A DNA stretch of 55,194 nt. Origin: Nitrospirota bacterium. GTDB lineage: Bacteria > Nitrospirota > Thermodesulfovibrionia > Thermodesulfovibrionales > JdFR-88. The notes beneath the pieces are model-generated. The model did not search any database, was not told the origin of the DNA, and saw only the letters and a program-made list of their open reading frames with translations. Both the position numbers and the translations under genes were made by a program. Location of the stretch: the NCBI GenBank assembly GCA_014874185.1, contig JACWAF010000034.1, forward strand, positions 1-55,194. Reading direction: 5' to 3'. Positions 1-55,194 of the stretch are shown here, one piece after another. Numbering within the stretch: position 1 is the stretch's first letter; every line of letters starts with the position of its first letter.

Positions 1-50
1 GGAAAAGGGAGGTTAGGAGGGATTCCATACCAAGAAGTGCGTTAGCAGGA

Positions 51-172
51 TGTCATTCCCGCAACCAAGCACTCAGGCCCTGAGTGCTTGGGCGTCGGGA
101 ACCCAACCCACCCCCGTCCCCTCCCAGGAGGGGATTAAGGGGTGGGTAGATTCCGGACAAGCCGGAATGACA
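51..172. repeat. Composite palindromic repeat upstream of the hdrE-like gene
   Basis: The element is bounded by perfect 9-bp inverted repeats, TGTCATTCC at 51-59 and GGAATGACA at 164-172. Inside are a 13-bp-stem palindrome at 64-90 (CCAAGCACTCAGG and its complement) and a second nested dyad at about 107-148 (ACCCACCCC ... GGGGTGGGT enclosing CCCCTCC/GGAGGGG). The 23 bases at 150-172 recur exactly, inverted, at 26460-26482, so this is an interspersed family. Positions 1-50 carry nothing recognisable. An open frame runs through the repeat into the next gene, but its translation there is repeat-derived and is not taken as protein. Confidence 0.85.
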
Positions 173-244
173 AATGTAATTATACTTATGAATCTCTTAG
201 TAAGAGAACCGGTTGAAAGGCAATATAACAGGCGGCATTCTCTA

Positions 245-925
245 ATGGGAATATTCATGACGGCGATGGCCTATCTTGCCGTGGCATCGTTTGCGGGAAG
301 GATACTCTGGCGCATCCTGCTTTTAACCAGGGCGCGCGAAGTGCCGACGGATGGCCCCGGCGCAAGCACGCCAAAACTCATCCTGAAAGGCGCTGCGGAC
401 ATCCTGCTTCTAAGGAGGCTTTTCCGGGACAACGGTGCATTATGGGCAGGGGAATGGCTGTTTCATATCTCCTTCATCCTTATAGTGCTGGGGCACATGA
501 GGTTTTTTTTCAACCCCGTGCCGGAGTTCTTCAACACGTTCAGGATTATGGGATATGCGGCTGGCTATGTCTTCCTGTTCGCAGTCCTCTACATACTGGT
601 GTTCAGGGTTGCGATTGAAAGGGGCGCTTATATATCACAGCGGAACTTCATCCTCGTCCTCATCGCCTTTTTTATCGGGGCAAGCGGGATGTATATGCAT
701 TTGATTGACCGGATAGACCTTGTGATGGTAAAGGAATTCGGGTTGGGGATAGTCTCATTCAGTCCTCAGGCCGCGCCGCACGGGGGGATATTCGTCATTC
801 ATTTCATCCTGGCAATGCTGTTTATCCTGCTCATCCCATCGCATGTATTCACGGCGCCCTTTGTGGTCACGGATGCCCGGAGACGGGAAGAAATGCTCCG
901 GAAGGTGATGCATGGCGAAGAGTAA
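245..925 (+). CDS. HdrE/DsrM-like membrane cytochrome b subunit
   Basis: A polytopic membrane protein of about 226 residues with roughly five hydrophobic segments, resembling the cytochrome b subunit of HdrDE and the NarI/DsrM family. Candidate haem b histidines lie in the segments with WLFHISFILIVLGH and in PHGGIFVIHFILAMLF...PSH. It would pass electrons between the quinone pool and the Fe-S partner encoded next, with which it overlaps by 14 bases. The frame is open from 50, but 51-172 is a palindromic repeat. The first membrane segment starts just after the ATG at 245; ATGs at 188 and 257 are alternatives, and none has a strong ribosome site. The family assignment is firm; the electron partner is inferred from context. 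Confidence 0.75.
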   Translation: MGIFMTAMAYLAVASFAGRILWRILLLTRAREVPTDGPGASTPKLILKGAADILLLRRLFRDNGALWAGEWLFHISFILIVLGHMRFFFNPVPEFFNTFRIMGYAAGYVFLFAVLYILVFRVAIERGAYISQRNFILVLIAFFIGASGMYMHLIDRIDLVMVKEFGLGIVSFSPQAAPHGGIFVIHFILAMLFILLIPSHVFTAPFVVTDARRREEMLRKVMHGEE

Positions 926-2117
926 AGATTCCTTTGCCTGCGGGCTCGGCCCCAGGGAGCTTATAGAGCTTGACGCCTGCACCCAGTGCGGCGAGTGCAT
1001 AAAGTTCTGCCCGGTGCAGGACGTGACGGGAAGGCCATCTATCTCCCCGCCGGAGAAGATACGGATGTATAAAGAGTTCATAAGGGCAACGGACGGCCTG
1101 AGGGCCGCGCTATTTGGCCCCAGGGAGGTGGACAGGGAACTCCTCGAAGAGTTCTCCAGGGCCGTCTTCGAATGCACCACCTGCGGGGCCTGCGGAGAGG
1201 CCTGCACGGTTGGGATTTTTACCCAGAGATTATGGCCGATGCTCCGCCGGGAGATGGTGCGAAGGGGGCTTGGCCCCATAGGGGCGCAGCGGGAGATACC
1301 TGGCGTGGTGGAGAAGACGGGCAACCCTTACAATAAATCCGCCGCAGAGAGGTTCAGTCCGTGGCTTCCCGAGGGCCTGCCCCTTCGGGACATGGCCCCT
1401 CTCGCCTATTATGCGGGGTGCACGGGGGCATACGAGGCCATGCCGATGGTGCGCGGGGACGCGCTGGTGCTGCGCGAAATTGGCGGGCCCTTTACGATGC
1501 TTCCCCCCGAAGAGGAAGTCTGCTGCGGATTTCCGCTCTTCATAACCGGGCAGTTCGATTTGCTGGAAGGGCTTGTGAAAAGGCTGGTGGAGGGTTACAG
1601 GAGCCGTGGAGTAAAAACCCTGCTCTGCTCATGCCCGTGCTGCGTGAACATGATGTCGCGCGACTGGCCTCTGTTTTATGGCGGTCCGCTCCCGTTCAGG
1701 ATCATGCATATGAGCCAGTTCGCGGCGGCCGCGATAAAATATGGAAGACTCTCCATCAAGAGGGAATTGAATGAGCGGCTCATCTATCACGACCCGTGTT
1801 ATTTGAGCAGGGGGGTGGGGATTATCGAAGAGCCAAGATACATACTGGGCGAAATACCGGGGGCGCATCTCCTGGAATTCGCGCGCCACGGGGCGGAGTC
1901 GCGCTGCTGCGGCGCGGGCGGCGCGGCCAGAAAGGTCTTCCACGAGAACGCGATAGCAATAGCCAGGCTCTCCATTGACGAGGCGGCAGCGAAGGGGGCG
2001 GACAAGCTTGTTTTAAGCTGCCCGGCCTGCTATTCGAAGGTGAACGAGGCCCTTCAGGGCCATGGGAAACAGATAAGGATAATAGATATCATGGAACTGG
2101 TATCGGAGCTTATATGA
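912..2117 (+). CDS. HdrD-like Fe-S heterodisulfide reductase subunit
   Basis: A 401-residue soluble protein. Two 4Fe-4S motifs lie near the N-terminus (C23-x2-C26-x2-C29-x3-C33 and C88-x2-C91-x2-C94-x3-C98). Two CCG domains follow, each with the C-x(34-35)-CC-x(33-36)-CxxC pattern that binds the unusual active-site cluster in HdrB/HdrD (about residues 165-255 and 290-395). This architecture is HdrD; DsrK, GlpC and lactate-utilisation proteins are more distant relatives. With the cytochrome b upstream it should form a membrane-anchored disulfide or thiol oxidoreductase. Its stop overlaps the cysteate synthase start (ATGA), which indicates translational coupling and a thiol linked to coenzyme M. 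The true substrate cannot be read from sequence. Confidence 0.88.
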   Translation: MAKSKDSFACGLGPRELIELDACTQCGECIKFCPVQDVTGRPSISPPEKIRMYKEFIRATDGLRAALFGPREVDRELLEEFSRAVFECTTCGACGEACTVGIFTQRLWPMLRREMVRRGLGPIGAQREIPGVVEKTGNPYNKSAAERFSPWLPEGLPLRDMAPLAYYAGCTGAYEAMPMVRGDALVLREIGGPFTMLPPEEEVCCGFPLFITGQFDLLEGLVKRLVEGYRSRGVKTLLCSCPCCVNMMSRDWPLFYGGPLPFRIMHMSQFAAAAIKYGRLSIKRELNERLIYHDPCYLSRGVGIIEEPRYILGEIPGAHLLEFARHGAESRCCGAGGAARKVFHENAIAIARLSIDEAAAKGADKLVLSCPACYSKVNEALQGHGKQIRIIDIMELVSELI

Positions 2118-3367
2118 GCCATTTTGCACTTAAATGCCGGGCCTGCGGGAAAATTCTGAAAGAGTCTTATTGCGCTTTCTGCGAGCACTGCGCGAACGCC
2201 CTTCTGGTCGCGGAGTACAAGGACAGGGAGTTCGAAAAAGAGGGCAGGGGGATTTGGAGGTTCAACTGGCTTCCGGTGCACCGGCCGGAGTTCGATCAGC
2301 CGGGCCCAGTGGTCTACAAATCGGAGGGGCTGGCGAGGCATCTGGGCCTTCATAACCTGCATATCGCATTCAACGGGTACTGGCCGGAGCGGGACGCGAT
2401 GATCGAGACCTGCACATTCAAGGAATTCGAGGCGGCCGTGGTCCTTCAGAACGCGCGTGAAAACGGCGTGAACGGCCTGATCGTGGCCTCAGCCGGAAAT
2501 ACGGCCCGCGCATTTGCGCACCTTTCCTCGATTTCCCGTTTCCCGGTGGTTATAATAGTGCCCAGGGCGTGCCTTACCGAGATGTGGTATCTGGAGAACT
2601 CCGGGTTCGTGCCAACACTCGCCATCTCGGACGGAGACTACTCGGATTCGATAGACGTTGCAAAGCGGGTCGCGCTGGCGGCGGGCATCCCCTTTGAGGG
2701 AGGCGTAAAGAACGTCGCCAAGCGTGACGGGCTTGGGGTAGTGCTCCTTGAGGCGGTCTCGAAGATGGGGGTGCTCCCGGCGCACTACTTCCAGGCCGTG
2801 GGAAGCGGCACCGGCGCGATAGCCGTGTGGGAGACGGCCGAGAGGTTCATAGCCGCCGGGGGGCACGGGGACAAACTGCCCGTGCTGCACCTTGCGCAGA
2901 ACCTGCCCTTTGCGCCGATGACAAAGGCATGGCAGAGGGGCCAGAGGGAGCTATTGAGGGAAGATTTGAACAAGGATTTCATAGAGCTTATAAGCACAAG
3001 GGTGCTCTCCAACCGCTATCCGGCTTATAGCATAAAAGGCGGCGTCTTCGACGCCCTTCAGGCCACGGGCGGGAAGATGTATGGCGTAAAGAACGAGAGC
3101 GTCTTCAGGGCGATGAACCTCTTCAGGGAACTGGAGGGAATCGACATCGTGCCCGCCGCCGGCGTGGCGGTCGCGGCTCTGATGGAGAGCGCGGGAAATA
3201 AAGAGCTGGAGCATGATGCGCCAATCCTTCTGAACATAACGGGGGGCGGCGAGCGGCGGCTAAAAATGGAAAGGGAAATACACGAGGTCTCACCCGTATT
3301 CATATCGAAAAACATCTCTGAAAAGGAGATCGAAGAGCTTCTATGCAAGCGCCTGAAGACCGCCTGA
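2114..3367 (+). CDS. Cysteate synthase (PLP enzyme, Methanosarcina type)
   Basis: A 417-residue threonine-synthase-fold PLP enzyme. An N-terminal zinc-ribbon-like segment (CxxC at 8-11, CxxC at 23-26) precedes the motif TFKEFEA (K103, the expected PLP lysine), the phosphate-binding loop ASAGNT (125-130), QAVGSGTGA and a C-terminal NITGGGERR. From memory these blocks, including GYWPE and YKSEGLA, match Methanosarcina cysteate synthase better than ordinary threonine synthase. That enzyme converts O-phosphoserine and sulfite to L-cysteate, the first step of coenzyme M synthesis in those archaea. It overlaps both neighbours, and the next gene encodes the enzyme for a later step of the same path. 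Threonine synthase is the main alternative and is made unlikely by that pairing. Confidence 0.85.
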   Translation: MSHFALKCRACGKILKESYCAFCEHCANALLVAEYKDREFEKEGRGIWRFNWLPVHRPEFDQPGPVVYKSEGLARHLGLHNLHIAFNGYWPERDAMIETCTFKEFEAAVVLQNARENGVNGLIVASAGNTARAFAHLSSISRFPVVIIVPRACLTEMWYLENSGFVPTLAISDGDYSDSIDVAKRVALAAGIPFEGGVKNVAKRDGLGVVLLEAVSKMGVLPAHYFQAVGSGTGAIAVWETAERFIAAGGHGDKLPVLHLAQNLPFAPMTKAWQRGQRELLREDLNKDFIELISTRVLSNRYPAYSIKGGVFDALQATGGKMYGVKNESVFRAMNLFRELEGIDIVPAAGVAVAALMESAGNKELEHDAPILLNITGGGERRLKMEREIHEVSPVFISKNISEKEIEELLCKRLKTA

Positions 3368-4485
3368 TAGAGATCCTCAAGACTGCCGGGGTGGACTTTG
3401 CCTCAAGCCTCCCATGCGAAAAGGTGAAGACCCTCCTTTGCAGGCTTAACTTCCTTGGCATGCATGTCCCGCTTACCCGCGAGGAAGAGGGCGTTGGCAT
3501 CTCCGCCGGGGCGGCTCTTGCGGGCAGGAGGCCCATGATGGTGGTGCAAAGCTCCGGGGTGGGCAATATGCTGAATGCCCTTTTGTCGCTCACCGGTTTT
3601 TACGGCCTTCCGCTTGCAATCTTTGTAAGCCAGAGGGGCATATACAAGGAAGGCATAGCCGCCCAGGCGCCGATGGGAAAGATGCTGCCCGGAATCCTGA
3701 ACGGGGCGGGCATCCCATATACTTTGATAGGCGGCAGGGAGGAGATCGAAAAAATTGCCTCCCCCCTGAAAGAGGTTTACGCCAAAGGACTCCTGCATGC
3801 GTTTCTATTGAGCCCGGCGATATGGGAAGGCTCTTCCGCGGCGGCCGTGCCGGAGGCGGCGAACTTTATTCAGACCGTGCCCGCGCCCTGCTCATATGAG
3901 AAAAAAGCCCCATCCCATACCAGATATGAAGCCCTCAAAGTGATCGCGCCCTTTTTAAAGGGAAACGTAGTTGTCTCAAACATAGGTATCCCGTCGAAAG
4001 AACTCTACAACCTGCTCCCGCAGGGATCGAATTTCTATATGCTCGGCAGCATGGGTATGGCAAGCCCCATCGGGCTTGGAGTGGCGCTCTGCACGAAGAG
4101 AAAGGTCTTCGTGATAGACGGCGACGGGAGCATACTGATGAACCCGGGCACGCTTGCCACGATCGCTTTAATGGACCCGCAGAACCTGACCATACTGGCC
4201 ATAGACAACGGCGCATACGGCTCTACCGGGAACCAGCCAACCCACGCAAGATATGTAACAGACCTTTCGGTGGTTGCGCGCGGGTTCGGGATAAGAGAGG
4301 TGGAGAAGGCCTCTGAAGAGGGCGAGATAATCCGGGCGCTGAGTTCAGCCCCGAAAGGCCCCCGGTTTCTCCACATAATCACGCGCCCCGGAAACGCCCC
4401 GGTCCCGAATATCCCGCTATCGGCCGGGGAGATAAAACGGGCTTTTATGGAGGGCCTAACCCCCTTTAATTTAAGGGGGGATTAA
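3343..4485 (+). CDS. comDE: Sulfopyruvate decarboxylase, fused ComD-ComE
   Basis: A 380-residue TPP enzyme that fuses the two subunits found separately in many methanogens. The ComD-like half (about 1-165) carries the activating glutamate in REEEGVGISAG (48-49). The ComE-like half (about 190-370) carries the TPP/Mg motif starting GDGS (260-263) and ending IDN (287-289). It decarboxylates 3-sulfopyruvate to sulfoacetaldehyde in coenzyme M synthesis. The start lies 25 bases inside the cysteate synthase gene. Phosphonopyruvate decarboxylase is the close relative, but no PEP mutase is nearby. The last residues (LTPFNLRGD) and the stop codon come from an interspersed palindrome at 4458-4493, so the C-terminus has been rewritten. 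An aminotransferase to make sulfopyruvate from cysteate is not in the window. Confidence 0.86.
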   Translation: MQAPEDRLIEILKTAGVDFASSLPCEKVKTLLCRLNFLGMHVPLTREEEGVGISAGAALAGRRPMMVVQSSGVGNMLNALLSLTGFYGLPLAIFVSQRGIYKEGIAAQAPMGKMLPGILNGAGIPYTLIGGREEIEKIASPLKEVYAKGLLHAFLLSPAIWEGSSAAAVPEAANFIQTVPAPCSYEKKAPSHTRYEALKVIAPFLKGNVVVSNIGIPSKELYNLLPQGSNFYMLGSMGMASPIGLGVALCTKRKVFVIDGDGSILMNPGTLATIALMDPQNLTILAIDNGAYGSTGNQPTHARYVTDLSVVARGFGIREVEKASEEGEIIRALSSAPKGPRFLHIITRPGNAPVPNIPLSAGEIKRAFMEGLTPFNLRGD

Positions 4486-4493
4486 AGGGGGTT
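4458..4493. repeat. Interspersed palindrome at convergent gene ends
   Basis: Perfect 13-bp inverted arms AACCCCCTTTAAT (4458-4470) and ATTAAAGGGGGTT (4481-4493) surround TTAAGGGGGG. The unit supplies the comDE stop codon and touches the stop of the convergent Omp85 gene. A sister copy lies inside hypF (23912-23959) and a related one at about 107-148. In RNA it would fold into a strong hairpin and could end transcription from either side, although no clear T-tract follows. Confidence 0.8.
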
Positions 4494-5724
4494 AAAAAGG
4501 GTATCCAAGTGTCACGAAAGCGGCCAACCCCTGGCCGATGCCCAGGTCAACCCTGCCAACTATATTGGGCCGTATTACAGCCCTGAACCCCACGCCCGGA
4601 CAGGGTTTGAAATCGCTCAGCGCTGCGCTGCCAAGGGAAGGCATCACGGCGCCGTAATCCAGGAAAGGGGCGACTTCCCAGTCTGAATCCACATTGAACA
4701 GGCGCCAGCGGAACATCCTTATCCTCTCTTCAAGATTCAGCAGCATGGATGCCTTGTCTATGAACCGGTTTCTTCCATAGCCCCTGAGCGTGTTCTCCCC
4801 GCCCAGGATGCTCCTGTCCAGAAACGGGGCATTATTTCCCACGGTCTCGCTTGCGGAAACCCGCACCACTGTTATATACCTGCCTTTATGTGCCTGGATG
4901 AATCTCTTGAACTCCCCCTCGTAGATCTGGTAATTGGCCGCGCTGCCCAGTATCTTTGAGCTTGCCTCGAATGTTGCCCTGGCGTAAGTGCCTGAAAGCG
5001 GAATGGCGCGAGGCGCCAGTGTGCTGTAAATAAACCCGATCCCCTGTGCGTGCGAGATAAACCCGTTCAGCCCCGGCACCCGGGAGGCGCTGAACCTGTC
5101 TTTGGTGAAGGGGAGCGTTGTTACCGCGCCTTTGATTATGTCCACCCTTCTAAGCCGTTCGTATACGACCACCTGCAGGCTCCGCGCGATATTGTAGGCG
5201 GCGGAGGCCGCAAAGCCCGTCTCGTCGTCTCCGAAATCGGTTTCGGAAGAAAACCTGCTGTCCGGGCCGAAGCCGAAGAACCTTGCCGAGCCGTCCGTAT
5301 ACTTGAAGGCGAACGCCCTCAGCTCCAGCTTCCCTCCCAGGAACGTCTTGTCGCGAAATTTCACCTCATAATCGTTGTTCACTTTTTCGGATTGCGAGAG
5401 GTTGATCTCCCAGCTCCGTTCGGGAAGCGGGTAAAGGGCCATGTAGATGGTCCCGGTAACGCCGTAATTTTCGTTATAGTTGATCTGGGGCGCTATAAGG
5501 CTGCTTACCTCGCCGTACTTGTTATGCAGCAGAAAGGCCGTCAAGGCCCCGTATGTGCCGCCTTCGGTAGGGTTGTAAGAGACGGCGGGAAGGGGGATAG
5601 TGACCATCTTCACCTTCCTGCCGAAGTCCTTGTTCGTTACGATGCCTGGCAGGTCCTCCTTGTTCACCATGCTGGTGCAGGAGGCGCAAAGCATCAATAT
5701 CAGGATTGCCGTTATTTTCCGCAC
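4492..5724 (-). CDS. Omp85-family outer-membrane barrel protein, no POTRA
   Basis: A 410-residue exported protein. The N-terminal hydrophobic segment ends at a possible lipobox (LCASC), so it may be a lipoprotein, although cysteine at -3 is unusual. The rest is a run of alternating beta strands with the Omp85 signature GGENTLRGY (the VRGF/Y-type motif of loop 6) in the C-terminal third and a terminal aromatic residue (GYPF). It matches the barrel (surface antigen D15) half of BamA-type proteins, but the segment before the barrel is too short for POTRA domains. It converges on comDE and is divergent from idi. Family membership is clear; its substrate or role is unknown. Confidence 0.8.
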   Translation of the reverse strand: MRKITAILILMLCASCTSMVNKEDLPGIVTNKDFGRKVKMVTIPLPAVSYNPTEGGTYGALTAFLLHNKYGEVSSLIAPQINYNENYGVTGTIYMALYPLPERSWEINLSQSEKVNNDYEVKFRDKTFLGGKLELRAFAFKYTDGSARFFGFGPDSRFSSETDFGDDETGFAASAAYNIARSLQVVVYERLRRVDIIKGAVTTLPFTKDRFSASRVPGLNGFISHAQGIGFIYSTLAPRAIPLSGTYARATFEASSKILGSAANYQIYEGEFKRFIQAHKGRYITVVRVSASETVGNNAPFLDRSILGGENTLRGYGRNRFIDKASMLLNLEERIRMFRWRLFNVDSDWEVAPFLDYGAVMPSLGSAALSDFKPCPGVGFRAVIRPNIVGRVDLGIGQGLAAFVTLGYPF

Positions 5725-5868
5725 GCGGGTAGTTTAAAATTTTTTTCTGAAAAATAATACAGATGATTGGGCCATTTGTAACCAAAAAACTTGATGAAAG
5801 GCAATTATAACTTTGGTATTATTAATATGCAAAAAGGGCGCTTCCGGGCCAAAACGGCGAGAGGTTTT

Positions 5869-6414
5869 ATGAAACGGATTGTCATAGTGGACGAAGAAGA
5901 CAACGTGCTGGGGGAAGAGGACAAGGACAGGTGCCACGAGGGGGAGGGGATCCTCCACAGGGCCTTCCTCGCAATGATTTTCAATAAAAAAGGGGAGGTC
6001 CTGCTTGCCAGAAGGAGCGCGAAAAAGAAGCTCTGGCCCGGTTTCTGGGACGGCACCGTCGCAAGTCATCTCTCGAAAGGCGAGACCTGTGAGCAGGCTG
6101 CCATTAGGAGGCTCTCCGAGGAGATAGGCGTGAATGCCCGCCCGGTAAGCTACCTGTTTAAATTCCGGTACAAGGCAAATTACGGAGGGATCGGTTCGGA
6201 AAACGAGATATGCGCCCTTCTGACGGCACAGGCCGAAAAGGCCGAGCTTCTTCCCAACCCTGACGAGATCTCCGAAACGTGTTTTATCCGCCCCGAACGC
6301 CTTGTCCAGGCGGCCGGGGCTTGCCAATTCACACCATGGTTCATCCTGGCCATCGGAAAGATGCGCGGGATAGAGCTGGAAAAGGAGGGCAGGCGTGCGG
6401 GCACTCTTTCTTAA
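5869..6414 (+). CDS. idi: Isopentenyl-diphosphate delta-isomerase, type I (Nudix)
   Basis: Interconverts IPP and DMAPP, feeding squalene and hopanoid synthesis. The 181-residue product is a Nudix-fold protein: LHRAFLAMIF near residue 30, FWDGTVASH, and the helix RRLSEEIG correspond to the conserved blocks of type I isomerase. The start at 5869 is preceded by GAGAGG at 5859-5864; upstream codons in the same frame look non-coding. It is the first gene of the hopanoid run and overlaps hpnJ by 20 bases. A generic Nudix hydrolase is possible, but the context and the conserved blocks favour Idi. Confidence 0.87.
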   Translation: MKRIVIVDEEDNVLGEEDKDRCHEGEGILHRAFLAMIFNKKGEVLLARRSAKKKLWPGFWDGTVASHLSKGETCEQAAIRRLSEEIGVNARPVSYLFKFRYKANYGGIGSENEICALLTAQAEKAELLPNPDEISETCFIRPERLVQAAGACQFTPWFILAIGKMRGIELEKEGRRAGTLS

Positions 6415-7810
6415 TCCGCCTTCCTTCGGGGGGTTCGACGGCGGCGCGGGCGCCCGTTATCAGGCCAGGCGCGAGATACGCTCGTTCTGGTACCCAGTAT
6501 GGCTGGCCTATCCTGCCGGGCTTGTAAAGGACAGCCGCCTTATAGACGCCCCTCCGGCCGGGCTTACGCTGGACGACGTCCTTCGGGAGGCGAAGGGCTA
6601 TGACCTCATTATAATTCACACCAGCACTCCCACATTCCGCAACGACTGCAAGGTTGCGGAAAGGCTGAAAGAGAGTTATCCGAAAACAATGGTAGGCTTC
6701 GTTGGGCCGCACGTGATGGTGCTCCCCCGCGAATCGCTTCTGGCCTCCAGGGCCATAGATTTCGTCTGCACTGGCGAGTTCGATTTCACCATAAAAGAGA
6801 TCGCCGATGGAAAGCCCCTTGAAAAAGTGGACGGGATAGCTTTCCTGAAGAACGGCACTTTCGTGCAGACGCCGTTCAGGCTGCCTATAGAGGACCTGGA
6901 CTCTTTGCCCTTCACGACGGACGTTTACGCAAGGAACCTGAAAATAGAGCACTATTATAACGGATACCTGTTTCATCCATATCTGGCCATCCATACGGGA
7001 AGGGGCTGCAAGGCCCTGTGCACGTTCTGTCTCTGGCCCCAGACGATAGGGGGCAGGCAGTACCGCACCAGGAGCATCGATCACGTCATGGAGGAAGTGA
7101 GGCACGCTAAAGAGATACTTCCGCAGATAAGCGAGTTCTTCTTCGACGATGACACCTTCACCACAGACCTGCCACGGGCGGAAGAGATCGCGAGGCGGAT
7201 GGGCCCGCTTGGGTTAAGGTGGTCCGCCAACGCGCGGGCGAACGTGCCCTATGAGACCCTGAAAGTAATGAAAGACAACGGCCTCAGGCTCCTCACCGTG
7301 GGCTTCGAGTCCGGAAACCCGCAGATACTTAAAAATATCAAAAAGGGGATAACTGTTGAGGGCGCGAAAAAATTCATGAAGGCCACCAAGGACCTTGGCA
7401 TTCTGGTGCACGGCGCTTTCATACTGGGGCTTCCTGGCGAAACTCCGGAGACCATGGAAGAGACCGTGCGCTATGCCATGGAACTGGACCCCTACAGCAT
7501 CCAGGTCTCGCTCCCCGCGCCGTATCCAGGGACCGAGCTTTACGCCCAGGCGGTCAAAGAGGGCTGGATAAAAAAAGACGGCCTCATAGAGGGGGGGATA
7601 CAGAACTCCGTTATCTCGTATGACCATCTATCGTCCGGGCAGATATTCGAGGAGCTTGAGAAATTCTACAGGCGGTTCTACCTGCGGCCCCGCCCCATAC
7701 TGCGCATCCTGAAAGAGATGCTCACGAGCCGCACCGAGTTCACGCGCCGGATCCGGGAAGGATACGAATTTTTCTCCTTCATGTCAAAGAGGAAGGAGAT
7801 CCTCGAATAG
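6395..7810 (+). CDS. hpnJ: HpnJ, B12-binding radical SAM hopanoid enzyme
   Basis: A 471-residue protein with an N-terminal cobalamin-binding-like domain (about 1-160), then a radical SAM core with the cluster motif CKALCTFC (about 206-213). It begins with GTG at 6395 behind AGGAGGGCAGG. HpnJ contracts the sugar-derived side chain in making bacteriohopanetetrol cyclitol ether, acting after HpnI and HpnK. Its N-terminal NPPSFGGFDGGAGARYQ region matches the HpnJ family as I recall it. hpnK follows after 8 bases. Confidence is high because sequence and neighbourhood agree. Confidence 0.92.
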   Translation: MRALFLNPPSFGGFDGGAGARYQARREIRSFWYPVWLAYPAGLVKDSRLIDAPPAGLTLDDVLREAKGYDLIIIHTSTPTFRNDCKVAERLKESYPKTMVGFVGPHVMVLPRESLLASRAIDFVCTGEFDFTIKEIADGKPLEKVDGIAFLKNGTFVQTPFRLPIEDLDSLPFTTDVYARNLKIEHYYNGYLFHPYLAIHTGRGCKALCTFCLWPQTIGGRQYRTRSIDHVMEEVRHAKEILPQISEFFFDDDTFTTDLPRAEEIARRMGPLGLRWSANARANVPYETLKVMKDNGLRLLTVGFESGNPQILKNIKKGITVEGAKKFMKATKDLGILVHGAFILGLPGETPETMEETVRYAMELDPYSIQVSLPAPYPGTELYAQAVKEGWIKKDGLIEGGIQNSVISYDHLSSGQIFEELEKFYRRFYLRPRPILRILKEMLTSRTEFTRRIREGYEFFSFMSKRKEILE

Positions 7811-7818
7811 CTCCCCCG

Positions 7819-8673
7819 ATGGCCCTGTCTTCAGAAGGGAAATACCTGGTTGTGAACGCGGACGATTTCGGGAGGAGCCATGGCGTGAACACGGCTGTGC
7901 TGGATGCCTTTAAAGACGGGATACTGAATTCCGCCAGCCTGATGGCCGCGGGGAAGGCTTTCGACGAAGCCGTTCATATAGCCCGTTCCAATCCTGGCCT
8001 TTCAGTAGGGGTGCACCTGACCCTTTGCGATGGCAAAAGCGTCCTGCCCCATTCCAGGATACCAGGGCTTGTGGACCAAGATGGGGAATTCCAAAAGGGC
8101 CCGGCGCTAGCAGGGCTATTATACTGGTTTAAGAGGCGCTCCCTTTCGGGGCAGATCGAGGCTGAAATCAAGGCCCAGGTGCAGCGTATACTGGATGCGG
8201 GGATACCGCCATCCCATATCGATTCCCATCATCATCTGCACATACATCCGCTCATTTTCCCTATGGCCGCAAAAGCCGCCGCTGAAAAAGGGATCAGGTG
8301 GATAAGGGTCCCGCGCGAGCCCTTTTCCGCATCGGTGCAGGATTTTTACAAGCTCTCGGAATGGGGGGTATTCAAGGCCCTTGGAGGGCGGAATGAAAGG
8401 CGCGCGCGGGCATTGGGGCTCGATTTTCCGGCCAGCACGTTCTGCCTGTCCAGGAGGGGGAGACCCGATGAAAAAAAAGCCTTGCGGCTTTTTTCCCACA
8501 TGGGGGCGCGCGTATGCGAGCTTTACGCGCATCCTGATGCCGAAACGGCGGCTGGGGCAGGGGAGCTTGGCCTTTTGAAGGCGCCCTCGATCAGGAAGTA
8601 TTTTGGTTCAAAAAAGTATATACTATGCGGATATAGAGAAATCCCGGAGGGATCAGGGAGGGTATCCTATTAA
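7819..8673 (+). CDS. hpnK: HpnK, YdjC-type hopanoid deacetylase
   Basis: A 284-residue YdjC/ChbG-family carbohydrate deacetylase. Metal-binding residues are visible in NADDFG (14-19) and DSHHHLHIHP (about 135-144), with VGVHLTL between them. In hopanoid synthesis HpnK removes the N-acetyl group from the N-acetylglucosaminyl bacteriohopanetetrol made by HpnI, giving the substrate for HpnJ. The 3' end overlaps, or nearly abuts, the start of the small transporter gene. Confidence 0.92.
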   Translation: MALSSEGKYLVVNADDFGRSHGVNTAVLDAFKDGILNSASLMAAGKAFDEAVHIARSNPGLSVGVHLTLCDGKSVLPHSRIPGLVDQDGEFQKGPALAGLLYWFKRRSLSGQIEAEIKAQVQRILDAGIPPSHIDSHHHLHIHPLIFPMAAKAAAEKGIRWIRVPREPFSASVQDFYKLSEWGVFKALGGRNERRARALGLDFPASTFCLSRRGRPDEKKALRLFSHMGARVCELYAHPDAETAAGAGELGLLKAPSIRKYFGSKKYILCGYREIPEGSGRVSY

Positions 8674-9094
8674 AACTCTGGTGCTTGCCCTTATCGCGGC
8701 GCTGTCCGCCTCGATAGGTGAAAGCTTTTTAAGCTTCGGCATGAAGAGGATAGGCGAATCAGAGTGGGTTGGCCCCTGGGGATGGTTCCGCTGGCTGATT
8801 GCCGTCATCTCCACTCCCTACATTATCATAGGGGTCGTCTTCCTGGCCTGTTTTTTCTTTCTGTACCTCATCACGCTTTCCCATGCGGACCTGAGTTACG
8901 TGCTGCCCATCACCGCCGCCTCGATAGTCTTTGCCGCCATACTTGCAAGGATATTCCTGAAAGAGAGGATATCCGCGATCAGGCTTGCCGGCATTGCCGT
9001 CATCATCCTTGGCATAATTATCATTTCAATGGATAGATCCGTTTTGACATCCAGGCCGACGGACGATTCCATGAGAGAAATAAGGAGCGAGTAA
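8669..9094 (+). CDS. Four-TM DMT/SMR-type small transporter in the hopanoid operon
   Basis: A roughly 140-residue integral membrane protein with four hydrophobic helices, resembling half-size members of the drug/metabolite transporter superfamily (EmrE, ArnE/ArnF). The last two helices hold the conserved-looking pattern LSHADLSYVLPI...ARIFLKERIS. The start is uncertain. A strong AGGGAGGG at 8655-8662 sits six bases before ATT at 8669, which overlaps the hpnK stop; GTG at 8681 is normal but too far; TTG at 8603 would lie deep inside hpnK. Its place between hpnK and shc suggests export or flipping of a hopanoid or its lipid-linked sugar, by analogy with ArnE/F. That role is inference. Confidence 0.78.
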   Translation: MKTLVLALIAALSASIGESFLSFGMKRIGESEWVGPWGWFRWLIAVISTPYIIIGVVFLACFFFLYLITLSHADLSYVLPITAASIVFAAILARIFLKERISAIRLAGIAVIILGIIIISMDRSVLTSRPTDDSMREIRSE

Positions 9095-9198
9095 AACATA
9101 TGAATTCCTTTTTAAATCCCTGTGGCTCAAGCTGTTCCGGTTTGACAATAAAATGCTTTCCTGATAGCGTTTTTAAAAGAAATGCCTTTTAAAAAACC

Positions 9199-11166
9199 AT
9201 GAAAATTAAAGAAAATCCGGACTTTAAAAATACGATCTATTTCCCCGCCGCAAAGGCCGGAGCGGACCCCGACTCATTATCCGGGGAGCTTCTGGACAGG
9301 ATAGAGTCCGCAATAAAGAAAACTCATAAGTATTATATCTCCGAGCAGCACGAGGAGGGCTACTGGTGGTACGAGCTGGAGTCGAACGTGACCATCACGG
9401 CGGAGTACCTCATGCTGCTGCACTTCCTTGGCCTCAAGGACAAGGACAGGGATGACAAGATCGCCAAATACATCATCGGCAAGCAGCGGCCGGACGGCAC
9501 GTGGGCCATCCACTGGGGCGGCAAGGGCGACCTGAGCACGACGGTTGAGGCCTACTTCGCCCTGAAGCTTGCGGGCATTTCGGCGGACGAGCCCTTTATG
9601 AGACGTGCGCGCAGCTTCATACTGGCAAACGGCGGGGCAGGCTATTCGCGGGTATTCACGAAGATATTTTTGGCCCTCTTCGGCGAGTTCAGGTGGGACG
9701 ACCTCCCTTCGCTTCCCGTGGAGCTGATGCTCATTTCATCTCCGGTCAGCATCTATGATTTTTCAAGCTGGGCGCGTTCAACGGTTGTGCCTTTGCTGAT
9801 AATCCTTGACCTGAAGCCCGTGCAGCCGATACCCGAAAGCGCGCGCATCGGCGAGCTTTACCTGACAAATAACGGCGTGAGAAGCCTGAACCACAAGCCG
9901 GATACGGTAGTGAAGAAGGTGCTGAGCGTTCTTGACCGGATACTGAAGGGACTTGAGAAGTCTCCCGTCAGGCCGCTGAGGAGCAAGGGCCTGGCAGCCG
10001 CCGAGAAATGGATACTGGACCACCAGGAGGAATCCGGAGACTGGGGCGGGATACAGCCCCCGATGGTGAACTCGATCCTGGCCCTCTGGGCCCTTGGTTA
10101 CAGCCTCTCCAGCGAGCCCATCTCAAAGGGCCTTGAGGCCCTGAAAAGGTTCACCATAGAGACAGACGGCGAGATGGTCCTGCAATCGTGCATATCGCCC
10201 GTCTGGGACACGGCCCTCGTCTGCCTGGGCCTTCAATATTCGGGGATGGACAGGAACCATTTCTCTCTCATGAAGGGGTCGCGCTGGCTCGCCTCCGGGC
10301 AGATACTTAAAAAGGGCGACTGGAGTGTGAAGAGGCCGAATATCCAGCCCGGGGGCTGGGCCTTCGAGTTCGAGAACAACTGGTACCCGGACGTTGACGA
10401 TACGGCCGTCGTCCTCATGTTCCTTTTGAACTATAAAAGCAATCACGCGATGAACGAGAAGATAAACAGGGGCATAGACTGGGTCCTGGGCATGCAGGGT
10501 ACGGACGGGGGCTGGGGGGCTTTCGACGCGGACAATAACATGTCGGTGCTGAACCAGATACCCTTCGCCGATCTAGAGGCCATGATAGACCCCAGCACGC
10601 CCGATATCGCCGGGCGGGTGCTGGAGGTGCTGGGCAAGGCCGGCTACGGCCTGTCGCATCCGAAGGTCCGGAGGGCGGTTGACTATATAAAAAGAAACCA
10701 GGAAGACGACGGCTCGTTCTGGGCCAGGTGGGGAGTGAACTATATTTACGGGACATGGAGCGTCCTGATGGGCCTCGCTTCGATAGGCGAGGACATGCAG
10801 GCCCCATATGTGAGGAAATCCGTCGAATGGCTGAAAGGCTTTCAGAACCTGGACGGCGGGTGGGGCGAGTGCTGCGAGTCCTATGCCGACAGGCGGCTGA
10901 GGGGGCACGGGCCCAGCTGCCCGTCACAGACGGCCTGGGCGCTTCTCGCGCTGATAGCAGCGGAAGAGGCCGGCTCCACGGAAGTGGAAAAAGGGATTAA
11001 ATATCTCCTTGACAGACAAAACCCCGACGGCACATGGGATGAGGAGCAGTTTACAGGCACCGGCTTTCCGAAGTATTTCATGATCCGCTATCACAATTAC
11101 CGGAACTGCTTTCCGCTGATGGCCCTGGGCAAATATCACTCGGCCAAAAAAGGCCCGTTCCGATGA
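9199..11166 (+). CDS. shc: Squalene-hopene cyclase
   Basis: A 655-residue class II terpene cyclase that turns squalene into hopene/hopanol at the inner membrane. The catalytic acid motif is DVDDTA (about residues 397-402). Several QW-type repeats are visible (QRPDGTWAIHWGG, GDWGGIQPP, GTDGGWGAF, EDDGSFWARWG, NLDGGWGECCESY, NPDGTWDE). The length is normal for the family. A 104-base gap upstream holds a TTGACA at 9142-9147 without a convincing -10 box, so a local promoter is possible but weak. The stop overlaps the hpnA start (ATGA). Confidence 0.97.
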   Translation: MKIKENPDFKNTIYFPAAKAGADPDSLSGELLDRIESAIKKTHKYYISEQHEEGYWWYELESNVTITAEYLMLLHFLGLKDKDRDDKIAKYIIGKQRPDGTWAIHWGGKGDLSTTVEAYFALKLAGISADEPFMRRARSFILANGGAGYSRVFTKIFLALFGEFRWDDLPSLPVELMLISSPVSIYDFSSWARSTVVPLLIILDLKPVQPIPESARIGELYLTNNGVRSLNHKPDTVVKKVLSVLDRILKGLEKSPVRPLRSKGLAAAEKWILDHQEESGDWGGIQPPMVNSILALWALGYSLSSEPISKGLEALKRFTIETDGEMVLQSCISPVWDTALVCLGLQYSGMDRNHFSLMKGSRWLASGQILKKGDWSVKRPNIQPGGWAFEFENNWYPDVDDTAVVLMFLLNYKSNHAMNEKINRGIDWVLGMQGTDGGWGAFDADNNMSVLNQIPFADLEAMIDPSTPDIAGRVLEVLGKAGYGLSHPKVRRAVDYIKRNQEDDGSFWARWGVNYIYGTWSVLMGLASIGEDMQAPYVRKSVEWLKGFQNLDGGWGECCESYADRRLRGHGPSCPSQTAWALLALIAAEEAGSTEVEKGIKYLLDRQNPDGTWDEEQFTGTGFPKYFMIRYHNYRNCFPLMALGKYHSAKKGPFR

Positions 11167-12206
11167 AGGCCCTCGTGACCGGGGCCACCGGCTTCATAGG
11201 CTTTCATGTGGCCCTGAAACTCCTTGAAAAAGGGATATCCGTGCGGGCCGTCGCAAGGCGTGAAACCGATGCCGCCGCGCTTAAAAAATCCGGGGCGGAA
11301 ACGGCATCGTGTGATATAAGGGATTATCAGTCCGTAAGAAAGGCGATGGAGGGCTGCGCCCAGGTTTACCACCTTGCCGCGGATTACAGGCTGTGGGCCC
11401 CTGTGCCGCAGGAGATGTACGATATAAACGTATCCGGCACCCGTAACGTGCTTCAGGCGGCCCTTGACCTTGGAGTTGAAAAAGTGGTGCATACAAGCAG
11501 CGTGGGCGCGCTGGCCCCGGCAAAAAACGGGACCCCCTCTGACGAAAACACGCCGGTAGAGATGAGGATGATGTGCGGAGACTACAAGAAATCCAAATTT
11601 CTTGCCGAGCGCGCGGCGGAGGAATTCGCCCGAAAAGGCCTGCCGGTAGTGATCGTGAACCCGACCACCCCGATAGGCGCGATGGACAGGAAACCGACAC
11701 CTACGGGAAAGGTCATCGTGGATTTCCTGAACGGCAAAATGCCTGCCTATCTTGATACCGGGCTCAATTTCGTGGACGTGGAAGACGTTGCCTCAGCGCA
11801 TCTCCTTGCGGCCGAAAAGGGGAGGATTGGCGAAAAATATATCCTCGGAAACACTGACCTCACCCTGAGGAAATTCCTCGGGAAACTTGGCGCCGTCTCC
11901 GGGAGAAGACCTCCTTCGGTCAGGCTTCCCTACATGCCAGTCCTGATCGCGGCCTATATAAGCGAAGCGTTTTCCTCCGTAACGAAAAAGCCGCCTTTGA
12001 TCCCCCTGGCCGGAGTGAAGATGGCCCGGAACTACATGTTTGCAAGCTGCAATAAAGCGAAATCGGAACTGGGGATGGCCTCTTCGCCCATCGAGGGCGC
12101 GATAGAAAAGGCAGTGAAATGGTTTTCTGAAAACGGGTACGTCAAACGCAAAGCAGACAGAAAGGAGATTCAGTGCGCTTCCAGCCAGGACTCTATGCCT
12201 CGATGA
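11163..12206 (+). CDS. hpnA: HpnA, NAD-dependent epimerase-like hopanoid protein
   Basis: A 347-residue extended short-chain dehydrogenase/reductase. The nucleotide motif TGATGFIG is at residues 7-14 and the catalytic YxxxK appears in DYKKSKFLAE (about 138-147). HpnA proteins are regular members of hopanoid clusters, annotated as sugar epimerases or dihydroflavonol-reductase-like, but their exact reaction is not settled. It overlaps shc by 4 bases and hpnH by 34 bases, so the three are almost certainly co-translated. Confidence 0.93.
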   Translation: MKALVTGATGFIGFHVALKLLEKGISVRAVARRETDAAALKKSGAETASCDIRDYQSVRKAMEGCAQVYHLAADYRLWAPVPQEMYDINVSGTRNVLQAALDLGVEKVVHTSSVGALAPAKNGTPSDENTPVEMRMMCGDYKKSKFLAERAAEEFARKGLPVVIVNPTTPIGAMDRKPTPTGKVIVDFLNGKMPAYLDTGLNFVDVEDVASAHLLAAEKGRIGEKYILGNTDLTLRKFLGKLGAVSGRRPPSVRLPYMPVLIAAYISEAFSSVTKKPPLIPLAGVKMARNYMFASCNKAKSELGMASSPIEGAIEKAVKWFSENGYVKRKADRKEIQCASSQDSMPR

Positions 12207-13174
12207 CGGGGCATTTCATAAAAAGCTCCCTCTCCGGAAAGAAAAAATTCCCGCTTGTCTTGATGCTCGAACCCACGCACCGCTGCAACCTGGCCTGCAT
12301 AGGCTGCGACAGGATCCGCACGGCCGCCAAAGGGGACCTCACCGTGGCCGAATGTCTGAACGCCGCAAAGGAATGCGGCGCCCCGGTGGTTGCGGTAACG
12401 GGCGGTGAACCCTTCATATATCCGGGGTTGAAAGACCTGCTCGAAGGCCTTTTCAAGATGGGCAAATTCGTCTACCTGTGCACAAACGGGCTTGCCGCCG
12501 GAGAGGGGATGGACCAACTGAGGCCCGACCCTAAACTTACCTTGAACTTCCACATAGACGGGATGCAGGCCACCCACGACCAGGTCACCAACCGGCCGGG
12601 CACGTTCCAGGCTGCCCTGGCGGCCGTGAAAAAGGCAAAGCAGAAGGGCTTCAGGGTCAGCACCAACACGACCGTTTACAAGAACTCCGATCTGGCCGAG
12701 CTGGAATCCCTGTTCGGCCTGCTTACAGAGATCAAGGTTGACGGGATGCTCATCTCCCCGGCCTTCGCCTACCAGAGCGTGGAAAACGATATCTTCTTTA
12801 AAAAAGAGGAGATCAGGGACAAGTTCAGGCGCTTCGACCCCCTGTTCAAGAAATTTCCGTTCATGAACACGCCAATCTATACGGACTTCCTCCAGGGCAA
12901 GAGGGAGATGCACTGCACCCCCTGGGGAAACCCCACCTACAGCCCTCTGGGATGGAAGTCGCCCTGCTATCTCATTACGGACGGCTATTACAAGGGTTTT
13001 TCAGAGCTGATAAAGAAAACGGACTGGAAGAGGTTTGAGGAGGGGCTGGACCCCAGGTGCGCCAATTGCATGGTGCACGGGGGATACGAGACAACCGTTA
13101 TGAGGATCGCCTTCCGGAGCCCCAGGGAGATGCTGCGGCTTGCCCTCTGGAACGTGCAGAACGCCCGCAAGTAG
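12173..13174 (+). CDS. hpnH: HpnH, radical SAM adenosylhopane synthase
   Basis: A 333-residue radical SAM enzyme that joins the 5'-deoxyadenosyl group to diploptene, the first step of extended (C35) hopanoid synthesis. The cluster motif CNLACIGC is at about residues 41-48, with the SAM-binding GGEP at about 82-85. A further CANC-type pair near the C-terminus (RCANCMVHGGYE) is a family feature. Translation starts at GTG 12173 with AAAGGAGA upstream. The CruF-like gene follows immediately. Confidence 0.95.
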   Translation: MRFQPGLYASMTGHFIKSSLSGKKKFPLVLMLEPTHRCNLACIGCDRIRTAAKGDLTVAECLNAAKECGAPVVAVTGGEPFIYPGLKDLLEGLFKMGKFVYLCTNGLAAGEGMDQLRPDPKLTLNFHIDGMQATHDQVTNRPGTFQAALAAVKKAKQKGFRVSTNTTVYKNSDLAELESLFGLLTEIKVDGMLISPAFAYQSVENDIFFKKEEIRDKFRRFDPLFKKFPFMNTPIYTDFLQGKREMHCTPWGNPTYSPLGWKSPCYLITDGYYKGFSELIKKTDWKRFEEGLDPRCANCMVHGGYETTVMRIAFRSPREMLRLALWNVQNARK

Positions 13175-13957
13175 ATGACCGGGTTTTTCCCGCTTCTTGC
13201 GGGCACATTCATATTGCGCCCGTATGTCTTCGCGTTTCTGCTGGTCTATTTCCTTGGCTGCTCCTTTCAGTTCGGCCTCAGAAGGGCCGGGCTCTTTTGC
13301 GTCCTCGGCTACCTCACCGCCTGGCTCTCGGAATATTCCTCGATCCATAACGGTTTCCCTTACGGGTTTTATTACTATATCGAGGCAACCAGGGGTAAGG
13401 AGCTTTGGGTAGGCGGGGTGCCCTTCATGGACTCCCTGAGCTATGTATTCCTGGCATACGCCTCCTATTCGCTTGCGCTTGTTGCGCTGGGGCGGATAAG
13501 GAGGTCAAGAAATTTCGGGCTTGATGATTCGGGCGTTAAGGGTTCGTTTTCCGCCCGCGCCCTGGGGGCGCTGCTTTTTGTCTACCTGGATATAATTATA
13601 GACCCGGTTGCCCTGAGGGGGGACAGGTGGTTTCTGGGCAGGATATACGGGTACCCGGACGGCGGGGCCTATTTCGGGATACCCATATCGAACTTTATTG
13701 GATGGCTGATAACAGGATTTGTCATGATCTGGATATTTCAGCTTATTGGAAAAGTCCAGGACAAAAAATCCGGCCCCTGGTGGGGTTATATTTTCGGCCC
13801 GGCCCTTTATCTCTCGGTGCTCGCATTCAATCTTTTCATGACCTTCCATATCGGCGAATACGGGATTGGCTTTACCGGCCTGTTTTTGTACATCCTGCCT
13901 GCCGCGCTCTTTTACATACTTGTAAAAAAGAACCGCTCAGCATTAGTGTCCGGTTAA
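13175..13957 (+). CDS. CruF-like/DUF422 membrane protein (carotenoid biosynthesis family)
   Basis: A 260-residue polytopic membrane protein with about seven hydrophobic segments. It resembles the carotenoid biosynthesis family that includes the 1,2-hydratase CruF; the motifs IDPVALRGDRW and FGIPISNFIGW are typical as I recall them. It starts one base after the hpnH stop. No other carotenoid gene is in the window, so it may act on another polyprenoid such as a hopanoid or squalene derivative. The last five codons (ALVSG) and the stop come from the mobile element at 13940-14211; the pre-insertion frame would have continued KNRSKDFQKGDGCL before a stop. Confidence 0.75.
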   Translation: MTGFFPLLAGTFILRPYVFAFLLVYFLGCSFQFGLRRAGLFCVLGYLTAWLSEYSSIHNGFPYGFYYYIEATRGKELWVGGVPFMDSLSYVFLAYASYSLALVALGRIRRSRNFGLDDSGVKGSFSARALGALLFVYLDIIIDPVALRGDRWFLGRIYGYPDGGAYFGIPISNFIGWLITGFVMIWIFQLIGKVQDKKSGPWWGYIFGPALYLSVLAFNLFMTFHIGEYGIGFTGLFLYILPAALFYILVKKNRSALVSG

Positions 13958-14211
13958 AATATCGGCAGCTGACGGGGCGGGTGGGGTTCGGGAATTTTTC
14001 AATTTCGACATAAAACCAAATCCTTTCGCCAATTCGTCTTCTGTCTGATTTCAGTCCACCGGCGGGATCTCTCCGAGTATCCCGCCTGGTATTCTTTCGT
14101 TTATCAGCATAAGTCCGGATTTATCGGTGTCGAAGCGAAAAGATCCCCTCACGCCCCCTCCGCCCCGTTATATTAAAAGGTCCTTTGTTAAATTCTTTGC
14201 CGGACACCACT
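13940..14211. mobile_element. Non-autonomous element (MITE-like) with 10-bp target duplication
   Basis: The 272-bp insert is flanked by the exact direct repeat GAACCGCTCA at 13930-13939 and 14212-14221. Its ends carry inverted GTGTCCGG (13946-13953) and CCGGACAC (14200-14207). No transposase remains. A 33-codon frame on the minus strand (14051-14152, GTG start) contains RFDTDKSG...GEIPPVD, which faintly recalls a FlaG C-terminus; it may be a captured fragment. The duplicated target contains the hpnG stop codon, so the element landed where the CruF-like gene and hpnG met. A duplication of this length is compatible with IS4-like transposition, which is inference. Confidence 0.8.
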
Positions 14212-14218
14212 GAACCGC

Positions 14219-14941
14219 TCAAAGGATTTTCAAAAGGGAGATGGCTGCCTCTGAAATGGACCTTGCCGCTTTGTCAGAAGCGCGGGCAAGCCTCGCGGCC
14301 TCTCTTATCAGGGCGGGGTCTTTCAGGATTGAGGTCATTGTCTTGAATGTGCTGAACTCTCCGTCCGGCCCATTGATTTTATCGGGCGTGAAGCCTATCT
14401 CCTCTCCGGCCAGGTCCGTAATGGTCCTGAACGCGAAAAAGGGGATTTTTCTTTCAAGGCATATTCCGGCCAGGGGATAAGTCTCTGTCTCGCAGACCGG
14501 GTTTTGAAAACCTTCTTTTAAGAGAAAAGCACTTAATTCGGATTTCCTCTTCCACTCGCTTAAAGTGATGAATGAACCCTCTTTCATTCGAAGCTCCATG
14601 GCGTAACGGGATATTTCTTTCACATTACAGGGGATGGATTTGTCTTCGGGATGGAGGTGGATTCCGGCGGCGAATACGGGCTCGCCAATGGCAAGCCCCT
14701 CTTGAAGCGCGCCCGCGAAGCCGGTGGATATGACGAAATCCGGCCTGTTCTCTCCCAAATAAGAGAGAAATGCCCCGCTTGAATTCCGCACTCCCATTCC
14801 GGTTATGACCAGGTCAATGCTTTTGTCCCCAAGGAGGGCGGTACGGCAGTTCAAGCCGACCGAAGGGCGGCCGGTATCCCGGAGGGCTTTCCTTAAATAT
14901 TTGAGTTCGCGAGCGAGCGCGGCAAATACGGCTATTTTCAC
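14219..14941 (-). CDS. hpnG: HpnG, adenosylhopane nucleoside phosphorylase-like
   Basis: A 240-residue member of the MTA/SAH nucleosidase-purine phosphorylase family, with the recognisable ITGMGVRNS and ISTGFAGAL blocks and the catalytic-region ETETYPLAG. In hopanoid producers HpnG releases adenine from adenosylhopane to give ribosylhopane. The gene runs opposite to the main hopanoid operon and divergently from hpnI, 19 bases away. Its stop codon lies in the duplicated target of the adjacent mobile element. An ordinary futalosine or MTA nucleosidase is possible, but the location between hpnH and hpnI favours HpnG. Confidence 0.83.
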   Translation of the reverse strand: MKIAVFAALARELKYLRKALRDTGRPSVGLNCRTALLGDKSIDLVITGMGVRNSSGAFLSYLGENRPDFVISTGFAGALQEGLAIGEPVFAAGIHLHPEDKSIPCNVKEISRYAMELRMKEGSFITLSEWKRKSELSAFLLKEGFQNPVCETETYPLAGICLERKIPFFAFRTITDLAGEEIGFTPDKINGPDGEFSTFKTMTSILKDPALIREAARLARASDKAARSISEAAISLLKIL

Positions 14942-14960
14942 TTGAATTTTTCAACCCCGC

Positions 14961-16163
14961 ATGTTATCTATCAAAGATGGCGCTAAGAATCCTGTCAGTC
15001 CGGCCGCTTTTTCCAAGCTGATGGCCGCATTGATTATAAAATATCTGCTCCTCATAATTATTGCCGCCGGCTTTTTCTACTCGGTCATTTCAATTATAGC
15101 TCTCCTTGGGTTCAGGACGGGAAAACGGAAATCCTCCTCCGGGCCGCTTCCGCCCATATCGGTTTTGAAGCCGGTCAAGGGGCTGGACCACGCCCTCAAG
15201 GAGGACCTGGAGGGCTTTTGCACCCAGGACTACCCGGAATACGAAGTGCTGATCGGTTTCATGGGCCGGAACGACCCGGCCGTCCCGGTCGCGGAAGAAC
15301 TCGCCCGTAAATACCCTTATGTGAAGCTCGTATTTGGCAGTGAGGAACTGGGCGCAAATGAGAAGGTCTCGAACCTTTACTCTCTTTCCCGGGACGCAAA
15401 ATACGGCCTCCTGGCCGTAAGCGACAGCGACATGCGCGTGGACGGGAATTATCTGAAGACGATAGCCGAGGAGTACACTTCGGAGCCGGGCACGGGCCTG
15501 GTCACCTGCCTTTACAGAATATCAGACCCGCCCGATTTGGGTTCCGCTTTCGAGTCCCTTTCCATCGGAGTGGATTTCGCGCCTTCGGTCCTGGTCGCAA
15601 AAAAGCTTGAGAACGGCATCTCCTTCGGGCTCGGCGCGTCGATGCTCTTTTCGAAAAGCCAATTTGAGGAAGCTGGCGGGTTCCCCGCCATCGCGGACCA
15701 TATAGCGGATGATTATCAGATAGGCAATCTCATCTGGAAGAACGGCAGGCGCGTGGTCCTTTCCACCTACATAATGGACGACATAGCCGGAAGGAGCGGG
15801 TTCTTAAGCCACTTGAGGCATCAGCTCCGATGGGCCAGGACATACCGCGCCTCCAGGCCGAAGGGTTATCTTGGCTACGGGATAACGCATGTCTTCTCCT
15901 TCGCCATGCTCCTTCTGGTCCTGTTTCCGGGCAGCCTGTCCATTTTCATATTCTTCGCCGCCCTTTTTCTAAGGTTTCTGACCGGGCTGATCGCCTTTTC
16001 CAGATTCGGTCTCCCGGCCCGATGGCTGCGGCTTCTGGCACTTCTCCCCTTTAAGGACGTCCTTTCCTTTCTGGTCTGGGTTTCGAGTTTTTCGGGAAGG
16101 AAGGTCCGGTGGAGGAATGCCGATTTCATAATCCTTCCGGATGGAAGAATGAAGAAGATTTAA
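14961..16163 (+). CDS. hpnI: HpnI, hopanoid glycosyltransferase (GT21-like)
   Basis: A 400-residue membrane glycosyltransferase related to ceramide glucosyltransferase. An N-terminal membrane helix (about 21-48) precedes the GT-A core with PPISVLKPVKG, the metal-site aspartates in VSDSDMRV and DHIADDYQIG, and the QxxRW motif (QLRWAR, about 291-296); C-terminal helices follow. HpnI adds N-acetylglucosamine to bacteriohopanetetrol, before HpnK and HpnJ. ATG at 14961 and ATG at 15021 are both possible starts. The second leaves more room for divergent promoters with hpnG and starts right at the first helix. Confidence 0.92.
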   Translation: MLSIKDGAKNPVSPAAFSKLMAALIIKYLLLIIIAAGFFYSVISIIALLGFRTGKRKSSSGPLPPISVLKPVKGLDHALKEDLEGFCTQDYPEYEVLIGFMGRNDPAVPVAEELARKYPYVKLVFGSEELGANEKVSNLYSLSRDAKYGLLAVSDSDMRVDGNYLKTIAEEYTSEPGTGLVTCLYRISDPPDLGSAFESLSIGVDFAPSVLVAKKLENGISFGLGASMLFSKSQFEEAGGFPAIADHIADDYQIGNLIWKNGRRVVLSTYIMDDIAGRSGFLSHLRHQLRWARTYRASRPKGYLGYGITHVFSFAMLLLVLFPGSLSIFIFFAALFLRFLTGLIAFSRFGLPARWLRLLALLPFKDVLSFLVWVSSFSGRKVRWRNADFIILPDGRMKKI

Positions 16164-16188
16164 AAATTTCTTTCTCTGATCCTAAATG

Positions 16189-16219
16189 AAAGAGGGGGGC
16201 CGGGCGGCCCCCCTCTTTT
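16189..16219. terminator. Bidirectional hairpin terminator between hpnI and the 13-haem gene
   Basis: AAAGAGGGGGGCC (16189-16201) pairs perfectly with 16206-16218 around a GGGC loop. It is followed by TTTT on the plus side and flanked by A-rich sequence on the other. It sits between convergent genes and can end both transcripts. Confidence 0.85.
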
Positions 16220-16236
16220 CTGCTGCCCTGCACCTC

Positions 16237-18606
16237 TTACGGACATGTCCTTACGCCTTTCAGGAAGTCGTAAGCGGGACCGCTATTGCCCAGCGTACTC
16301 TCCACGGAGCAGTTGAGGAGGCCATCGTCCAGGAAGTCGATGGAATCGTAGATCAGGTATCTCGTGTAGAAGTTGTTGTGGACGAAGGCGCCGGGCATGT
16401 GTTCCAGCACGTTCAGGTTGAAGGCCGCGCCGACCGTATCAATATTGGGCCAGGCCGCAAAGGCGTTCGCAGAGGTGTTCGGGCAGGCGGGGGTGGTGAA
16501 GAAATAGGGATAGCTGCTGCAGAAATAAATGCCTTTTAAGGCAAGCTGCGCCGCTATCGCGTTGAGGGCCGCGTCGTACTGTGAATTGAGCAGGGTCAGG
16601 GTGGGCGCGTCCATCGTGGATGTGGTCTTCCCGTGGCAATTGTTGCAGACCGCCTGGGAGTTTATGGCGGTCACGTTTCCGGAGCTGTCTTCAGTGGTTG
16701 CAAGGAAGAGATGGCTCGGGTGGTCGAGGCCGGTCAGCATGTGGCAGCTTGCGCACGGGCCGTTCTCGCCGATTCCCGGCAATACATCGGTGCCGATGCT
16801 GTTGTGGATAAAGGCGGACACGTTGTCATAGCTTCGGCCCGCGAATTCATAGCCTATTGTCCTGAACATGATGCCGCCAGCGGCAAGGTAATGGGAGTTC
16901 AGGTTCCCGAAGGTCGAATTGGCGATAGTGGCGAAGGGGAGCGACTTCACATATTCACCCGTCTCCCTGCCCGAGTGACAGTTCAGGCAGACGAAAGACC
17001 CCTGGAGGGACGCCGGAGTGTTGATTATCGGGAAGCTCCTGCCGGGCGGCAATACGTAAGTGGTGTTGCCGCTTGAATCCACCAGGTCCGCCGTAGAGAA
17101 CTGTCCCGGATTGCGGATAACGCCGTTATTGGTCTGGTGGCAGGCCCAGCAATAGAGCAGTTCCGCCTGTTCGCCTACCGCCCTGAATCCGGTCCCATTG
17201 GGGTTGTTGGGGGCATTATCGCTTGCCCCGCAATAGATGCCGCCGGTTGCGGCTTTGTTGGCCATGTTCCTGAAGCCCGTTGCGGTATGGCACCTCTGGC
17301 ATATACTTCTGTCAGCTGAGGTGCCAGGCGCGATATTCTTGAAGTCGTATTCTGCCCAGGGCGCCTCCACCGTATTGGCCGCAAAAGCCGCCGCGCGGTT
17401 TTCACCCGCGGCCTCTTTGGCCTGGAAGAGGTGGCCCGCATGGGCGGAGCTTGCCCACTCCCGGTTTATTGTGACGCTTGCCGCGTGCTGGTTATGGCAG
17501 TCCAGGCAGTTGCCGCAGTTGTTGTTTTGGGGGTCTTCGCTGTGGTCGCACGTGGGGTCAACTATGTATCCCTCTATGCCGCCGGTATTTGCGATGAGGG
17601 CGGTAGTTACAGGGTTTCTCTGTGGTGTATTTGGGAGATCATAATGCGTGTCGGTGATAATCTCGTTCATCACCCCGAACCTGTTCACGGAGGGGTCGTG
17701 GAAGGCCTGTTCATTCAGGGTAGGAGTTCCTCCGGGAGGGGTCGGGGCCGCTGTGTACAGCTGATGGCAGGACGTGCAGGTACGGAATGTGTCGGTCCAC
17801 GTGTCCGGGGCCGAAGACAGGTCACCCAGGATAACATTGCCTACCTGATGGGCGTCATGACAGGTCCTGCACTGCACGACCGAGGCGTTCGGGATAGGCG
17901 GCTCTCCGCCCAGCGTATTTTCAATCACTCCGTAGCTCTCGGTTCCGCTTATCAGGGTTATATACCTTCTTGCGCCCTCATCCGTATGGCAGCGCCCGCA
18001 GGGCATTCTCACGTCTGTCGTGCTGTTTGCCACCAGGTTGGGCGGCACTATGCTGTGGGCGTGTTTGGATGCGGAATAGTCCTCATAGATGCTGATCCCC
18101 TCCGGCCTCACGTCCGTATGGGGGAACTTTGATGTATGGCACTGGCCGCACCTGGATGCATCCGGAGTCGGGAACGGCATCGGGCCTATGCCATAATGGT
18201 TTCCGCCCGGGCCGTGGCAGCTCTCGCATCCCACAACCGGCCTGGAGTCCCCCAGGTTGGTGATCCCGGCCGCCACAAGGTTGTCTATGGACCTGCCGTC
18301 TCCGAGCTGGTCGTGGCAGCTGATGCAGAACGCGTTATTGTCTATATCGGCGTAACTTGGCGTATTGGCAAAGTTGGCGTGCATGCTGTTTACCCATCCC
18401 ACGCCCGTAACGTCTCCGAAGGGCTTGATAAGGCCCGATGGGTTGCGGCTGTCCGAATGGCAGTTGTAGCAGGTGCCTATCCCCACGGTTGCAATTCCCA
18501 CGGGCGGCGGGGCCGCGGCCTCCTTCTTGCTGCTGCCGCAGGCGGAAAGGGCGAAGGCAATCGCCAGGACCGATATATATCCTATCCATTTCCTGTCCAG
18601 TTTCAT
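16237..18606 (-). CDS. 13-haem c-type cytochrome lipoprotein
   Basis: A 789-residue secreted multihaem cytochrome. The signal peptide ends in the canonical lipobox LSAC (20-23), followed by a G/S/A/P-rich linker, which indicates a lipidated, probably outer-surface protein. I count 13 CxxCH haem motifs, spread from residue 46 to about 670. The C-terminal 120 residues have no haem motif but contain further cysteines. It is the last gene of a porin / 9-haem / 13-haem set, the composition of porin-cytochrome conduits such as OmbB-OmaB-OmcB in Geobacter. In that model it is the exterior cytochrome that passes electrons to minerals, electrodes or partner cells. The conduit role is inferred from gene order; haem binding is plain. 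Confidence 0.9.
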   Translation of the reverse strand: MKLDRKWIGYISVLAIAFALSACGSSKKEAAAPPPVGIATVGIGTCYNCHSDSRNPSGLIKPFGDVTGVGWVNSMHANFANTPSYADIDNNAFCISCHDQLGDGRSIDNLVAAGITNLGDSRPVVGCESCHGPGGNHYGIGPMPFPTPDASRCGQCHTSKFPHTDVRPEGISIYEDYSASKHAHSIVPPNLVANSTTDVRMPCGRCHTDEGARRYITLISGTESYGVIENTLGGEPPIPNASVVQCRTCHDAHQVGNVILGDLSSAPDTWTDTFRTCTSCHQLYTAAPTPPGGTPTLNEQAFHDPSVNRFGVMNEIITDTHYDLPNTPQRNPVTTALIANTGGIEGYIVDPTCDHSEDPQNNNCGNCLDCHNQHAASVTINREWASSAHAGHLFQAKEAAGENRAAAFAANTVEAPWAEYDFKNIAPGTSADRSICQRCHTATGFRNMANKAATGGIYCGASDNAPNNPNGTGFRAVGEQAELLYCWACHQTNNGVIRNPGQFSTADLVDSSGNTTYVLPPGRSFPIINTPASLQGSFVCLNCHSGRETGEYVKSLPFATIANSTFGNLNSHYLAAGGIMFRTIGYEFAGRSYDNVSAFIHNSIGTDVLPGIGENGPCASCHMLTGLDHPSHLFLATTEDSSGNVTAINSQAVCNNCHGKTTSTMDAPTLTLLNSQYDAALNAIAAQLALKGIYFCSSYPYFFTTPACPNTSANAFAAWPNIDTVGAAFNLNVLEHMPGAFVHNNFYTRYLIYDSIDFLDDGLLNCSVESTLGNSGPAYDFLKGVRTCP

Positions 18607-18639
18607 TTTTGCCCCCTTTTCTTTATTTCATCGATCCGT

Positions 18640-19419
18640 TTAATGGCATTTTATGCAGGTCCGGTTGTTGCTTCTGTTTCTCATCCTGTCGGCCAGAGAG
18701 CCGTTCCACCCTCTTGGGTGCGGGTTCACCATGAGGCCGCTGGTGGCGCTGTGGCACTTGAGGCAGACGTTCCCGTCGGGGTGGCAGGACTCGCAGCTGG
18801 CCAGGTTCCTTCTTGCCTCCCGCGCGTGGCCCAGCGACCATTGGTTCTTCGGGAGCATGCTGTTGGGGTGGCAGGTGGGGCACTGGGTTGCATTGAAGGT
18901 GCTGTGCATTGGTCCCGCCTGTGATACGCTCAGGTCCGACCAGCCCCGCCTGTGGGATATGGGCGCGAGGCCGGAGGGGTCGATCTGATTGAACTTCTGG
19001 TGGCAGGCCTGGCAGAACTTCCTCTCGTCGTGGCAGCGGTAGCAGGAGCGCGGGTCGTCAGCGGCCTTGATCGGATGCAGCTCCCTCCAGTCGGACCGGT
19101 GGGTGCGGGGCATGTAATCCGGGCCTGCGGTGGACTTGTGCAGGTCCGGCGTGATCCCGCCGCCGAAGTGGCAATCAAAACAGAATGAGCGGTTGTGACA
19201 GTCTCCGCATATGTTGGGTTTTTTTTCGGCATAGAGCCTGTGGTCCTGGTTCCAGGACGAAGCATGCGTAAAGGCGACATCGCTGTACTTGTGGCATTCC
19301 TGGCATTCCTTCAGGCTCATGGAGGCGTACTCCTTATGGGAGGGGACGGCGGCGAAGGCCAGCGCCGCCAAAGAAAGCATCATCAAAACAATAAAGACAA
19401 GCCTCAGTCTACCTTTCAT
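18640..19419 (-). CDS. 9-haem c-type cytochrome, periplasmic
   Basis: A 259-residue cytochrome with a cleavable signal peptide (hydrophobic FIVLMMLSLAALAFA) and nine CxxCH motifs. The last, CIKCH, forms the extreme C-terminus, so the protein ends on its haem ligand. The start at 19419 is chosen because GGAGG lies eight bases upstream; the porin stop overlaps this leader, suggesting coupling. Small size, dense haem content and the lack of a lipobox fit the periplasmic component inserted into the porin of a porin-cytochrome conduit. A cytochrome of the NrfH or tetrahaem type is excluded by the number of haems. Confidence 0.92.
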   Translation of the reverse strand: MKGRLRLVFIVLMMLSLAALAFAAVPSHKEYASMSLKECQECHKYSDVAFTHASSWNQDHRLYAEKKPNICGDCHNRSFCFDCHFGGGITPDLHKSTAGPDYMPRTHRSDWRELHPIKAADDPRSCYRCHDERKFCQACHQKFNQIDPSGLAPISHRRGWSDLSVSQAGPMHSTFNATQCPTCHPNSMLPKNQWSLGHAREARRNLASCESCHPDGNVCLKCHSATSGLMVNPHPRGWNGSLADRMRNRSNNRTCIKCH

Positions 19420-19436
19420 CTCTTCTGCCTCCATCG

Positions 19437-20720
19437 TTACAGGGTATAGTTAATAAACAGATAGCCGGAAGACCTGTGATCGAAGTTCTCGTTTATGTCA
19501 TCGGCTATCCTTGCACCGAAGGTGACCTGTTTGTTAAGGGTGTATTCCGCTCCGGCCCAGAGCCGGGTGGCGACCTGAAAATTGCTGTCGGAGTCGTCGA
19601 AGAGGGCGTCCCCGGTGTAAGCGCCCAGGGCAAGCTCCTTCTGCGGCCTGTAAATGTCATATTGCGCTCCGGCCGACAGCCGGAAATCCTTTTTGACCTT
19701 GTAATCGCCGGATAACTGAAAGCCCCACAGGTTGCCGCCATAGCCGGTGCGGTAATCCACGGAGCCGTTCAGGACAATATCCCTCAGGGGCGTTGCACGG
19801 GCGCCCACCGTGGCCACGTCGGCGGTATCGTCAGGGCCGTCGCCATAAATCTGTTTTGTGTACTGGACGTAAACGGAGACCGGCGCGGAGATGGTGTAAT
19901 TGGCATTGAAGAGATACTGGCTGTATTTGTCCACAGCGAAGACGCTGTATATGGAGGTGCTGTCAAATGTGGGATATTCCTGGTAGTATTCCAATTTCAG
20001 CATGAGGTCGCTTTTGGGGAACACGTCCAGGCCCAGAGTGGCCTCGTCTATCGCCCTGGATATCTCGTCATAGCGGACTTCGCCGTAGGGGCTGAAGTAT
20101 TTGAGAGACACCCTCGCGTTCGCCCCGAACTCCGAGCGGGAGTTGTCCCAGTGGTCGTACCGTCTCGTATAGCTGATCCCGGCCTGTACGGGCTTGAGGC
20201 TGTTAAGGTGCACGTCGATCCCCCAGACATAGTTCCCCAGGCGTGAGTAATCGGAATCCAGGGAGTATTGTACGTTCATGCCGCCCGCGAGCGTTATCCC
20301 GATCGGGCCCAGGTTATTGAGGTTCAGGGATGCCCCATCCAGCACGGACGAGCCGGATGTGAAGTTCACGTATTGCCTGCCAAGGCGCAGTGTGACGTCA
20401 TTTATGGGCCTGTAATCGAGGTATAAAAAATAGACCCTGCCCATGATGTCGTCACTCCTCAGGATGTCGTGCCCGCTAAAATCCTTGGCTGCCCTCACGT
20501 AACCCGTAATAGAGTATTTGTCCGATTGCGGGTTGTAGCCGAACCTGATATATTGGGCCAGTATCGATTGCGCGTCTCCCAGCATTTCGTCATCACCCCA
20601 GATGAACTGGGTGGAGGAGTTGAACTGGAGATTGTCATCCGCCCAGCCCGCAGCCGGGAGGATTATCAGAAAGGGAACGGTCAAAAGGGGAAAAAGTAAC
20701 AGGTGAAGGGCTTTTTTCAT
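19437..20720 (-). CDS. Outer-membrane porin of a porin-cytochrome conduit
   Basis: A 427-residue protein with a signal peptide ending near AGWADD, then continuous amphipathic beta strands with many aromatic girdle residues (YIRFGYNP, VYFLYLDYRP, LRLGRQYVNF), ending YLFINYTL. No plug or periplasmic domain is visible. As first gene of a three-gene operon with two multihaem cytochromes, it is best read as the barrel that holds the periplasmic cytochrome, functionally like MtrB or OmbB, although I do not see an MtrB N-terminal CxxC. A possible promoter lies upstream (TTGACA on the minus strand at 20827-20822, weak -10). A substrate porin is the alternative. Confidence 0.8.
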   Translation of the reverse strand: MKKALHLLLFPLLTVPFLIILPAAGWADDNLQFNSSTQFIWGDDEMLGDAQSILAQYIRFGYNPQSDKYSITGYVRAAKDFSGHDILRSDDIMGRVYFLYLDYRPINDVTLRLGRQYVNFTSGSSVLDGASLNLNNLGPIGITLAGGMNVQYSLDSDYSRLGNYVWGIDVHLNSLKPVQAGISYTRRYDHWDNSRSEFGANARVSLKYFSPYGEVRYDEISRAIDEATLGLDVFPKSDLMLKLEYYQEYPTFDSTSIYSVFAVDKYSQYLFNANYTISAPVSVYVQYTKQIYGDGPDDTADVATVGARATPLRDIVLNGSVDYRTGYGGNLWGFQLSGDYKVKKDFRLSAGAQYDIYRPQKELALGAYTGDALFDDSDSNFQVATRLWAGAEYTLNKQVTFGARIADDINENFDHRSSGYLFINYTL

Positions 20721-20879
20721 AGTTTACCCCCTCTGAGGCATGAAAGGTTAAAGGATGCTCTTTGGTTAGCTTAGAGGAAAGTACCCGCCTTTGATAAAAA
20801 TCTCTCAAAGGTTTGTGACTATGTCAAGAAAAAAGATCATGCCGGCGCGGGCCTGCCTGGAATCGGTTTATTATTTTCA

Positions 20880-20915
20880 TTGCCCTGCTTTTTATAAAGG
20901 CTTATACTTAAAAAA
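20880..20915 (+). promoter_or_regulatory. Sigma-70-type promoter of the hyp operon
   Basis: TTGCCC (20880-20885), a 17-base spacer, then TATACT (20903-20908). Transcription would begin near 20915, after the upstream ATG codons of the hypA frame and before the TTG at 20947. This supports the TTG start. An AGAGGAGC ribosome site is at 20931-20938. The surrounding 20721-20946 gap otherwise holds only the divergent porin promoter region. Confidence 0.6.
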
Positions 20916-20946
20916 ATTTATACCTGCTAAAGAGGAGCGAGCCGGT

Positions 20947-21291
20947 TTGCACGAGGCCTCAATTGCACAGAGCATCTTTGAGATGACCTCCAGGAACTGC
21001 CTGGAGGCGGGCTACAGCGAGATAAAATCGATCCGTGTGAGGATAGGGCGGGGCTGCGGCGTGCAGCCCGATGCCCTCATGTTCGCATTCGAGGCGCTGA
21101 AGGCGGAGACGATAGCAAGCGGGGCGGCACTGGAGATTGAGGTGGTCCCCCTCGGGGGCACCTGCAACGGCTGCATGGAGCCCTTCGAGACGGAAGAGCA
21201 ATATATACTTTCCTGCCCCAGGTGCGGCTCCAGTTCTTTCAAGATAGAAAAAGGCTATGAGATGGATATCGTGGATATGGAGGTTAATTGA
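20947..21291 (+). CDS. hypA: HypA, hydrogenase nickel insertion protein
   Basis: A 114-residue nickel chaperone for [NiFe]-hydrogenase maturation. Starting at TTG 20947 the product begins M-H-E, the conserved nickel-binding N-terminus of HypA. A zinc site is formed by CNGC and CPRC in the C-terminal third. The frame is open further upstream, but those codons precede the promoter and lack HypA similarity. It is followed at once by hypB, and the two cooperate in Ni delivery. Confidence 0.95.
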   Translation: MHEASIAQSIFEMTSRNCLEAGYSEIKSIRVRIGRGCGVQPDALMFAFEALKAETIASGAALEIEVVPLGGTCNGCMEPFETEEQYILSCPRCGSSSFKIEKGYEMDIVDMEVN

Positions 21292-21932
21292 TGAATGTGA
21301 AGGTGGTTTCACGCATCCTGGAAGCCAACGACAGGATCGCCGGAGAGAACGCAGGCATCCTCAGGCAGAAAGGGATTTATTCCATCAACCTTATGGGCGC
21401 TCCCGGGGCGGGAAAGACCTCTATACTGGAGCGCCTTATCCCCGCCCTTAACGGGAAAAGGAAAACCGGCGTGATAGAGGGCGATATCGCGGGCACGGAG
21501 GATGCCGAGAGGATAAACTCGCTGGGGGTGCCCGTCGTGCAGATAAATACTGGCGGCGCGTGCCACCTGGACGCAAACATGATAAGGGAGGTGCTTCCCG
21601 AACTCCCGCTTGACGGAATCGATATCCTCATAATCGAGAACGTGGGCAACCTCGTATGCCCGGCGGAATTCGACGTGGGCGAGGACATGAAGGCAATGGT
21701 GCTGTCCGTAGCCGAAGGCCATGACAAGCCTCTCAAATATCCTCTCATGTTCCAGAAGTCCTCCGCGCTGATTATAAACAAGATAGACCTGCTGCCCCAT
21801 GTGGGCGCGGACCTGGCGAGAATAAGGAAAGACGCCCTGGCCCTGAACCCCCGTCTGAAAATATTCGAGGTCTCTTCCAGGACCGGAGAGGGTTTCGATA
21901 GCCTGACCGAATGGCTGAGCGGGCTCAGATAG
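21288..21932 (+). CDS. hypB: HypB, hydrogenase maturation GTPase
   Basis: A 214-residue SIMIBI-class GTPase driving nickel insertion. The P-loop GAPGAGKTS is at about residues 37-45; the metal-site region GGACHLDANM and the NKIDLLPHV nucleotide motif are present. There is no histidine-rich N-terminus, so it lacks the nickel-storage tail of some homologues. It overlaps hypA by 4 bases and hypF by 22 bases. Confidence 0.97.
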   Translation: MMNVKVVSRILEANDRIAGENAGILRQKGIYSINLMGAPGAGKTSILERLIPALNGKRKTGVIEGDIAGTEDAERINSLGVPVVQINTGGACHLDANMIREVLPELPLDGIDILIIENVGNLVCPAEFDVGEDMKAMVLSVAEGHDKPLKYPLMFQKSSALIINKIDLLPHVGADLARIRKDALALNPRLKIFEVSSRTGEGFDSLTEWLSGLR

Positions 21933-24226
21933 AGGTAACGGGGATCGTCCAGGGGGTCGGGTTCAGGCCGTTCGTCTACGGCCTGGCCAGATCGATGGGC
22001 CTCAAGGGATACGTGGCCAATACCTCTGATGGAGTGAGCATTGATGTGGAGGGCGACGGAATACCCCTTTTTATCCAAAGGCTAGTCGGCGAGGCCCCGC
22101 CGCTGTCAAAGATAAGCGATTACAGGCTTAATCCGCTTCCAGTGCGGGGCTATCCGGATTTCAGGATACTTGAAAGCAGGGTCCTGCCAAGGCAGGACAG
22201 GTTCACCCTCATCTCGCCGGACGTGTCCGTCTGCGGGGATTGCCTCAAGGAACTCTTTGATCCAGCGGACAGGCGCTACCGCTACCCTTTCATAAACTGC
22301 ACAAACTGCGGTCCAAGGTACACGATAACAAAAAGCATCCCATACGACCGGAAGAACACCACAATGGCCCCTTTCCGGATGTGCCCGGAATGCGAGGCCG
22401 AGTATGCTGATCCCGCGGACAGGCGGTTCCACGCCGAACCAAATGCCTGCCCGGCATGCGGCCCCCGGCTGGAATTCAGAGAAGCCATGGAAAGGGGGTT
22501 CATTTACAAGGCCTACTCCAGCCCGCTTGAAAAGGCGGTGCAGCTCCTTAAAGAGGGCGGAATACTGGCCTTAAAAGGCCTGGGCGGGTTTCACCTTGCC
22601 TGCTGCGCCCTGAATGAAAAGGCAATCTCCCTTTTAAGAGAAAGAAAGAGAAGAAGCAACAAGCCCTTCGCCCTCATGGCGAAGGACACGGAGACGGTTG
22701 ATCTGTATTGCGAAGTCTCGGAGGCGGAACGGGAACTGCTCCAGTCAATCCGAAGGCCGATAGTCCTTTTAAAAAAGAAAAAGGATTGCGGGCTGGGCGC
22801 GGTCTCTCCCAATAACGCGCATATCGGTTTCATGCTGCCCTATACGCCGCTTCATTATCTACTGGCTGCCGGGATGGGCTCTCCCCTTGTGATGACGAGC
22901 GGCAATCTGGCCGAGGAGCCCATAATCAAAGATAATGAAGCGGCCGTGGAAAGGCTCGCCTCTCTTGTTGATGGCTTCCTGCTCCATGACAGGGATATTT
23001 ACGCGAGGGCTGATGATACAGTGCTGAGGGTGCGAAGAGGCCGAAATATATCGTTCATCAGGCGTTCGCGGGGTTACGCCCCGGAGCCTGTCCCGCTCCC
23101 TTCGGAAGGCCCTGACGTGCTCGGTGTGGGGGCGGACCTGAAGAACGCCTTTACGGTCACGAAAGGCGGGTTCGCCGTCTGCGGCCAGCACACGGGCGAT
23201 ATGGAAAATTACGAGACACTGAAGGCATTTGAAGAAAATCTGGAACATATGAAAAATATTTACCGGGTGGAACCAGCGGCGCTGGCGCATGATCTGCACC
23301 CGGAATACCTCTCAACCAAGTGGGCCTTGTCTCAAGGCATTCCCAAGTATGCCGTCCAGCACCATTACGCTCACATCCTCTCGGTTATGGCCGAGCACGG
23401 GCTCAGGGAGAAGGTCATAGGGGTGGCCTTCGACGGCACAGGGTACGGCACGGACGGAAATCTATGGGGCGGCGAGTTTTTGGTCTGCGGTCTGAACGGC
23501 TTTGAACGGGCGGCACACTTCAAATATGTCCCCCTTCCGGGCGGCCAGAGGGCCATAAAGGAACCATGGCGGACGGCGGTAAGCTATGCGGCATCCGCTT
23601 TTGAAATGGCCGCTCCTGATATTTTAAAACGGCTCGGGTTTTTTGAGAAATACGGGAAAGAAAATACCGAAAACCTAACTAGGATATTAAGCGACAGGCA
23701 GCTGTCTCCCCTTTCCTCCGGGACCGGGAGGCTTTTTGACGCCGTATCCGCACTTATGGGCTTATGCGGGAGGAACACCTTTGAGGGCGAGGCGGCCATT
23801 GCGCTGGAATCTCTTGTCCAAAGCGGAATCGATGATTTATATCCGTTCAAGATGGAGAACGGGATCGTGGACTTCGCCCCGGCTATAAGAGGAATAGCGG
23901 AAGACGTCCTGAACCCCCCTCTGTCCCCCCTTGATTTAAGGGGGGATGAAAGGGGGGTTATATCAACCAAATTTCACAATACGGTCTGCGCGGCGGCTCT
24001 GGAGATGAGCATGAGGATATCGAGGGAACACGGCCTTAATGCCGTCGCCCTCTCCGGGGGCAGTTTCCAGAACATCTATCTCCTGGAACGGACAGCCAGT
24101 CTCCTTGAAGCGGCCGGTCTTAAGGTGTTTGCAAACGAGAAGGTCCCCGCGAATGACGGGGGACTATCGCTTGGGCAGGCTTACCTTATAAGAGAGAGGT
24201 TGAAAGATGAAGCGCCTGATCGATGA
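21911..24226 (+). CDS. hypF: HypF carbamoyltransferase, with a palindrome-derived insert
   Basis: A 771-residue enzyme that makes the thiocarboxamide precursor of the hydrogenase cyanide ligands. Domains in order: acylphosphatase-like (GIVQGVGFRPFV, 1-90), two zinc-finger motifs (CGDC...CTNCG and CPEC...CPACG, 105-190), a YrdC-like domain (about 200-380) and a Kae1-like carbamoyltransferase domain (VAFDGTGYG, 400-760). At residues 668-683 the sequence NPPLSPLDLRGDERGV is translated from an interspersed DNA palindrome (23912-23959), inserted in frame before the conserved KFHNTV block. The frame is intact, so the enzyme is probably functional. Confidence 0.96.
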   Translation: MAERAQIEVTGIVQGVGFRPFVYGLARSMGLKGYVANTSDGVSIDVEGDGIPLFIQRLVGEAPPLSKISDYRLNPLPVRGYPDFRILESRVLPRQDRFTLISPDVSVCGDCLKELFDPADRRYRYPFINCTNCGPRYTITKSIPYDRKNTTMAPFRMCPECEAEYADPADRRFHAEPNACPACGPRLEFREAMERGFIYKAYSSPLEKAVQLLKEGGILALKGLGGFHLACCALNEKAISLLRERKRRSNKPFALMAKDTETVDLYCEVSEAERELLQSIRRPIVLLKKKKDCGLGAVSPNNAHIGFMLPYTPLHYLLAAGMGSPLVMTSGNLAEEPIIKDNEAAVERLASLVDGFLLHDRDIYARADDTVLRVRRGRNISFIRRSRGYAPEPVPLPSEGPDVLGVGADLKNAFTVTKGGFAVCGQHTGDMENYETLKAFEENLEHMKNIYRVEPAALAHDLHPEYLSTKWALSQGIPKYAVQHHYAHILSVMAEHGLREKVIGVAFDGTGYGTDGNLWGGEFLVCGLNGFERAAHFKYVPLPGGQRAIKEPWRTAVSYAASAFEMAAPDILKRLGFFEKYGKENTENLTRILSDRQLSPLSSGTGRLFDAVSALMGLCGRNTFEGEAAIALESLVQSGIDDLYPFKMENGIVDFAPAIRGIAEDVLNPPLSPLDLRGDERGVISTKFHNTVCAAALEMSMRISREHGLNAVALSGGSFQNIYLLERTASLLEAAGLKVFANEKVPANDGGLSLGQAYLIRERLKDEAPDR
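23912..23959. repeat. Interspersed palindrome inserted in frame within hypF
   Basis: Outer arms AACCCCCCT (23912-23920) and AGGGGGGTT (23951-23959) enclose a second dyad, CCCCCCTTGATTTAAGGGGGG-like. It shares the TTTAAGGGGGGAT core and the overall layout with the copy at 4458-4493. The unit is 48 bp, a multiple of three, and contains no stop in the hypF frame. Confidence 0.85.
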
Positions 24227-25271
24227 GATCGCCAGACTGAGGACCGCGATCGGCAGGCCGGTAAAGCTGATGGAGGTCTGCGGCACTCACACGGTGGCCA
24301 TATTCAGGCAGGGGATACGGGGCCTGATCCCGCCTGACGTGCGGCTTATAAGCGGCCCCGGGTGCCCCGTATGCGTTACCGCCATAGAGGACATAGACGC
24401 GGCAATCCAGCTATCGCAGGCCGCCGGGGTGAGGCTCCTTACCTTTGGCGACATGATGAGGGTGCCCGGCGGTAAACTCTCTTTGATGGAGGCAAGGGCA
24501 GGGGGCGCTTCCGTAGATGTAATTTATTCGCCCATGGACGCGCTACAGATGGCAAAAAACAATGCCGGTTCGCAGGTGGTGTTCTTCGCTACCGGTTTCG
24601 AGACCACGTCGCCGCTCATCGCGGCCACCCTCGAAGAGGCGGAAAGGGCGGGGGTCGAAAATTTCTTCATTTACAGCGCGCACAAGCTGGTGCCCCCGGC
24701 CCTTTCAGCCCTTCTCGATTCGCCGGAGGTGCTTGTGGACGGGTTCATCCTTCCCGGCCACGTAAGCGCCATAATCGGGAAGAGGCCATATGAGTTCCTG
24801 GCCGGAAAATACAGGAAGCCGGGGGTGATAACCGGCTTTACGGCGGAGGACATTCTGGAAGGGATTTACATGATTTTAAAACAGATAGCGGCTGGCAGGC
24901 CTTCCATAGAGATACAATACAGGCAGGCCGTTAAAGAGGAGGGAAACCCGCGGGCCGTCTCTCTGATCGAGAAATTCTTTCAGCCCGAGGACGCCCACTG
25001 GCGCGGCATCGGCACAATCCCGGGAAGCGGGCTCAGGCTCAGGGAAGGGTACGCCCGCTTCAACGCGAAAAGACATTTCAGCCTTGCCCGATCGAATGCG
25101 CTTGAACCCATGGCGTGCTCCTGCGGGGAGATCCTGCGCGGCATAAAGACGCCAACCGAGTGCGCGCTTTTTGGCAAGGCCTGCAAGCCGGAGAGGCCCG
25201 TCGGGGCGTGCATGGTGAGCACCGAGGGCAGCTGCGCGGCCTATTACAAGTACGGAGGCCTGAATGGATAG
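24207..25271 (+). CDS. hypD: HypD, Fe-S scaffold for the Fe(CN)2CO cofactor
   Basis: A 354-residue protein that assembles the iron-cyanide-carbonyl unit together with HypC. The conserved CGTHT (about 25-29), GPGCPVCV (about 49-56) and GFETTSP motifs are present, and the C-terminal cysteines that ligate the 4Fe-4S cluster lie in CSCGEI, CALFGKAC and ACMVSTEGSC. It overlaps hypF by 20 bases and hypE by 8 bases. Confidence 0.97.
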   Translation: MKRLIDEIARLRTAIGRPVKLMEVCGTHTVAIFRQGIRGLIPPDVRLISGPGCPVCVTAIEDIDAAIQLSQAAGVRLLTFGDMMRVPGGKLSLMEARAGGASVDVIYSPMDALQMAKNNAGSQVVFFATGFETTSPLIAATLEEAERAGVENFFIYSAHKLVPPALSALLDSPEVLVDGFILPGHVSAIIGKRPYEFLAGKYRKPGVITGFTAEDILEGIYMILKQIAAGRPSIEIQYRQAVKEEGNPRAVSLIEKFFQPEDAHWRGIGTIPGSGLRLREGYARFNAKRHFSLARSNALEPMACSCGEILRGIKTPTECALFGKACKPERPVGACMVSTEGSCAAYYKYGGLNG

Positions 25272-26262
25272 GATTCTCCTTGGACACGGCAGCGGCGGGA
25301 AGCTGATGCATTCACTTATCAGGGAGCATTTCGCCCCGGTCTTCGAGCTTGGCGAGATGGGGGACGCTGCCCTTTTAAGATTGGACCCGGGCAGGATTGC
25401 CTTTACTACCGACTCTTACGTGGTCTCGCCGCTCTTTTTCCCGGGCGGGGATATCGGCGAGCTTGCCGTCTACGGCACCGTGAATGATCTCTCGGTGGCC
25501 GGCGCAAGGCCGCTCTATCTCACAGCGGGTTTCATAATCGAAGAGGGCTTTTTACTTTCAGATTTCAGGAAAATAGTGCGAAGCATGTCCCATGCCGCAG
25601 AGAGGTCGGGAATAAAGATAGTGGCCGGGGACACCAAAGTTGTAAACAGGGGCAAGGGGGACGGGGTCTTCATAAACACATCCGGGATTGGCGGGATTAT
25701 CGAAGGCGCGGATGTTTCGGCCTCGAGGATCCGCGCGGGCGATTGCATCCTTGTAAGCGGTGAGGTCGGAAACCACGGCACCGCAATCATAGCCGAAAGA
25801 AACGGGATCACCTTCGACCCGCCCGTCGTAAGCGATACGGCCCCCCTGAACGGAATTATCAAAGAGTTGCTGCGGTCCCTTGGCCCGGACGTCCACTTCA
25901 TGCGCGACCCCACCAGGGGAGGGCTTGCCACCACCCTCAAGGAAGCGGCCCTTGAATGCGGCTTGTGCATGAAGATAAAAGAAGGCGCGATACCCGTGGC
26001 GCCGCAGGTTACGGGGGCAAGCGAACTCCTTGGCCTGGACCCCCTTTACGTGGCAAACGAGGGGATATTCATCGCCATGGTCGAGGGCCGGCGCGCGGAT
26101 GAGGCGCTTTCCGTCATGCGTTCCCACCCCCTTGGGGGAAATGCCTCAATCCTTGGGCGGGTTGAAGACAAGCCCGAAAAACTGGTCCTCCTTGAGACCG
26201 CATTCGGCGGGACCCGCATCATGGACATGCTGGAAGGCGAGCAACTGCCCCGGATCTGCTGA
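25264..26262 (+). CDS. hypE: HypE, thiocarboxamide dehydratase
   Basis: A 332-residue PurM-like ATPase that dehydrates the C-terminal thiocarboxamide to thiocyanate for transfer to HypC-HypD. It ends in PRIC, keeping the essential terminal cysteine. The N-terminal LLGHGSGGKLMHSLI and the ATP-site DPTRGGLATTLKE are diagnostic. It closes the plus-strand hyp operon; hypC is not in its usual place beside hypD but about 380 bases away on the other strand. Confidence 0.97.
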   Translation: MDRILLGHGSGGKLMHSLIREHFAPVFELGEMGDAALLRLDPGRIAFTTDSYVVSPLFFPGGDIGELAVYGTVNDLSVAGARPLYLTAGFIIEEGFLLSDFRKIVRSMSHAAERSGIKIVAGDTKVVNRGKGDGVFINTSGIGGIIEGADVSASRIRAGDCILVSGEVGNHGTAIIAERNGITFDPPVVSDTAPLNGIIKELLRSLGPDVHFMRDPTRGGLATTLKEAALECGLCMKIKEGAIPVAPQVTGASELLGLDPLYVANEGIFIAMVEGRRADEALSVMRSHPLGGNASILGRVEDKPEKLVLLETAFGGTRIMDMLEGEQLPRIC

Positions 26263-26287
26263 AAACAGACAAAAAACCGTGTGTGGA

Positions 26288-26603
26288 TTTACTAAGTGTC
26301 TCATAATTGAACAAACATTATGACCGGGAAATCTCCCCTTACCCCTCTTTTCCAAAGAGGGGTAATTCCTCCCTTTGGCAAAGGCCCTTTGAGGGTAGGT
26401 CGGGAGAGATTTTAATAATTACTAAGACGACCATTAGAAGCCTCATTCAGCCGCTATCCTGTCATTCCGGCTTGTCCGGAATCCTTCTTCGACTTTCCGG
26501 AAGGATTCCCGACGCGCTTCGCTTGCGGGAATGACAATTGCGAGGCTTTACTAGCGATGTTCTTAGTAAGTGCATCCTATTATCTTATGAGACTGTTAGT
26601 AAA
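26288..26603. repeat. Nested inverted-repeat element between hypE and hypC
   Basis: Terminal arms TTTACTAAGTGTCTCATAA (26288-26306) and TTATGAGACTGTTAGTAAA (26585-26603) match at 17 of 19 positions when inverted. Nested inside are a dyad at 26340-26364 (TACCCCTCTTT, loop TCC), a pair at about 26421-26448 and 26542-26570, and an inner TGTCATTCC/GGAATGACA unit (26460-26536) homologous to the 51-172 repeat. No protein is supported. It fills most of the 26263-26640 gap. It resembles a MITE or several repeats inserted into one another; no clear target duplication was found. Confidence 0.75.
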
Positions 26604-26640
26604 TGCCGTTCATCTGCTGTTTTTTAAAACGGATTCAGAT

Positions 26641-26886
26641 TCAGCCCTCTTCCCCTTCGTCCAGGGCGCCGCTTGCCAGAAGTTCTTTAATAAATTTATG
26701 GGATTCCTCAGCAGCCTCCCTGTCCACCTTCTGGATGGCGAACCCGGCGTGTACCAGGACGTAGTCGCCTTTTTCAGCCGCCTCCGGCAGGAGGAGCAAA
26801 CTTATCTCACGCCTTGCCCCAAAGACATCAACAACAGCGGTCATGTTTTCTATCCGCACTATTTTAGATGGTATCGCGAGACACAT
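26641..26886 (-). CDS. hypC: HypC, hydrogenase maturation chaperone
   Basis: An 81-residue chaperone that carries the Fe(CN)2CO unit to the large subunit. The N-terminal MCLAIPSKI supplies the essential Cys2, and the fold motif VGD-like GDYVLVHAGFAIQKVD is present. It follows the maturation protease by three bases on the minus strand, with GGAGG 11 bases upstream of ATG. It is separated from hypABFDE by the repeat element. Confidence 0.95.
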   Translation of the reverse strand: MCLAIPSKIVRIENMTAVVDVFGARREISLLLLPEAAEKGDYVLVHAGFAIQKVDREAAEESHKFIKELLASGALDEGEEG

Positions 26887-26889
26887 GCG

Positions 26890-27387
26890 CTAGTTCGCCT
26901 CCGGTCTTTTCCCCTTTGCCAGGGGTTTCAGCCCTAGGGACTCGACCTCTTTGGCTATAAGATCCGCCAGTTCACCAATTTTAGCATTTATTTCATTGGA
27001 CAGCTCCAGCCCGGTCTCTATTTTTTTGGGCTCTATACCGAGGAGGACGACTTTGGCCGGCATCCTTCCGGAAAGCTGGGCCGCGGCAAGCATATCGGAC
27101 AGGCCCAGCTGATGGGGGGAGATTTTGGTTGTAAAAAAAGCCGGGACTTCCTTCCCCTCAAGCCTCACAATTGCCCCCGGCGGGTTCCCGGTTTTTACCA
27201 CGTCAACTACTATGACGCAGTCGCGGCCTTCGATGTAGTGCAGAAGCTCTATCCCGCAGGTGCCGCCGTCCAGCACCTCCACTCCGGCCGGGAGCGCGTA
27301 ATTTCTTGCGAACTCCTCCACTGCCTTCACCCCCGCCGCTTCGTCAGAGAGCAGCAGGTTGCCGATCCCCAGCACAAGTACATTCAT
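26890..27387 (-). CDS. Hydrogenase maturation endopeptidase (HyaD/HupD family)
   Basis: A 165-residue protease that trims the C-terminus of a [NiFe]-hydrogenase large subunit after nickel insertion. The family blocks GIGNLLLSDEAAG, VVDVVKTGNPPG and SPHQLGLSDML provide the expected acidic and histidine nickel-sensing residues. The start at 27387 has GAGGGG seven bases upstream; codons further up have no similarity. No structural hydrogenase gene is in the window. The gene lies about 97 bases downstream of the DUF11 cluster on the same strand with no obvious terminator between. Confidence 0.93.
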   Translation of the reverse strand: MNVLVLGIGNLLLSDEAAGVKAVEEFARNYALPAGVEVLDGGTCGIELLHYIEGRDCVIVVDVVKTGNPPGAIVRLEGKEVPAFFTTKISPHQLGLSDMLAAAQLSGRMPAKVVLLGIEPKKIETGLELSNEINAKIGELADLIAKEVESLGLKPLAKGKRPEAN

Positions 27388-27484
27388 TAAAGGCCCCTCA
27401 CCTTCACGGGATTTCCCTCTAGTATCCATCAAATGAACAGAGCAGGCAAGAAATGATTTTTTCTTTTTAAAAAATAAGGAAAGA

Positions 27485-30400
27485 TTACCGGCACTGTACC
27501 TGCACGGAGAATTTCAGATAGCCGGACTCGCCGGGATTCAGGACCGCCCTGGATGTCAGCGTGCCGAAATTTACGGAGAGCGTTCCATTGGCCAGCGTGA
27601 CCCCGTCCGTGTCGGGGACATCACTAATGCCCCCATAATATGTGGTCCCCTGGCAGTTGAACTCTATATCCTTTGTGGAAGAGGAATACTGGCCGTTTAA
27701 GAAGGTGGTCCCGGCCGGGATGAGATCGGAAAAAGTTATGCTGTTAAGGGGCTTCGCGCCCATGTTCTTGTAGTCTATCCTGTATTCGAGGATATCGCAG
27801 GGCTTTGCCGAATCAAGATAAGTGAAACTTTCACCGGCGGTCACGTTCCTTACCGATTTTGTCAGAAGCAATGTGCCCGACCCCTGCGGATTTACGCTTA
27901 TGGTGTCGCTTGCGATTGCCAGGTCGTCGTAGACCGTTCCCGTTTCCGGATCGGGATTGGATTGGGTGTCAGCGGAGTTGTTCCAGTTTTCATAAAGCAT
28001 TACTTTAAGCACCTCAACGGTGTTCAGGGGGGTGTTGGTTGGCACGACGGTTTTGATCACTATGCAGGTTGCCCCTGCGGGAAGCGGTGCGCCCCCGTTC
28101 AGGGTGAAATAACCGCCGTTTGGCGCAATCGGCGCGCTCAGGGTACTGCCATCACAAAGCGGATTATTAAAGACCGAATAAGTCCATGCGTTGCTGGAAG
28201 AGAGCATGACGGCGGCTGTTCCGGGGGTTTTCAGGTTGATAATATGCCTTATGGTAAGCGAATCGCCCAGGGAGACAAGATAGGACTGGTCCGGTGCTAT
28301 CGCAAGCGCTTTCACAAACCCGAAATTGAAGCCTGAAAAGACCTGACCCGAAGCCATCGTGTATGCGGTTATATTCCGCTCCGCATCCGGAACGGTCGTG
28401 TTCTTCTGGATTGAAGCCCCTATGGAGCTTCCAGTGGATTTGTACCCGGAGGGCTCGGCGGCGGTTATGAAAACCGGCGTGCCGTCCGGGAGGCTGCCGG
28501 CCGGTATCCATAATGTGTATTGCCCGTAGCTGTCCGTGCCGGACGAGGCCGCCACACTCGCGCAGCTCGAAGTGGTGCAGGCCTTCACCGTGCCGTTATA
28601 AATCCCCTGCTCGCCTGTATCCAAAAGGGCATTATTGGCCGCCGGGCTTCCCGCGCTCCCGTCCCCCTTGTCTTCGAAAACAGCCCCTTTTACGATCATC
28701 CCATGAAAATCCCCGAAGGCATTTCCTGCAAGGCTGGCGTTGGAGACGTTTATGTTTAGCGTGTCAGGGGTTGTCTGGAGCCATCCCGCAGGGGTGGAGG
28801 GGGTGCAGGATGTGGTCAGGTTGTCGGCGCTCTGGTTTACAGTATAAGCTCCGTTCAGGACGTTCTGGAACTGGTAATAGCCCGTTGCCGGATCCGCCTG
28901 GACCACCTTCTGCACATTCCCGCTCTGGTCGCAGAGCTTTAAATATGCCGTTGCGTTCAGCCCCGTCTCCCAGGTCTCCTTTACCATATCGTGATTGGAG
29001 TCGTTGAAGACGTACCCGCTTACGTTATAGCCGTAACTGTCTCCGAAGTCCTGGTTGGCTATATCCATTCCGGCTACGGTTATGTTCATGGTGTTTGGCG
29101 TGGTAGAGGCCCAGAGGGGCGGATCGGAAGGTGTGCAGTTCGTGACCGCTGAATTGGCAGATTCCACCAGGTTCCATGCGCCGCTGGTAAGACCGTCAAG
29201 CTCGTAATAGCCGGTCAGGGGATCGGCTTGGGCCACGTTTATCACCTTTCCCGAAAGGACGTCGCATTGCTTCACGTACATGGGTGTGCCAAGCCCTCCC
29301 TCATTTGGGTCCTTTACCCCGTTTGAGTTCTGGTCGTTGAAGACGTAGCCGTCCACGAGCACGCCCGGTATGCCGCATGTGTCATTAAAGGAGGCAACGA
29401 CCGGGCTGGCGCCGGACGTGCCCGGGTCGTAAGTAGGGCTGGAGGAGCTGGTGTCATACGAGTCCGAGACGTTGCCCTGGTTGTCGGCGGCCACGGCTTT
29501 GACAAGGTATTTCCCCTGGGACAGGCCGGTGGGGTTCCATGCAAGCGTCCACGGGCTCAGGCCGTTTGTCGAAGCGGCATCCCCTATGTAGTGCCAGATA
29601 TGGCCGTCATCGGCCAGCCCGTTTCCATTCGAGTCCTTGTAGTAATAGAACTTCACAGACTGCACCGTGGTGGCCACGGTGGAACAGTTATTCGCGGTAT
29701 CGGCGTCCAGCACGTTTACCGAAAGGGTGACCGAGCTGGAGCAGGAAGTGGAACTGGGCGCGGTCTGTATAACGGGTTTCTGGGTGATCAGGCCGGAGGC
29801 CGAAACGGAATCGCCGAAGGGCAGGGGATTGGCGGTATTCCCCGTGTTGTAGCAGCCGGCGTAGACGAAGTCTTTCTGGGCGGGATTCGCATTGGAGTTG
29901 GCGGTGGCAAACCCGTATGCGAACCAGCTGTTTGCAGTAAGAGCGGGCCCCCCGTAGGCCGAGGCGTCGAGGGCCGCAAGGGGCACCTGGATATCCAGGA
30001 AGTATTCGTTATTGCCCAACTGGATCACGCGGGTCCTGCCGAAATCCCATACCCCTGGCGTGGTGCTGGTGTTCCAGTCCGAAGGGCCGCCAACTTCCCC
30101 GTCGACATCGTTCGGGTTATCGGGGTTTCTTGCCGAATCCTGTCTCCAGAGGACGGTCGCCGAACTGAGGTCCTGGCTTTTTGTGCTGCTGTAGTAAACA
30201 ACTATGTCCTCCGGGGCCAGGCTGCTCTTGTCCTGCCCGTCCAGCTGGACGGCGAACTTCTTGTATCCGCTGCCGTCCAGGTCCAGGAGGACCGTCCAGG
30301 AGATGGAAGAGTAAGGGACATTATTTCCGTTAAGCTGCAAAGGGTTGCCGTTCAGCCTGAACCTGAAATACAGGTTCGTCCCATCGCCATAGACGTAAGT

Positions 30401-30640
30401 GGACGGGCTTGTGCCGTCGCCAACGTCTGCCGCCTGCTGAGGGGTGGTGCCGCCCGTGGACTGGTCCTGCCCGCCGTTCTGGTCTATGACCGCTGTCCCC
30501 TGATATGTATAGTTCATCCAGATGGCATCGGGCCAGGGGGCCGGGTAACCGGGCGGGTCCGAATAGTTTACGGCCATCCCGAAGGCCGCAGCCGGAAAGA
30601 GCAGAAAGGCAAGTGAAAAAAACAGGGCCAATTTCTTCAT
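27485..30640 (-). CDS. Secreted SdrD-B/DUF11 repeat protein, 1,051 aa
   Basis: A large exported protein with signal peptide MKKLALFFSLAFLLFPAAAFG. Residues 20-290 form a beta-rich domain of unrecognised family. Three SdrD-B-like modules follow, starting near 430, 542 and 650, the first two with VFND(Q/S)N...G(V/M)K and calcium-loop-like DQNSNGVKD. The last 130 residues are a DUF11-type domain ending YLKFSVQVQCR. It has no membrane anchor or LPxTG. The ATG overlaps the stop of the 2,451-aa barrel gene (ATGA), so the two are co-translated and probably work together. A surface-displayed adhesin or sheath component held by the barrel protein is an inference. Confidence 0.8.
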   Translation of the reverse strand: MKKLALFFSLAFLLFPAAAFGMAVNYSDPPGYPAPWPDAIWMNYTYQGTAVIDQNGGQDQSTGGTTPQQAADVGDGTSPSTYVYGDGTNLYFRFRLNGNPLQLNGNNVPYSSISWTVLLDLDGSGYKKFAVQLDGQDKSSLAPEDIVVYYSSTKSQDLSSATVLWRQDSARNPDNPNDVDGEVGGPSDWNTSTTPGVWDFGRTRVIQLGNNEYFLDIQVPLAALDASAYGGPALTANSWFAYGFATANSNANPAQKDFVYAGCYNTGNTANPLPFGDSVSASGLITQKPVIQTAPSSTSCSSSVTLSVNVLDADTANNCSTVATTVQSVKFYYYKDSNGNGLADDGHIWHYIGDAASTNGLSPWTLAWNPTGLSQGKYLVKAVAADNQGNVSDSYDTSSSSPTYDPGTSGASPVVASFNDTCGIPGVLVDGYVFNDQNSNGVKDPNEGGLGTPMYVKQCDVLSGKVINVAQADPLTGYYELDGLTSGAWNLVESANSAVTNCTPSDPPLWASTTPNTMNITVAGMDIANQDFGDSYGYNVSGYVFNDSNHDMVKETWETGLNATAYLKLCDQSGNVQKVVQADPATGYYQFQNVLNGAYTVNQSADNLTTSCTPSTPAGWLQTTPDTLNINVSNASLAGNAFGDFHGMIVKGAVFEDKGDGSAGSPAANNALLDTGEQGIYNGTVKACTTSSCASVAASSGTDSYGQYTLWIPAGSLPDGTPVFITAAEPSGYKSTGSSIGASIQKNTTVPDAERNITAYTMASGQVFSGFNFGFVKALAIAPDQSYLVSLGDSLTIRHIINLKTPGTAAVMLSSSNAWTYSVFNNPLCDGSTLSAPIAPNGGYFTLNGGAPLPAGATCIVIKTVVPTNTPLNTVEVLKVMLYENWNNSADTQSNPDPETGTVYDDLAIASDTISVNPQGSGTLLLTKSVRNVTAGESFTYLDSAKPCDILEYRIDYKNMGAKPLNSITFSDLIPAGTTFLNGQYSSSTKDIEFNCQGTTYYGGISDVPDTDGVTLANGTLSVNFGTLTSRAVLNPGESGYLKFSVQVQCR

Positions 30641-33600
30641 AACAGGCCTTTCGTAAGCGGGTCCTTTGCCGCCCCTTTCACGACCGCGTCCTTCAACTGC
30701 CTGATCGTGTTTTCGTCGAATTTGATCCTCAGCTTCATATACGGCCCGCGCGCCCAGTAATGCGCCTCGCCGAAATCCCTGTCGAAAAAGCCCGAGAAAT
30801 TATACCCCGCGCTGACCCAGATATTCCGTATTATCTTTCTCCCCACCTCCGGCCCGTAGGCAAGGGTGAATGTCCCCGTGTCATGCTGGATGAGCGTGCC
30901 CGCGTGCAGGTTGAAATCGTACTTGCCGTTTATGTCCCAGAGGAGCCGCCCCCGCAGGAGTTCCGTAAAGCTTGTGCCGTCTCCGGCCACCCTTGCGGCC
31001 TTCATGGCGTATTCGCCGGAGGCCTCAAGCATCCGGAGCGGCTGGTAGTTGACGTGAAAGGAGGCTATGAATTTCTGCTCGTCATCGCCCTGGCTGTTCA
31101 GGAGCTTCCACCAGAGCTTCGCAAGCCAGTTCAGGCGGTCGTTGTCAACGGGCCGGTAGGCGAGTCCCACGGCCAGGTCGTCCTCGGTCTGGTTTGTTTT
31201 GAAATATCTCTCCGTGGCAAGCAGGGAATAGTCCTTCGAGAGCTTGAGGCTGCCCCCCGTGGTGAAAAGCTGGTCCGTTTCGGAAGGAGATAACCTCACC
31301 TCGCATCTGCCGGTGAGCTTGTAATTTTCCTGCCGAAGGTAAGCGGCAGCTATATGCATGGCGGTGTAGTCCTGGGAGCCGTCGCCCTTCAGCGTCCTCA
31401 CGTTTTCGACCCCGCCGTCCAGGTTGAGACCTTTTATGGCAAGGAACGTGTGGTTGAGGCCGATATGGGACTGGTTGCGCCAGCCGCTTACCGCGTCATC
31501 AAGGGTGTACTTCGAAAATGCGGTGGTATTCTCGCCCAGCTTGGAGTCAACGCCCAGGGTGGTCAGGGACACATCCTTCTGGTCAGTCTCATCCACCTCC
31601 GTTTGAAGATAGGAGGCCAGGTTTTTGGAGATGGCGTAATTCGCGCTCCCGATGGTCCTTGTGGGATACAGGTCCACGTTGTTTGTGCCCTCAAGGACCT
31701 GCTCCCTTCTTAAATTGAAGGACAGTTTCTGCGTGGGTTTGTAGACCGCGCCGAGCACTGCCTGCACGTTGTCAGCGGACGTGCTGTTTGCCCCCGCCTG
31801 GACCCACCTCAGGCCCCCGGTTATGAGCAGTTTTTCAGAGAGCTTTCTTTCAGCGAGGGTCTCCACCTTCTTGTCATTGGCTCCCGCCCTGTTGTCGAAC
31901 AGGATGTCGGTCAACAGCCTTGTCTTCCGGTCCAGCGCAACCGCGCCAGTGGCCTCATAGCTCTCGTAGCCGGAGTCCGCATTGGTGGACGAGGGGTTCT
32001 GGAAGCCCGCGCTCACGCGCTTGTAGTAGGCCTTGAACTCGCCCGCGTCCTTTTTATAGCTCACCTCCGCCCTTTCCGCCGTGCCCGAAGTCGGGGTGAG
32101 GTCGTCTCCGGCGAAATTGGCGGATTTTGCGATTTCGGCCGCCCCCTTAAGATTCTTCCCGTCATATATGACGTCCGCGCCGTAGAGGTCCTTGTTCTTT
32201 ATCGCGCTCTCTTCGCGCACTGCTGATGCGCCCGCGCGGAGCTTGCCATCCAGAAAGAATTTTTCCGCCCTGGCCCCGTAGACGTAATTGTCCTTCGGCT
32301 GGTTGGCGGTCTCGTAGATCACCTCTATCAGGACGGGATTGAACGCATCGTCATAGCCCTGCACCGGAGAGGAGAAAAGTATCCAGCCCTCGTCGTAGTT
32401 GATGGTGTAATCGGTGAACCTGTTCATCTCTTTTCTGCTCAGGATCACGTTGGGGTTATAGCGGTCGCGCACCTCTATCCAGACCTTCTCGCTGAACTCG
32501 ATGATCTGGTTGCTCTTCAGCAAGTACGGCCCGGATATGCCCTTGCCGGGCAGTTCCTCCCTGACCACGGACTGGTTGTTCCTGGAGACGAACGACTTGA
32601 CCATGTAATTCTTGTTTTTTTCCAGGTTCACCATTCCGCCGTTCAGGGTCCTCTGGTATGTGTTGTATTCCAGCAGATTCCCGAAGTTGGTGTTGTAGTC
32701 TCCATACAGGAAATAGGAGAGATTGCGCTCCAGCTTCAGATACAGTCTCTTCTGGCTCTGGGTCTCGAAAACCTGTTCGGAGGAGTCTCCGTAGACGGGA
32801 TAGAACTGGTTCTCCTCGGTGGAGGGGATGTTCTGCTTCAGGAGGGTATTGTCGTCCTCCTTGTTCAGGCTGTATCGCATGGTGAGCGTGTAATCGGAGA
32901 TGCTGCCCTTTGCGAAGACGCCCCCGTTGGCCTCGGTGCTGTGCGCGTTATCGAAAGGCATCTTGTCCAGGCCCTCCGGGTTGTTCTTCTTGTCCACAAG
33001 CCCCACGCCCGCGTCCAGGCTGCCCGCCACCACCCACGGCCTCCGTTCCGGGTAGAAGCTCACGAATATCTCCTTTTGCATGTCTCCGTATTTCAGCGTC
33101 AGTTTCCTGGTCTCGGTCACGGCCGATGGCGAGAGCTTTATTACCGCCTTCCCGCCTGTAATCTTCACTTTGAAGCTGTCGTCCAGGGCCCTCTTATATT
33201 GCCCGGTCGCGTAATCGAAGATGTCCTGTTTGTCTACGTATGCCTTAAGATAGTCGTTCTCCTTCACCAGGGCGCCATTTTCGTCCAGAAACCGCACAAC
33301 CACATAGACGGGGGTCTTTCCGTCGGCCTGGGGTTTTGACGGATAGACCGAGTAGCGCATGTCCGCCGCTTCCCCCGTAACCGTGATGGTCCTGGAGCAG
33401 GCCTCGTGCCCGTTTATCGAGAGGCTGAGCGTGTTTGCTCCCTCCTTGAGCGGGACGCCAACGAAACTGACCGTCTTGGCCTTCAATTTGTCATCGACCG
33501 CCGTCTCGGCGATGTTGCCGGCGGGGACGGGCTTTCCATTTAAGAGGACCGACCAGCTTGAACCCTCCGGGACGGCTATTTTGATGTCCGTCCGCCTTGC

Positions 33601-36600
33601 GGACTGTGTTATATCGGCTGCAGGGTAGAGGATTGAATATTTTACCTTCTCATCCGGCGCGGGTTCTCTCTTTTCCTTCGTTGCCGCCGGAGACTGGACT
33701 GCCGGGCTGTAAAGCCCGAAGCTCTTCTCCACCAGTTCATCGGGGGCGGAGGAGGCCAGGTTCAGCACCCCGCCGTTTTTATTCCGGCAGTACACAATCA
33801 CGGGTATGCCGGACCCCAGGGGACCGGACGCGAAGACGCTCATTGCGAGTTCCAACGGCTTCCGCCTGTCTATGCCCGCGCTGCTCAGCACATAAAATTC
33901 TCCGGCCTTCGAAGGTTCGGTCCTCGCTCCGTTCAAAAGCGCGGTATTTGTAACGTAAGCCAGCCCTTTAGGGAGGGCGATATAGATCTTGAGGCCGTGC
34001 AGGTCTTCGGCAGGGTAAAGGCTGCTCTCCATACGGAATTCGAGGCGGTACATCCCGTTTGGCTTAAGTCCGTCCGGCTGCACCTCGTGCGGCTTTCCAT
34101 CCGGCCCGGGCCCGAAGAGCTTTACTTCCGCCATGCTGCCGTCTTTCCCGGGAAGCCCGGTTCCATGCCATGCCATGCCGCCCGGACCGCTTTCATTTAC
34201 TTTCACCTTCCGCATGTCTATGAAGCTCGCGCCCAGATATGCCTTTACGGCATCCGCTCTTTGCCTGTCCAGCCCCGGGCTGTATGCGTCTGGTTTCCCA
34301 CCCTGGCCGGCTTGCGCCTGTTCCACCGCTGAAACGGATATATCTTTGTAATCTTTTTTTCTGAGCAGTTCTATTACGCCGTCAAGGCTCTTCAACGATC
34401 CCTTGGGGACATCCAGGTTTCCGCCCTGGAAGGCAACCGCTATGTCGTATTCTCCATCACTTTTGCCGGTAAAAATAACGGGAATGAGCACATCTTTCTC
34501 AAGGTCCTGTCCGGAGGGCTCCACCCGGAAGGCGAATCTGGCTGAAGCGGGGGTTTTTTCTTCCGGAAGGGCGGAATTGAAAGTTATAACGGCCTCTTCG
34601 CCGGGCTCGATTATGGGTATGCTCCAGGTATGGCCGTCCGCCCCTTTTTTCGGGTCTCCTATCGGGGAGCCGTCCATGTAAGAGGTGCCTTCGATGGGAG
34701 AGTATGGCGATTTTTCAATATACCGGGCCTCGAATACCGGCTTCCCGGATATGTTTTTTATTCTCACGACATGCCTTAAGGTGATCTTGCCCGTGGAAGG
34801 GTCTATCTGAGGGGTGCCAAGCGAGCGGGTGGCGGAGACCATGCCTTCGGTCCCTTCATGGCCGGTTTGCACCCCGCTTTTTGTCTTTACGGCGCGGAAG
34901 TCGGCCTTGAAAATATCCCCGGAGAAAAGGTCTGCGAAGACCGAGCCGGGGTCGCCCATGTTCCTGTTTCCCGTGGCGGCAAGCTTCAGGCCGGGCGGAA
35001 GGGTGGTCGGGTCCAGTTTCAGCACGTGCGTGCCGGGATCAACGTCGTCCATGTGGAATTTGCCCTCGGAGTCGGTTATAACGTATCTGCCGTCCTCCAT
35101 GTATATCCGCACCCCCCGGACACCGGGCTCCCCAAAATCCTGCACCCCGTCCATATTCGTGTCTATATATACCTTGCCGATTATGTACCCTTTGTCCGTG
35201 AAGACGCCCTCCGTTATAGCGAAAGAGGCAAATGCCTGGTTGGAGCCCACCTGCGCCGCGTGCCCCGCCGTCCAGCCCAGGGCCTCCGCCTCGTTTGTCT
35301 TTTTCCCTTCGGTCGCCCCAGCGCCAACATAGGCGGAGAAATCTATCTCGGCGGTCTGGCCGGGGCCCAGGCTGCCCACGCCCCAGTCGAGGAGCGTTCC
35401 GTCCGGGGTTACGGCGGGCTCTAGCCGGACGTTGCCGTTCAGGACGGCCGTGCCCTTTTTATACCGCAGTTCACGCGGCAGCTTGTCCATGCCCGATATG
35501 TCATAGACCGTTTCGGTGGAGTTCGGGTTTGTGATCTTGATGGTGAACTTCAGCATCTCGCCCACCGAGGCCGTCGCCTTGTCCACGGTCTTTTGCACCT
35601 GAAGCGGCAGCACCCCGTTCGCCGCGAGCGGGATGTGCATAAGGATGGCCCCCGGAAACGAGGGGCTTATCTGAAACTTCCCGCCGTTATAGGGGCCCTG
35701 GGAGTTGGGGTCCCAGACGGAGTCTCTTTTCGCCCGGACGGGCGCATATTTTTGCGACAGAGCGCTGTTTACCCCCGGAAGCGAACACGAGAAATCGGCT
35801 TCCACGAAATACCAGCCCGCGGCGGCCTCCGGGTCCCGGAAGAGGTACTCGAAAGCGCCAGCCCCCTTCCCGTCCGTGCCCATCGGGCCGGATATCTGGG
35901 GGTCTGCCTGGGGGGTCTTCCCGTCCGGATAGAAGTCCAGTACGGAGGCGTCCACCAGCGTGTCTGACTGGCAGGTGGAATCCTGGCACCTGTGCAGGTA
36001 TACGCACGCGCCGTTCACCTTTGCGCCCGTAGCGGAGTCATACAGGTATCCGGCCGGAGCGATCGCGGTCTTCAGGAGGATGGTCCCGTTCTGCTGCATG
36101 TCTACCGTAATGCCGCCCCTCGTATAGGTGTCCCCCGGGTTTTTCACCGTATCGAAATCGGACTTGTAGAACGTGGGGCTCAGATACCAGGAATAGTTCT
36201 GGTAATCGCCAGGCAGGGTGAGCCTGTAGCTCATGCCGGTTTTCAGGTAATTGTAAAGCGGATAGGGATTGCCGTTCTCGTCGTAAATGACCAGCCCGTT
36301 TGCGTCGTCCATGAACACCTTGCTGGATGCAAGGTTTCCTGACGAGTCGTATTCGTAGACCACGACCTTTTCCTGGCCCAGGGCCTCGGTCTGCATCCCG
36401 GCCTGTGTCTGCGTGGTGATTTCGGTCTCCACGGCCGCGTTCTTTATCTCCTGGATGAGGTCATAAGTGTAATCCGTCTGCGCCGGGTCCACGTGAGAGA
36501 TGCCCTTAAGTGCGATACGCACGTTCTGCGCATTAATGTCAGGGGGCGCGTAGACAACCGTATAGAACTGCAGCCCCTGCCCCGGCGCTAGCGGCCCGCT

Positions 36601-37992
36601 GTCCACCAGTCCGTCGCCGTCCGTGTCCTGAAGCGGGGTGCCGTCAGTTTTGTAAAAGCTTACCGTCATGCCGGGCGGGATATTGCTGGACGTGGAAGGG
36701 TCGAATATTATATTCACCGTGTCCGCCCCGTTCCCCAGGTTCCATGCCTCGTTCAGGAATTTTTCAGTATACCCGCTGGTTGCGCTGTCAATGACCATCA
36801 AATCGTCATTGTTGCCGTCCGTGTCCGACAGCTCTATTTTGGCCGTGGGCTTTATGTTTATATTCACTACGTTGGTCTGGGCCGTCTGCGGACCGGAGTT
36901 GTTCGCGTAATACACGTTGGCATAGTTGGTAAGCTGCTGGGCGGGGGCGTTGCCGTCGATGGCCAGTTTGAAATTGAGCGTTCCCCTCTGCCCCACTTCA
37001 AGCGTGTTTCCCGCGGCGTTTGGCGGGATAAAGTAGCCGATCTTTGCGACATTGCCGGCCTGAAGCGAATCCTTCTTCCAGGGCCCGCCCTGCGAGGCGA
37101 ATACCGGGAAGCCGGAATTCACCGTGCCGGAGGCGGTGCCGGCCTCGTAGGAGGTGTAAGGGGGGAGGGTATTTGAGACGAGCAGCCCTTTTTCCGTGTT
37201 CGCGGTCCCGGTGTTGTTGAAATCGCAATCCGTTATATCCGCGGGCTTGAGGGGGTTCGTCCCGGCATTCTGGAAGATAACAGAGAGCGATACCACACTG
37301 CCCGGGGCTGCGTCCGTGTTCTGCGGTGTTTCAGTTGCGGTTACCGCCCCGTCCTGGACGATGTCTATCCTTGCGACGTTGTCCTTGTCCAGCGCGGTAT
37401 TATCCCCGTTCGAATAGCCGGAGAGATTTATATAGATGCTGCCGGAGGAAACCGTTGACGGGACCTCGCCCATTACTATCAAGCTCAGCACCTGTCCGGC
37501 ACTGAGCTGTGGAGGGCTCTGGTTGCTGTACAGGGGTTCACCCTGGTCAAACACCCCGTTCTGGTTTGAATCTATGTAGATTTTCGCGCCTATAAGGGCG
37601 GTGGACGAGAGGTTCGCGGCTGAGAGGTTGCAGGTATCAGCGCCGTTTCCGGAATTCCTCAAGGTGTACGGGATCTGCAGGAATTGTCCCGGGGTGGCGG
37701 TTATTATCTGCCCCGGGTCCTGCATGGTGCCGTCGGGCTTTATCTCTATCCCGTAGACCTGCTTTACCGTGGTCATGACAACATTGGATGAGACCTGCCA
37801 TGTCTGTCCGTCCGGGCCCTCATAGCTGCCAAGGGCGATGTTTATTATATTGATTCCGGCGGAGGTCAGGGCGCGGGCTGTGCCGGGGAGAAAAAAGACC
37901 AGGGCGAGCAAGACGGCACTGAAGGCAAGGCGTATAAACCTGCTCTGGATATTAAAAAAATATTTTCTTTCTGCTACACACCTTTGCGCCAC
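30637..37992 (-). CDS. Giant DUF11/OmpA-like/outer-membrane barrel protein, 2,451 aa
   Basis: An exported protein with a hydrophobic signal near 20-42. The N-terminal 200 residues resemble the N-terminus of the 928-aa neighbour (NVVMTTVKQVYGIEIKP, then a DSNQNGVFDQGEP loop). Further beta domains follow, a DUF11 module near 795-900, an SdrD-B module near 935-1000 (DTNMDGVQDFGEPGV), and an OmpA-like segment near 1175-1265 (SPGLDRQRADAVKAYL). From about 1650 to the end there are alternating beta strands with aromatic girdles and polar turns, read as an outer-membrane barrel of some 800 residues. The start is GTG at 37992. The function is unknown; the layout suggests a barrel that presents its own long extracellular or periplasmic stalk and assists the partner encoded next. 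Confidence 0.78.
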   Translation of the reverse strand: MAQRCVAERKYFFNIQSRFIRLAFSAVLLALVFFLPGTARALTSAGINIINIALGSYEGPDGQTWQVSSNVVMTTVKQVYGIEIKPDGTMQDPGQIITATPGQFLQIPYTLRNSGNGADTCNLSAANLSSTALIGAKIYIDSNQNGVFDQGEPLYSNQSPPQLSAGQVLSLIVMGEVPSTVSSGSIYINLSGYSNGDNTALDKDNVARIDIVQDGAVTATETPQNTDAAPGSVVSLSVIFQNAGTNPLKPADITDCDFNNTGTANTEKGLLVSNTLPPYTSYEAGTASGTVNSGFPVFASQGGPWKKDSLQAGNVAKIGYFIPPNAAGNTLEVGQRGTLNFKLAIDGNAPAQQLTNYANVYYANNSGPQTAQTNVVNINIKPTAKIELSDTDGNNDDLMVIDSATSGYTEKFLNEAWNLGNGADTVNIIFDPSTSSNIPPGMTVSFYKTDGTPLQDTDGDGLVDSGPLAPGQGLQFYTVVYAPPDINAQNVRIALKGISHVDPAQTDYTYDLIQEIKNAAVETEITTQTQAGMQTEALGQEKVVVYEYDSSGNLASSKVFMDDANGLVIYDENGNPYPLYNYLKTGMSYRLTLPGDYQNYSWYLSPTFYKSDFDTVKNPGDTYTRGGITVDMQQNGTILLKTAIAPAGYLYDSATGAKVNGACVYLHRCQDSTCQSDTLVDASVLDFYPDGKTPQADPQISGPMGTDGKGAGAFEYLFRDPEAAAGWYFVEADFSCSLPGVNSALSQKYAPVRAKRDSVWDPNSQGPYNGGKFQISPSFPGAILMHIPLAANGVLPLQVQKTVDKATASVGEMLKFTIKITNPNSTETVYDISGMDKLPRELRYKKGTAVLNGNVRLEPAVTPDGTLLDWGVGSLGPGQTAEIDFSAYVGAGATEGKKTNEAEALGWTAGHAAQVGSNQAFASFAITEGVFTDKGYIIGKVYIDTNMDGVQDFGEPGVRGVRIYMEDGRYVITDSEGKFHMDDVDPGTHVLKLDPTTLPPGLKLAATGNRNMGDPGSVFADLFSGDIFKADFRAVKTKSGVQTGHEGTEGMVSATRSLGTPQIDPSTGKITLRHVVRIKNISGKPVFEARYIEKSPYSPIEGTSYMDGSPIGDPKKGADGHTWSIPIIEPGEEAVITFNSALPEEKTPASARFAFRVEPSGQDLEKDVLIPVIFTGKSDGEYDIAVAFQGGNLDVPKGSLKSLDGVIELLRKKDYKDISVSAVEQAQAGQGGKPDAYSPGLDRQRADAVKAYLGASFIDMRKVKVNESGPGGMAWHGTGLPGKDGSMAEVKLFGPGPDGKPHEVQPDGLKPNGMYRLEFRMESSLYPAEDLHGLKIYIALPKGLAYVTNTALLNGARTEPSKAGEFYVLSSAGIDRRKPLELAMSVFASGPLGSGIPVIVYCRNKNGGVLNLASSAPDELVEKSFGLYSPAVQSPAATKEKREPAPDEKVKYSILYPAADITQSARRTDIKIAVPEGSSWSVLLNGKPVPAGNIAETAVDDKLKAKTVSFVGVPLKEGANTLSLSINGHEACSRTITVTGEAADMRYSVYPSKPQADGKTPVYVVVRFLDENGALVKENDYLKAYVDKQDIFDYATGQYKRALDDSFKVKITGGKAVIKLSPSAVTETRKLTLKYGDMQKEIFVSFYPERRPWVVAGSLDAGVGLVDKKNNPEGLDKMPFDNAHSTEANGGVFAKGSISDYTLTMRYSLNKEDDNTLLKQNIPSTEENQFYPVYGDSSEQVFETQSQKRLYLKLERNLSYFLYGDYNTNFGNLLEYNTYQRTLNGGMVNLEKNKNYMVKSFVSRNNQSVVREELPGKGISGPYLLKSNQIIEFSEKVWIEVRDRYNPNVILSRKEMNRFTDYTINYDEGWILFSSPVQGYDDAFNPVLIEVIYETANQPKDNYVYGARAEKFFLDGKLRAGASAVREESAIKNKDLYGADVIYDGKNLKGAAEIAKSANFAGDDLTPTSGTAERAEVSYKKDAGEFKAYYKRVSAGFQNPSSTNADSGYESYEATGAVALDRKTRLLTDILFDNRAGANDKKVETLAERKLSEKLLITGGLRWVQAGANSTSADNVQAVLGAVYKPTQKLSFNLRREQVLEGTNNVDLYPTRTIGSANYAISKNLASYLQTEVDETDQKDVSLTTLGVDSKLGENTTAFSKYTLDDAVSGWRNQSHIGLNHTFLAIKGLNLDGGVENVRTLKGDGSQDYTAMHIAAAYLRQENYKLTGRCEVRLSPSETDQLFTTGGSLKLSKDYSLLATERYFKTNQTEDDLAVGLAYRPVDNDRLNWLAKLWWKLLNSQGDDEQKFIASFHVNYQPLRMLEASGEYAMKAARVAGDGTSFTELLRGRLLWDINGKYDFNLHAGTLIQHDTGTFTLAYGPEVGRKIIRNIWVSAGYNFSGFFDRDFGEAHYWARGPYMKLRIKFDENTIRQLKDAVVKGAAKDPLTKGLL

Positions 37993-38050
37993 GCTCTCTC
38001 ACCGGCAATCCTGCTTTTTTATTTGTTTTTTTTGGACTTCCCTACCATTA

Positions 38051-38085
38051 AAAAAGGAAGGGGCGGAGCATGCGCTCCGCCCCTT
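38051..38085 (-). terminator. Rho-independent terminator after the 928-aa gene
   Basis: AAGGGGCGGAGC and GCTCCGCCCCTT form a perfect 12-bp stem around ATGC at 38058-38085. Read on the minus strand it is followed by CC and six T residues. It separates the 928-aa gene from the downstream barrel gene and may act as a partial terminator that sets a higher level of the former. Confidence 0.88.
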
Positions 38086-38092
38086 ATGAGAG

Positions 38093-40879
38093 TTACTGCA
38101 CCTGTACTTGGAATTTGATACAGGTAGCAGCGCCGGGAGCCATTGTGCCGCCGTTTGTGGCGTCGGCGCCTGTGCCGAGCCTGAACCTGACAAGGGTGTT
38201 CGACGAATCGTATTCCGCCCTGTCGTCACCGGCCGCATCCGTGAATGTCGATGTGCATGTTGTGGCGTTTTTGGTGCAGGAAGTGTCCTCGCAGAGGCTG
38301 CCGGGGACATAGTTGGTGTATTGGGGTATGGCATCAGTGACCACTACCTTGTTGGCGGTCAGGTTGGACGTGTTGCTGACCTGGATCATGTAGTGGATCG
38401 GCTGGCCTGGCGCCGCCTGGGTTTCCAGCGCGGTCTTGTTGAGCTGCAGGAAGGCGCCGCTAACCGTGGCGGTATCCGTGGCGGACGCGTTGCAGAGGCC
38501 GCCGTTGGCTGTAACTGTCACGCTTTCAACCGTGCCGTTGGCAATGCCGCTTGGCGCCTGCACCTGGACGTTGAAAGTATATGTGGCGCTTGCGCCGGGG
38601 GCCAGGGTATTGGTGAAGCCCGTTCCGGCGGGATAGGTCCCGTTGGCATCGGTCAGGAGGTAGTTTAACTGGGTGCCTGAAGAAGGGCTGATCGCAACCG
38701 TATAGGTTACGGAATAGTTGCTGTTGTTTTTGATAGTGTGGGTGATGGTGCCGGTGCCGCCCGCAGCGATCTGGACGGAGCCGTTCGGAGAAAGCGCCAG
38801 TGAACAGGACTGGTTTATGGTAAGCCCGATGGTCATCTGGTCCTGGTCGTTGCTGGCTGGCGAATGGGCGGTTACGGTTAAGGTGTAGTTGCCGGCCGTG
38901 GTGGCTGCCCCAGTTACGACGGTCATTACGTAGCAGGCCGCCCCGGAGACCTTTGTTCCAGCCGTGGCAGGCGCGGAAAGCGCGTTGCTGATGGCTATTA
39001 TGTTGTTGCCGGTGTCGACATTGGAGATGGTCCTCATCTGTCCGTCCGTGCCCACGACTATTTTGTTTCCAATTGCGAAGCCGGTCGCGTTGTAGACGCA
39101 CAGGCTGGTGTCGGTGTTGGTGCAGGTGCCGTCGTTTGTCCTGATCGAGGTGCTGGTCAGGCTTCCGGTGCTGGTCACGCTTGAGCCGGGTGTGCCGTTG
39201 CAGGCCGTGTCAGTGTAAAAGGTCGCCGTCGATGAGACAGGAAGCCCGGTTGCGTTCAGGTCGAAGGCGTCCGGGGAGCCGCCCAGGTTGGCGACTTCCA
39301 GGCTGTAATTGATGGCGGCCGCCGGGTTCACCGCGGAACTTGCTATGTTGTCGTTGCCGGCGTTATTGTCGGCCGCGTTCGGAGACTGAGCAATGTCCAC
39401 AGCGGCGGTTACTAGGCTGCTTATGGTGTCCGTGGCCGTGGCGGACTTGGTCTTGTCATTGCTGGAAGTGGCCGCTACCGTCACGTTATACGAACTATTC
39501 GCGGTGCCTGCGGGGATATAAACCTTCAACATGAAGTTGACGCTTGCCCCGGCATTCACCAGGCCCACGTCCACCAGGCCGTCTCCGTTATTATCCAGCA
39601 GCTTCGCCGTCCCGGAGGCGTTCCAGTATTCAATAGTTGCACCACCGGGCAGGTTATTGGCCGCCGTCGAGATATTCAGCGTATCCGGGGTGTTGCCGGT
39701 ATTCTGCACCGTGTGCGTGAACACCACCCAGGAGCCCGAGGGCACATTGGGTACGGTATTGTTGGGGCTCAATGTAACCCCGTAGACCGGTATGGGTGAT
39801 ACGCTGGTCGAGGTGCTCAGGGTCGTGGTAAGGATAGTGGGAGGGGTCAGCGAATTCCCGTAAGAAATAACGGCATTGTTGGGTATCGTGCCGCTGAACC
39901 CGGAGGCCACCACCGCCTGGAAGGTCAGGCTGCCCGTCTGATTGGCCGGCAGGACGTCTTCCAATGTGCCGTTGGTGGGGTTCGCGTCCTGCATGAAGAA
40001 GCCGACGTTGGTAACGGAATTCAGCAGGCCGGGCGCCGTCTTCGTCCATGATGTGCCGTTATTGATAGAATACACAACGTAGCCCGTGGGGTTCGTTGTG
40101 GGCTGGCCTGAAGCCGCCCCGTTGAATACGGCCCCGGCGGGCATGGCGTCATTTACCAGTATGCCGTCAGTGTTGGTGCCGTCTACGTTGTAAGTGCCGC
40201 CAGCCTTGGCGGTCTGGAGACCGGTATTCTGGAAATTAATGGTATAGGTAAGCGTATTGCCCGGATTCGCCGTCTGCTTGTCGACGGTCTTGCTGCCCGT
40301 GATGACGGCATCGGTTGTTACGTTTACCTGCCCCAGTCCCGTGACCGAGCATCCGGTTGGGTTGGTGCCGGTCGCGGTCAGGCCGAAGTTGTCCACATTT
40401 CCGGAAGTGGCGCCGGAAGGGATTTGAACCGCAACCACCAGGTTAACCGTTCCTCCCATCGCTACGGTAGCGTTGGTGATAACCGGCTCGCCCGCATCAG
40501 GAACGCCGTTTCCGTTCGTGTCCTGGTAGATGGTCTTCGAGTATGTGCCGTTCGTGATCAGGCTGAAAACATTCTGGCTGTTGCCGTTGTTGGTCAGCGT
40601 GAACGGCACATAGACCACCTGGCTTGGAGCGCCAGTTTTGCTCACCACCGATGTGGGGCTGATGGATGCCCCGCAGACCGCGGCTACTGTCGTCTGCACC
40701 ATGTTGGATGTTGACGTGTAAGTGTTGTTACTGGAGTCCATGTAAGTCGCCGTTGCCGAGTTCCCGATGGTGGTTCCAGAGGCCGTGAGGGCCAGTGCCG
40801 AGGCGGCAAACCCCGCCAGCAGGACCACGGCGGCCAGGACCGCCACCAGCATCTGCTTTGTTACTATTCGCTTTCTCAT
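38093..40879 (-). CDS. Secreted DUF11 repeat protein, 928 aa
   Basis: An exported, Thr/Ser/Asn/Gly-rich protein with signal peptide (VLLAGFAASALA) and mature start LTASGTTIGNSATATY, a motif common to DUF11-type surface proteins. At least three DUF11-like modules are visible, near 190-330 (KTVDKQTANPGNTLTYTI), near 350-500, and at 795-928 (LNKTALETQAAPGQPIHYMI), and it ends CIKFQVQVQ. A DTNGNGVPDAGEP calcium-like loop is near 120. Its own terminator and the AAGGAG site before ATG point to strong expression. The composition suits an abundant cell-surface or sheath polymer. No catalytic residues are recognised. Confidence 0.8.
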   Translation of the reverse strand: MRKRIVTKQMLVAVLAAVVLLAGFAASALALTASGTTIGNSATATYMDSSNNTYTSTSNMVQTTVAAVCGASISPTSVVSKTGAPSQVVYVPFTLTNNGNSQNVFSLITNGTYSKTIYQDTNGNGVPDAGEPVITNATVAMGGTVNLVVAVQIPSGATSGNVDNFGLTATGTNPTGCSVTGLGQVNVTTDAVITGSKTVDKQTANPGNTLTYTINFQNTGLQTAKAGGTYNVDGTNTDGILVNDAMPAGAVFNGAASGQPTTNPTGYVVYSINNGTSWTKTAPGLLNSVTNVGFFMQDANPTNGTLEDVLPANQTGSLTFQAVVASGFSGTIPNNAVISYGNSLTPPTILTTTLSTSTSVSPIPVYGVTLSPNNTVPNVPSGSWVVFTHTVQNTGNTPDTLNISTAANNLPGGATIEYWNASGTAKLLDNNGDGLVDVGLVNAGASVNFMLKVYIPAGTANSSYNVTVAATSSNDKTKSATATDTISSLVTAAVDIAQSPNAADNNAGNDNIASSAVNPAAAINYSLEVANLGGSPDAFDLNATGLPVSSTATFYTDTACNGTPGSSVTSTGSLTSTSIRTNDGTCTNTDTSLCVYNATGFAIGNKIVVGTDGQMRTISNVDTGNNIIAISNALSAPATAGTKVSGAACYVMTVVTGAATTAGNYTLTVTAHSPASNDQDQMTIGLTINQSCSLALSPNGSVQIAAGGTGTITHTIKNNSNYSVTYTVAISPSSGTQLNYLLTDANGTYPAGTGFTNTLAPGASATYTFNVQVQAPSGIANGTVESVTVTANGGLCNASATDTATVSGAFLQLNKTALETQAAPGQPIHYMIQVSNTSNLTANKVVVTDAIPQYTNYVPGSLCEDTSCTKNATTCTSTFTDAAGDDRAEYDSSNTLVRFRLGTGADATNGGTMAPGAATCIKFQVQVQ

Positions 40880-40913
40880 CTTTTCTCCTTTTTCCTATCC
40901 AAAATGCCTTTTT

Positions 40914-41411
40914 TTACTTAACCCTTACCCTGTATGTATTCAAAGCTTCCTCGGACGGGTCCAGCCGGTCGATTATGAATTTGATGTTGGTGTATCTCTC
41001 CGGCGCCACTATCTGCTCTACCACCTTCCCGTCGGGTCTTTTCACCTTCTCCTTGATGGGGGCCGCGGCATAGGTCTTTCCCCTGTCTATGGAAAAGAGT
41101 ATCCGGGTCTTTTTGCTGCTGCGGGCGCTCTTGTCGATATAGGACGTGCCGTCCGGTATGTTGCCTATAAGCTGGATGTTCCTGAGCATGCCCCGCGATG
41201 TGTTCCGGCCAAGGATGGTGTACTGGATTATCTCGCCATTGGCGACCTCCCTGGGGAGGCCCGCCAGTTCTTCCACCCTTTTGCCGCCTGTTGTCTTGAC
41301 TACCACCAGGTTTCCCTTCATCTCCAGCACGAGGGGCTTTCCCTGCGGAAAAGCGCTCACCGCGATGAGCAGAAAGAGAACCATTCCAATTGCAATCCCG
41401 GCTTTTCTCAT
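40914..41411 (-). CDS. Small secreted DUF11-domain protein, 165 aa
   Basis: A signal peptide (GIAIGMVLFLLIAVSAFPQG) is followed by one DUF11-like module: GEIIQYTILGRNTSRGMLRNIQLIGNIPDGTSYID is the core, with RLDPSEEALNTYRVRVK at the end. It is lysine/arginine-rich, unlike the acidic, Thr-rich 928-aa protein encoded 34 bases downstream. It is the first gene of the DUF11 cluster. A role as a capping or docking subunit for the larger proteins is possible but not shown. Confidence 0.78.
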   Translation of the reverse strand: MRKAGIAIGMVLFLLIAVSAFPQGKPLVLEMKGNLVVVKTTGGKRVEELAGLPREVANGEIIQYTILGRNTSRGMLRNIQLIGNIPDGTSYIDKSARSSKKTRILFSIDRGKTYAAAPIKEKVKRPDGKVVEQIVAPERYTNIKFIIDRLDPSEEALNTYRVRVK

Positions 41412-41639
41412 TTTTCATTCTCCCGTAAGTCGTTTTAATGAGTTCAATACTGAAAACTCTTTATTTTTAATCCCTTCCAAAAAGGAAATCGAACCCGCAT
41501 CTCAAAGAGCAATGCAAAAACAACCGAATTCAAATATCAGGTGGATATTAGAGCAAAAAGAATGCCAGTTAGATGAAGAAAAAATTGCTTTTAAAAACGG
41601 GGGGTTTTTGAATTGTGCTTAAGTAAGAAGAGGGCAAAG

Positions 41640-41684
41640 TGACAAAAAATGTCAATTTTCTGCGTTATTTGACGCAATTTTTTT
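41640..41684. promoter_or_regulatory. Paired dyads in a low-GC leader upstream of the DUF11 cluster
   Basis: The gap 41412-41747 is markedly A/T-rich. It holds TGACAAAAAATGTCA (about 41640-41654) and, next to it, TGCGTTATTTGACGCA (41661-41676) followed by eight T residues on the plus strand. The first looks like an operator; the second looks like a short terminator on the plus strand. On the minus strand TTGACA within the first dyad could be a -35 box, but no good -10 is seen. Nothing else is recognised in the gap. Confidence 0.4.
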
Positions 41685-41747
41685 TACGGGAATAGCAAGA
41701 AGAGGTAAATTGAATTATCTGATTTGGAAGAGAGGCTTTTTAAAATT

Positions 41748-42551
41748 TCATATCCGGTATTGCAGCCTGCAGATGACGGAGACCGGCCCGGCAATCTCCC
41801 GCGCCCTTGCCTCAATCCCCTTGTGCTCGGAAGGGTTATGGACTATTCCCTGGAGCACAATGGTTTCGCCCTCGGGAAAGACCTGAAGGGTTGGCACCAT
41901 GAAAGAGTCGTCCGTGAGGATGATGGCCTTGATCCTTGCCGCAAGTGCACGCATAAAAAGAATTTTTTCCGCTTCCGGGGTTTTCTGCCTTTTCTTGTCC
42001 CGGAGGGCTGATTCCAGAAGGGTTTCAATCTCTTCGAGGGGCATGGAGCCGGTGTCGAAGACCATGTCATAGCCCACGGGGTCGGCCCAGTCCTCCTCGT
42101 ACAGCGAACGGATGAAGCAGGCCCTCTGGTAATCCGAGCGCTCGACCACCTTGCGCGCGGCCTCCCTGTCCAGCATCTCCCGCTTCATGACCGTCCCTAT
42201 CCTCTTTTCAACCGGGCAGATTACGCGGACCCTTAAGACATGCGTTATTTCACGCAGCAGGAAGTTCGCCCCCCTGCCCACTATCACGGCCCGGTCTTCC
42301 ACGGCCTTGTCCAGGATTATCCTCTCCAGCAGGGCGCGATAGCCCAGGAATGACCAGTCGTTCTTCTCCCAGACAGTGGGGCAGTGCTCATCGAAATCCT
42401 TCCCCCAGTCACCCCACCTTCGCCCCGCCTTGCAGAGTTCGACATGGATGGCTTCCTTGTCCAGCATAAAATAGCCGAGCCTCGCGGCAACGGACTGCCC
42501 GATCTCCCTCCCCCCGCTTCCCATCTCCCTGGAAATGGTCAGGACGGCCAT
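41748..42551 (-). CDS. Cytidylate-kinase-like protein fused to a BON-like domain
   Basis: A 267-residue cytosolic protein. Residues 1-195 resemble the cytidylate-kinase-like family, with a P-loop variant SREMGSGGREIG near the N-terminus and VGRGANFLL near 90. The C-terminal 70 residues (from about FMRALAARIKAI, through VLQGIVHNPSEH) resemble a BON domain, normally a membrane- or lipid-associated module. It lies one base downstream of the TerC gene. The substrate is unknown; the fusion is unusual. A true CMP kinase role is unlikely given the divergent core. Confidence 0.72.
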   Translation of the reverse strand: MAVLTISREMGSGGREIGQSVAARLGYFMLDKEAIHVELCKAGRRWGDWGKDFDEHCPTVWEKNDWSFLGYRALLERIILDKAVEDRAVIVGRGANFLLREITHVLRVRVICPVEKRIGTVMKREMLDREAARKVVERSDYQRACFIRSLYEEDWADPVGYDMVFDTGSMPLEEIETLLESALRDKKRQKTPEAEKILFMRALAARIKAIILTDDSFMVPTLQVFPEGETIVLQGIVHNPSEHKGIEARAREIAGPVSVICRLQYRI

Positions 42552-43253
42552 TTATCTATCCACGGCCCTTTCGGCCCGCTTCTCTTTCATCCTGGCCCGG
42601 AACCTTCCAATAAACACAACTCCCGCCGCGCAGACGGCTTCCACAAGATAGACCCCAAGCCGGCCGGGACTAAATGCCATTGTTGTAAACGGGTCCGTCA
42701 TTATCATCTCCCCTCCGGTCTTTCCCAAAACCGCCGCCCCAATATACAGGATAACGGGATACCTGTCCATGAGGGAGGAGAGGAGGTTGCTGGTGAATAT
42801 GACGAAAGGGATGCTGAAACCAAGGCCCAATATAAGGAGCAGCAGGTTCCCGTGCGAGGCCCCGCCCACGGCAAGCATGTTGTCCGTGGCCATGGTGATG
42901 TCCGCGATGATTATAATCTTCACGCTTTGCCAGATGCCTGCGGAGCCGGCTTCCGCCCTCTCGCCGGACGGGCTCTGAGAAAACAGCTTTACGGCGATCC
43001 ACAGTATCAAAAGCCCCCCGGCCAGCTTCAGGTAATGGAGTTCCAGCAGCCGGGCCACGAAGAAAGTCAGCGCTATCCTCAATATGACCGCCGCACCCGA
43101 ACCGGCAAGTATCCCCGCCTTCCTCCGGCTTGCTGGCAGGCTCCTTACGGCCATGGCGATCACAATCGCGTTGTCGCCCGCCAGGACCAGGTCTATGAGT
43201 ATGACGCTTAAAAGGGCGGACAGAAAAGGAAGCCCCGCATCTGAAAGGACCAT
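42552..43253 (-). CDS. TerC/YjbE-family integral membrane protein
   Basis: A 233-residue protein with about seven membrane helices and the paired acidic signatures of the family, LAGDNAIVIA (about 20-29) and ITMATDNMLAV in the second half. TerC proteins are linked to metal homeostasis, manganese export and metalation of exported enzymes. The start at 43253 gives a normal N-terminus; the frame is open to 43340. It is co-directional with the kinase-like gene downstream, with no gap. Confidence 0.88.
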   Translation of the reverse strand: MVLSDAGLPFLSALLSVILIDLVLAGDNAIVIAMAVRSLPASRRKAGILAGSGAAVILRIALTFFVARLLELHYLKLAGGLLILWIAVKLFSQSPSGERAEAGSAGIWQSVKIIIIADITMATDNMLAVGGASHGNLLLLILGLGFSIPFVIFTSNLLSSLMDRYPVILYIGAAVLGKTGGEMIMTDPFTTMAFSPGRLGVYLVEAVCAAGVVFIGRFRARMKEKRAERAVDR

Positions 43254-43372
43254 CCGGGAGAAGCCCTCCTCTACAACTGTTTTCAGGACTATTTTAGCTT
43301 TTTCGGAGGGCGGAGGGTGAAATTTTACCCGCTTAATCAAAAGAATTCCTCGAAAAATACGAAGCCGCGTCG

Positions 43373-44137
43373 TTGATGAGGGCCTGCATCTGCAAAAAAG
43401 GATCGGGGTCGGGTAATATCAATAGAGTGGATAGGAGAAAATACAAGAGAATTCCTGTTAGGAAAACGGTCATCATAGGCAGCGCCATTAAGACGCAATC
43501 TCTTGATCTAAGCGAAAGCGGAATGTACATTCACACAGACCACCCGTTTCCATCCGGCCATCAGACCACAATCAGCTTTTTCCTGGATGACGCCAAAATC
43601 ACGGTCAAGGCTGTTGTGGTGCACAGCTATTCAGGCATCGGCATCGGGGTCCGTTTTATGGGCCTTGACCGAGACCAGATGATCTCAATCAAAAGCTACA
43701 TAGAAAATCACAGCCAGCAAGACAAAGGGAAAGGGATTAACAAGGGGAAGGTGCTGCTGGTCGAAGACAACGTACTGACCCGTACAATGCAAAAAAGCAG
43801 GCTTGTGCTGGACGGTTTTGCAGTTTATGAAGCGGGTGACGGCGTTGAAGCCCTAAAGCTTCTGATCAAGGAGAAAATAAATCTTGTAATACTTGATCTC
43901 CAGCTGCCCAGGCTGGATGGCTATAAGGTCCTGGCTATGGCAAAGGACAACCCCGAATGGAATAATATCCCCATTCTGGTCTGTTCCTCCCGAACATTAT
44001 CCGCTGAAGTGGAAAGGGCGAGGGCCGCTGGTGCTGCCGAATTTCTCAGTAAAGCGGTCACCACGCCTGCAAAGCTTTCCGAGCGGGTCAAGGCCAACCT
44101 GAAGCCGAAGCCGTCAGGGCCAGACAGTGCTGGATAA
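43373..44137 (+). CDS. PilZ-receiver two-domain protein
   Basis: A 254-residue cytosolic signalling protein. The PilZ domain (about 20-115) has the c-di-GMP motifs DRRKYKR (RxxxR) and DLSESG (DxSxxG). After a short K/G linker comes a response-regulator receiver domain (about 125-245) with VEDN, the phosphoacceptor in LDLQLPRLDG, and SKAVTTP. There is no output domain, so it probably works by protein contact. GTG at 43427 is an alternative start. No histidine kinase is adjacent. Control of pili or motility is a reasonable guess since pilT is nearby. Confidence 0.88.
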   Translation: MMRACICKKGSGSGNINRVDRRKYKRIPVRKTVIIGSAIKTQSLDLSESGMYIHTDHPFPSGHQTTISFFLDDAKITVKAVVVHSYSGIGIGVRFMGLDRDQMISIKSYIENHSQQDKGKGINKGKVLLVEDNVLTRTMQKSRLVLDGFAVYEAGDGVEALKLLIKEKINLVILDLQLPRLDGYKVLAMAKDNPEWNNIPILVCSSRTLSAEVERARAAGAAEFLSKAVTTPAKLSERVKANLKPKPSGPDSAG

Positions 44138-44142
44138 TCCAG

Positions 44143-45243
44143 CTAGAAAAGCCCTCTCAGTTTTTCGGTGAACTCTTCCGGGCTCACTATCGAGCCGCCG
44201 GGGCGGCCGTAAAAGAGCACGTCCTCAAGGCCGCAGACGGCCAGCCTTACGTCCTCCACCATCTGTCCGGCGTTAAGCTCGAAGGTGAGGAATTTCTTCA
44301 CCCCTTTTGCCATGGAATGGAGTTCCTTTTCGGGGAACGGGAAGAGGGTAACCGGCCTGAAGAGGCCCACCTTTCTGCCCTCCGCGCGAAGGACCTCTAT
44401 GGCCGAGAGCGCAATCCTCGCGGCTATCCCGAAGGCCACGACCATGACCTCCGCGTCCTCGGCGTAACAGGTCTGGCAGAGCACTTCTTTTTCCTTCATG
44501 CGATTGTATTTTTCCTGCAGGAGCCAGTTCCTCTGTTCAAGCTCCCCCTCGCCAAGATAAAGGGATTTCAAGACATTGGGCTTCCTGCCCTTGCAGCCGG
44601 TCAGCGCCCAATCTTTTGCCGGAAGCTTCGGTTTTTGATACGGTGTCTTCACGATGGGTTCCATCATCTGTCCCAATATGCCGTCCATGAGGACCATTAC
44701 CGGGTTTCTGTATTCGTCGGCCTTGTCGAAAGAGAGCATGGCGAGTTCCCAGATCTCCTGCAGGCTGAACGGGGCATAGACAAGGAGCTTGTAGTCTCCG
44801 TGCCCGCCGCCCTTTACGGCCTGGAAGTAGTCGGCCTGGCTCCCGGATATATTGCCAAGCCCCGGGCCGCCCCTCTGCACGTTCGCTATTACGGCCGGAA
44901 GCTCGGCCCCCGCCATATAGGAGATGGCCTCCTGCATAAGGCTTATCCCCAGGCTTGAAGAGGACGTCATCGCGCGCGCCCCGGTGGCCGCCGCGCCGTA
45001 AACCATGTTTATGGCGGCAAGCTCGCTCTCGGCCTGTATGAACACCCCGCCCGACTGGGGCATCCGCTTCGCCAGGTACTCCGGTATTTCGTTCTGCGGG
45101 GTTACAGGATAGCCCGCGTAAAAACGGCAGCCTGCCTGCACCGCGGCCTCGGCCAGGGCCTCGTTTCCCCTCAGGAGGACTTTCCTGCCATCAGGCCTGG
45201 ACACTGCCTTTACGCAACTATTTGTTTTTCTTACGATTTCCAT
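44143..45243 (-). CDS. 2-oxoacid:ferredoxin oxidoreductase alpha subunit (VorB/KorA type)
   Basis: A 366-residue alpha subunit with the GNEALAEAAVQAGCRFYAGYPVTPQNEI block, AESELAAINMVYGAA, and the NVQRGGPGLGNISGSQADYFQA segment typical of branched-chain or 2-oxoglutarate ferredoxin oxidoreductases. These enzymes use TPP and Fe-S clusters to convert 2-oxoacids and CoA to acyl-CoA, reducing ferredoxin. The beta (TPP), gamma and ferredoxin subunits are not beside it; both flanking genes run on the other strand. It is therefore an orphan within this window. Partners may lie elsewhere. Confidence 0.88.
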   Translation of the reverse strand: MEIVRKTNSCVKAVSRPDGRKVLLRGNEALAEAAVQAGCRFYAGYPVTPQNEIPEYLAKRMPQSGGVFIQAESELAAINMVYGAAATGARAMTSSSSLGISLMQEAISYMAGAELPAVIANVQRGGPGLGNISGSQADYFQAVKGGGHGDYKLLVYAPFSLQEIWELAMLSFDKADEYRNPVMVLMDGILGQMMEPIVKTPYQKPKLPAKDWALTGCKGRKPNVLKSLYLGEGELEQRNWLLQEKYNRMKEKEVLCQTCYAEDAEVMVVAFGIAARIALSAIEVLRAEGRKVGLFRPVTLFPFPEKELHSMAKGVKKFLTFELNAGQMVEDVRLAVCGLEDVLFYGRPGGSIVSPEEFTEKLRGLF

Positions 45244-45362
45244 TTTAAAAGTTGCTTGAATCTTAACATATAAAAAGAGAGTTTATCAAAAATTGGGGAC
45301 TGCTGACAGGCGGCGCCTGGCATCAAAAATACGGTGTGTCAAAACACCTGCCATTCTCCTCA

Positions 45363-45392
45363 TTGACATTGTCCTTCCGGGGCGGTTATTTT
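45363..45392 (+). promoter_or_regulatory. Probable sigma-70 promoter of the osmC-like gene
   Basis: TTGACA (45363-45368), an 18-base spacer and TATTTT (45387-45392), with AAAGGAGAG at about 45413-45421 before the ATG at 45426. The rest of the gap 45244-45425 contains small dyads (CAGGCGGCGCCTG near 45307) of unknown meaning. Confidence 0.5.
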
Positions 45393-45425
45393 TCAATCAG
45401 CATCTATTCCGAAAGGAGAGCAAAA

Positions 45426-45854
45426 ATGGGCGATGCCATGGATGTAAAATTGAATTATGTGGACGGGATGGAGTTTCTGGCCAGGACCCCTTCGGGACAC
45501 CAACTGACGCTGGACGCCGCACCAAAATACGGCGGCCGGGACAAGGGGCCGAGGCCTTCGGAGCTTTTGCTGGTGGGGCTTGGCGGGTGCTCCGCGATGG
45601 ACGTAATATCGATACTGAAAAAGAAGAAGCTGGACGTGACCGGGTTCGAGATAAACGTGAAGGGGCTGAGGGCGGAAGAGCACCCGAAGCGCTTCACCGA
45701 GATCGAACTGGAATATGTTGTGAAAGGTAAAAATATCCCGGAAGAGGCGGTAAGGAAGGCCGTGGAGCTGTCCATGAATAAATACTGCTCCGTTAAGGCC
45801 ACCCTGGAAGAGGGCGCGAAGGTGAAATTCGGGTTCAGGGTCGAAAACGAGTGA
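45426..45854 (+). CDS. OsmC-family protein
   Basis: A 142-residue OsmC/Ohr-fold protein with the LLVGLGGCSAMDVISIL block holding the reactive cysteine, and a second conserved cysteine in NKYCSVKATLEEG. Members reduce organic hydroperoxides or bind other hydrophobic ligands. The start at 45426 follows a good ribosome site; the longer frame includes the promoter. The stop overlaps the next start (GTGA). Confidence 0.9.
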   Translation: MGDAMDVKLNYVDGMEFLARTPSGHQLTLDAAPKYGGRDKGPRPSELLLVGLGGCSAMDVISILKKKKLDVTGFEINVKGLRAEEHPKRFTEIELEYVVKGKNIPEEAVRKAVELSMNKYCSVKATLEEGAKVKFGFRVENE

Positions 45855-46336
45855 GCGTGCCCCGAAGGGAACGCGCTTCTTCCAACCGGCCCTGGAATTT
45901 TTTAATCATGCAGTCCGCCACGGTGATTTCGATAGGGAGAATGCCCTTTGCGCCGGGGACATTCGGTTCGGCGGCCGGATTTTTATTTGTCCTCCTTTTG
46001 AGGCCGCGGGGATTTTTGCTCCTCGCCATCGCGGCGGCCATCTCCCTCTGGGGCGTGTACGCCGCGGGAAAGGCGGAAGATGTGCTTGGCAGGGACGCAA
46101 AGCCCATCGTAATAGACGAGTTCGCGGGCTATCTGATAAGCGTGCTGTTTCTGCCGCTTCACATCGGCTGGCTGATTGCGGGGTTCGTCCTCTTCCGCCT
46201 GTTCGATATCCTTAAGCCCCCGCCCGTCTCCAGCTTCGAGCGGCTTAAAGGAGGACTTGGCGTGATGATGGACGATATCGCCGCGGGAATAATCTCCAAT
46301 CTCATCCTTCAGGCATGGAGGCTTATATGGGCGTGA
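45851..46336 (+). CDS. pgpA: Phosphatidylglycerophosphatase A
   Basis: A roughly 160-residue membrane phosphatase in phosphatidylglycerol synthesis. Family motifs are FAPGTFGS near the N-terminus, IVIDEFAGY and the C-terminal MMDDIAAG, with four hydrophobic segments. GTG at 45851 overlaps the osmC stop; ATG at 45908 is a shorter option that begins nearer the conserved region. Confidence 0.9.
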   Translation: MSVPRRERASSNRPWNFLIMQSATVISIGRMPFAPGTFGSAAGFLFVLLLRPRGFLLLAIAAAISLWGVYAAGKAEDVLGRDAKPIVIDEFAGYLISVLFLPLHIGWLIAGFVLFRLFDILKPPPVSSFERLKGGLGVMMDDIAAGIISNLILQAWRLIWA

Positions 46337-46917
46337 TAAGGTCTTTTATCGCCGTGAACCTGCCCGAAGAGCTGAAGGAGAAGATCGGGGCGGAGATACC
46401 TTATTTAAAGGACTCCGGGGCGGACGTGAAATGGGTGGACCCGGAGAGCATGCATATCACATTGAAATTCCTTGGCTACGTGCCGGAGGAGAAGATAGAC
46501 CAGGTTGCGTTTGTTGCCGCCGGGGTGGCGCGGGAGATAAGGCCTTTCGAGCTTATATTCAGGGGCACGGGTGCGTTCCCTGCTGAAACGGCCCCGCGGG
46601 TGGTCTGGGTGGGCGTTGAAGACCCTTCCGGCATGCTTATGGAACTGCAAAAAAGGCTTGAAGAGGCCCTCTCCGGCCTGGGGTTTGAAAAGGAAGGCGG
46701 TTTCAACGCGCATATCACGCTTGGCCGGGTGAAATCCCCAAAAAACAGGCAGGCCCTGGCGGGGCGGCTGGCTACCCTTCGTGGGAGCTTATTTGGTAAG
46801 ATAAAGGTCGAAAATATCCATCTTATGAAAAGCGAATTGAGGCCCGGGGGATCGCTCTACAGCGCCCTCAGCCAAATAAAGCTCGGCCCGGAGGAGAATA
46901 AAAATGAGGGGGGATAA
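46327..46917 (+). CDS. thpR: RNA 2',3'-cyclic phosphodiesterase
   Basis: A 196-residue 2H phosphoesterase with two HxTL motifs, HITLKFLG (about 43-50) and HITLGRVK (about 128-135), which form the active site. The family (LigT/ThpR) hydrolyses RNA 2',3'-cyclic ends. The start at 46327 has GGAGG just upstream and overlaps pgpA by 10 bases. Confidence 0.92.
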
Positions 46918-46921
46918 AGAG

Positions 46922-47929
46922 ATGAACAAAGACAAGGCGAAGGCGCTCGAGGCGGCAATCGCCCAGATAGAGCGCAGTTTCGGGAAAGGTGCCATCATGA
47001 AGCTTGGCGCGGGCGGGGTGGCCGAAGGCGTGCAGGTCATACCCACGGGCTCCATCACCCTGGACCTCGCCACGGGAATCGGCGGGTTCCCCAGGGGCAG
47101 GGTGATAGAGATATACGGCCCCGAGTCCTCCGGCAAGACCACCCTTGCCCTTTCCGCAATCGCGCAGGCACAGAAAGCGGGCGGGGTGGCCGCATTCATA
47201 GACGCCGAGCACGCCCTTGACGTGAACTATGCCTCCAAACTGGGCGTGAACATAGAAGAACTCCTCATATCCCAACCCGACACCGGCGAGCAGGCCCTTG
47301 AAGTGGCCGAGACCCTGGTAAGAAGCGGCGCGGTGGACGTCATTGTGCTGGACTCGGTTGCGGCCCTCGTCCCCAAGGCCGAGATAGAAGGCGAGATGGG
47401 CGATGCCCTCCCGGGGCTTCAGGCGAGGCTCATGAGCCAGGCCATGAGAAAGCTCACCGCGGCCATATCCAAGTCCAACTCGATGATCATCTTCATAAAC
47501 CAGATAAGGATGAAGATAGGGGTCATGTTCGGAAACCCGGAGACCACAACCGGAGGAAACGCCCTGAAGTTCTACTCCTCCATGCGGCTTGACATAAGGA
47601 GGATAGACAGCCTCAAGGAGAACAACGAGATGATCGGCGGAAGGGTGCGGGTGAAGGTCGTAAAGAACAAGGTGGCGCCCCCCTTCAGGCAGGCCGAGTT
47701 CGACATCTACTTCAACGAGGGGATCTCAAAAAGCGGCGAACTTGTGGACCTCGGGGTCGAGAAGGGCCTCATAGAAAAGTCCGGCGCATGGTACAGCTAC
47801 GGCGGACAGAGGATAGGGCAGGGACGGGAGAACGCTAAGGAGTTCCTGAAGGCCCACCCGGAGGCCGCCGCTGAGATAGAAGCTAAGCTGACGGAGACCC
47901 TCAAGGTAAAAACCAATGGAGATAAATGA
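46922..47929 (+). CDS. recA: RecA recombinase
   Basis: A 335-residue strand-exchange ATPase. The Walker A motif GPESSGKTT, the DNA-binding loop region [23 protein letters not shown] and the [20 protein letters not shown] block are all present. The product initiates SOS cleavage and repairs breaks. The ATG at 46922 gives the usual N-terminus. pilT starts 14 bases before its stop. Confidence 0.99.
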
Positions 47930-49055
47930 CCTTTTGAAGAAGGCCGTGGCCGAGGGGGCCTCGGACCTCCATCTGAAGGTGGGCAATTCGCCCGTAATAA
48001 GGGTTGACGGCAGGCTCAGGATGATAGACTCCGAGCCGGCGCTTACGAAGGAGGAGGCCGTCCGGCTTGTACTCTCCACGATGAGCCAGCCCCAGAAAGA
48101 GGCGTTCAAGAAAGAGGCGGACGTCGATTTCGCCTACAGCGTGCCGGGGCTTGGCAGGTTCCGCTGCAACGCCTTTCTGCAGAGGGGCACGATGGGGGCG
48201 GTCTTCAGGGTGATCCCGTTCACGGTCCCGAACCTGGACGGCCTTAACCTGCCCCCCATTCTGAAGGAGCTTGCCCTTGAGGAAAGGGGCCTCATACTGG
48301 TGACCGGAACAACCGGGTGCGGAAAATCGACAACCCTCGCGGCCATCATAGACCGCGTGAACCAGATGCGCACGGCAAATATCGTTTGCATAGAGGACCC
48401 GATAGAGTACCTCTACAGGGACAAGAAAAGCATTGTGAACCAGCGCGAGGTGGGGGCGGACACCCGGAGCTTCGCCAAGGCGATAAGGGCCGCCATGAGG
48501 CAGGACCCGGACGTTGTCCTGATTGGAGAGATGAGGGACTTCGAGACGATACAGACCGCCCTGATGGCGGCCGAGACCGGCCACCTGGTGCTCTCCACCC
48601 TGCATACCATGGACGCGCCGGAGACCGTGAACCGGGTTATTTCGTTCTTCCCGCCCTATCACCAGCAGCAGGTCAGGCTGCAGCTGGCCTCGGTCCTGAA
48701 GGGCATAGTTTCCCTTCGCCTGCTGCCAAGGTCCGACGGGCAGGGCAGGGTGCCCGCCGTGGAGATCATGGTGTCCACCGGGATGGTGAGGGACTGCATA
48801 ACAGACCCGGCAAAGACGCAGCTCCTGCAGGACGTTATAGGCCAGGGAAAGGTGCATTACGGCATGCAGACCTTTGACCAGTCCCTTTTCGACCTTTTCC
48901 AGAAAGGGCTGGTGACCTATGAAGAGGCCATGAAATACGCCTCCAACCCTGACGACTTCACCCTGAAGGTGAGAGGCATCCACAGCACCGCGGAGAGCGC
49001 GGCGGAAAGGAAGGAACGGGGCCCTGATTTTGGAATAGAGAGGTTCTCCAGGTAA
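47916..49055 (+). CDS. pilT: PilT-type twitching motility ATPase
   Basis: A 379-residue hexameric retraction ATPase of type IV pili. Walker A is GTTGCGKST (about 131-139); the Asp and His boxes ([27 protein letters not shown]) are intact. It may belong to the PilU branch since the usual C-terminal AIRENK-type motif is not obvious. It is unusual in sitting between recA and recX. The stop is followed by the frame of recX. Confidence 0.94.
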
Positions 49056-49147
49056 CCAGGAAAAAAAATCCCCAGGGCGCCTTTGCGTATTCGATAAAGC
49101 TCCTTTCCTACAGGGCAAGGACAAGGAAAGAGCTTTCCGGCAGACTC

Positions 49148-49513
49148 TTGAAGAACGGGTATGGCGAGGTCGAGATTCTGGAAGCCCTTCAAAAACTGGA
49201 GGCCCTTGGCTATATGGACGACAGGGCGGTTGCCTCTTCGCTTGCGAGGCAGGCCCGGGAGCTGAAGAACCTTGGCAAAAGGGGCGCGGCCCTGTATCTT
49301 GCGAAAAGGGGCGTGCCGGGGGATTATGCCGGTGAGGCCCTTGCTTCATATGAGGAACGCGAGGCCGCCCGGCGGCTTGTTGAAAAAAGGATGAGGGGGC
49401 TGAAGGGGCTTCCGCCCGAGGTGCGGAGACGCAGGATTTTTTCGGCCCTTCAAAGAAGGGGCTTTTCGTCCGGCACAATTTATGAAATGTTGCGTATAGA
49501 GGAGGAACAGTGA
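49148..49513 (+). CDS. recX: RecX regulatory protein, start codon unclear
   Basis: A three-helix-repeat protein that restrains RecA filaments. Similarity to RecX begins well before the only usable start, TTG at 49148: the in-frame stretch from 49079 reads AFAYSIKLLSYRARTRKELS, the first RecX helical repeat. The frame is open back to 49028, but no ATG, GTG or TTG occurs there. A run of eight A residues lies at 49061-49068. Either a rare start is used, or slippage or a sequence error has altered the 5' end. The remaining two repeats (GYMDDRAVASSLARQA, RRIFSALQRRGFS) are normal. Confidence 0.8.
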   Translation: MKNGYGEVEILEALQKLEALGYMDDRAVASSLARQARELKNLGKRGAALYLAKRGVPGDYAGEALASYEEREAARRLVEKRMRGLKGLPPEVRRRRIFSALQRRGFSSGTIYEMLRIEEEQ

Positions 49514-49845
49514 TGAGAAGGTCTGCTTTTTGGGTTCTTGCGCTCCTTGCGATGACGACTGTTTCGTGTACCCAGCAGGTGCGGTATTCCCCCGCGGAAA
49601 TGGAGCAGTTCCCTCCGGATATCCAGGGGCACATCAAACAGGGCGAAGTAGTAATGGGAATGACCCAGGAAGAGGTAAGATACGCCTGGGGGGCCCCCAG
49701 CGAGGTAGATGTCCTCATGCCCACCCCCGACGGCAAGATGCGTGAGGAGTGGGTTTACAAGGACTTCCTCTCCAAAAAGGCCCTGGTCTTCACTGATAAA
49801 AAGCTTACCGAGTTCATAGGCGGCAGCGTGGAAAAAGGGCAATGA
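49510..49845 (+). CDS. BamE/SmpA-like small lipoprotein
   Basis: A 111-residue lipoprotein with signal peptide and lipobox TVSC (Cys20). The mature part has the SmpA/OmlA pattern: IKQGEVVMGMTQEEVRYAWGAPSEV followed by a strand with EEWVYKD. The family includes BamE of the barrel assembly machine, but many members have other or unknown jobs. It overlaps recX and alaS by four bases each. Confidence 0.82.
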   Translation: MMRRSAFWVLALLAMTTVSCTQQVRYSPAEMEQFPPDIQGHIKQGEVVMGMTQEEVRYAWGAPSEVDVLMPTPDGKMREEWVYKDFLSKKALVFTDKKLTEFIGGSVEKGQ

Positions 49846-52469
49846 ATAGCGCGGAGATACGGAAGGCCTTTCTTGAGTTCTTCAGGGAGCGCGGCCACGA
49901 AGCCGTAAAAAGCTCGTCCCTGATACCGGCGGAGGACCCGACCCTGCTCTTCACCAATGCGGGGATGGTGCAGTTCAAGCGCGTGTTCCAGGGCGAGGAG
50001 ACCCGCCCGTACAAGCGGGCCACATCGTGCCAGAAGTGCATGCGCGCGGGCGGAAAGCACAGCGACATAGAGAACGTCGGCTATACCAGAAGGCATCACA
50101 CCTTCTTCGAGATGCTTGGGAATTTCTCCTTCGGGGATTATTTCAAGCGCGAGGCGATAGGCTTCGCCTGGGACCTCCTGACCAAGGTCTTCAAGCTGCC
50201 GGCGGACAAGCTTTGGGTTTCCATCTACGAGGACGACGACGAGGCGGGCAGGCTCTGGCAGGAGGTGGCGGGCATCCCGGAGAGCAGGATCGTGCGGCTT
50301 GGGGCCAGGGACAATTTCTGGCAGATGGCCGACACCGGCCCATGCGGCCCCTGCTCCGAGATAATCATAGACCAGGGCGCGGAGCTTGGCTGCGGGAGGC
50401 CGGAGTGCGCCGTGGGCTGCGACTGCGACCGCTTCCTCGAACTCTGGAACCTGGTCTTCATGCAGTATAACCGGGACGAGCGCGGGGACCTCAATCCCCT
50501 CCCCAGACCCAGCATAGACACCGGCATGGGACTTGAGCGCATCGCGGCCGTCCTGCAGGGAAAAGAGAACAACTTCGATACCGACCTCTTCGCGCCCATC
50601 ATCTCCGAAATAGAGAGGCACTCCGGCGCGGTCTACGGGAAAGACCGGAAAGAGACCATCGCCACGAGGGTCATCGCGGACCACCTGCGGGCCATTACCT
50701 TTCTCTTGTCGGAGGGGCTGGTGCCCTCTAACGACGGCAGGGGGTATGTCCTCCGGAGGATCATCCGCCGGGCCTCCCGCTATGCCAAAAAGCTTGGAAT
50801 GGAAGGGGCTGTCCTCTATAAGATGACCGGTTCGGTGGTGGAAAAAATGTCCCCCGTTTACCCGGAGCTTGCGCGCGAAGAGGAGAGGGTTAAAAAGCTG
50901 CTCCTCTTCGAGGAGGAGAGGTTCTCCCACACGCTGGAGCAGGGGATGAGGCTTTTGGATGACCTGCTCTCCGTCCTGAAAAAAGAGGGTAAGGACACCA
51001 TCCCGGGCGGGGAGATATTCAAGCTTTATGATACATATGGATTTCCGCTTGACCTGGTGCGCGACGTGGCGGGCGAGGAAGGGTTCTTGCTGGATGAGGC
51101 TGGTTTCGAGCGCGAGATGCAGTCCCAGCGCGAGAAGGCCCGGGCCTCCTGGGCGCAGGAGGAAGGCGCGGCGGATGCCATTTACAGGGAGCTTGCCCCC
51201 GAAGTGGGCCAGACCGGATTTTTGGGTTATGACACTCTCCAGTCGGAATCCGTGGTTAAAGCCATCATAAGAAAAGGTCATGTCGTAAACGAGATAAAAG
51301 GGGGCGACGAGGCCGAGCTTATCCTGGACAAGACGCCGTTTTATGGCGAGTCGGGCGGCCAGGTGGGCGACACCGGGACTATTTACAACAACGGCATCAT
51401 GCTTGAAGTCATAAATACCGAAAAGCCCTTTGGCGGGCTTATCTCCCATCACGTTAAAGTCAGGCAAGGCTCCCTGAGGGTCTGGGCGAACGTCTCCTGC
51501 CAGGTGGACGAGGCAAGGAGGCGCGCCATAATGAGAAACCATACGGCCACCCACCTCCTGCACGCGGCTTTAAAGGCCGTGCTCGGAGACCATGTGAAGC
51601 AGGCCGGCTCCCTGGTGGAGCCCGAGAGGCTGCGCTTCGATTTCACCCATTTCTCCGGCCTTGCCCAGGCGGAGGCGGACGAGATAGAGGATTTCGTGAA
51701 TTCAAAGATACTCGACAATGTCCCGGTTGTCACAAAGACGATGCATATAGACGAGGCGCTTTCAACCGGGGCGACCGCGCTCTTCGGCGAGAAGTACGGC
51801 GAGACCGTAAGGGTGGTGAGGGCGGAGCCCGTGAGCCTTGAGCTTTGCGGAGGCACCCACGTGAGCGCCACCGGCGAGATAGGCACTTTCATCATCGTCT
51901 CGGAAGGCAGCGTGGCCTCCGGCATCAGGAGGATAGAGGCCCTGACCGGCATGGGCGCGCTCGGGTACCTGCGCGCCAGGAAGACGGAGCTTAAGGAGAC
52001 TGCCCAGATACTCAGGACGGACAAACCCGTTGAAAAGGCCGCGGAAGTCATGGAGAGGATGAAAGCGCTTGAGAAGGAAATAGAGAAATACCGGGCCTCA
52101 TCGGCGCAGGATATCGCCAAAGAAATAATGGGCAGGGCAAGGGACGTTGACGGGGTGAAAGTGCTCTCCGAGAAGGTGAGCGGCTTCGGACAGAAAGAGC
52201 TCAGGGAACTGGCCGACAATATCCGGGACAAGCTTGGTTCCGCGGTCATAATGCTTGCCTCCGACGAGGGGGCGCTCCTTGCGATGGTTACAAAAGACCT
52301 TGCAAACAAAGTGAAAGCGGGCGATATCCTGGGCGATGTGGCCGCCCTTACCGGGGGCCGCGGAGGCGGCAGGCCGGAGCTTGCCCAAGGCGGCACGAAA
52401 GAGGTCCAGAAGCTGGACAGCGCACTGCAAAAGGTATACGATATTGTGAGGGACAGGCTTAAAAAATAA
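49842..52469 (+). CDS. alaS: Alanyl-tRNA synthetase
   Basis: An 875-residue class II synthetase. The aminoacylation core (1-440) contains RRHHTFFEMLGNFSFGDYFK and MGLERIA. The editing domain carries the HTATHLLHAAL zinc-site motif (about 568-578) and CGGTHV (about 665-670). The C-Ala region ends with GGRGGGRPELAQGG. The length is full. Confidence 0.98.
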   Translation: MNSAEIRKAFLEFFRERGHEAVKSSSLIPAEDPTLLFTNAGMVQFKRVFQGEETRPYKRATSCQKCMRAGGKHSDIENVGYTRRHHTFFEMLGNFSFGDYFKREAIGFAWDLLTKVFKLPADKLWVSIYEDDDEAGRLWQEVAGIPESRIVRLGARDNFWQMADTGPCGPCSEIIIDQGAELGCGRPECAVGCDCDRFLELWNLVFMQYNRDERGDLNPLPRPSIDTGMGLERIAAVLQGKENNFDTDLFAPIISEIERHSGAVYGKDRKETIATRVIADHLRAITFLLSEGLVPSNDGRGYVLRRIIRRASRYAKKLGMEGAVLYKMTGSVVEKMSPVYPELAREEERVKKLLLFEEERFSHTLEQGMRLLDDLLSVLKKEGKDTIPGGEIFKLYDTYGFPLDLVRDVAGEEGFLLDEAGFEREMQSQREKARASWAQEEGAADAIYRELAPEVGQTGFLGYDTLQSESVVKAIIRKGHVVNEIKGGDEAELILDKTPFYGESGGQVGDTGTIYNNGIMLEVINTEKPFGGLISHHVKVRQGSLRVWANVSCQVDEARRRAIMRNHTATHLLHAALKAVLGDHVKQAGSLVEPERLRFDFTHFSGLAQAEADEIEDFVNSKILDNVPVVTKTMHIDEALSTGATALFGEKYGETVRVVRAEPVSLELCGGTHVSATGEIGTFIIVSEGSVASGIRRIEALTGMGALGYLRARKTELKETAQILRTDKPVEKAAEVMERMKALEKEIEKYRASSAQDIAKEIMGRARDVDGVKVLSEKVSGFGQKELRELADNIRDKLGSAVIMLASDEGALLAMVTKDLANKVKAGDILGDVAALTGGRGGGRPELAQGGTKEVQKLDSALQKVYDIVRDRLKK

Positions 52470-52491
52470 GCAAAAAAGGGGGCCTTGTCAT

Positions 52492-52839
52492 ATGATCACG
52501 GAGACCATCAGGAAGGCGCTTCTGGCGGGGCTTGGCGTTCAGGAACGGTTCAAGGAGACGCTGGACGAGCTTGTCAAGAAGGGCGAACTCAGCCAGTCGC
52601 AGGCCGCAAAGCTCGTAAAGGAATGGACCGAGACGGCCGAGAAGGGCAGCTCGGAGGTGAACAAGACCATCAGCGACATGCTCAACAGGGCCCTCGAAAA
52701 AATGAACCTGCCCACAAGGCAGGACTTCGACAGGCTGAACAGGAAAGTCCAATCGCTTTCGCTTCGGGTGCGCCGCCTTGAGGGCAGGACCGAGGAGATG
52801 GAAGAGAAGACAGGGGCCGAAGAGGAAGAAGAAGCATAG
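52492..52839 (+). CDS. Phasin-like coiled-coil protein
   Basis: A 115-residue charged helical protein with a long predicted coiled coil at 60-115 and an acidic end (TGAEEEEEA). The N-terminal ETIRKALLAGLGVQERFKETLDELVKKGELSQ resembles the phasin/PHA-granule-associated regulator family. No PHA synthase is nearby. It directly precedes ubiB, an association often seen in this type of genome; the function is unclear. Confidence 0.7.
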   Translation: MITETIRKALLAGLGVQERFKETLDELVKKGELSQSQAAKLVKEWTETAEKGSSEVNKTISDMLNRALEKMNLPTRQDFDRLNRKVQSLSLRVRRLEGRTEEMEEKTGAEEEEEA

Positions 52840-52845
52840 GCGCAC

Positions 52846-54543
52846 TTGGACATAGATAAGGTAAGCAGGACCTTCAGGGCGGCCCGCCGGGTCCAGCAGA
52901 TCATAAACGTCTTCCTGCGGCACGGCTTCGGCCGCGTGATCGACCAGATACGCCTCAACCGCTATATCCCCCTTTCGATGCGCTTGAAGAGTTTCGGCCA
53001 GCTTCCCTCCTACAAGGGTGCGGACATGGCCAGGCAGTTGAGGCTTTCTTTCGAGGAGCTTGGCCCCAGTTTCATAAAGCTGGGCCAGATACTCTCCGCC
53101 AGGCCCGACCTCATCGGCACGGAATTCTCCGACGAGTTCAAGAAGCTGCAGGACGAGGTCCCGCCGTTCCCTTCCGCCCAGGCCCAGGCGATAATAGAAG
53201 ACGAACTGAAGCGCCCCATGAACGAGATATTCCGCGGTTTCGACGGCGTGCCCATAGCGGCGGCTTCCATAGCCCAGGTGCACAAGGCCGTGCTCATGGA
53301 CGGCTCGGACGTGGTCGTCAAGGTCCAGAGGCCGGACATCAAGGAATTGATAGAGCTGGACATCAGCATCCTGGGCATGTTTGCCCGCCTCATGGAGAGG
53401 AACATGCCGGAGGCAAGGTTCTTCAACCCCATAGGCATAATAGATGAATTCGCAAAAACGATAAGGAAAGAGCTGGATTTCGTGCAGGAGGCAAAGAACT
53501 GCCTCCGGTTCACGCAGAATTTCGCCGCCAATCCCGACGTCTATTTCCCCCGTATCTATCCCCATCTGCTTACCGAAAAGGTGTTCGTAATGGAGCACAT
53601 ACACGGGATAAGGATAGACCGCGTTGAGGAACTGCAAAGGGAAGGGTACGACAGGAAGAGGATCGCCCAGATAGGGGTGGAGGCCTATTTCAAGATGGTC
53701 TTCGAGGACGGCTTTTTCCATGCCGACCCGCACCCCGGAAACCTGTTCGTGACCGTTTCCGGAGAGATTGCGTTCGTGGACTTCGGCATCGTGGGACGGG
53801 TCTCGGACGAGCTGAAGCAGACCATGGCCAATACCTTCCTGGCCCTTATAAACAAGGACTTCGACAGGCTTATAGACGGTTATATAGAGCTTGGCCTTGT
53901 CCCCGACGAGACCGACCTCGATACCTTCAAACGCAATTTCAAGATGGACCTGATGGAGATACTGGACCCGCTTTACGGCCTCACCATAAGCCAGATAAAC
54001 TTTCCCGAATTCCTGAACACCTTCATGAACCTGGCCATAAAACACAGCATGAGGATACCCGCGCCGCTCCTGCTGATAGACAAGGCAATGCTGATATTGC
54101 AGAATATCGGGCTCCAACTGGATCCGGACTTCGACTTCATCGCGGCCAGCGAGCCCTATGCCTCAAAGCTCCTGAGGGAGAGATACAGCCCCCTGAACAT
54201 GGCCGCGCGCATCTCGAGGGAGGCAAGGGATTTTGCGGATTTTTCCTTCGGCTTTCCCCGGCAGGTAAGAAAAATACTGAGGAAGATCGAAAAGAACGAT
54301 TTACACCTGAAACTGCACCACAAGGAGCTTGAGCCCCTGATAAAGGACATCGACAAGACCGGCAACCGGCTCGCTTTCTCAATGGTGATAAGCGCCCTGA
54401 TAGTGGGCTCGGCCATACTGCACTCCTCAGGGGCGGCCCCGCGAATATTCGGGGTTTCGGTCTTCGGGTTCCTGGGGTTCGCCTTCGCCGGGTTCATGGG
54501 GATATGGCTTCTTATTTCAATCCTGCGCTCCGGAAGGCTGTGA
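52846..54543 (+). CDS. ubiB: UbiB/ABC1-family atypical kinase
   Basis: A 565-residue membrane-associated kinase-like ATPase. Hallmarks: FIKLGQILSARPDL (KxGQ, about 76), AAASIAQVHKA (the A-rich loop), FHADPHPGNLF and FVDFGIVGR. Two membrane helices lie near the C-terminus. UbiB proteins support quinone or other isoprenoid lipid metabolism. Translation begins at TTG 52846. It converges on lemA with only two bases between stops. Confidence 0.93.
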   Translation: MDIDKVSRTFRAARRVQQIINVFLRHGFGRVIDQIRLNRYIPLSMRLKSFGQLPSYKGADMARQLRLSFEELGPSFIKLGQILSARPDLIGTEFSDEFKKLQDEVPPFPSAQAQAIIEDELKRPMNEIFRGFDGVPIAAASIAQVHKAVLMDGSDVVVKVQRPDIKELIELDISILGMFARLMERNMPEARFFNPIGIIDEFAKTIRKELDFVQEAKNCLRFTQNFAANPDVYFPRIYPHLLTEKVFVMEHIHGIRIDRVEELQREGYDRKRIAQIGVEAYFKMVFEDGFFHADPHPGNLFVTVSGEIAFVDFGIVGRVSDELKQTMANTFLALINKDFDRLIDGYIELGLVPDETDLDTFKRNFKMDLMEILDPLYGLTISQINFPEFLNTFMNLAIKHSMRIPAPLLLIDKAMLILQNIGLQLDPDFDFIAASEPYASKLLRERYSPLNMAARISREARDFADFSFGFPRQVRKILRKIEKNDLHLKLHHKELEPLIKDIDKTGNRLAFSMVISALIVGSAILHSSGAAPRIFGVSVFGFLGFAFAGFMGIWLLISILRSGRL

Positions 54544-54545
54544 CC

Positions 54546-55121
54546 TTAAAACTTGACCTTTGGCACTTCCTTTTCGGCCTCTGGCACCTGGTAGTACTCG
54601 GCCGGGCCTACTCCGGCAAGGCCTGCGTATAGCCTGCCCATTATAGTGCGCCTGAATGTGTTCAGCCGCTGGACGGATTCGTTATAGCGCATCCGTTCGA
54701 CGGCGATGCGGTTCTCGGTGCCCTCAAGGCTGTCCTGCAATTTAAGGAAAGACTCGTTCGCCTTCAATTGCGGGTACTGCTCTCTTAAAAGGAGCAGTCT
54801 TGAGATAAGGGGCTCCATCTGGTTGGCCGCGCCCATCTTCTCTTTTGGGCTGCCCGCCTGGAAGTACTTTGTCCTCGCCTGGGCTATGTCCTCGAAGAGC
54901 CCGCGCTCGTGCGCGGCATAGCCCTTCACGGTCTCCACCAGGTTAGGGATCAGGTCGTTTCTCCTTTTAAGCTGGTTGTCCACCTGCGCCCAGCTGGCCT
55001 TCACGTTCTCGTCCATTGAGACCGCCCTGTTATAGCCCGAGAAAACGCTGCCGGCAATAATAAGACCGAGGACGAGGAAAACGCCTGCTATAACAAGAAA
55101 TATCTTCAAGGTCTTTGACAT
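54546..55121 (-). CDS. lemA: LemA-family membrane protein
   Basis: A 191-residue protein with one N-terminal membrane helix (FLVIAGVFLVLGLIIAG) and a long helical body with family blocks YNRAVSMDENVKASWAQVDNQLKRRNDLIPNLVETVKGYA and ARTKYFQA. The exact role is unknown. It follows a TPM-domain gene on the same strand, a common pairing. Confidence 0.93.
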   Translation of the reverse strand: MSKTLKIFLVIAGVFLVLGLIIAGSVFSGYNRAVSMDENVKASWAQVDNQLKRRNDLIPNLVETVKGYAAHERGLFEDIAQARTKYFQAGSPKEKMGAANQMEPLISRLLLLREQYPQLKANESFLKLQDSLEGTENRIAVERMRYNESVQRLNTFRRTIMGRLYAGLAGVGPAEYYQVPEAEKEVPKVKF

Positions 55122-55159
55122 CTGATTCGCCTCCGTCTGACTGAATTAAAAGGGAGCCC

Positions 55160-55194
55160 CTACCAGCCGCCGCTTGCGCCGCCCCCGCCGAAAC
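55160..55194 (-). CDS. C-terminal end of a TPM-domain (YgcG-like) protein, partial
   Basis: Only the last eleven codons are in the window. They read SFGGGGASGGW and a TAG stop, the Gly/Ser-rich tail typical of TPM-domain proteins encoded next to lemA. The rest lies beyond the window edge. Confidence 0.65.
   Translation of the reverse strand, partial: FGGGGASGGW

Follow-up and report, generated by a model that had tools for sequence, protein, structure and literature searches.

The window, a stretch of 55,194 nucleotides from a Nitrospirota bacterium, begins with a dispersed repeat element (positions 1–203, strand not assigned), many partial copies of which are found in the genome. Four overlapping genes follow on the forward strand. 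They encode a diheme cytochrome b similar to NarI, HdrE, and DsrM (245–925, 226 aa), an HdrD-like protein with two PF02754 domains and a Fer4_8 domain (912–2117, 401 aa), a PLP enzyme assigned as cysteate synthase, with the PLP lysine motif FKE at K103 (2114–3367, 417 aa), and a fused sulfopyruvate decarboxylase, ComDE (3343–4485, 380 aa), whose α and β parts span residues 6–161 and 194–371, respectively. A preceding sequence-only reading had named these genes almost exactly right, and the overlaps of 14, 4, and 25 bases that it gave are borne out by the ORF coordinates. The listed ORF of the cytochrome b starts at position 50; this start was dropped, since positions 50–203 are part of the repeat and the alignment with homologues begins at the ATG at 245.

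A conserved cassette divided by a contig break

In most relatives, the four genes form the 3′ half of a cassette of 11–12 genes. The 5′ half encodes two zinc S-methyltransferases, one of them MtaA-type, together with MtrH, a corrinoid protein, its activator RACo, and the IscU-like protein DUF6951. The window begins at a contig break within the dispersed repeat, and the break is attributed to this repeat. In the genome of the window, the 5′ half is located on another contig (C13), whose end shares an exact overlap of 95 bases with the start of the window, and the repeat stands between the cytochrome b gene and the 5′ half. Because the contig end cuts the cassette, its 5′ half was invisible to the sequence-only reading.

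The order of the four genes recurs in dozens of genomes and is thus beyond chance. Cysteate synthase and ComDE were found in the same 23 of 61 relatives, and the MtaA-type enzyme, the HdrD-like orthologue, and DUF6951 were each found in those 23 plus one more (24/61; Fisher 6e-16 for the co-occurrence of cassette genes, uncorrected for kinship). In a sample of the phylum, the co-occurrence was 41/42. Linkage of the genes is conserved phylum-wide, the cassette being distributed over several Nitrospirota families of uncultured subsurface bacteria; the patterns used for the contig scan were specific to the Nitrospirota enzyme, and the cassette may also occur in other bacterial phyla. Two genomes (G299 and G055) have the methyltransferase half and lack cysteate synthase. 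Genes of two further clusters (c10 and c11, SsuA/NMT1-like) often lie divergently beside ComDE. No published report of the cassette was found among the open-access papers searched.

Identity of the cysteate synthase and ComDE

The PLP enzyme scored 468 bits against the cysteate synthase model TIGR03844 (cut-off 324.9), and the best threonine synthase model gave 76. Its best PDB match was cysteate synthase 9k3c with 321 bits, compared with 42 bits for threonine synthase. It also grouped with 9k3c in a preliminary tree; the 9k3c sequence, like that of 4ay7 below, was taken from tool alignments. The α and β parts of ComDE passed the cut-offs of TIGR03845 (166.6 against 147.95) and TIGR03846 (229.9 against 221.5), and the TPP residues E48, D259, D261, and D288 are conserved. 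These results support the assignment of both proteins as enzymes of the coenzyme M (CoM) pathway.

Both enzymes share superfamilies with other proteins, and ComDE reached 199 bits against the phosphonopyruvate decarboxylase model TIGR03297, so that misannotation of a threonine synthase and a phosphonopyruvate decarboxylase had to be considered. However, the TIGR03297 score is below its cut-off of 312.5, and only the cut-offs of the CoM families were passed. The HMM scores, the 9k3c match, and the tree speak against a threonine synthase, the genome already encodes threonine synthase in two separate paralogues, of which one shares ~66% identity with a threonine synthase of solved structure, and the PLP enzyme strictly co-occurs with the MtaA-type enzyme. 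The two alternative identities were rejected, and a misannotation is extremely improbable.

The same pair is adjacent in Methanosarcina acetivorans, where cysteate synthase (MA3297) is followed by fused comDE (MA3298) (PMC12713407). The cassette resembles this Methanosarcina cysteate route, which continues with MMP16 (MA3299), in the adjacency and, at the family level, in both enzymes. In contrast, the cassette is bacterial, lacks MMP16/COG1900 and methyl-CoM reductase (MCR), and is tied to a corrinoid methyltransferase operon and an Hdr-like pair.

In the CoM pathway of Xanthobacter, phosphoenolpyruvate is the starting compound and the first enzyme belongs to the ComA family. There, CoM is made by a bacterium, as is proposed here, but the ComA family (PF02679) was absent from the genome of the window and from eight other cassette genomes. 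It was found only in G055, where the neighbouring genes gave no clear sign for or against an alternative route to CoM.

The corrinoid methyltransferase module and the Hdr-like pair

The MtaA-type enzyme exceeds the cut-off for methylcobalamin:coenzyme M methyltransferase (277.6 against 244 with the subfamily HMM PRK06252) but misses that of the narrow MtaA equivalog NF040654 (247.8 against 400). Its best match is M. mazei MtaA (4ay7), and its His-Cys-Cys zinc site (H243, C245, and C321) is invariant in 29 sequences. The CoM genes are chiefly partnered by the upstream module of MtrH, the MtaA-type enzyme, the corrinoid protein, RACo, and DUF6951. The sequence-only reading had placed the Hdr-like pair in that role; its CoM-family assignments and the Hdr-like anatomy held, and its own refuting conditions, as far as they could be checked, did not overturn it, but the pair alone is not the main partner.

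The module resembles the soluble MtaA/MtbA systems of methylotrophic methanogens in the UroD fold, the His-Cys-Cys zinc site, the cognate corrinoid protein, and the reductive activator. It differs from them in being bacterial, in having MtrH (folate) and another zinc methyltransferase as partners, and in falling under the narrow MtaA cut-off. Bacterial MtaA homologues in type 1 mlp clusters have been assigned to methyl-selenium and methyl-sulfur metabolism without CoM (Kountz and Balskus, PMC10418091). These clusters of anaerobic bacteria likewise combine several UroD-family S/Se-methyltransferases with a corrinoid protein and RACo, but they have no folate methyltransferase (PMC10418091), whereas the cassette holds MtrH and the CoM synthesis genes in its operon. 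Compared with the composition of type 1 (Mlp2 and Mlp3, a corrinoid protein, RACo, and no folate methyltransferase), the cassette has two UroD enzymes, the corrinoid protein, and RACo, yet also MtrH.

A sulfonate product other than CoM was weighed, in which sulfoacetaldehyde would lead to taurine, isethionate, a sulfonolipid, or another sulfonated thiol, and the MtaA-type enzyme would use a different thiol or selenol. The type 1 homologues of MtaA work in genomes without a role for CoM (PMC10418091), the cassette genomes contain no known CoM synthase, and a gut-bacterial cysteate synthase is reported to serve sulfonolipid synthesis (PMC11211663). On the other hand, ComDE would use sulfopyruvate, which is unneeded in a cysteate-based sulfonolipid route, and the type 1 clusters lack the MtrH seen here. 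The near-perfect co-occurrence, in the same operon, with an MtaA-type enzyme above the CoM methyltransferase cut-off also points to CoM, and a different product appears unlikely.

The HdrD-like protein contains two 4Fe-4S motifs and two complete CCG motifs (C170-CC204/205-C241xxC244 and C296-CC332/333-C370xxC373), which are conserved in 37 sequences; its best equivalog was TfrB, with 161 bits against a cut-off of 385. The cytochrome b, which had no Pfam match, has five hydrophobic segments and four invariant histidines, H74, H84, H186, and H200 (H139, H149, H251, and H265 when numbered from base 50). Its AF2 model (pLDDT 91) matched NarI 1siw best in Foldseek (probability 1.00) and also EtfD 9ojn. 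A DsrMK identity of the pair was rejected on its scores against NF038037 DsrM (60.8 bits, cut-off 300) and DsrK (72.8, cut-off 400). The conserved motifs and histidines confirm that the pair matches HdrED in its two-cluster and diheme anatomy. HdrED, DsrMK, and EtfD all combine an HdrD-like CCG/4Fe-4S part with a NarI-like diheme cytochrome b, but the pair described here is a separate subfamily, 63–74% identical among cassette genomes that share the gene order, and is located in a methyltransferase operon without MCR.

From the two complete CCG sites and the diheme anatomy, the pair is most likely a membrane disulfide reductase-like partner. Alternatively, it may not act on CoM at all and may instead be a quinone oxidoreductase of the EtfD or DsrMK kind, supplying or receiving electrons in corrinoid activation or the oxidation of C1 compounds. 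EtfD 9ojn, matched in both structure and sequence, joins NarI-like and HdrD-like parts, the DsrM and DsrK models are among the HMM matches, and in split cassettes the pair keeps with the methyltransferase half (RACo and DUF6951), apart from the CoM genes. However, the first site of EtfD lacks the CC pair, whereas the HdrD-like protein has two complete, invariant CCG sites, and the HdrD-like orthologue strictly co-occurs with the CoM genes. We consider this alternative the less likely one.

Proposed pathway and its missing last step

Here, we propose that the four genes probably make up the 3′ half of a cassette, conserved in Nitrospirota, for the synthesis and methylation of CoM, as predicted from the gene families. 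By family, cysteate synthase would convert phosphoserine and sulfite to cysteate, a general aspartate aminotransferase would convert cysteate to sulfopyruvate, and ComDE would decarboxylate sulfopyruvate to sulfoacetaldehyde. The COG1900/MMP16 CoM synthase (TIGR03287, PF01837) was absent from all cassette genomes tested and was discarded as the last enzyme; the last step of CoM synthesis is therefore without a known enzyme. Reductive sulfur insertion by a candidate enzyme, perhaps with the IscU-like DUF6951 as the sulfur carrier, would yield CoM. The SsuA/NMT1-like proteins were set aside as candidates, as they are present in only ~1/3 of 73 loci.

The HdrD-like protein and/or DUF6951 may perform this thiolation of sulfoacetaldehyde. 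Besides the absence of COG1900, the predicted IscU/SufE-like fold of DUF6951, its invariant C11, C35, H72, and C75, and its distribution (cassette genomes and, of the 14 controls, only M. acetivorans) are consistent with such a role. However, the Foldseek matches are weak (best E-value 0.03, TM ~0.5), a role of DUF6951 in Fe-S or corrinoid metabolism is just as possible, and M. acetivorans has MMP16 in any case. Moreover, G299 carries DUF6951 without cysteate synthase, and in three loci cysteate synthase and ComDE directly follow the methyltransferase half with no HdrD nearby. The probability that these proteins catalyze the step is low.

In the proposed pathway, the corrinoid protein would exchange methyl groups with three partners: with CoM through the MtaA-type enzyme, with tetrahydrofolate through MtrH, and with some methyl-sulfur (or selenium) compound through the second zinc methyltransferase. 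RACo would keep the cobalt reduced. The HdrD-like protein and cytochrome b would form a disulfide oxidoreductase in the membrane, through which electrons most likely pass between a CoM (hetero)disulfide or thiol and the quinone pool. The gene for methyl-CoM reductase (mcrA) was found in none of the 61 genomes, and methyl-CoM therefore has no known downstream use there. A more tentative proposal, possible though short of probable, is that CoM is a genuine bacterial methyl carrier, connected to tetrahydrofolate via the soluble corrinoid system and to the membrane via the Hdr-type complex, and made by a new COG1900-independent synthase centred on DUF6951 and/or the HdrD-like protein. In that case, the cofactor chemistry of methanogens would operate without methane formation.

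CoM is known from archaea that metabolize methane or alkanes; the bacteria known to have it are alkene degraders, whose route is unrelated. If the cassette makes CoM by the Methanosarcina route and methylates it, methyl-CoM would have a function unconnected with methanogenesis in several families of Nitrospirota that are common in the subsurface and in groundwater and lack methyl-CoM reductase. The cassette makes it testable which enzyme adds the thiol to sulfoacetaldehyde where COG1900 is absent, the candidates being DUF6951, the HdrD-like protein with cytochrome b, and a QueG-like Fe-S protein. A further caution is that methanogens are not necessarily the source of CoM in an environmental sample.

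Identity and setting of the four window genes

The four ORFs of the sequence-only reading, encoding a cytochrome b (245–925), an HdrD-like protein (912–2117), a cysteate synthase (2114–3367), and a fused ComDE (3343–4485), were recovered in the ORF listing with identical coordinates and overlaps (14, 4, and 25 bases). In HMM searches, the cysteate synthase scored 468 bits against TIGR03844 (cut-off, 324.9). ComDE passed the cut-offs of both the alpha (166.6 > 147.95) and beta (229.9 > 221.5) models and missed that of the phosphonopyruvate decarboxylase model (199 < 312.5). Among PDB sequences, the PLP enzyme matched cysteate synthase 9k3c with 321 bits, as against 42 bits for threonine synthase. 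A quick tree, in which long branches meet, placed the cassette enzymes and 9k3c apart from canonical threonine synthases (99% SH-aLRT), and the own genome has two threonine synthase paralogues separate from the cassette enzyme. The archaeal cysteate route has been described, together with MA3297, MA3298, and the neighboring MA3299 of Methanosarcina acetivorans (PMC12713407, PMC12068725), and the known bacterial route to coenzyme M (CoM), as cited in PMC12068725, is that of Xanthobacter. No description of CoM synthesis genes or of the cassette in Nitrospirota, the phylum of the relatives compared here, was found in the open-access literature.

The own genome consists of 42 contigs (2.43 Mb), and the window is contig C29 from its base 1. 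The cytochrome ORF is readable from base 50, but a start there was rejected because bases 1–203 are a dispersed repeat and the alignment of cytochrome b homologues begins at the ATG at 245. The repeat, which contains a palindrome (TCATTCCCGC ... GGAATGACA) and has dozens of partial copies in the genome, lies between DUF6951 and cytochrome b and accounts for the assembly break at the window start. On the 3′ side of the four genes (5791–11166) are a type 1 isopentenyl-diphosphate isomerase and then hopanoid genes (HpnJ, HpnK-like, and squalene-hopene cyclase). Farther along, a 1051-aa ORF (27485–30640) adjoins a 2451-aa ORF on the minus strand (30637–37992).

Methyltransferase half of the cassette and the Hdr-like pair

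As a rule, the four genes close a longer operon in the 40 related loci fetched. The upstream genes encode a second UroD-family zinc methyltransferase, a carboxymuconolactone-decarboxylase-like protein, MtrH, an MtaA-type methyltransferase, a corrinoid protein, a QueG/reductive-dehalogenase-like Fe-S protein, RACo, DUF6951, and sometimes FolD. In the own genome, this half lies on contig C13 (locus L096, 226–7613); the end of C13 and the start of the window share an exact 95-base overlap. From this overlap and synteny, the two contigs are probably contiguous; if so, about 390 bases, mostly repeat, would separate the DUF6951 stop from the cytochrome start. Clusters c10 (~200 aa, no family named) and c11 (SsuA/NMT1-like; apparently without a signal peptide in locus L061) are found repeatedly near the cassette, and C13 carries both of them (L096, 8141–10882).

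The own MtaA-type protein passed the cut-off of the "methylcobalamin:coenzyme M methyltransferase" subfamily (277.6 > 244) and that of MtaA/CmuA, and missed the narrow MtaA equivalog cut-off; M. mazei MtaA was its top match in the PDB. The zinc ligands His-Cys-Cys, which are linked to S- or Se-methyl transfer in the description of type 1 mlp clusters, are invariant in both UroD-family enzymes. Bacterial MtaA homologues in those clusters were assigned to methyl-selenium/methyl-sulfur metabolism without CoM (PMC10418091).

The HdrD-like protein combines two 4Fe-4S with two complete CCG motifs; four histidines are invariant in the cytochrome b. The predicted structure of the latter matched NarI with a probability of 1.00, and EtfD was also matched. 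EtfD matches the HdrD-like protein as well, although the CC pair is missing from the first CCG motif of EtfD. The completeness of both CCG sites in the HdrD-like protein makes disulfide chemistry our best guess for the pair, which may instead serve in electron transfer of the EtfD/DsrMK type. In family f4, the cassette is split, with cytochrome b–HdrD kept beside RACo and DUF6951 and cysteate synthase–ComDE located elsewhere (L182, L183, L058, and L063); in loci L156, L159, and L160, cysteate synthase–ComDE directly follows DUF6951 and HdrD is absent nearby. These arrangements tie the Hdr-like pair more closely to methyl transfer or corrinoid chemistry than to CoM synthesis.

Candidates for the last step of CoM synthesis

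MMP16/COG1900, the last enzyme of archaeal CoM synthesis (PMC12068725), was found in none of the cassette genomes tested. Among the 61 relatives, it occurs only in G055, a genome that keeps the methyltransferase module and has neither cysteate synthase nor ComDE. G055 was also the only one of ten genomes tested with a ComA-family protein, which scored far under the archaeal cut-off (85.7 < 280) and is encoded beside prpD, an aldehyde dehydrogenase, and an aminotransferase. The presence of MMP16 and the ComA-family protein hints that G055 may make CoM by another route, of which neither these neighbors nor the MMP16 neighborhood is proof. In that neighborhood, a bacterial MMP16 operon (L173, 3949–11578), MMP16 (over its cut-off) and a second COG1900-like gene flank an HdrD/TfrB-like CCG protein, and molybdopterin oxidoreductase and POR-type genes are also present. 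Another genome, G299 (88% complete), has the methyltransferase half, and cysteate synthase was not found in it.

DUF6951 is a candidate for the missing step. The top structure matches of its model (pLDDT 92.7) are almost exclusively IscU, SufU, SufE, and CsdE, all weak (best E-value 0.03, TM ~0.5). Its invariant residues are C11, C35, H72, and C75, which we take to resemble the IscU ligand set. DUF6951 may act in sulfur carriage, or in Fe-S cluster assembly. Among 14 control genomes, it was found only in M. acetivorans.

Distribution of the cassette

In a scan with one genome per species, in which many contigs end early, 73 named loci contained an HdrD homologue in 66 cases, DUF6951 in 59, RACo in 57, and MtrH and the MtaA-type enzyme in 49 each. 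Cysteate synthase is present in 23 of the 61 relatives and ComDE in the identical 23, where it scored 199–232 bits versus ≤54 elsewhere. The MtaA-type enzyme, the HdrD orthologue, and DUF6951 each occur in 24, the additional genome being G055 each time; the Fisher value of co-occurrence is descriptive only, as kinship is ignored. In a phylum sample (n = 296), 41 of the 42 cysteate synthase genomes have DUF6951, compared with 3 of the 254 others, one of which (G129) carries a truncated cysteate synthase. MCR was found in none of the 61 relatives.

Five carrier genomes contain a second MtaA-type cluster (L175, L178, L179, L185, and L186), with an enzyme ~50% identical, a sensor kinase/response regulator, a CobW-like GTPase, a CbbQ-type AAA protein, a large VWA-like protein, DUF2284, UroD, a corrinoid protein, and RACo; a CODH-like gene is seemingly beside it. 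G037 (L180) and G046 (L181) have a third MtaA-type enzyme, which groups with M. mazei MtaA, beside a QueG/SCP2-like Fe-S protein. A full cassette was also seen on a contig titled Thermoleophilia (Actinomycetota; L154), reflecting lateral transfer or a mis-binned contig.

Since carriers and non-carriers both occur within families such as f1, f2, f6, f7, f8, f12, and f13, the whole set of genes is apparently acquired or lost together. The analysis establishes which families the genes belong to, how far their motifs are conserved, their order and co-occurrence, and the lack of MCR and COG1900. We infer that CoM is the product of the cassette and is used by the MtaA-type enzyme; any direction of methyl flow, substrate of the second methyltransferase, or function of the Hdr-like pair or of DUF6951 would be a putative assignment within this scheme.
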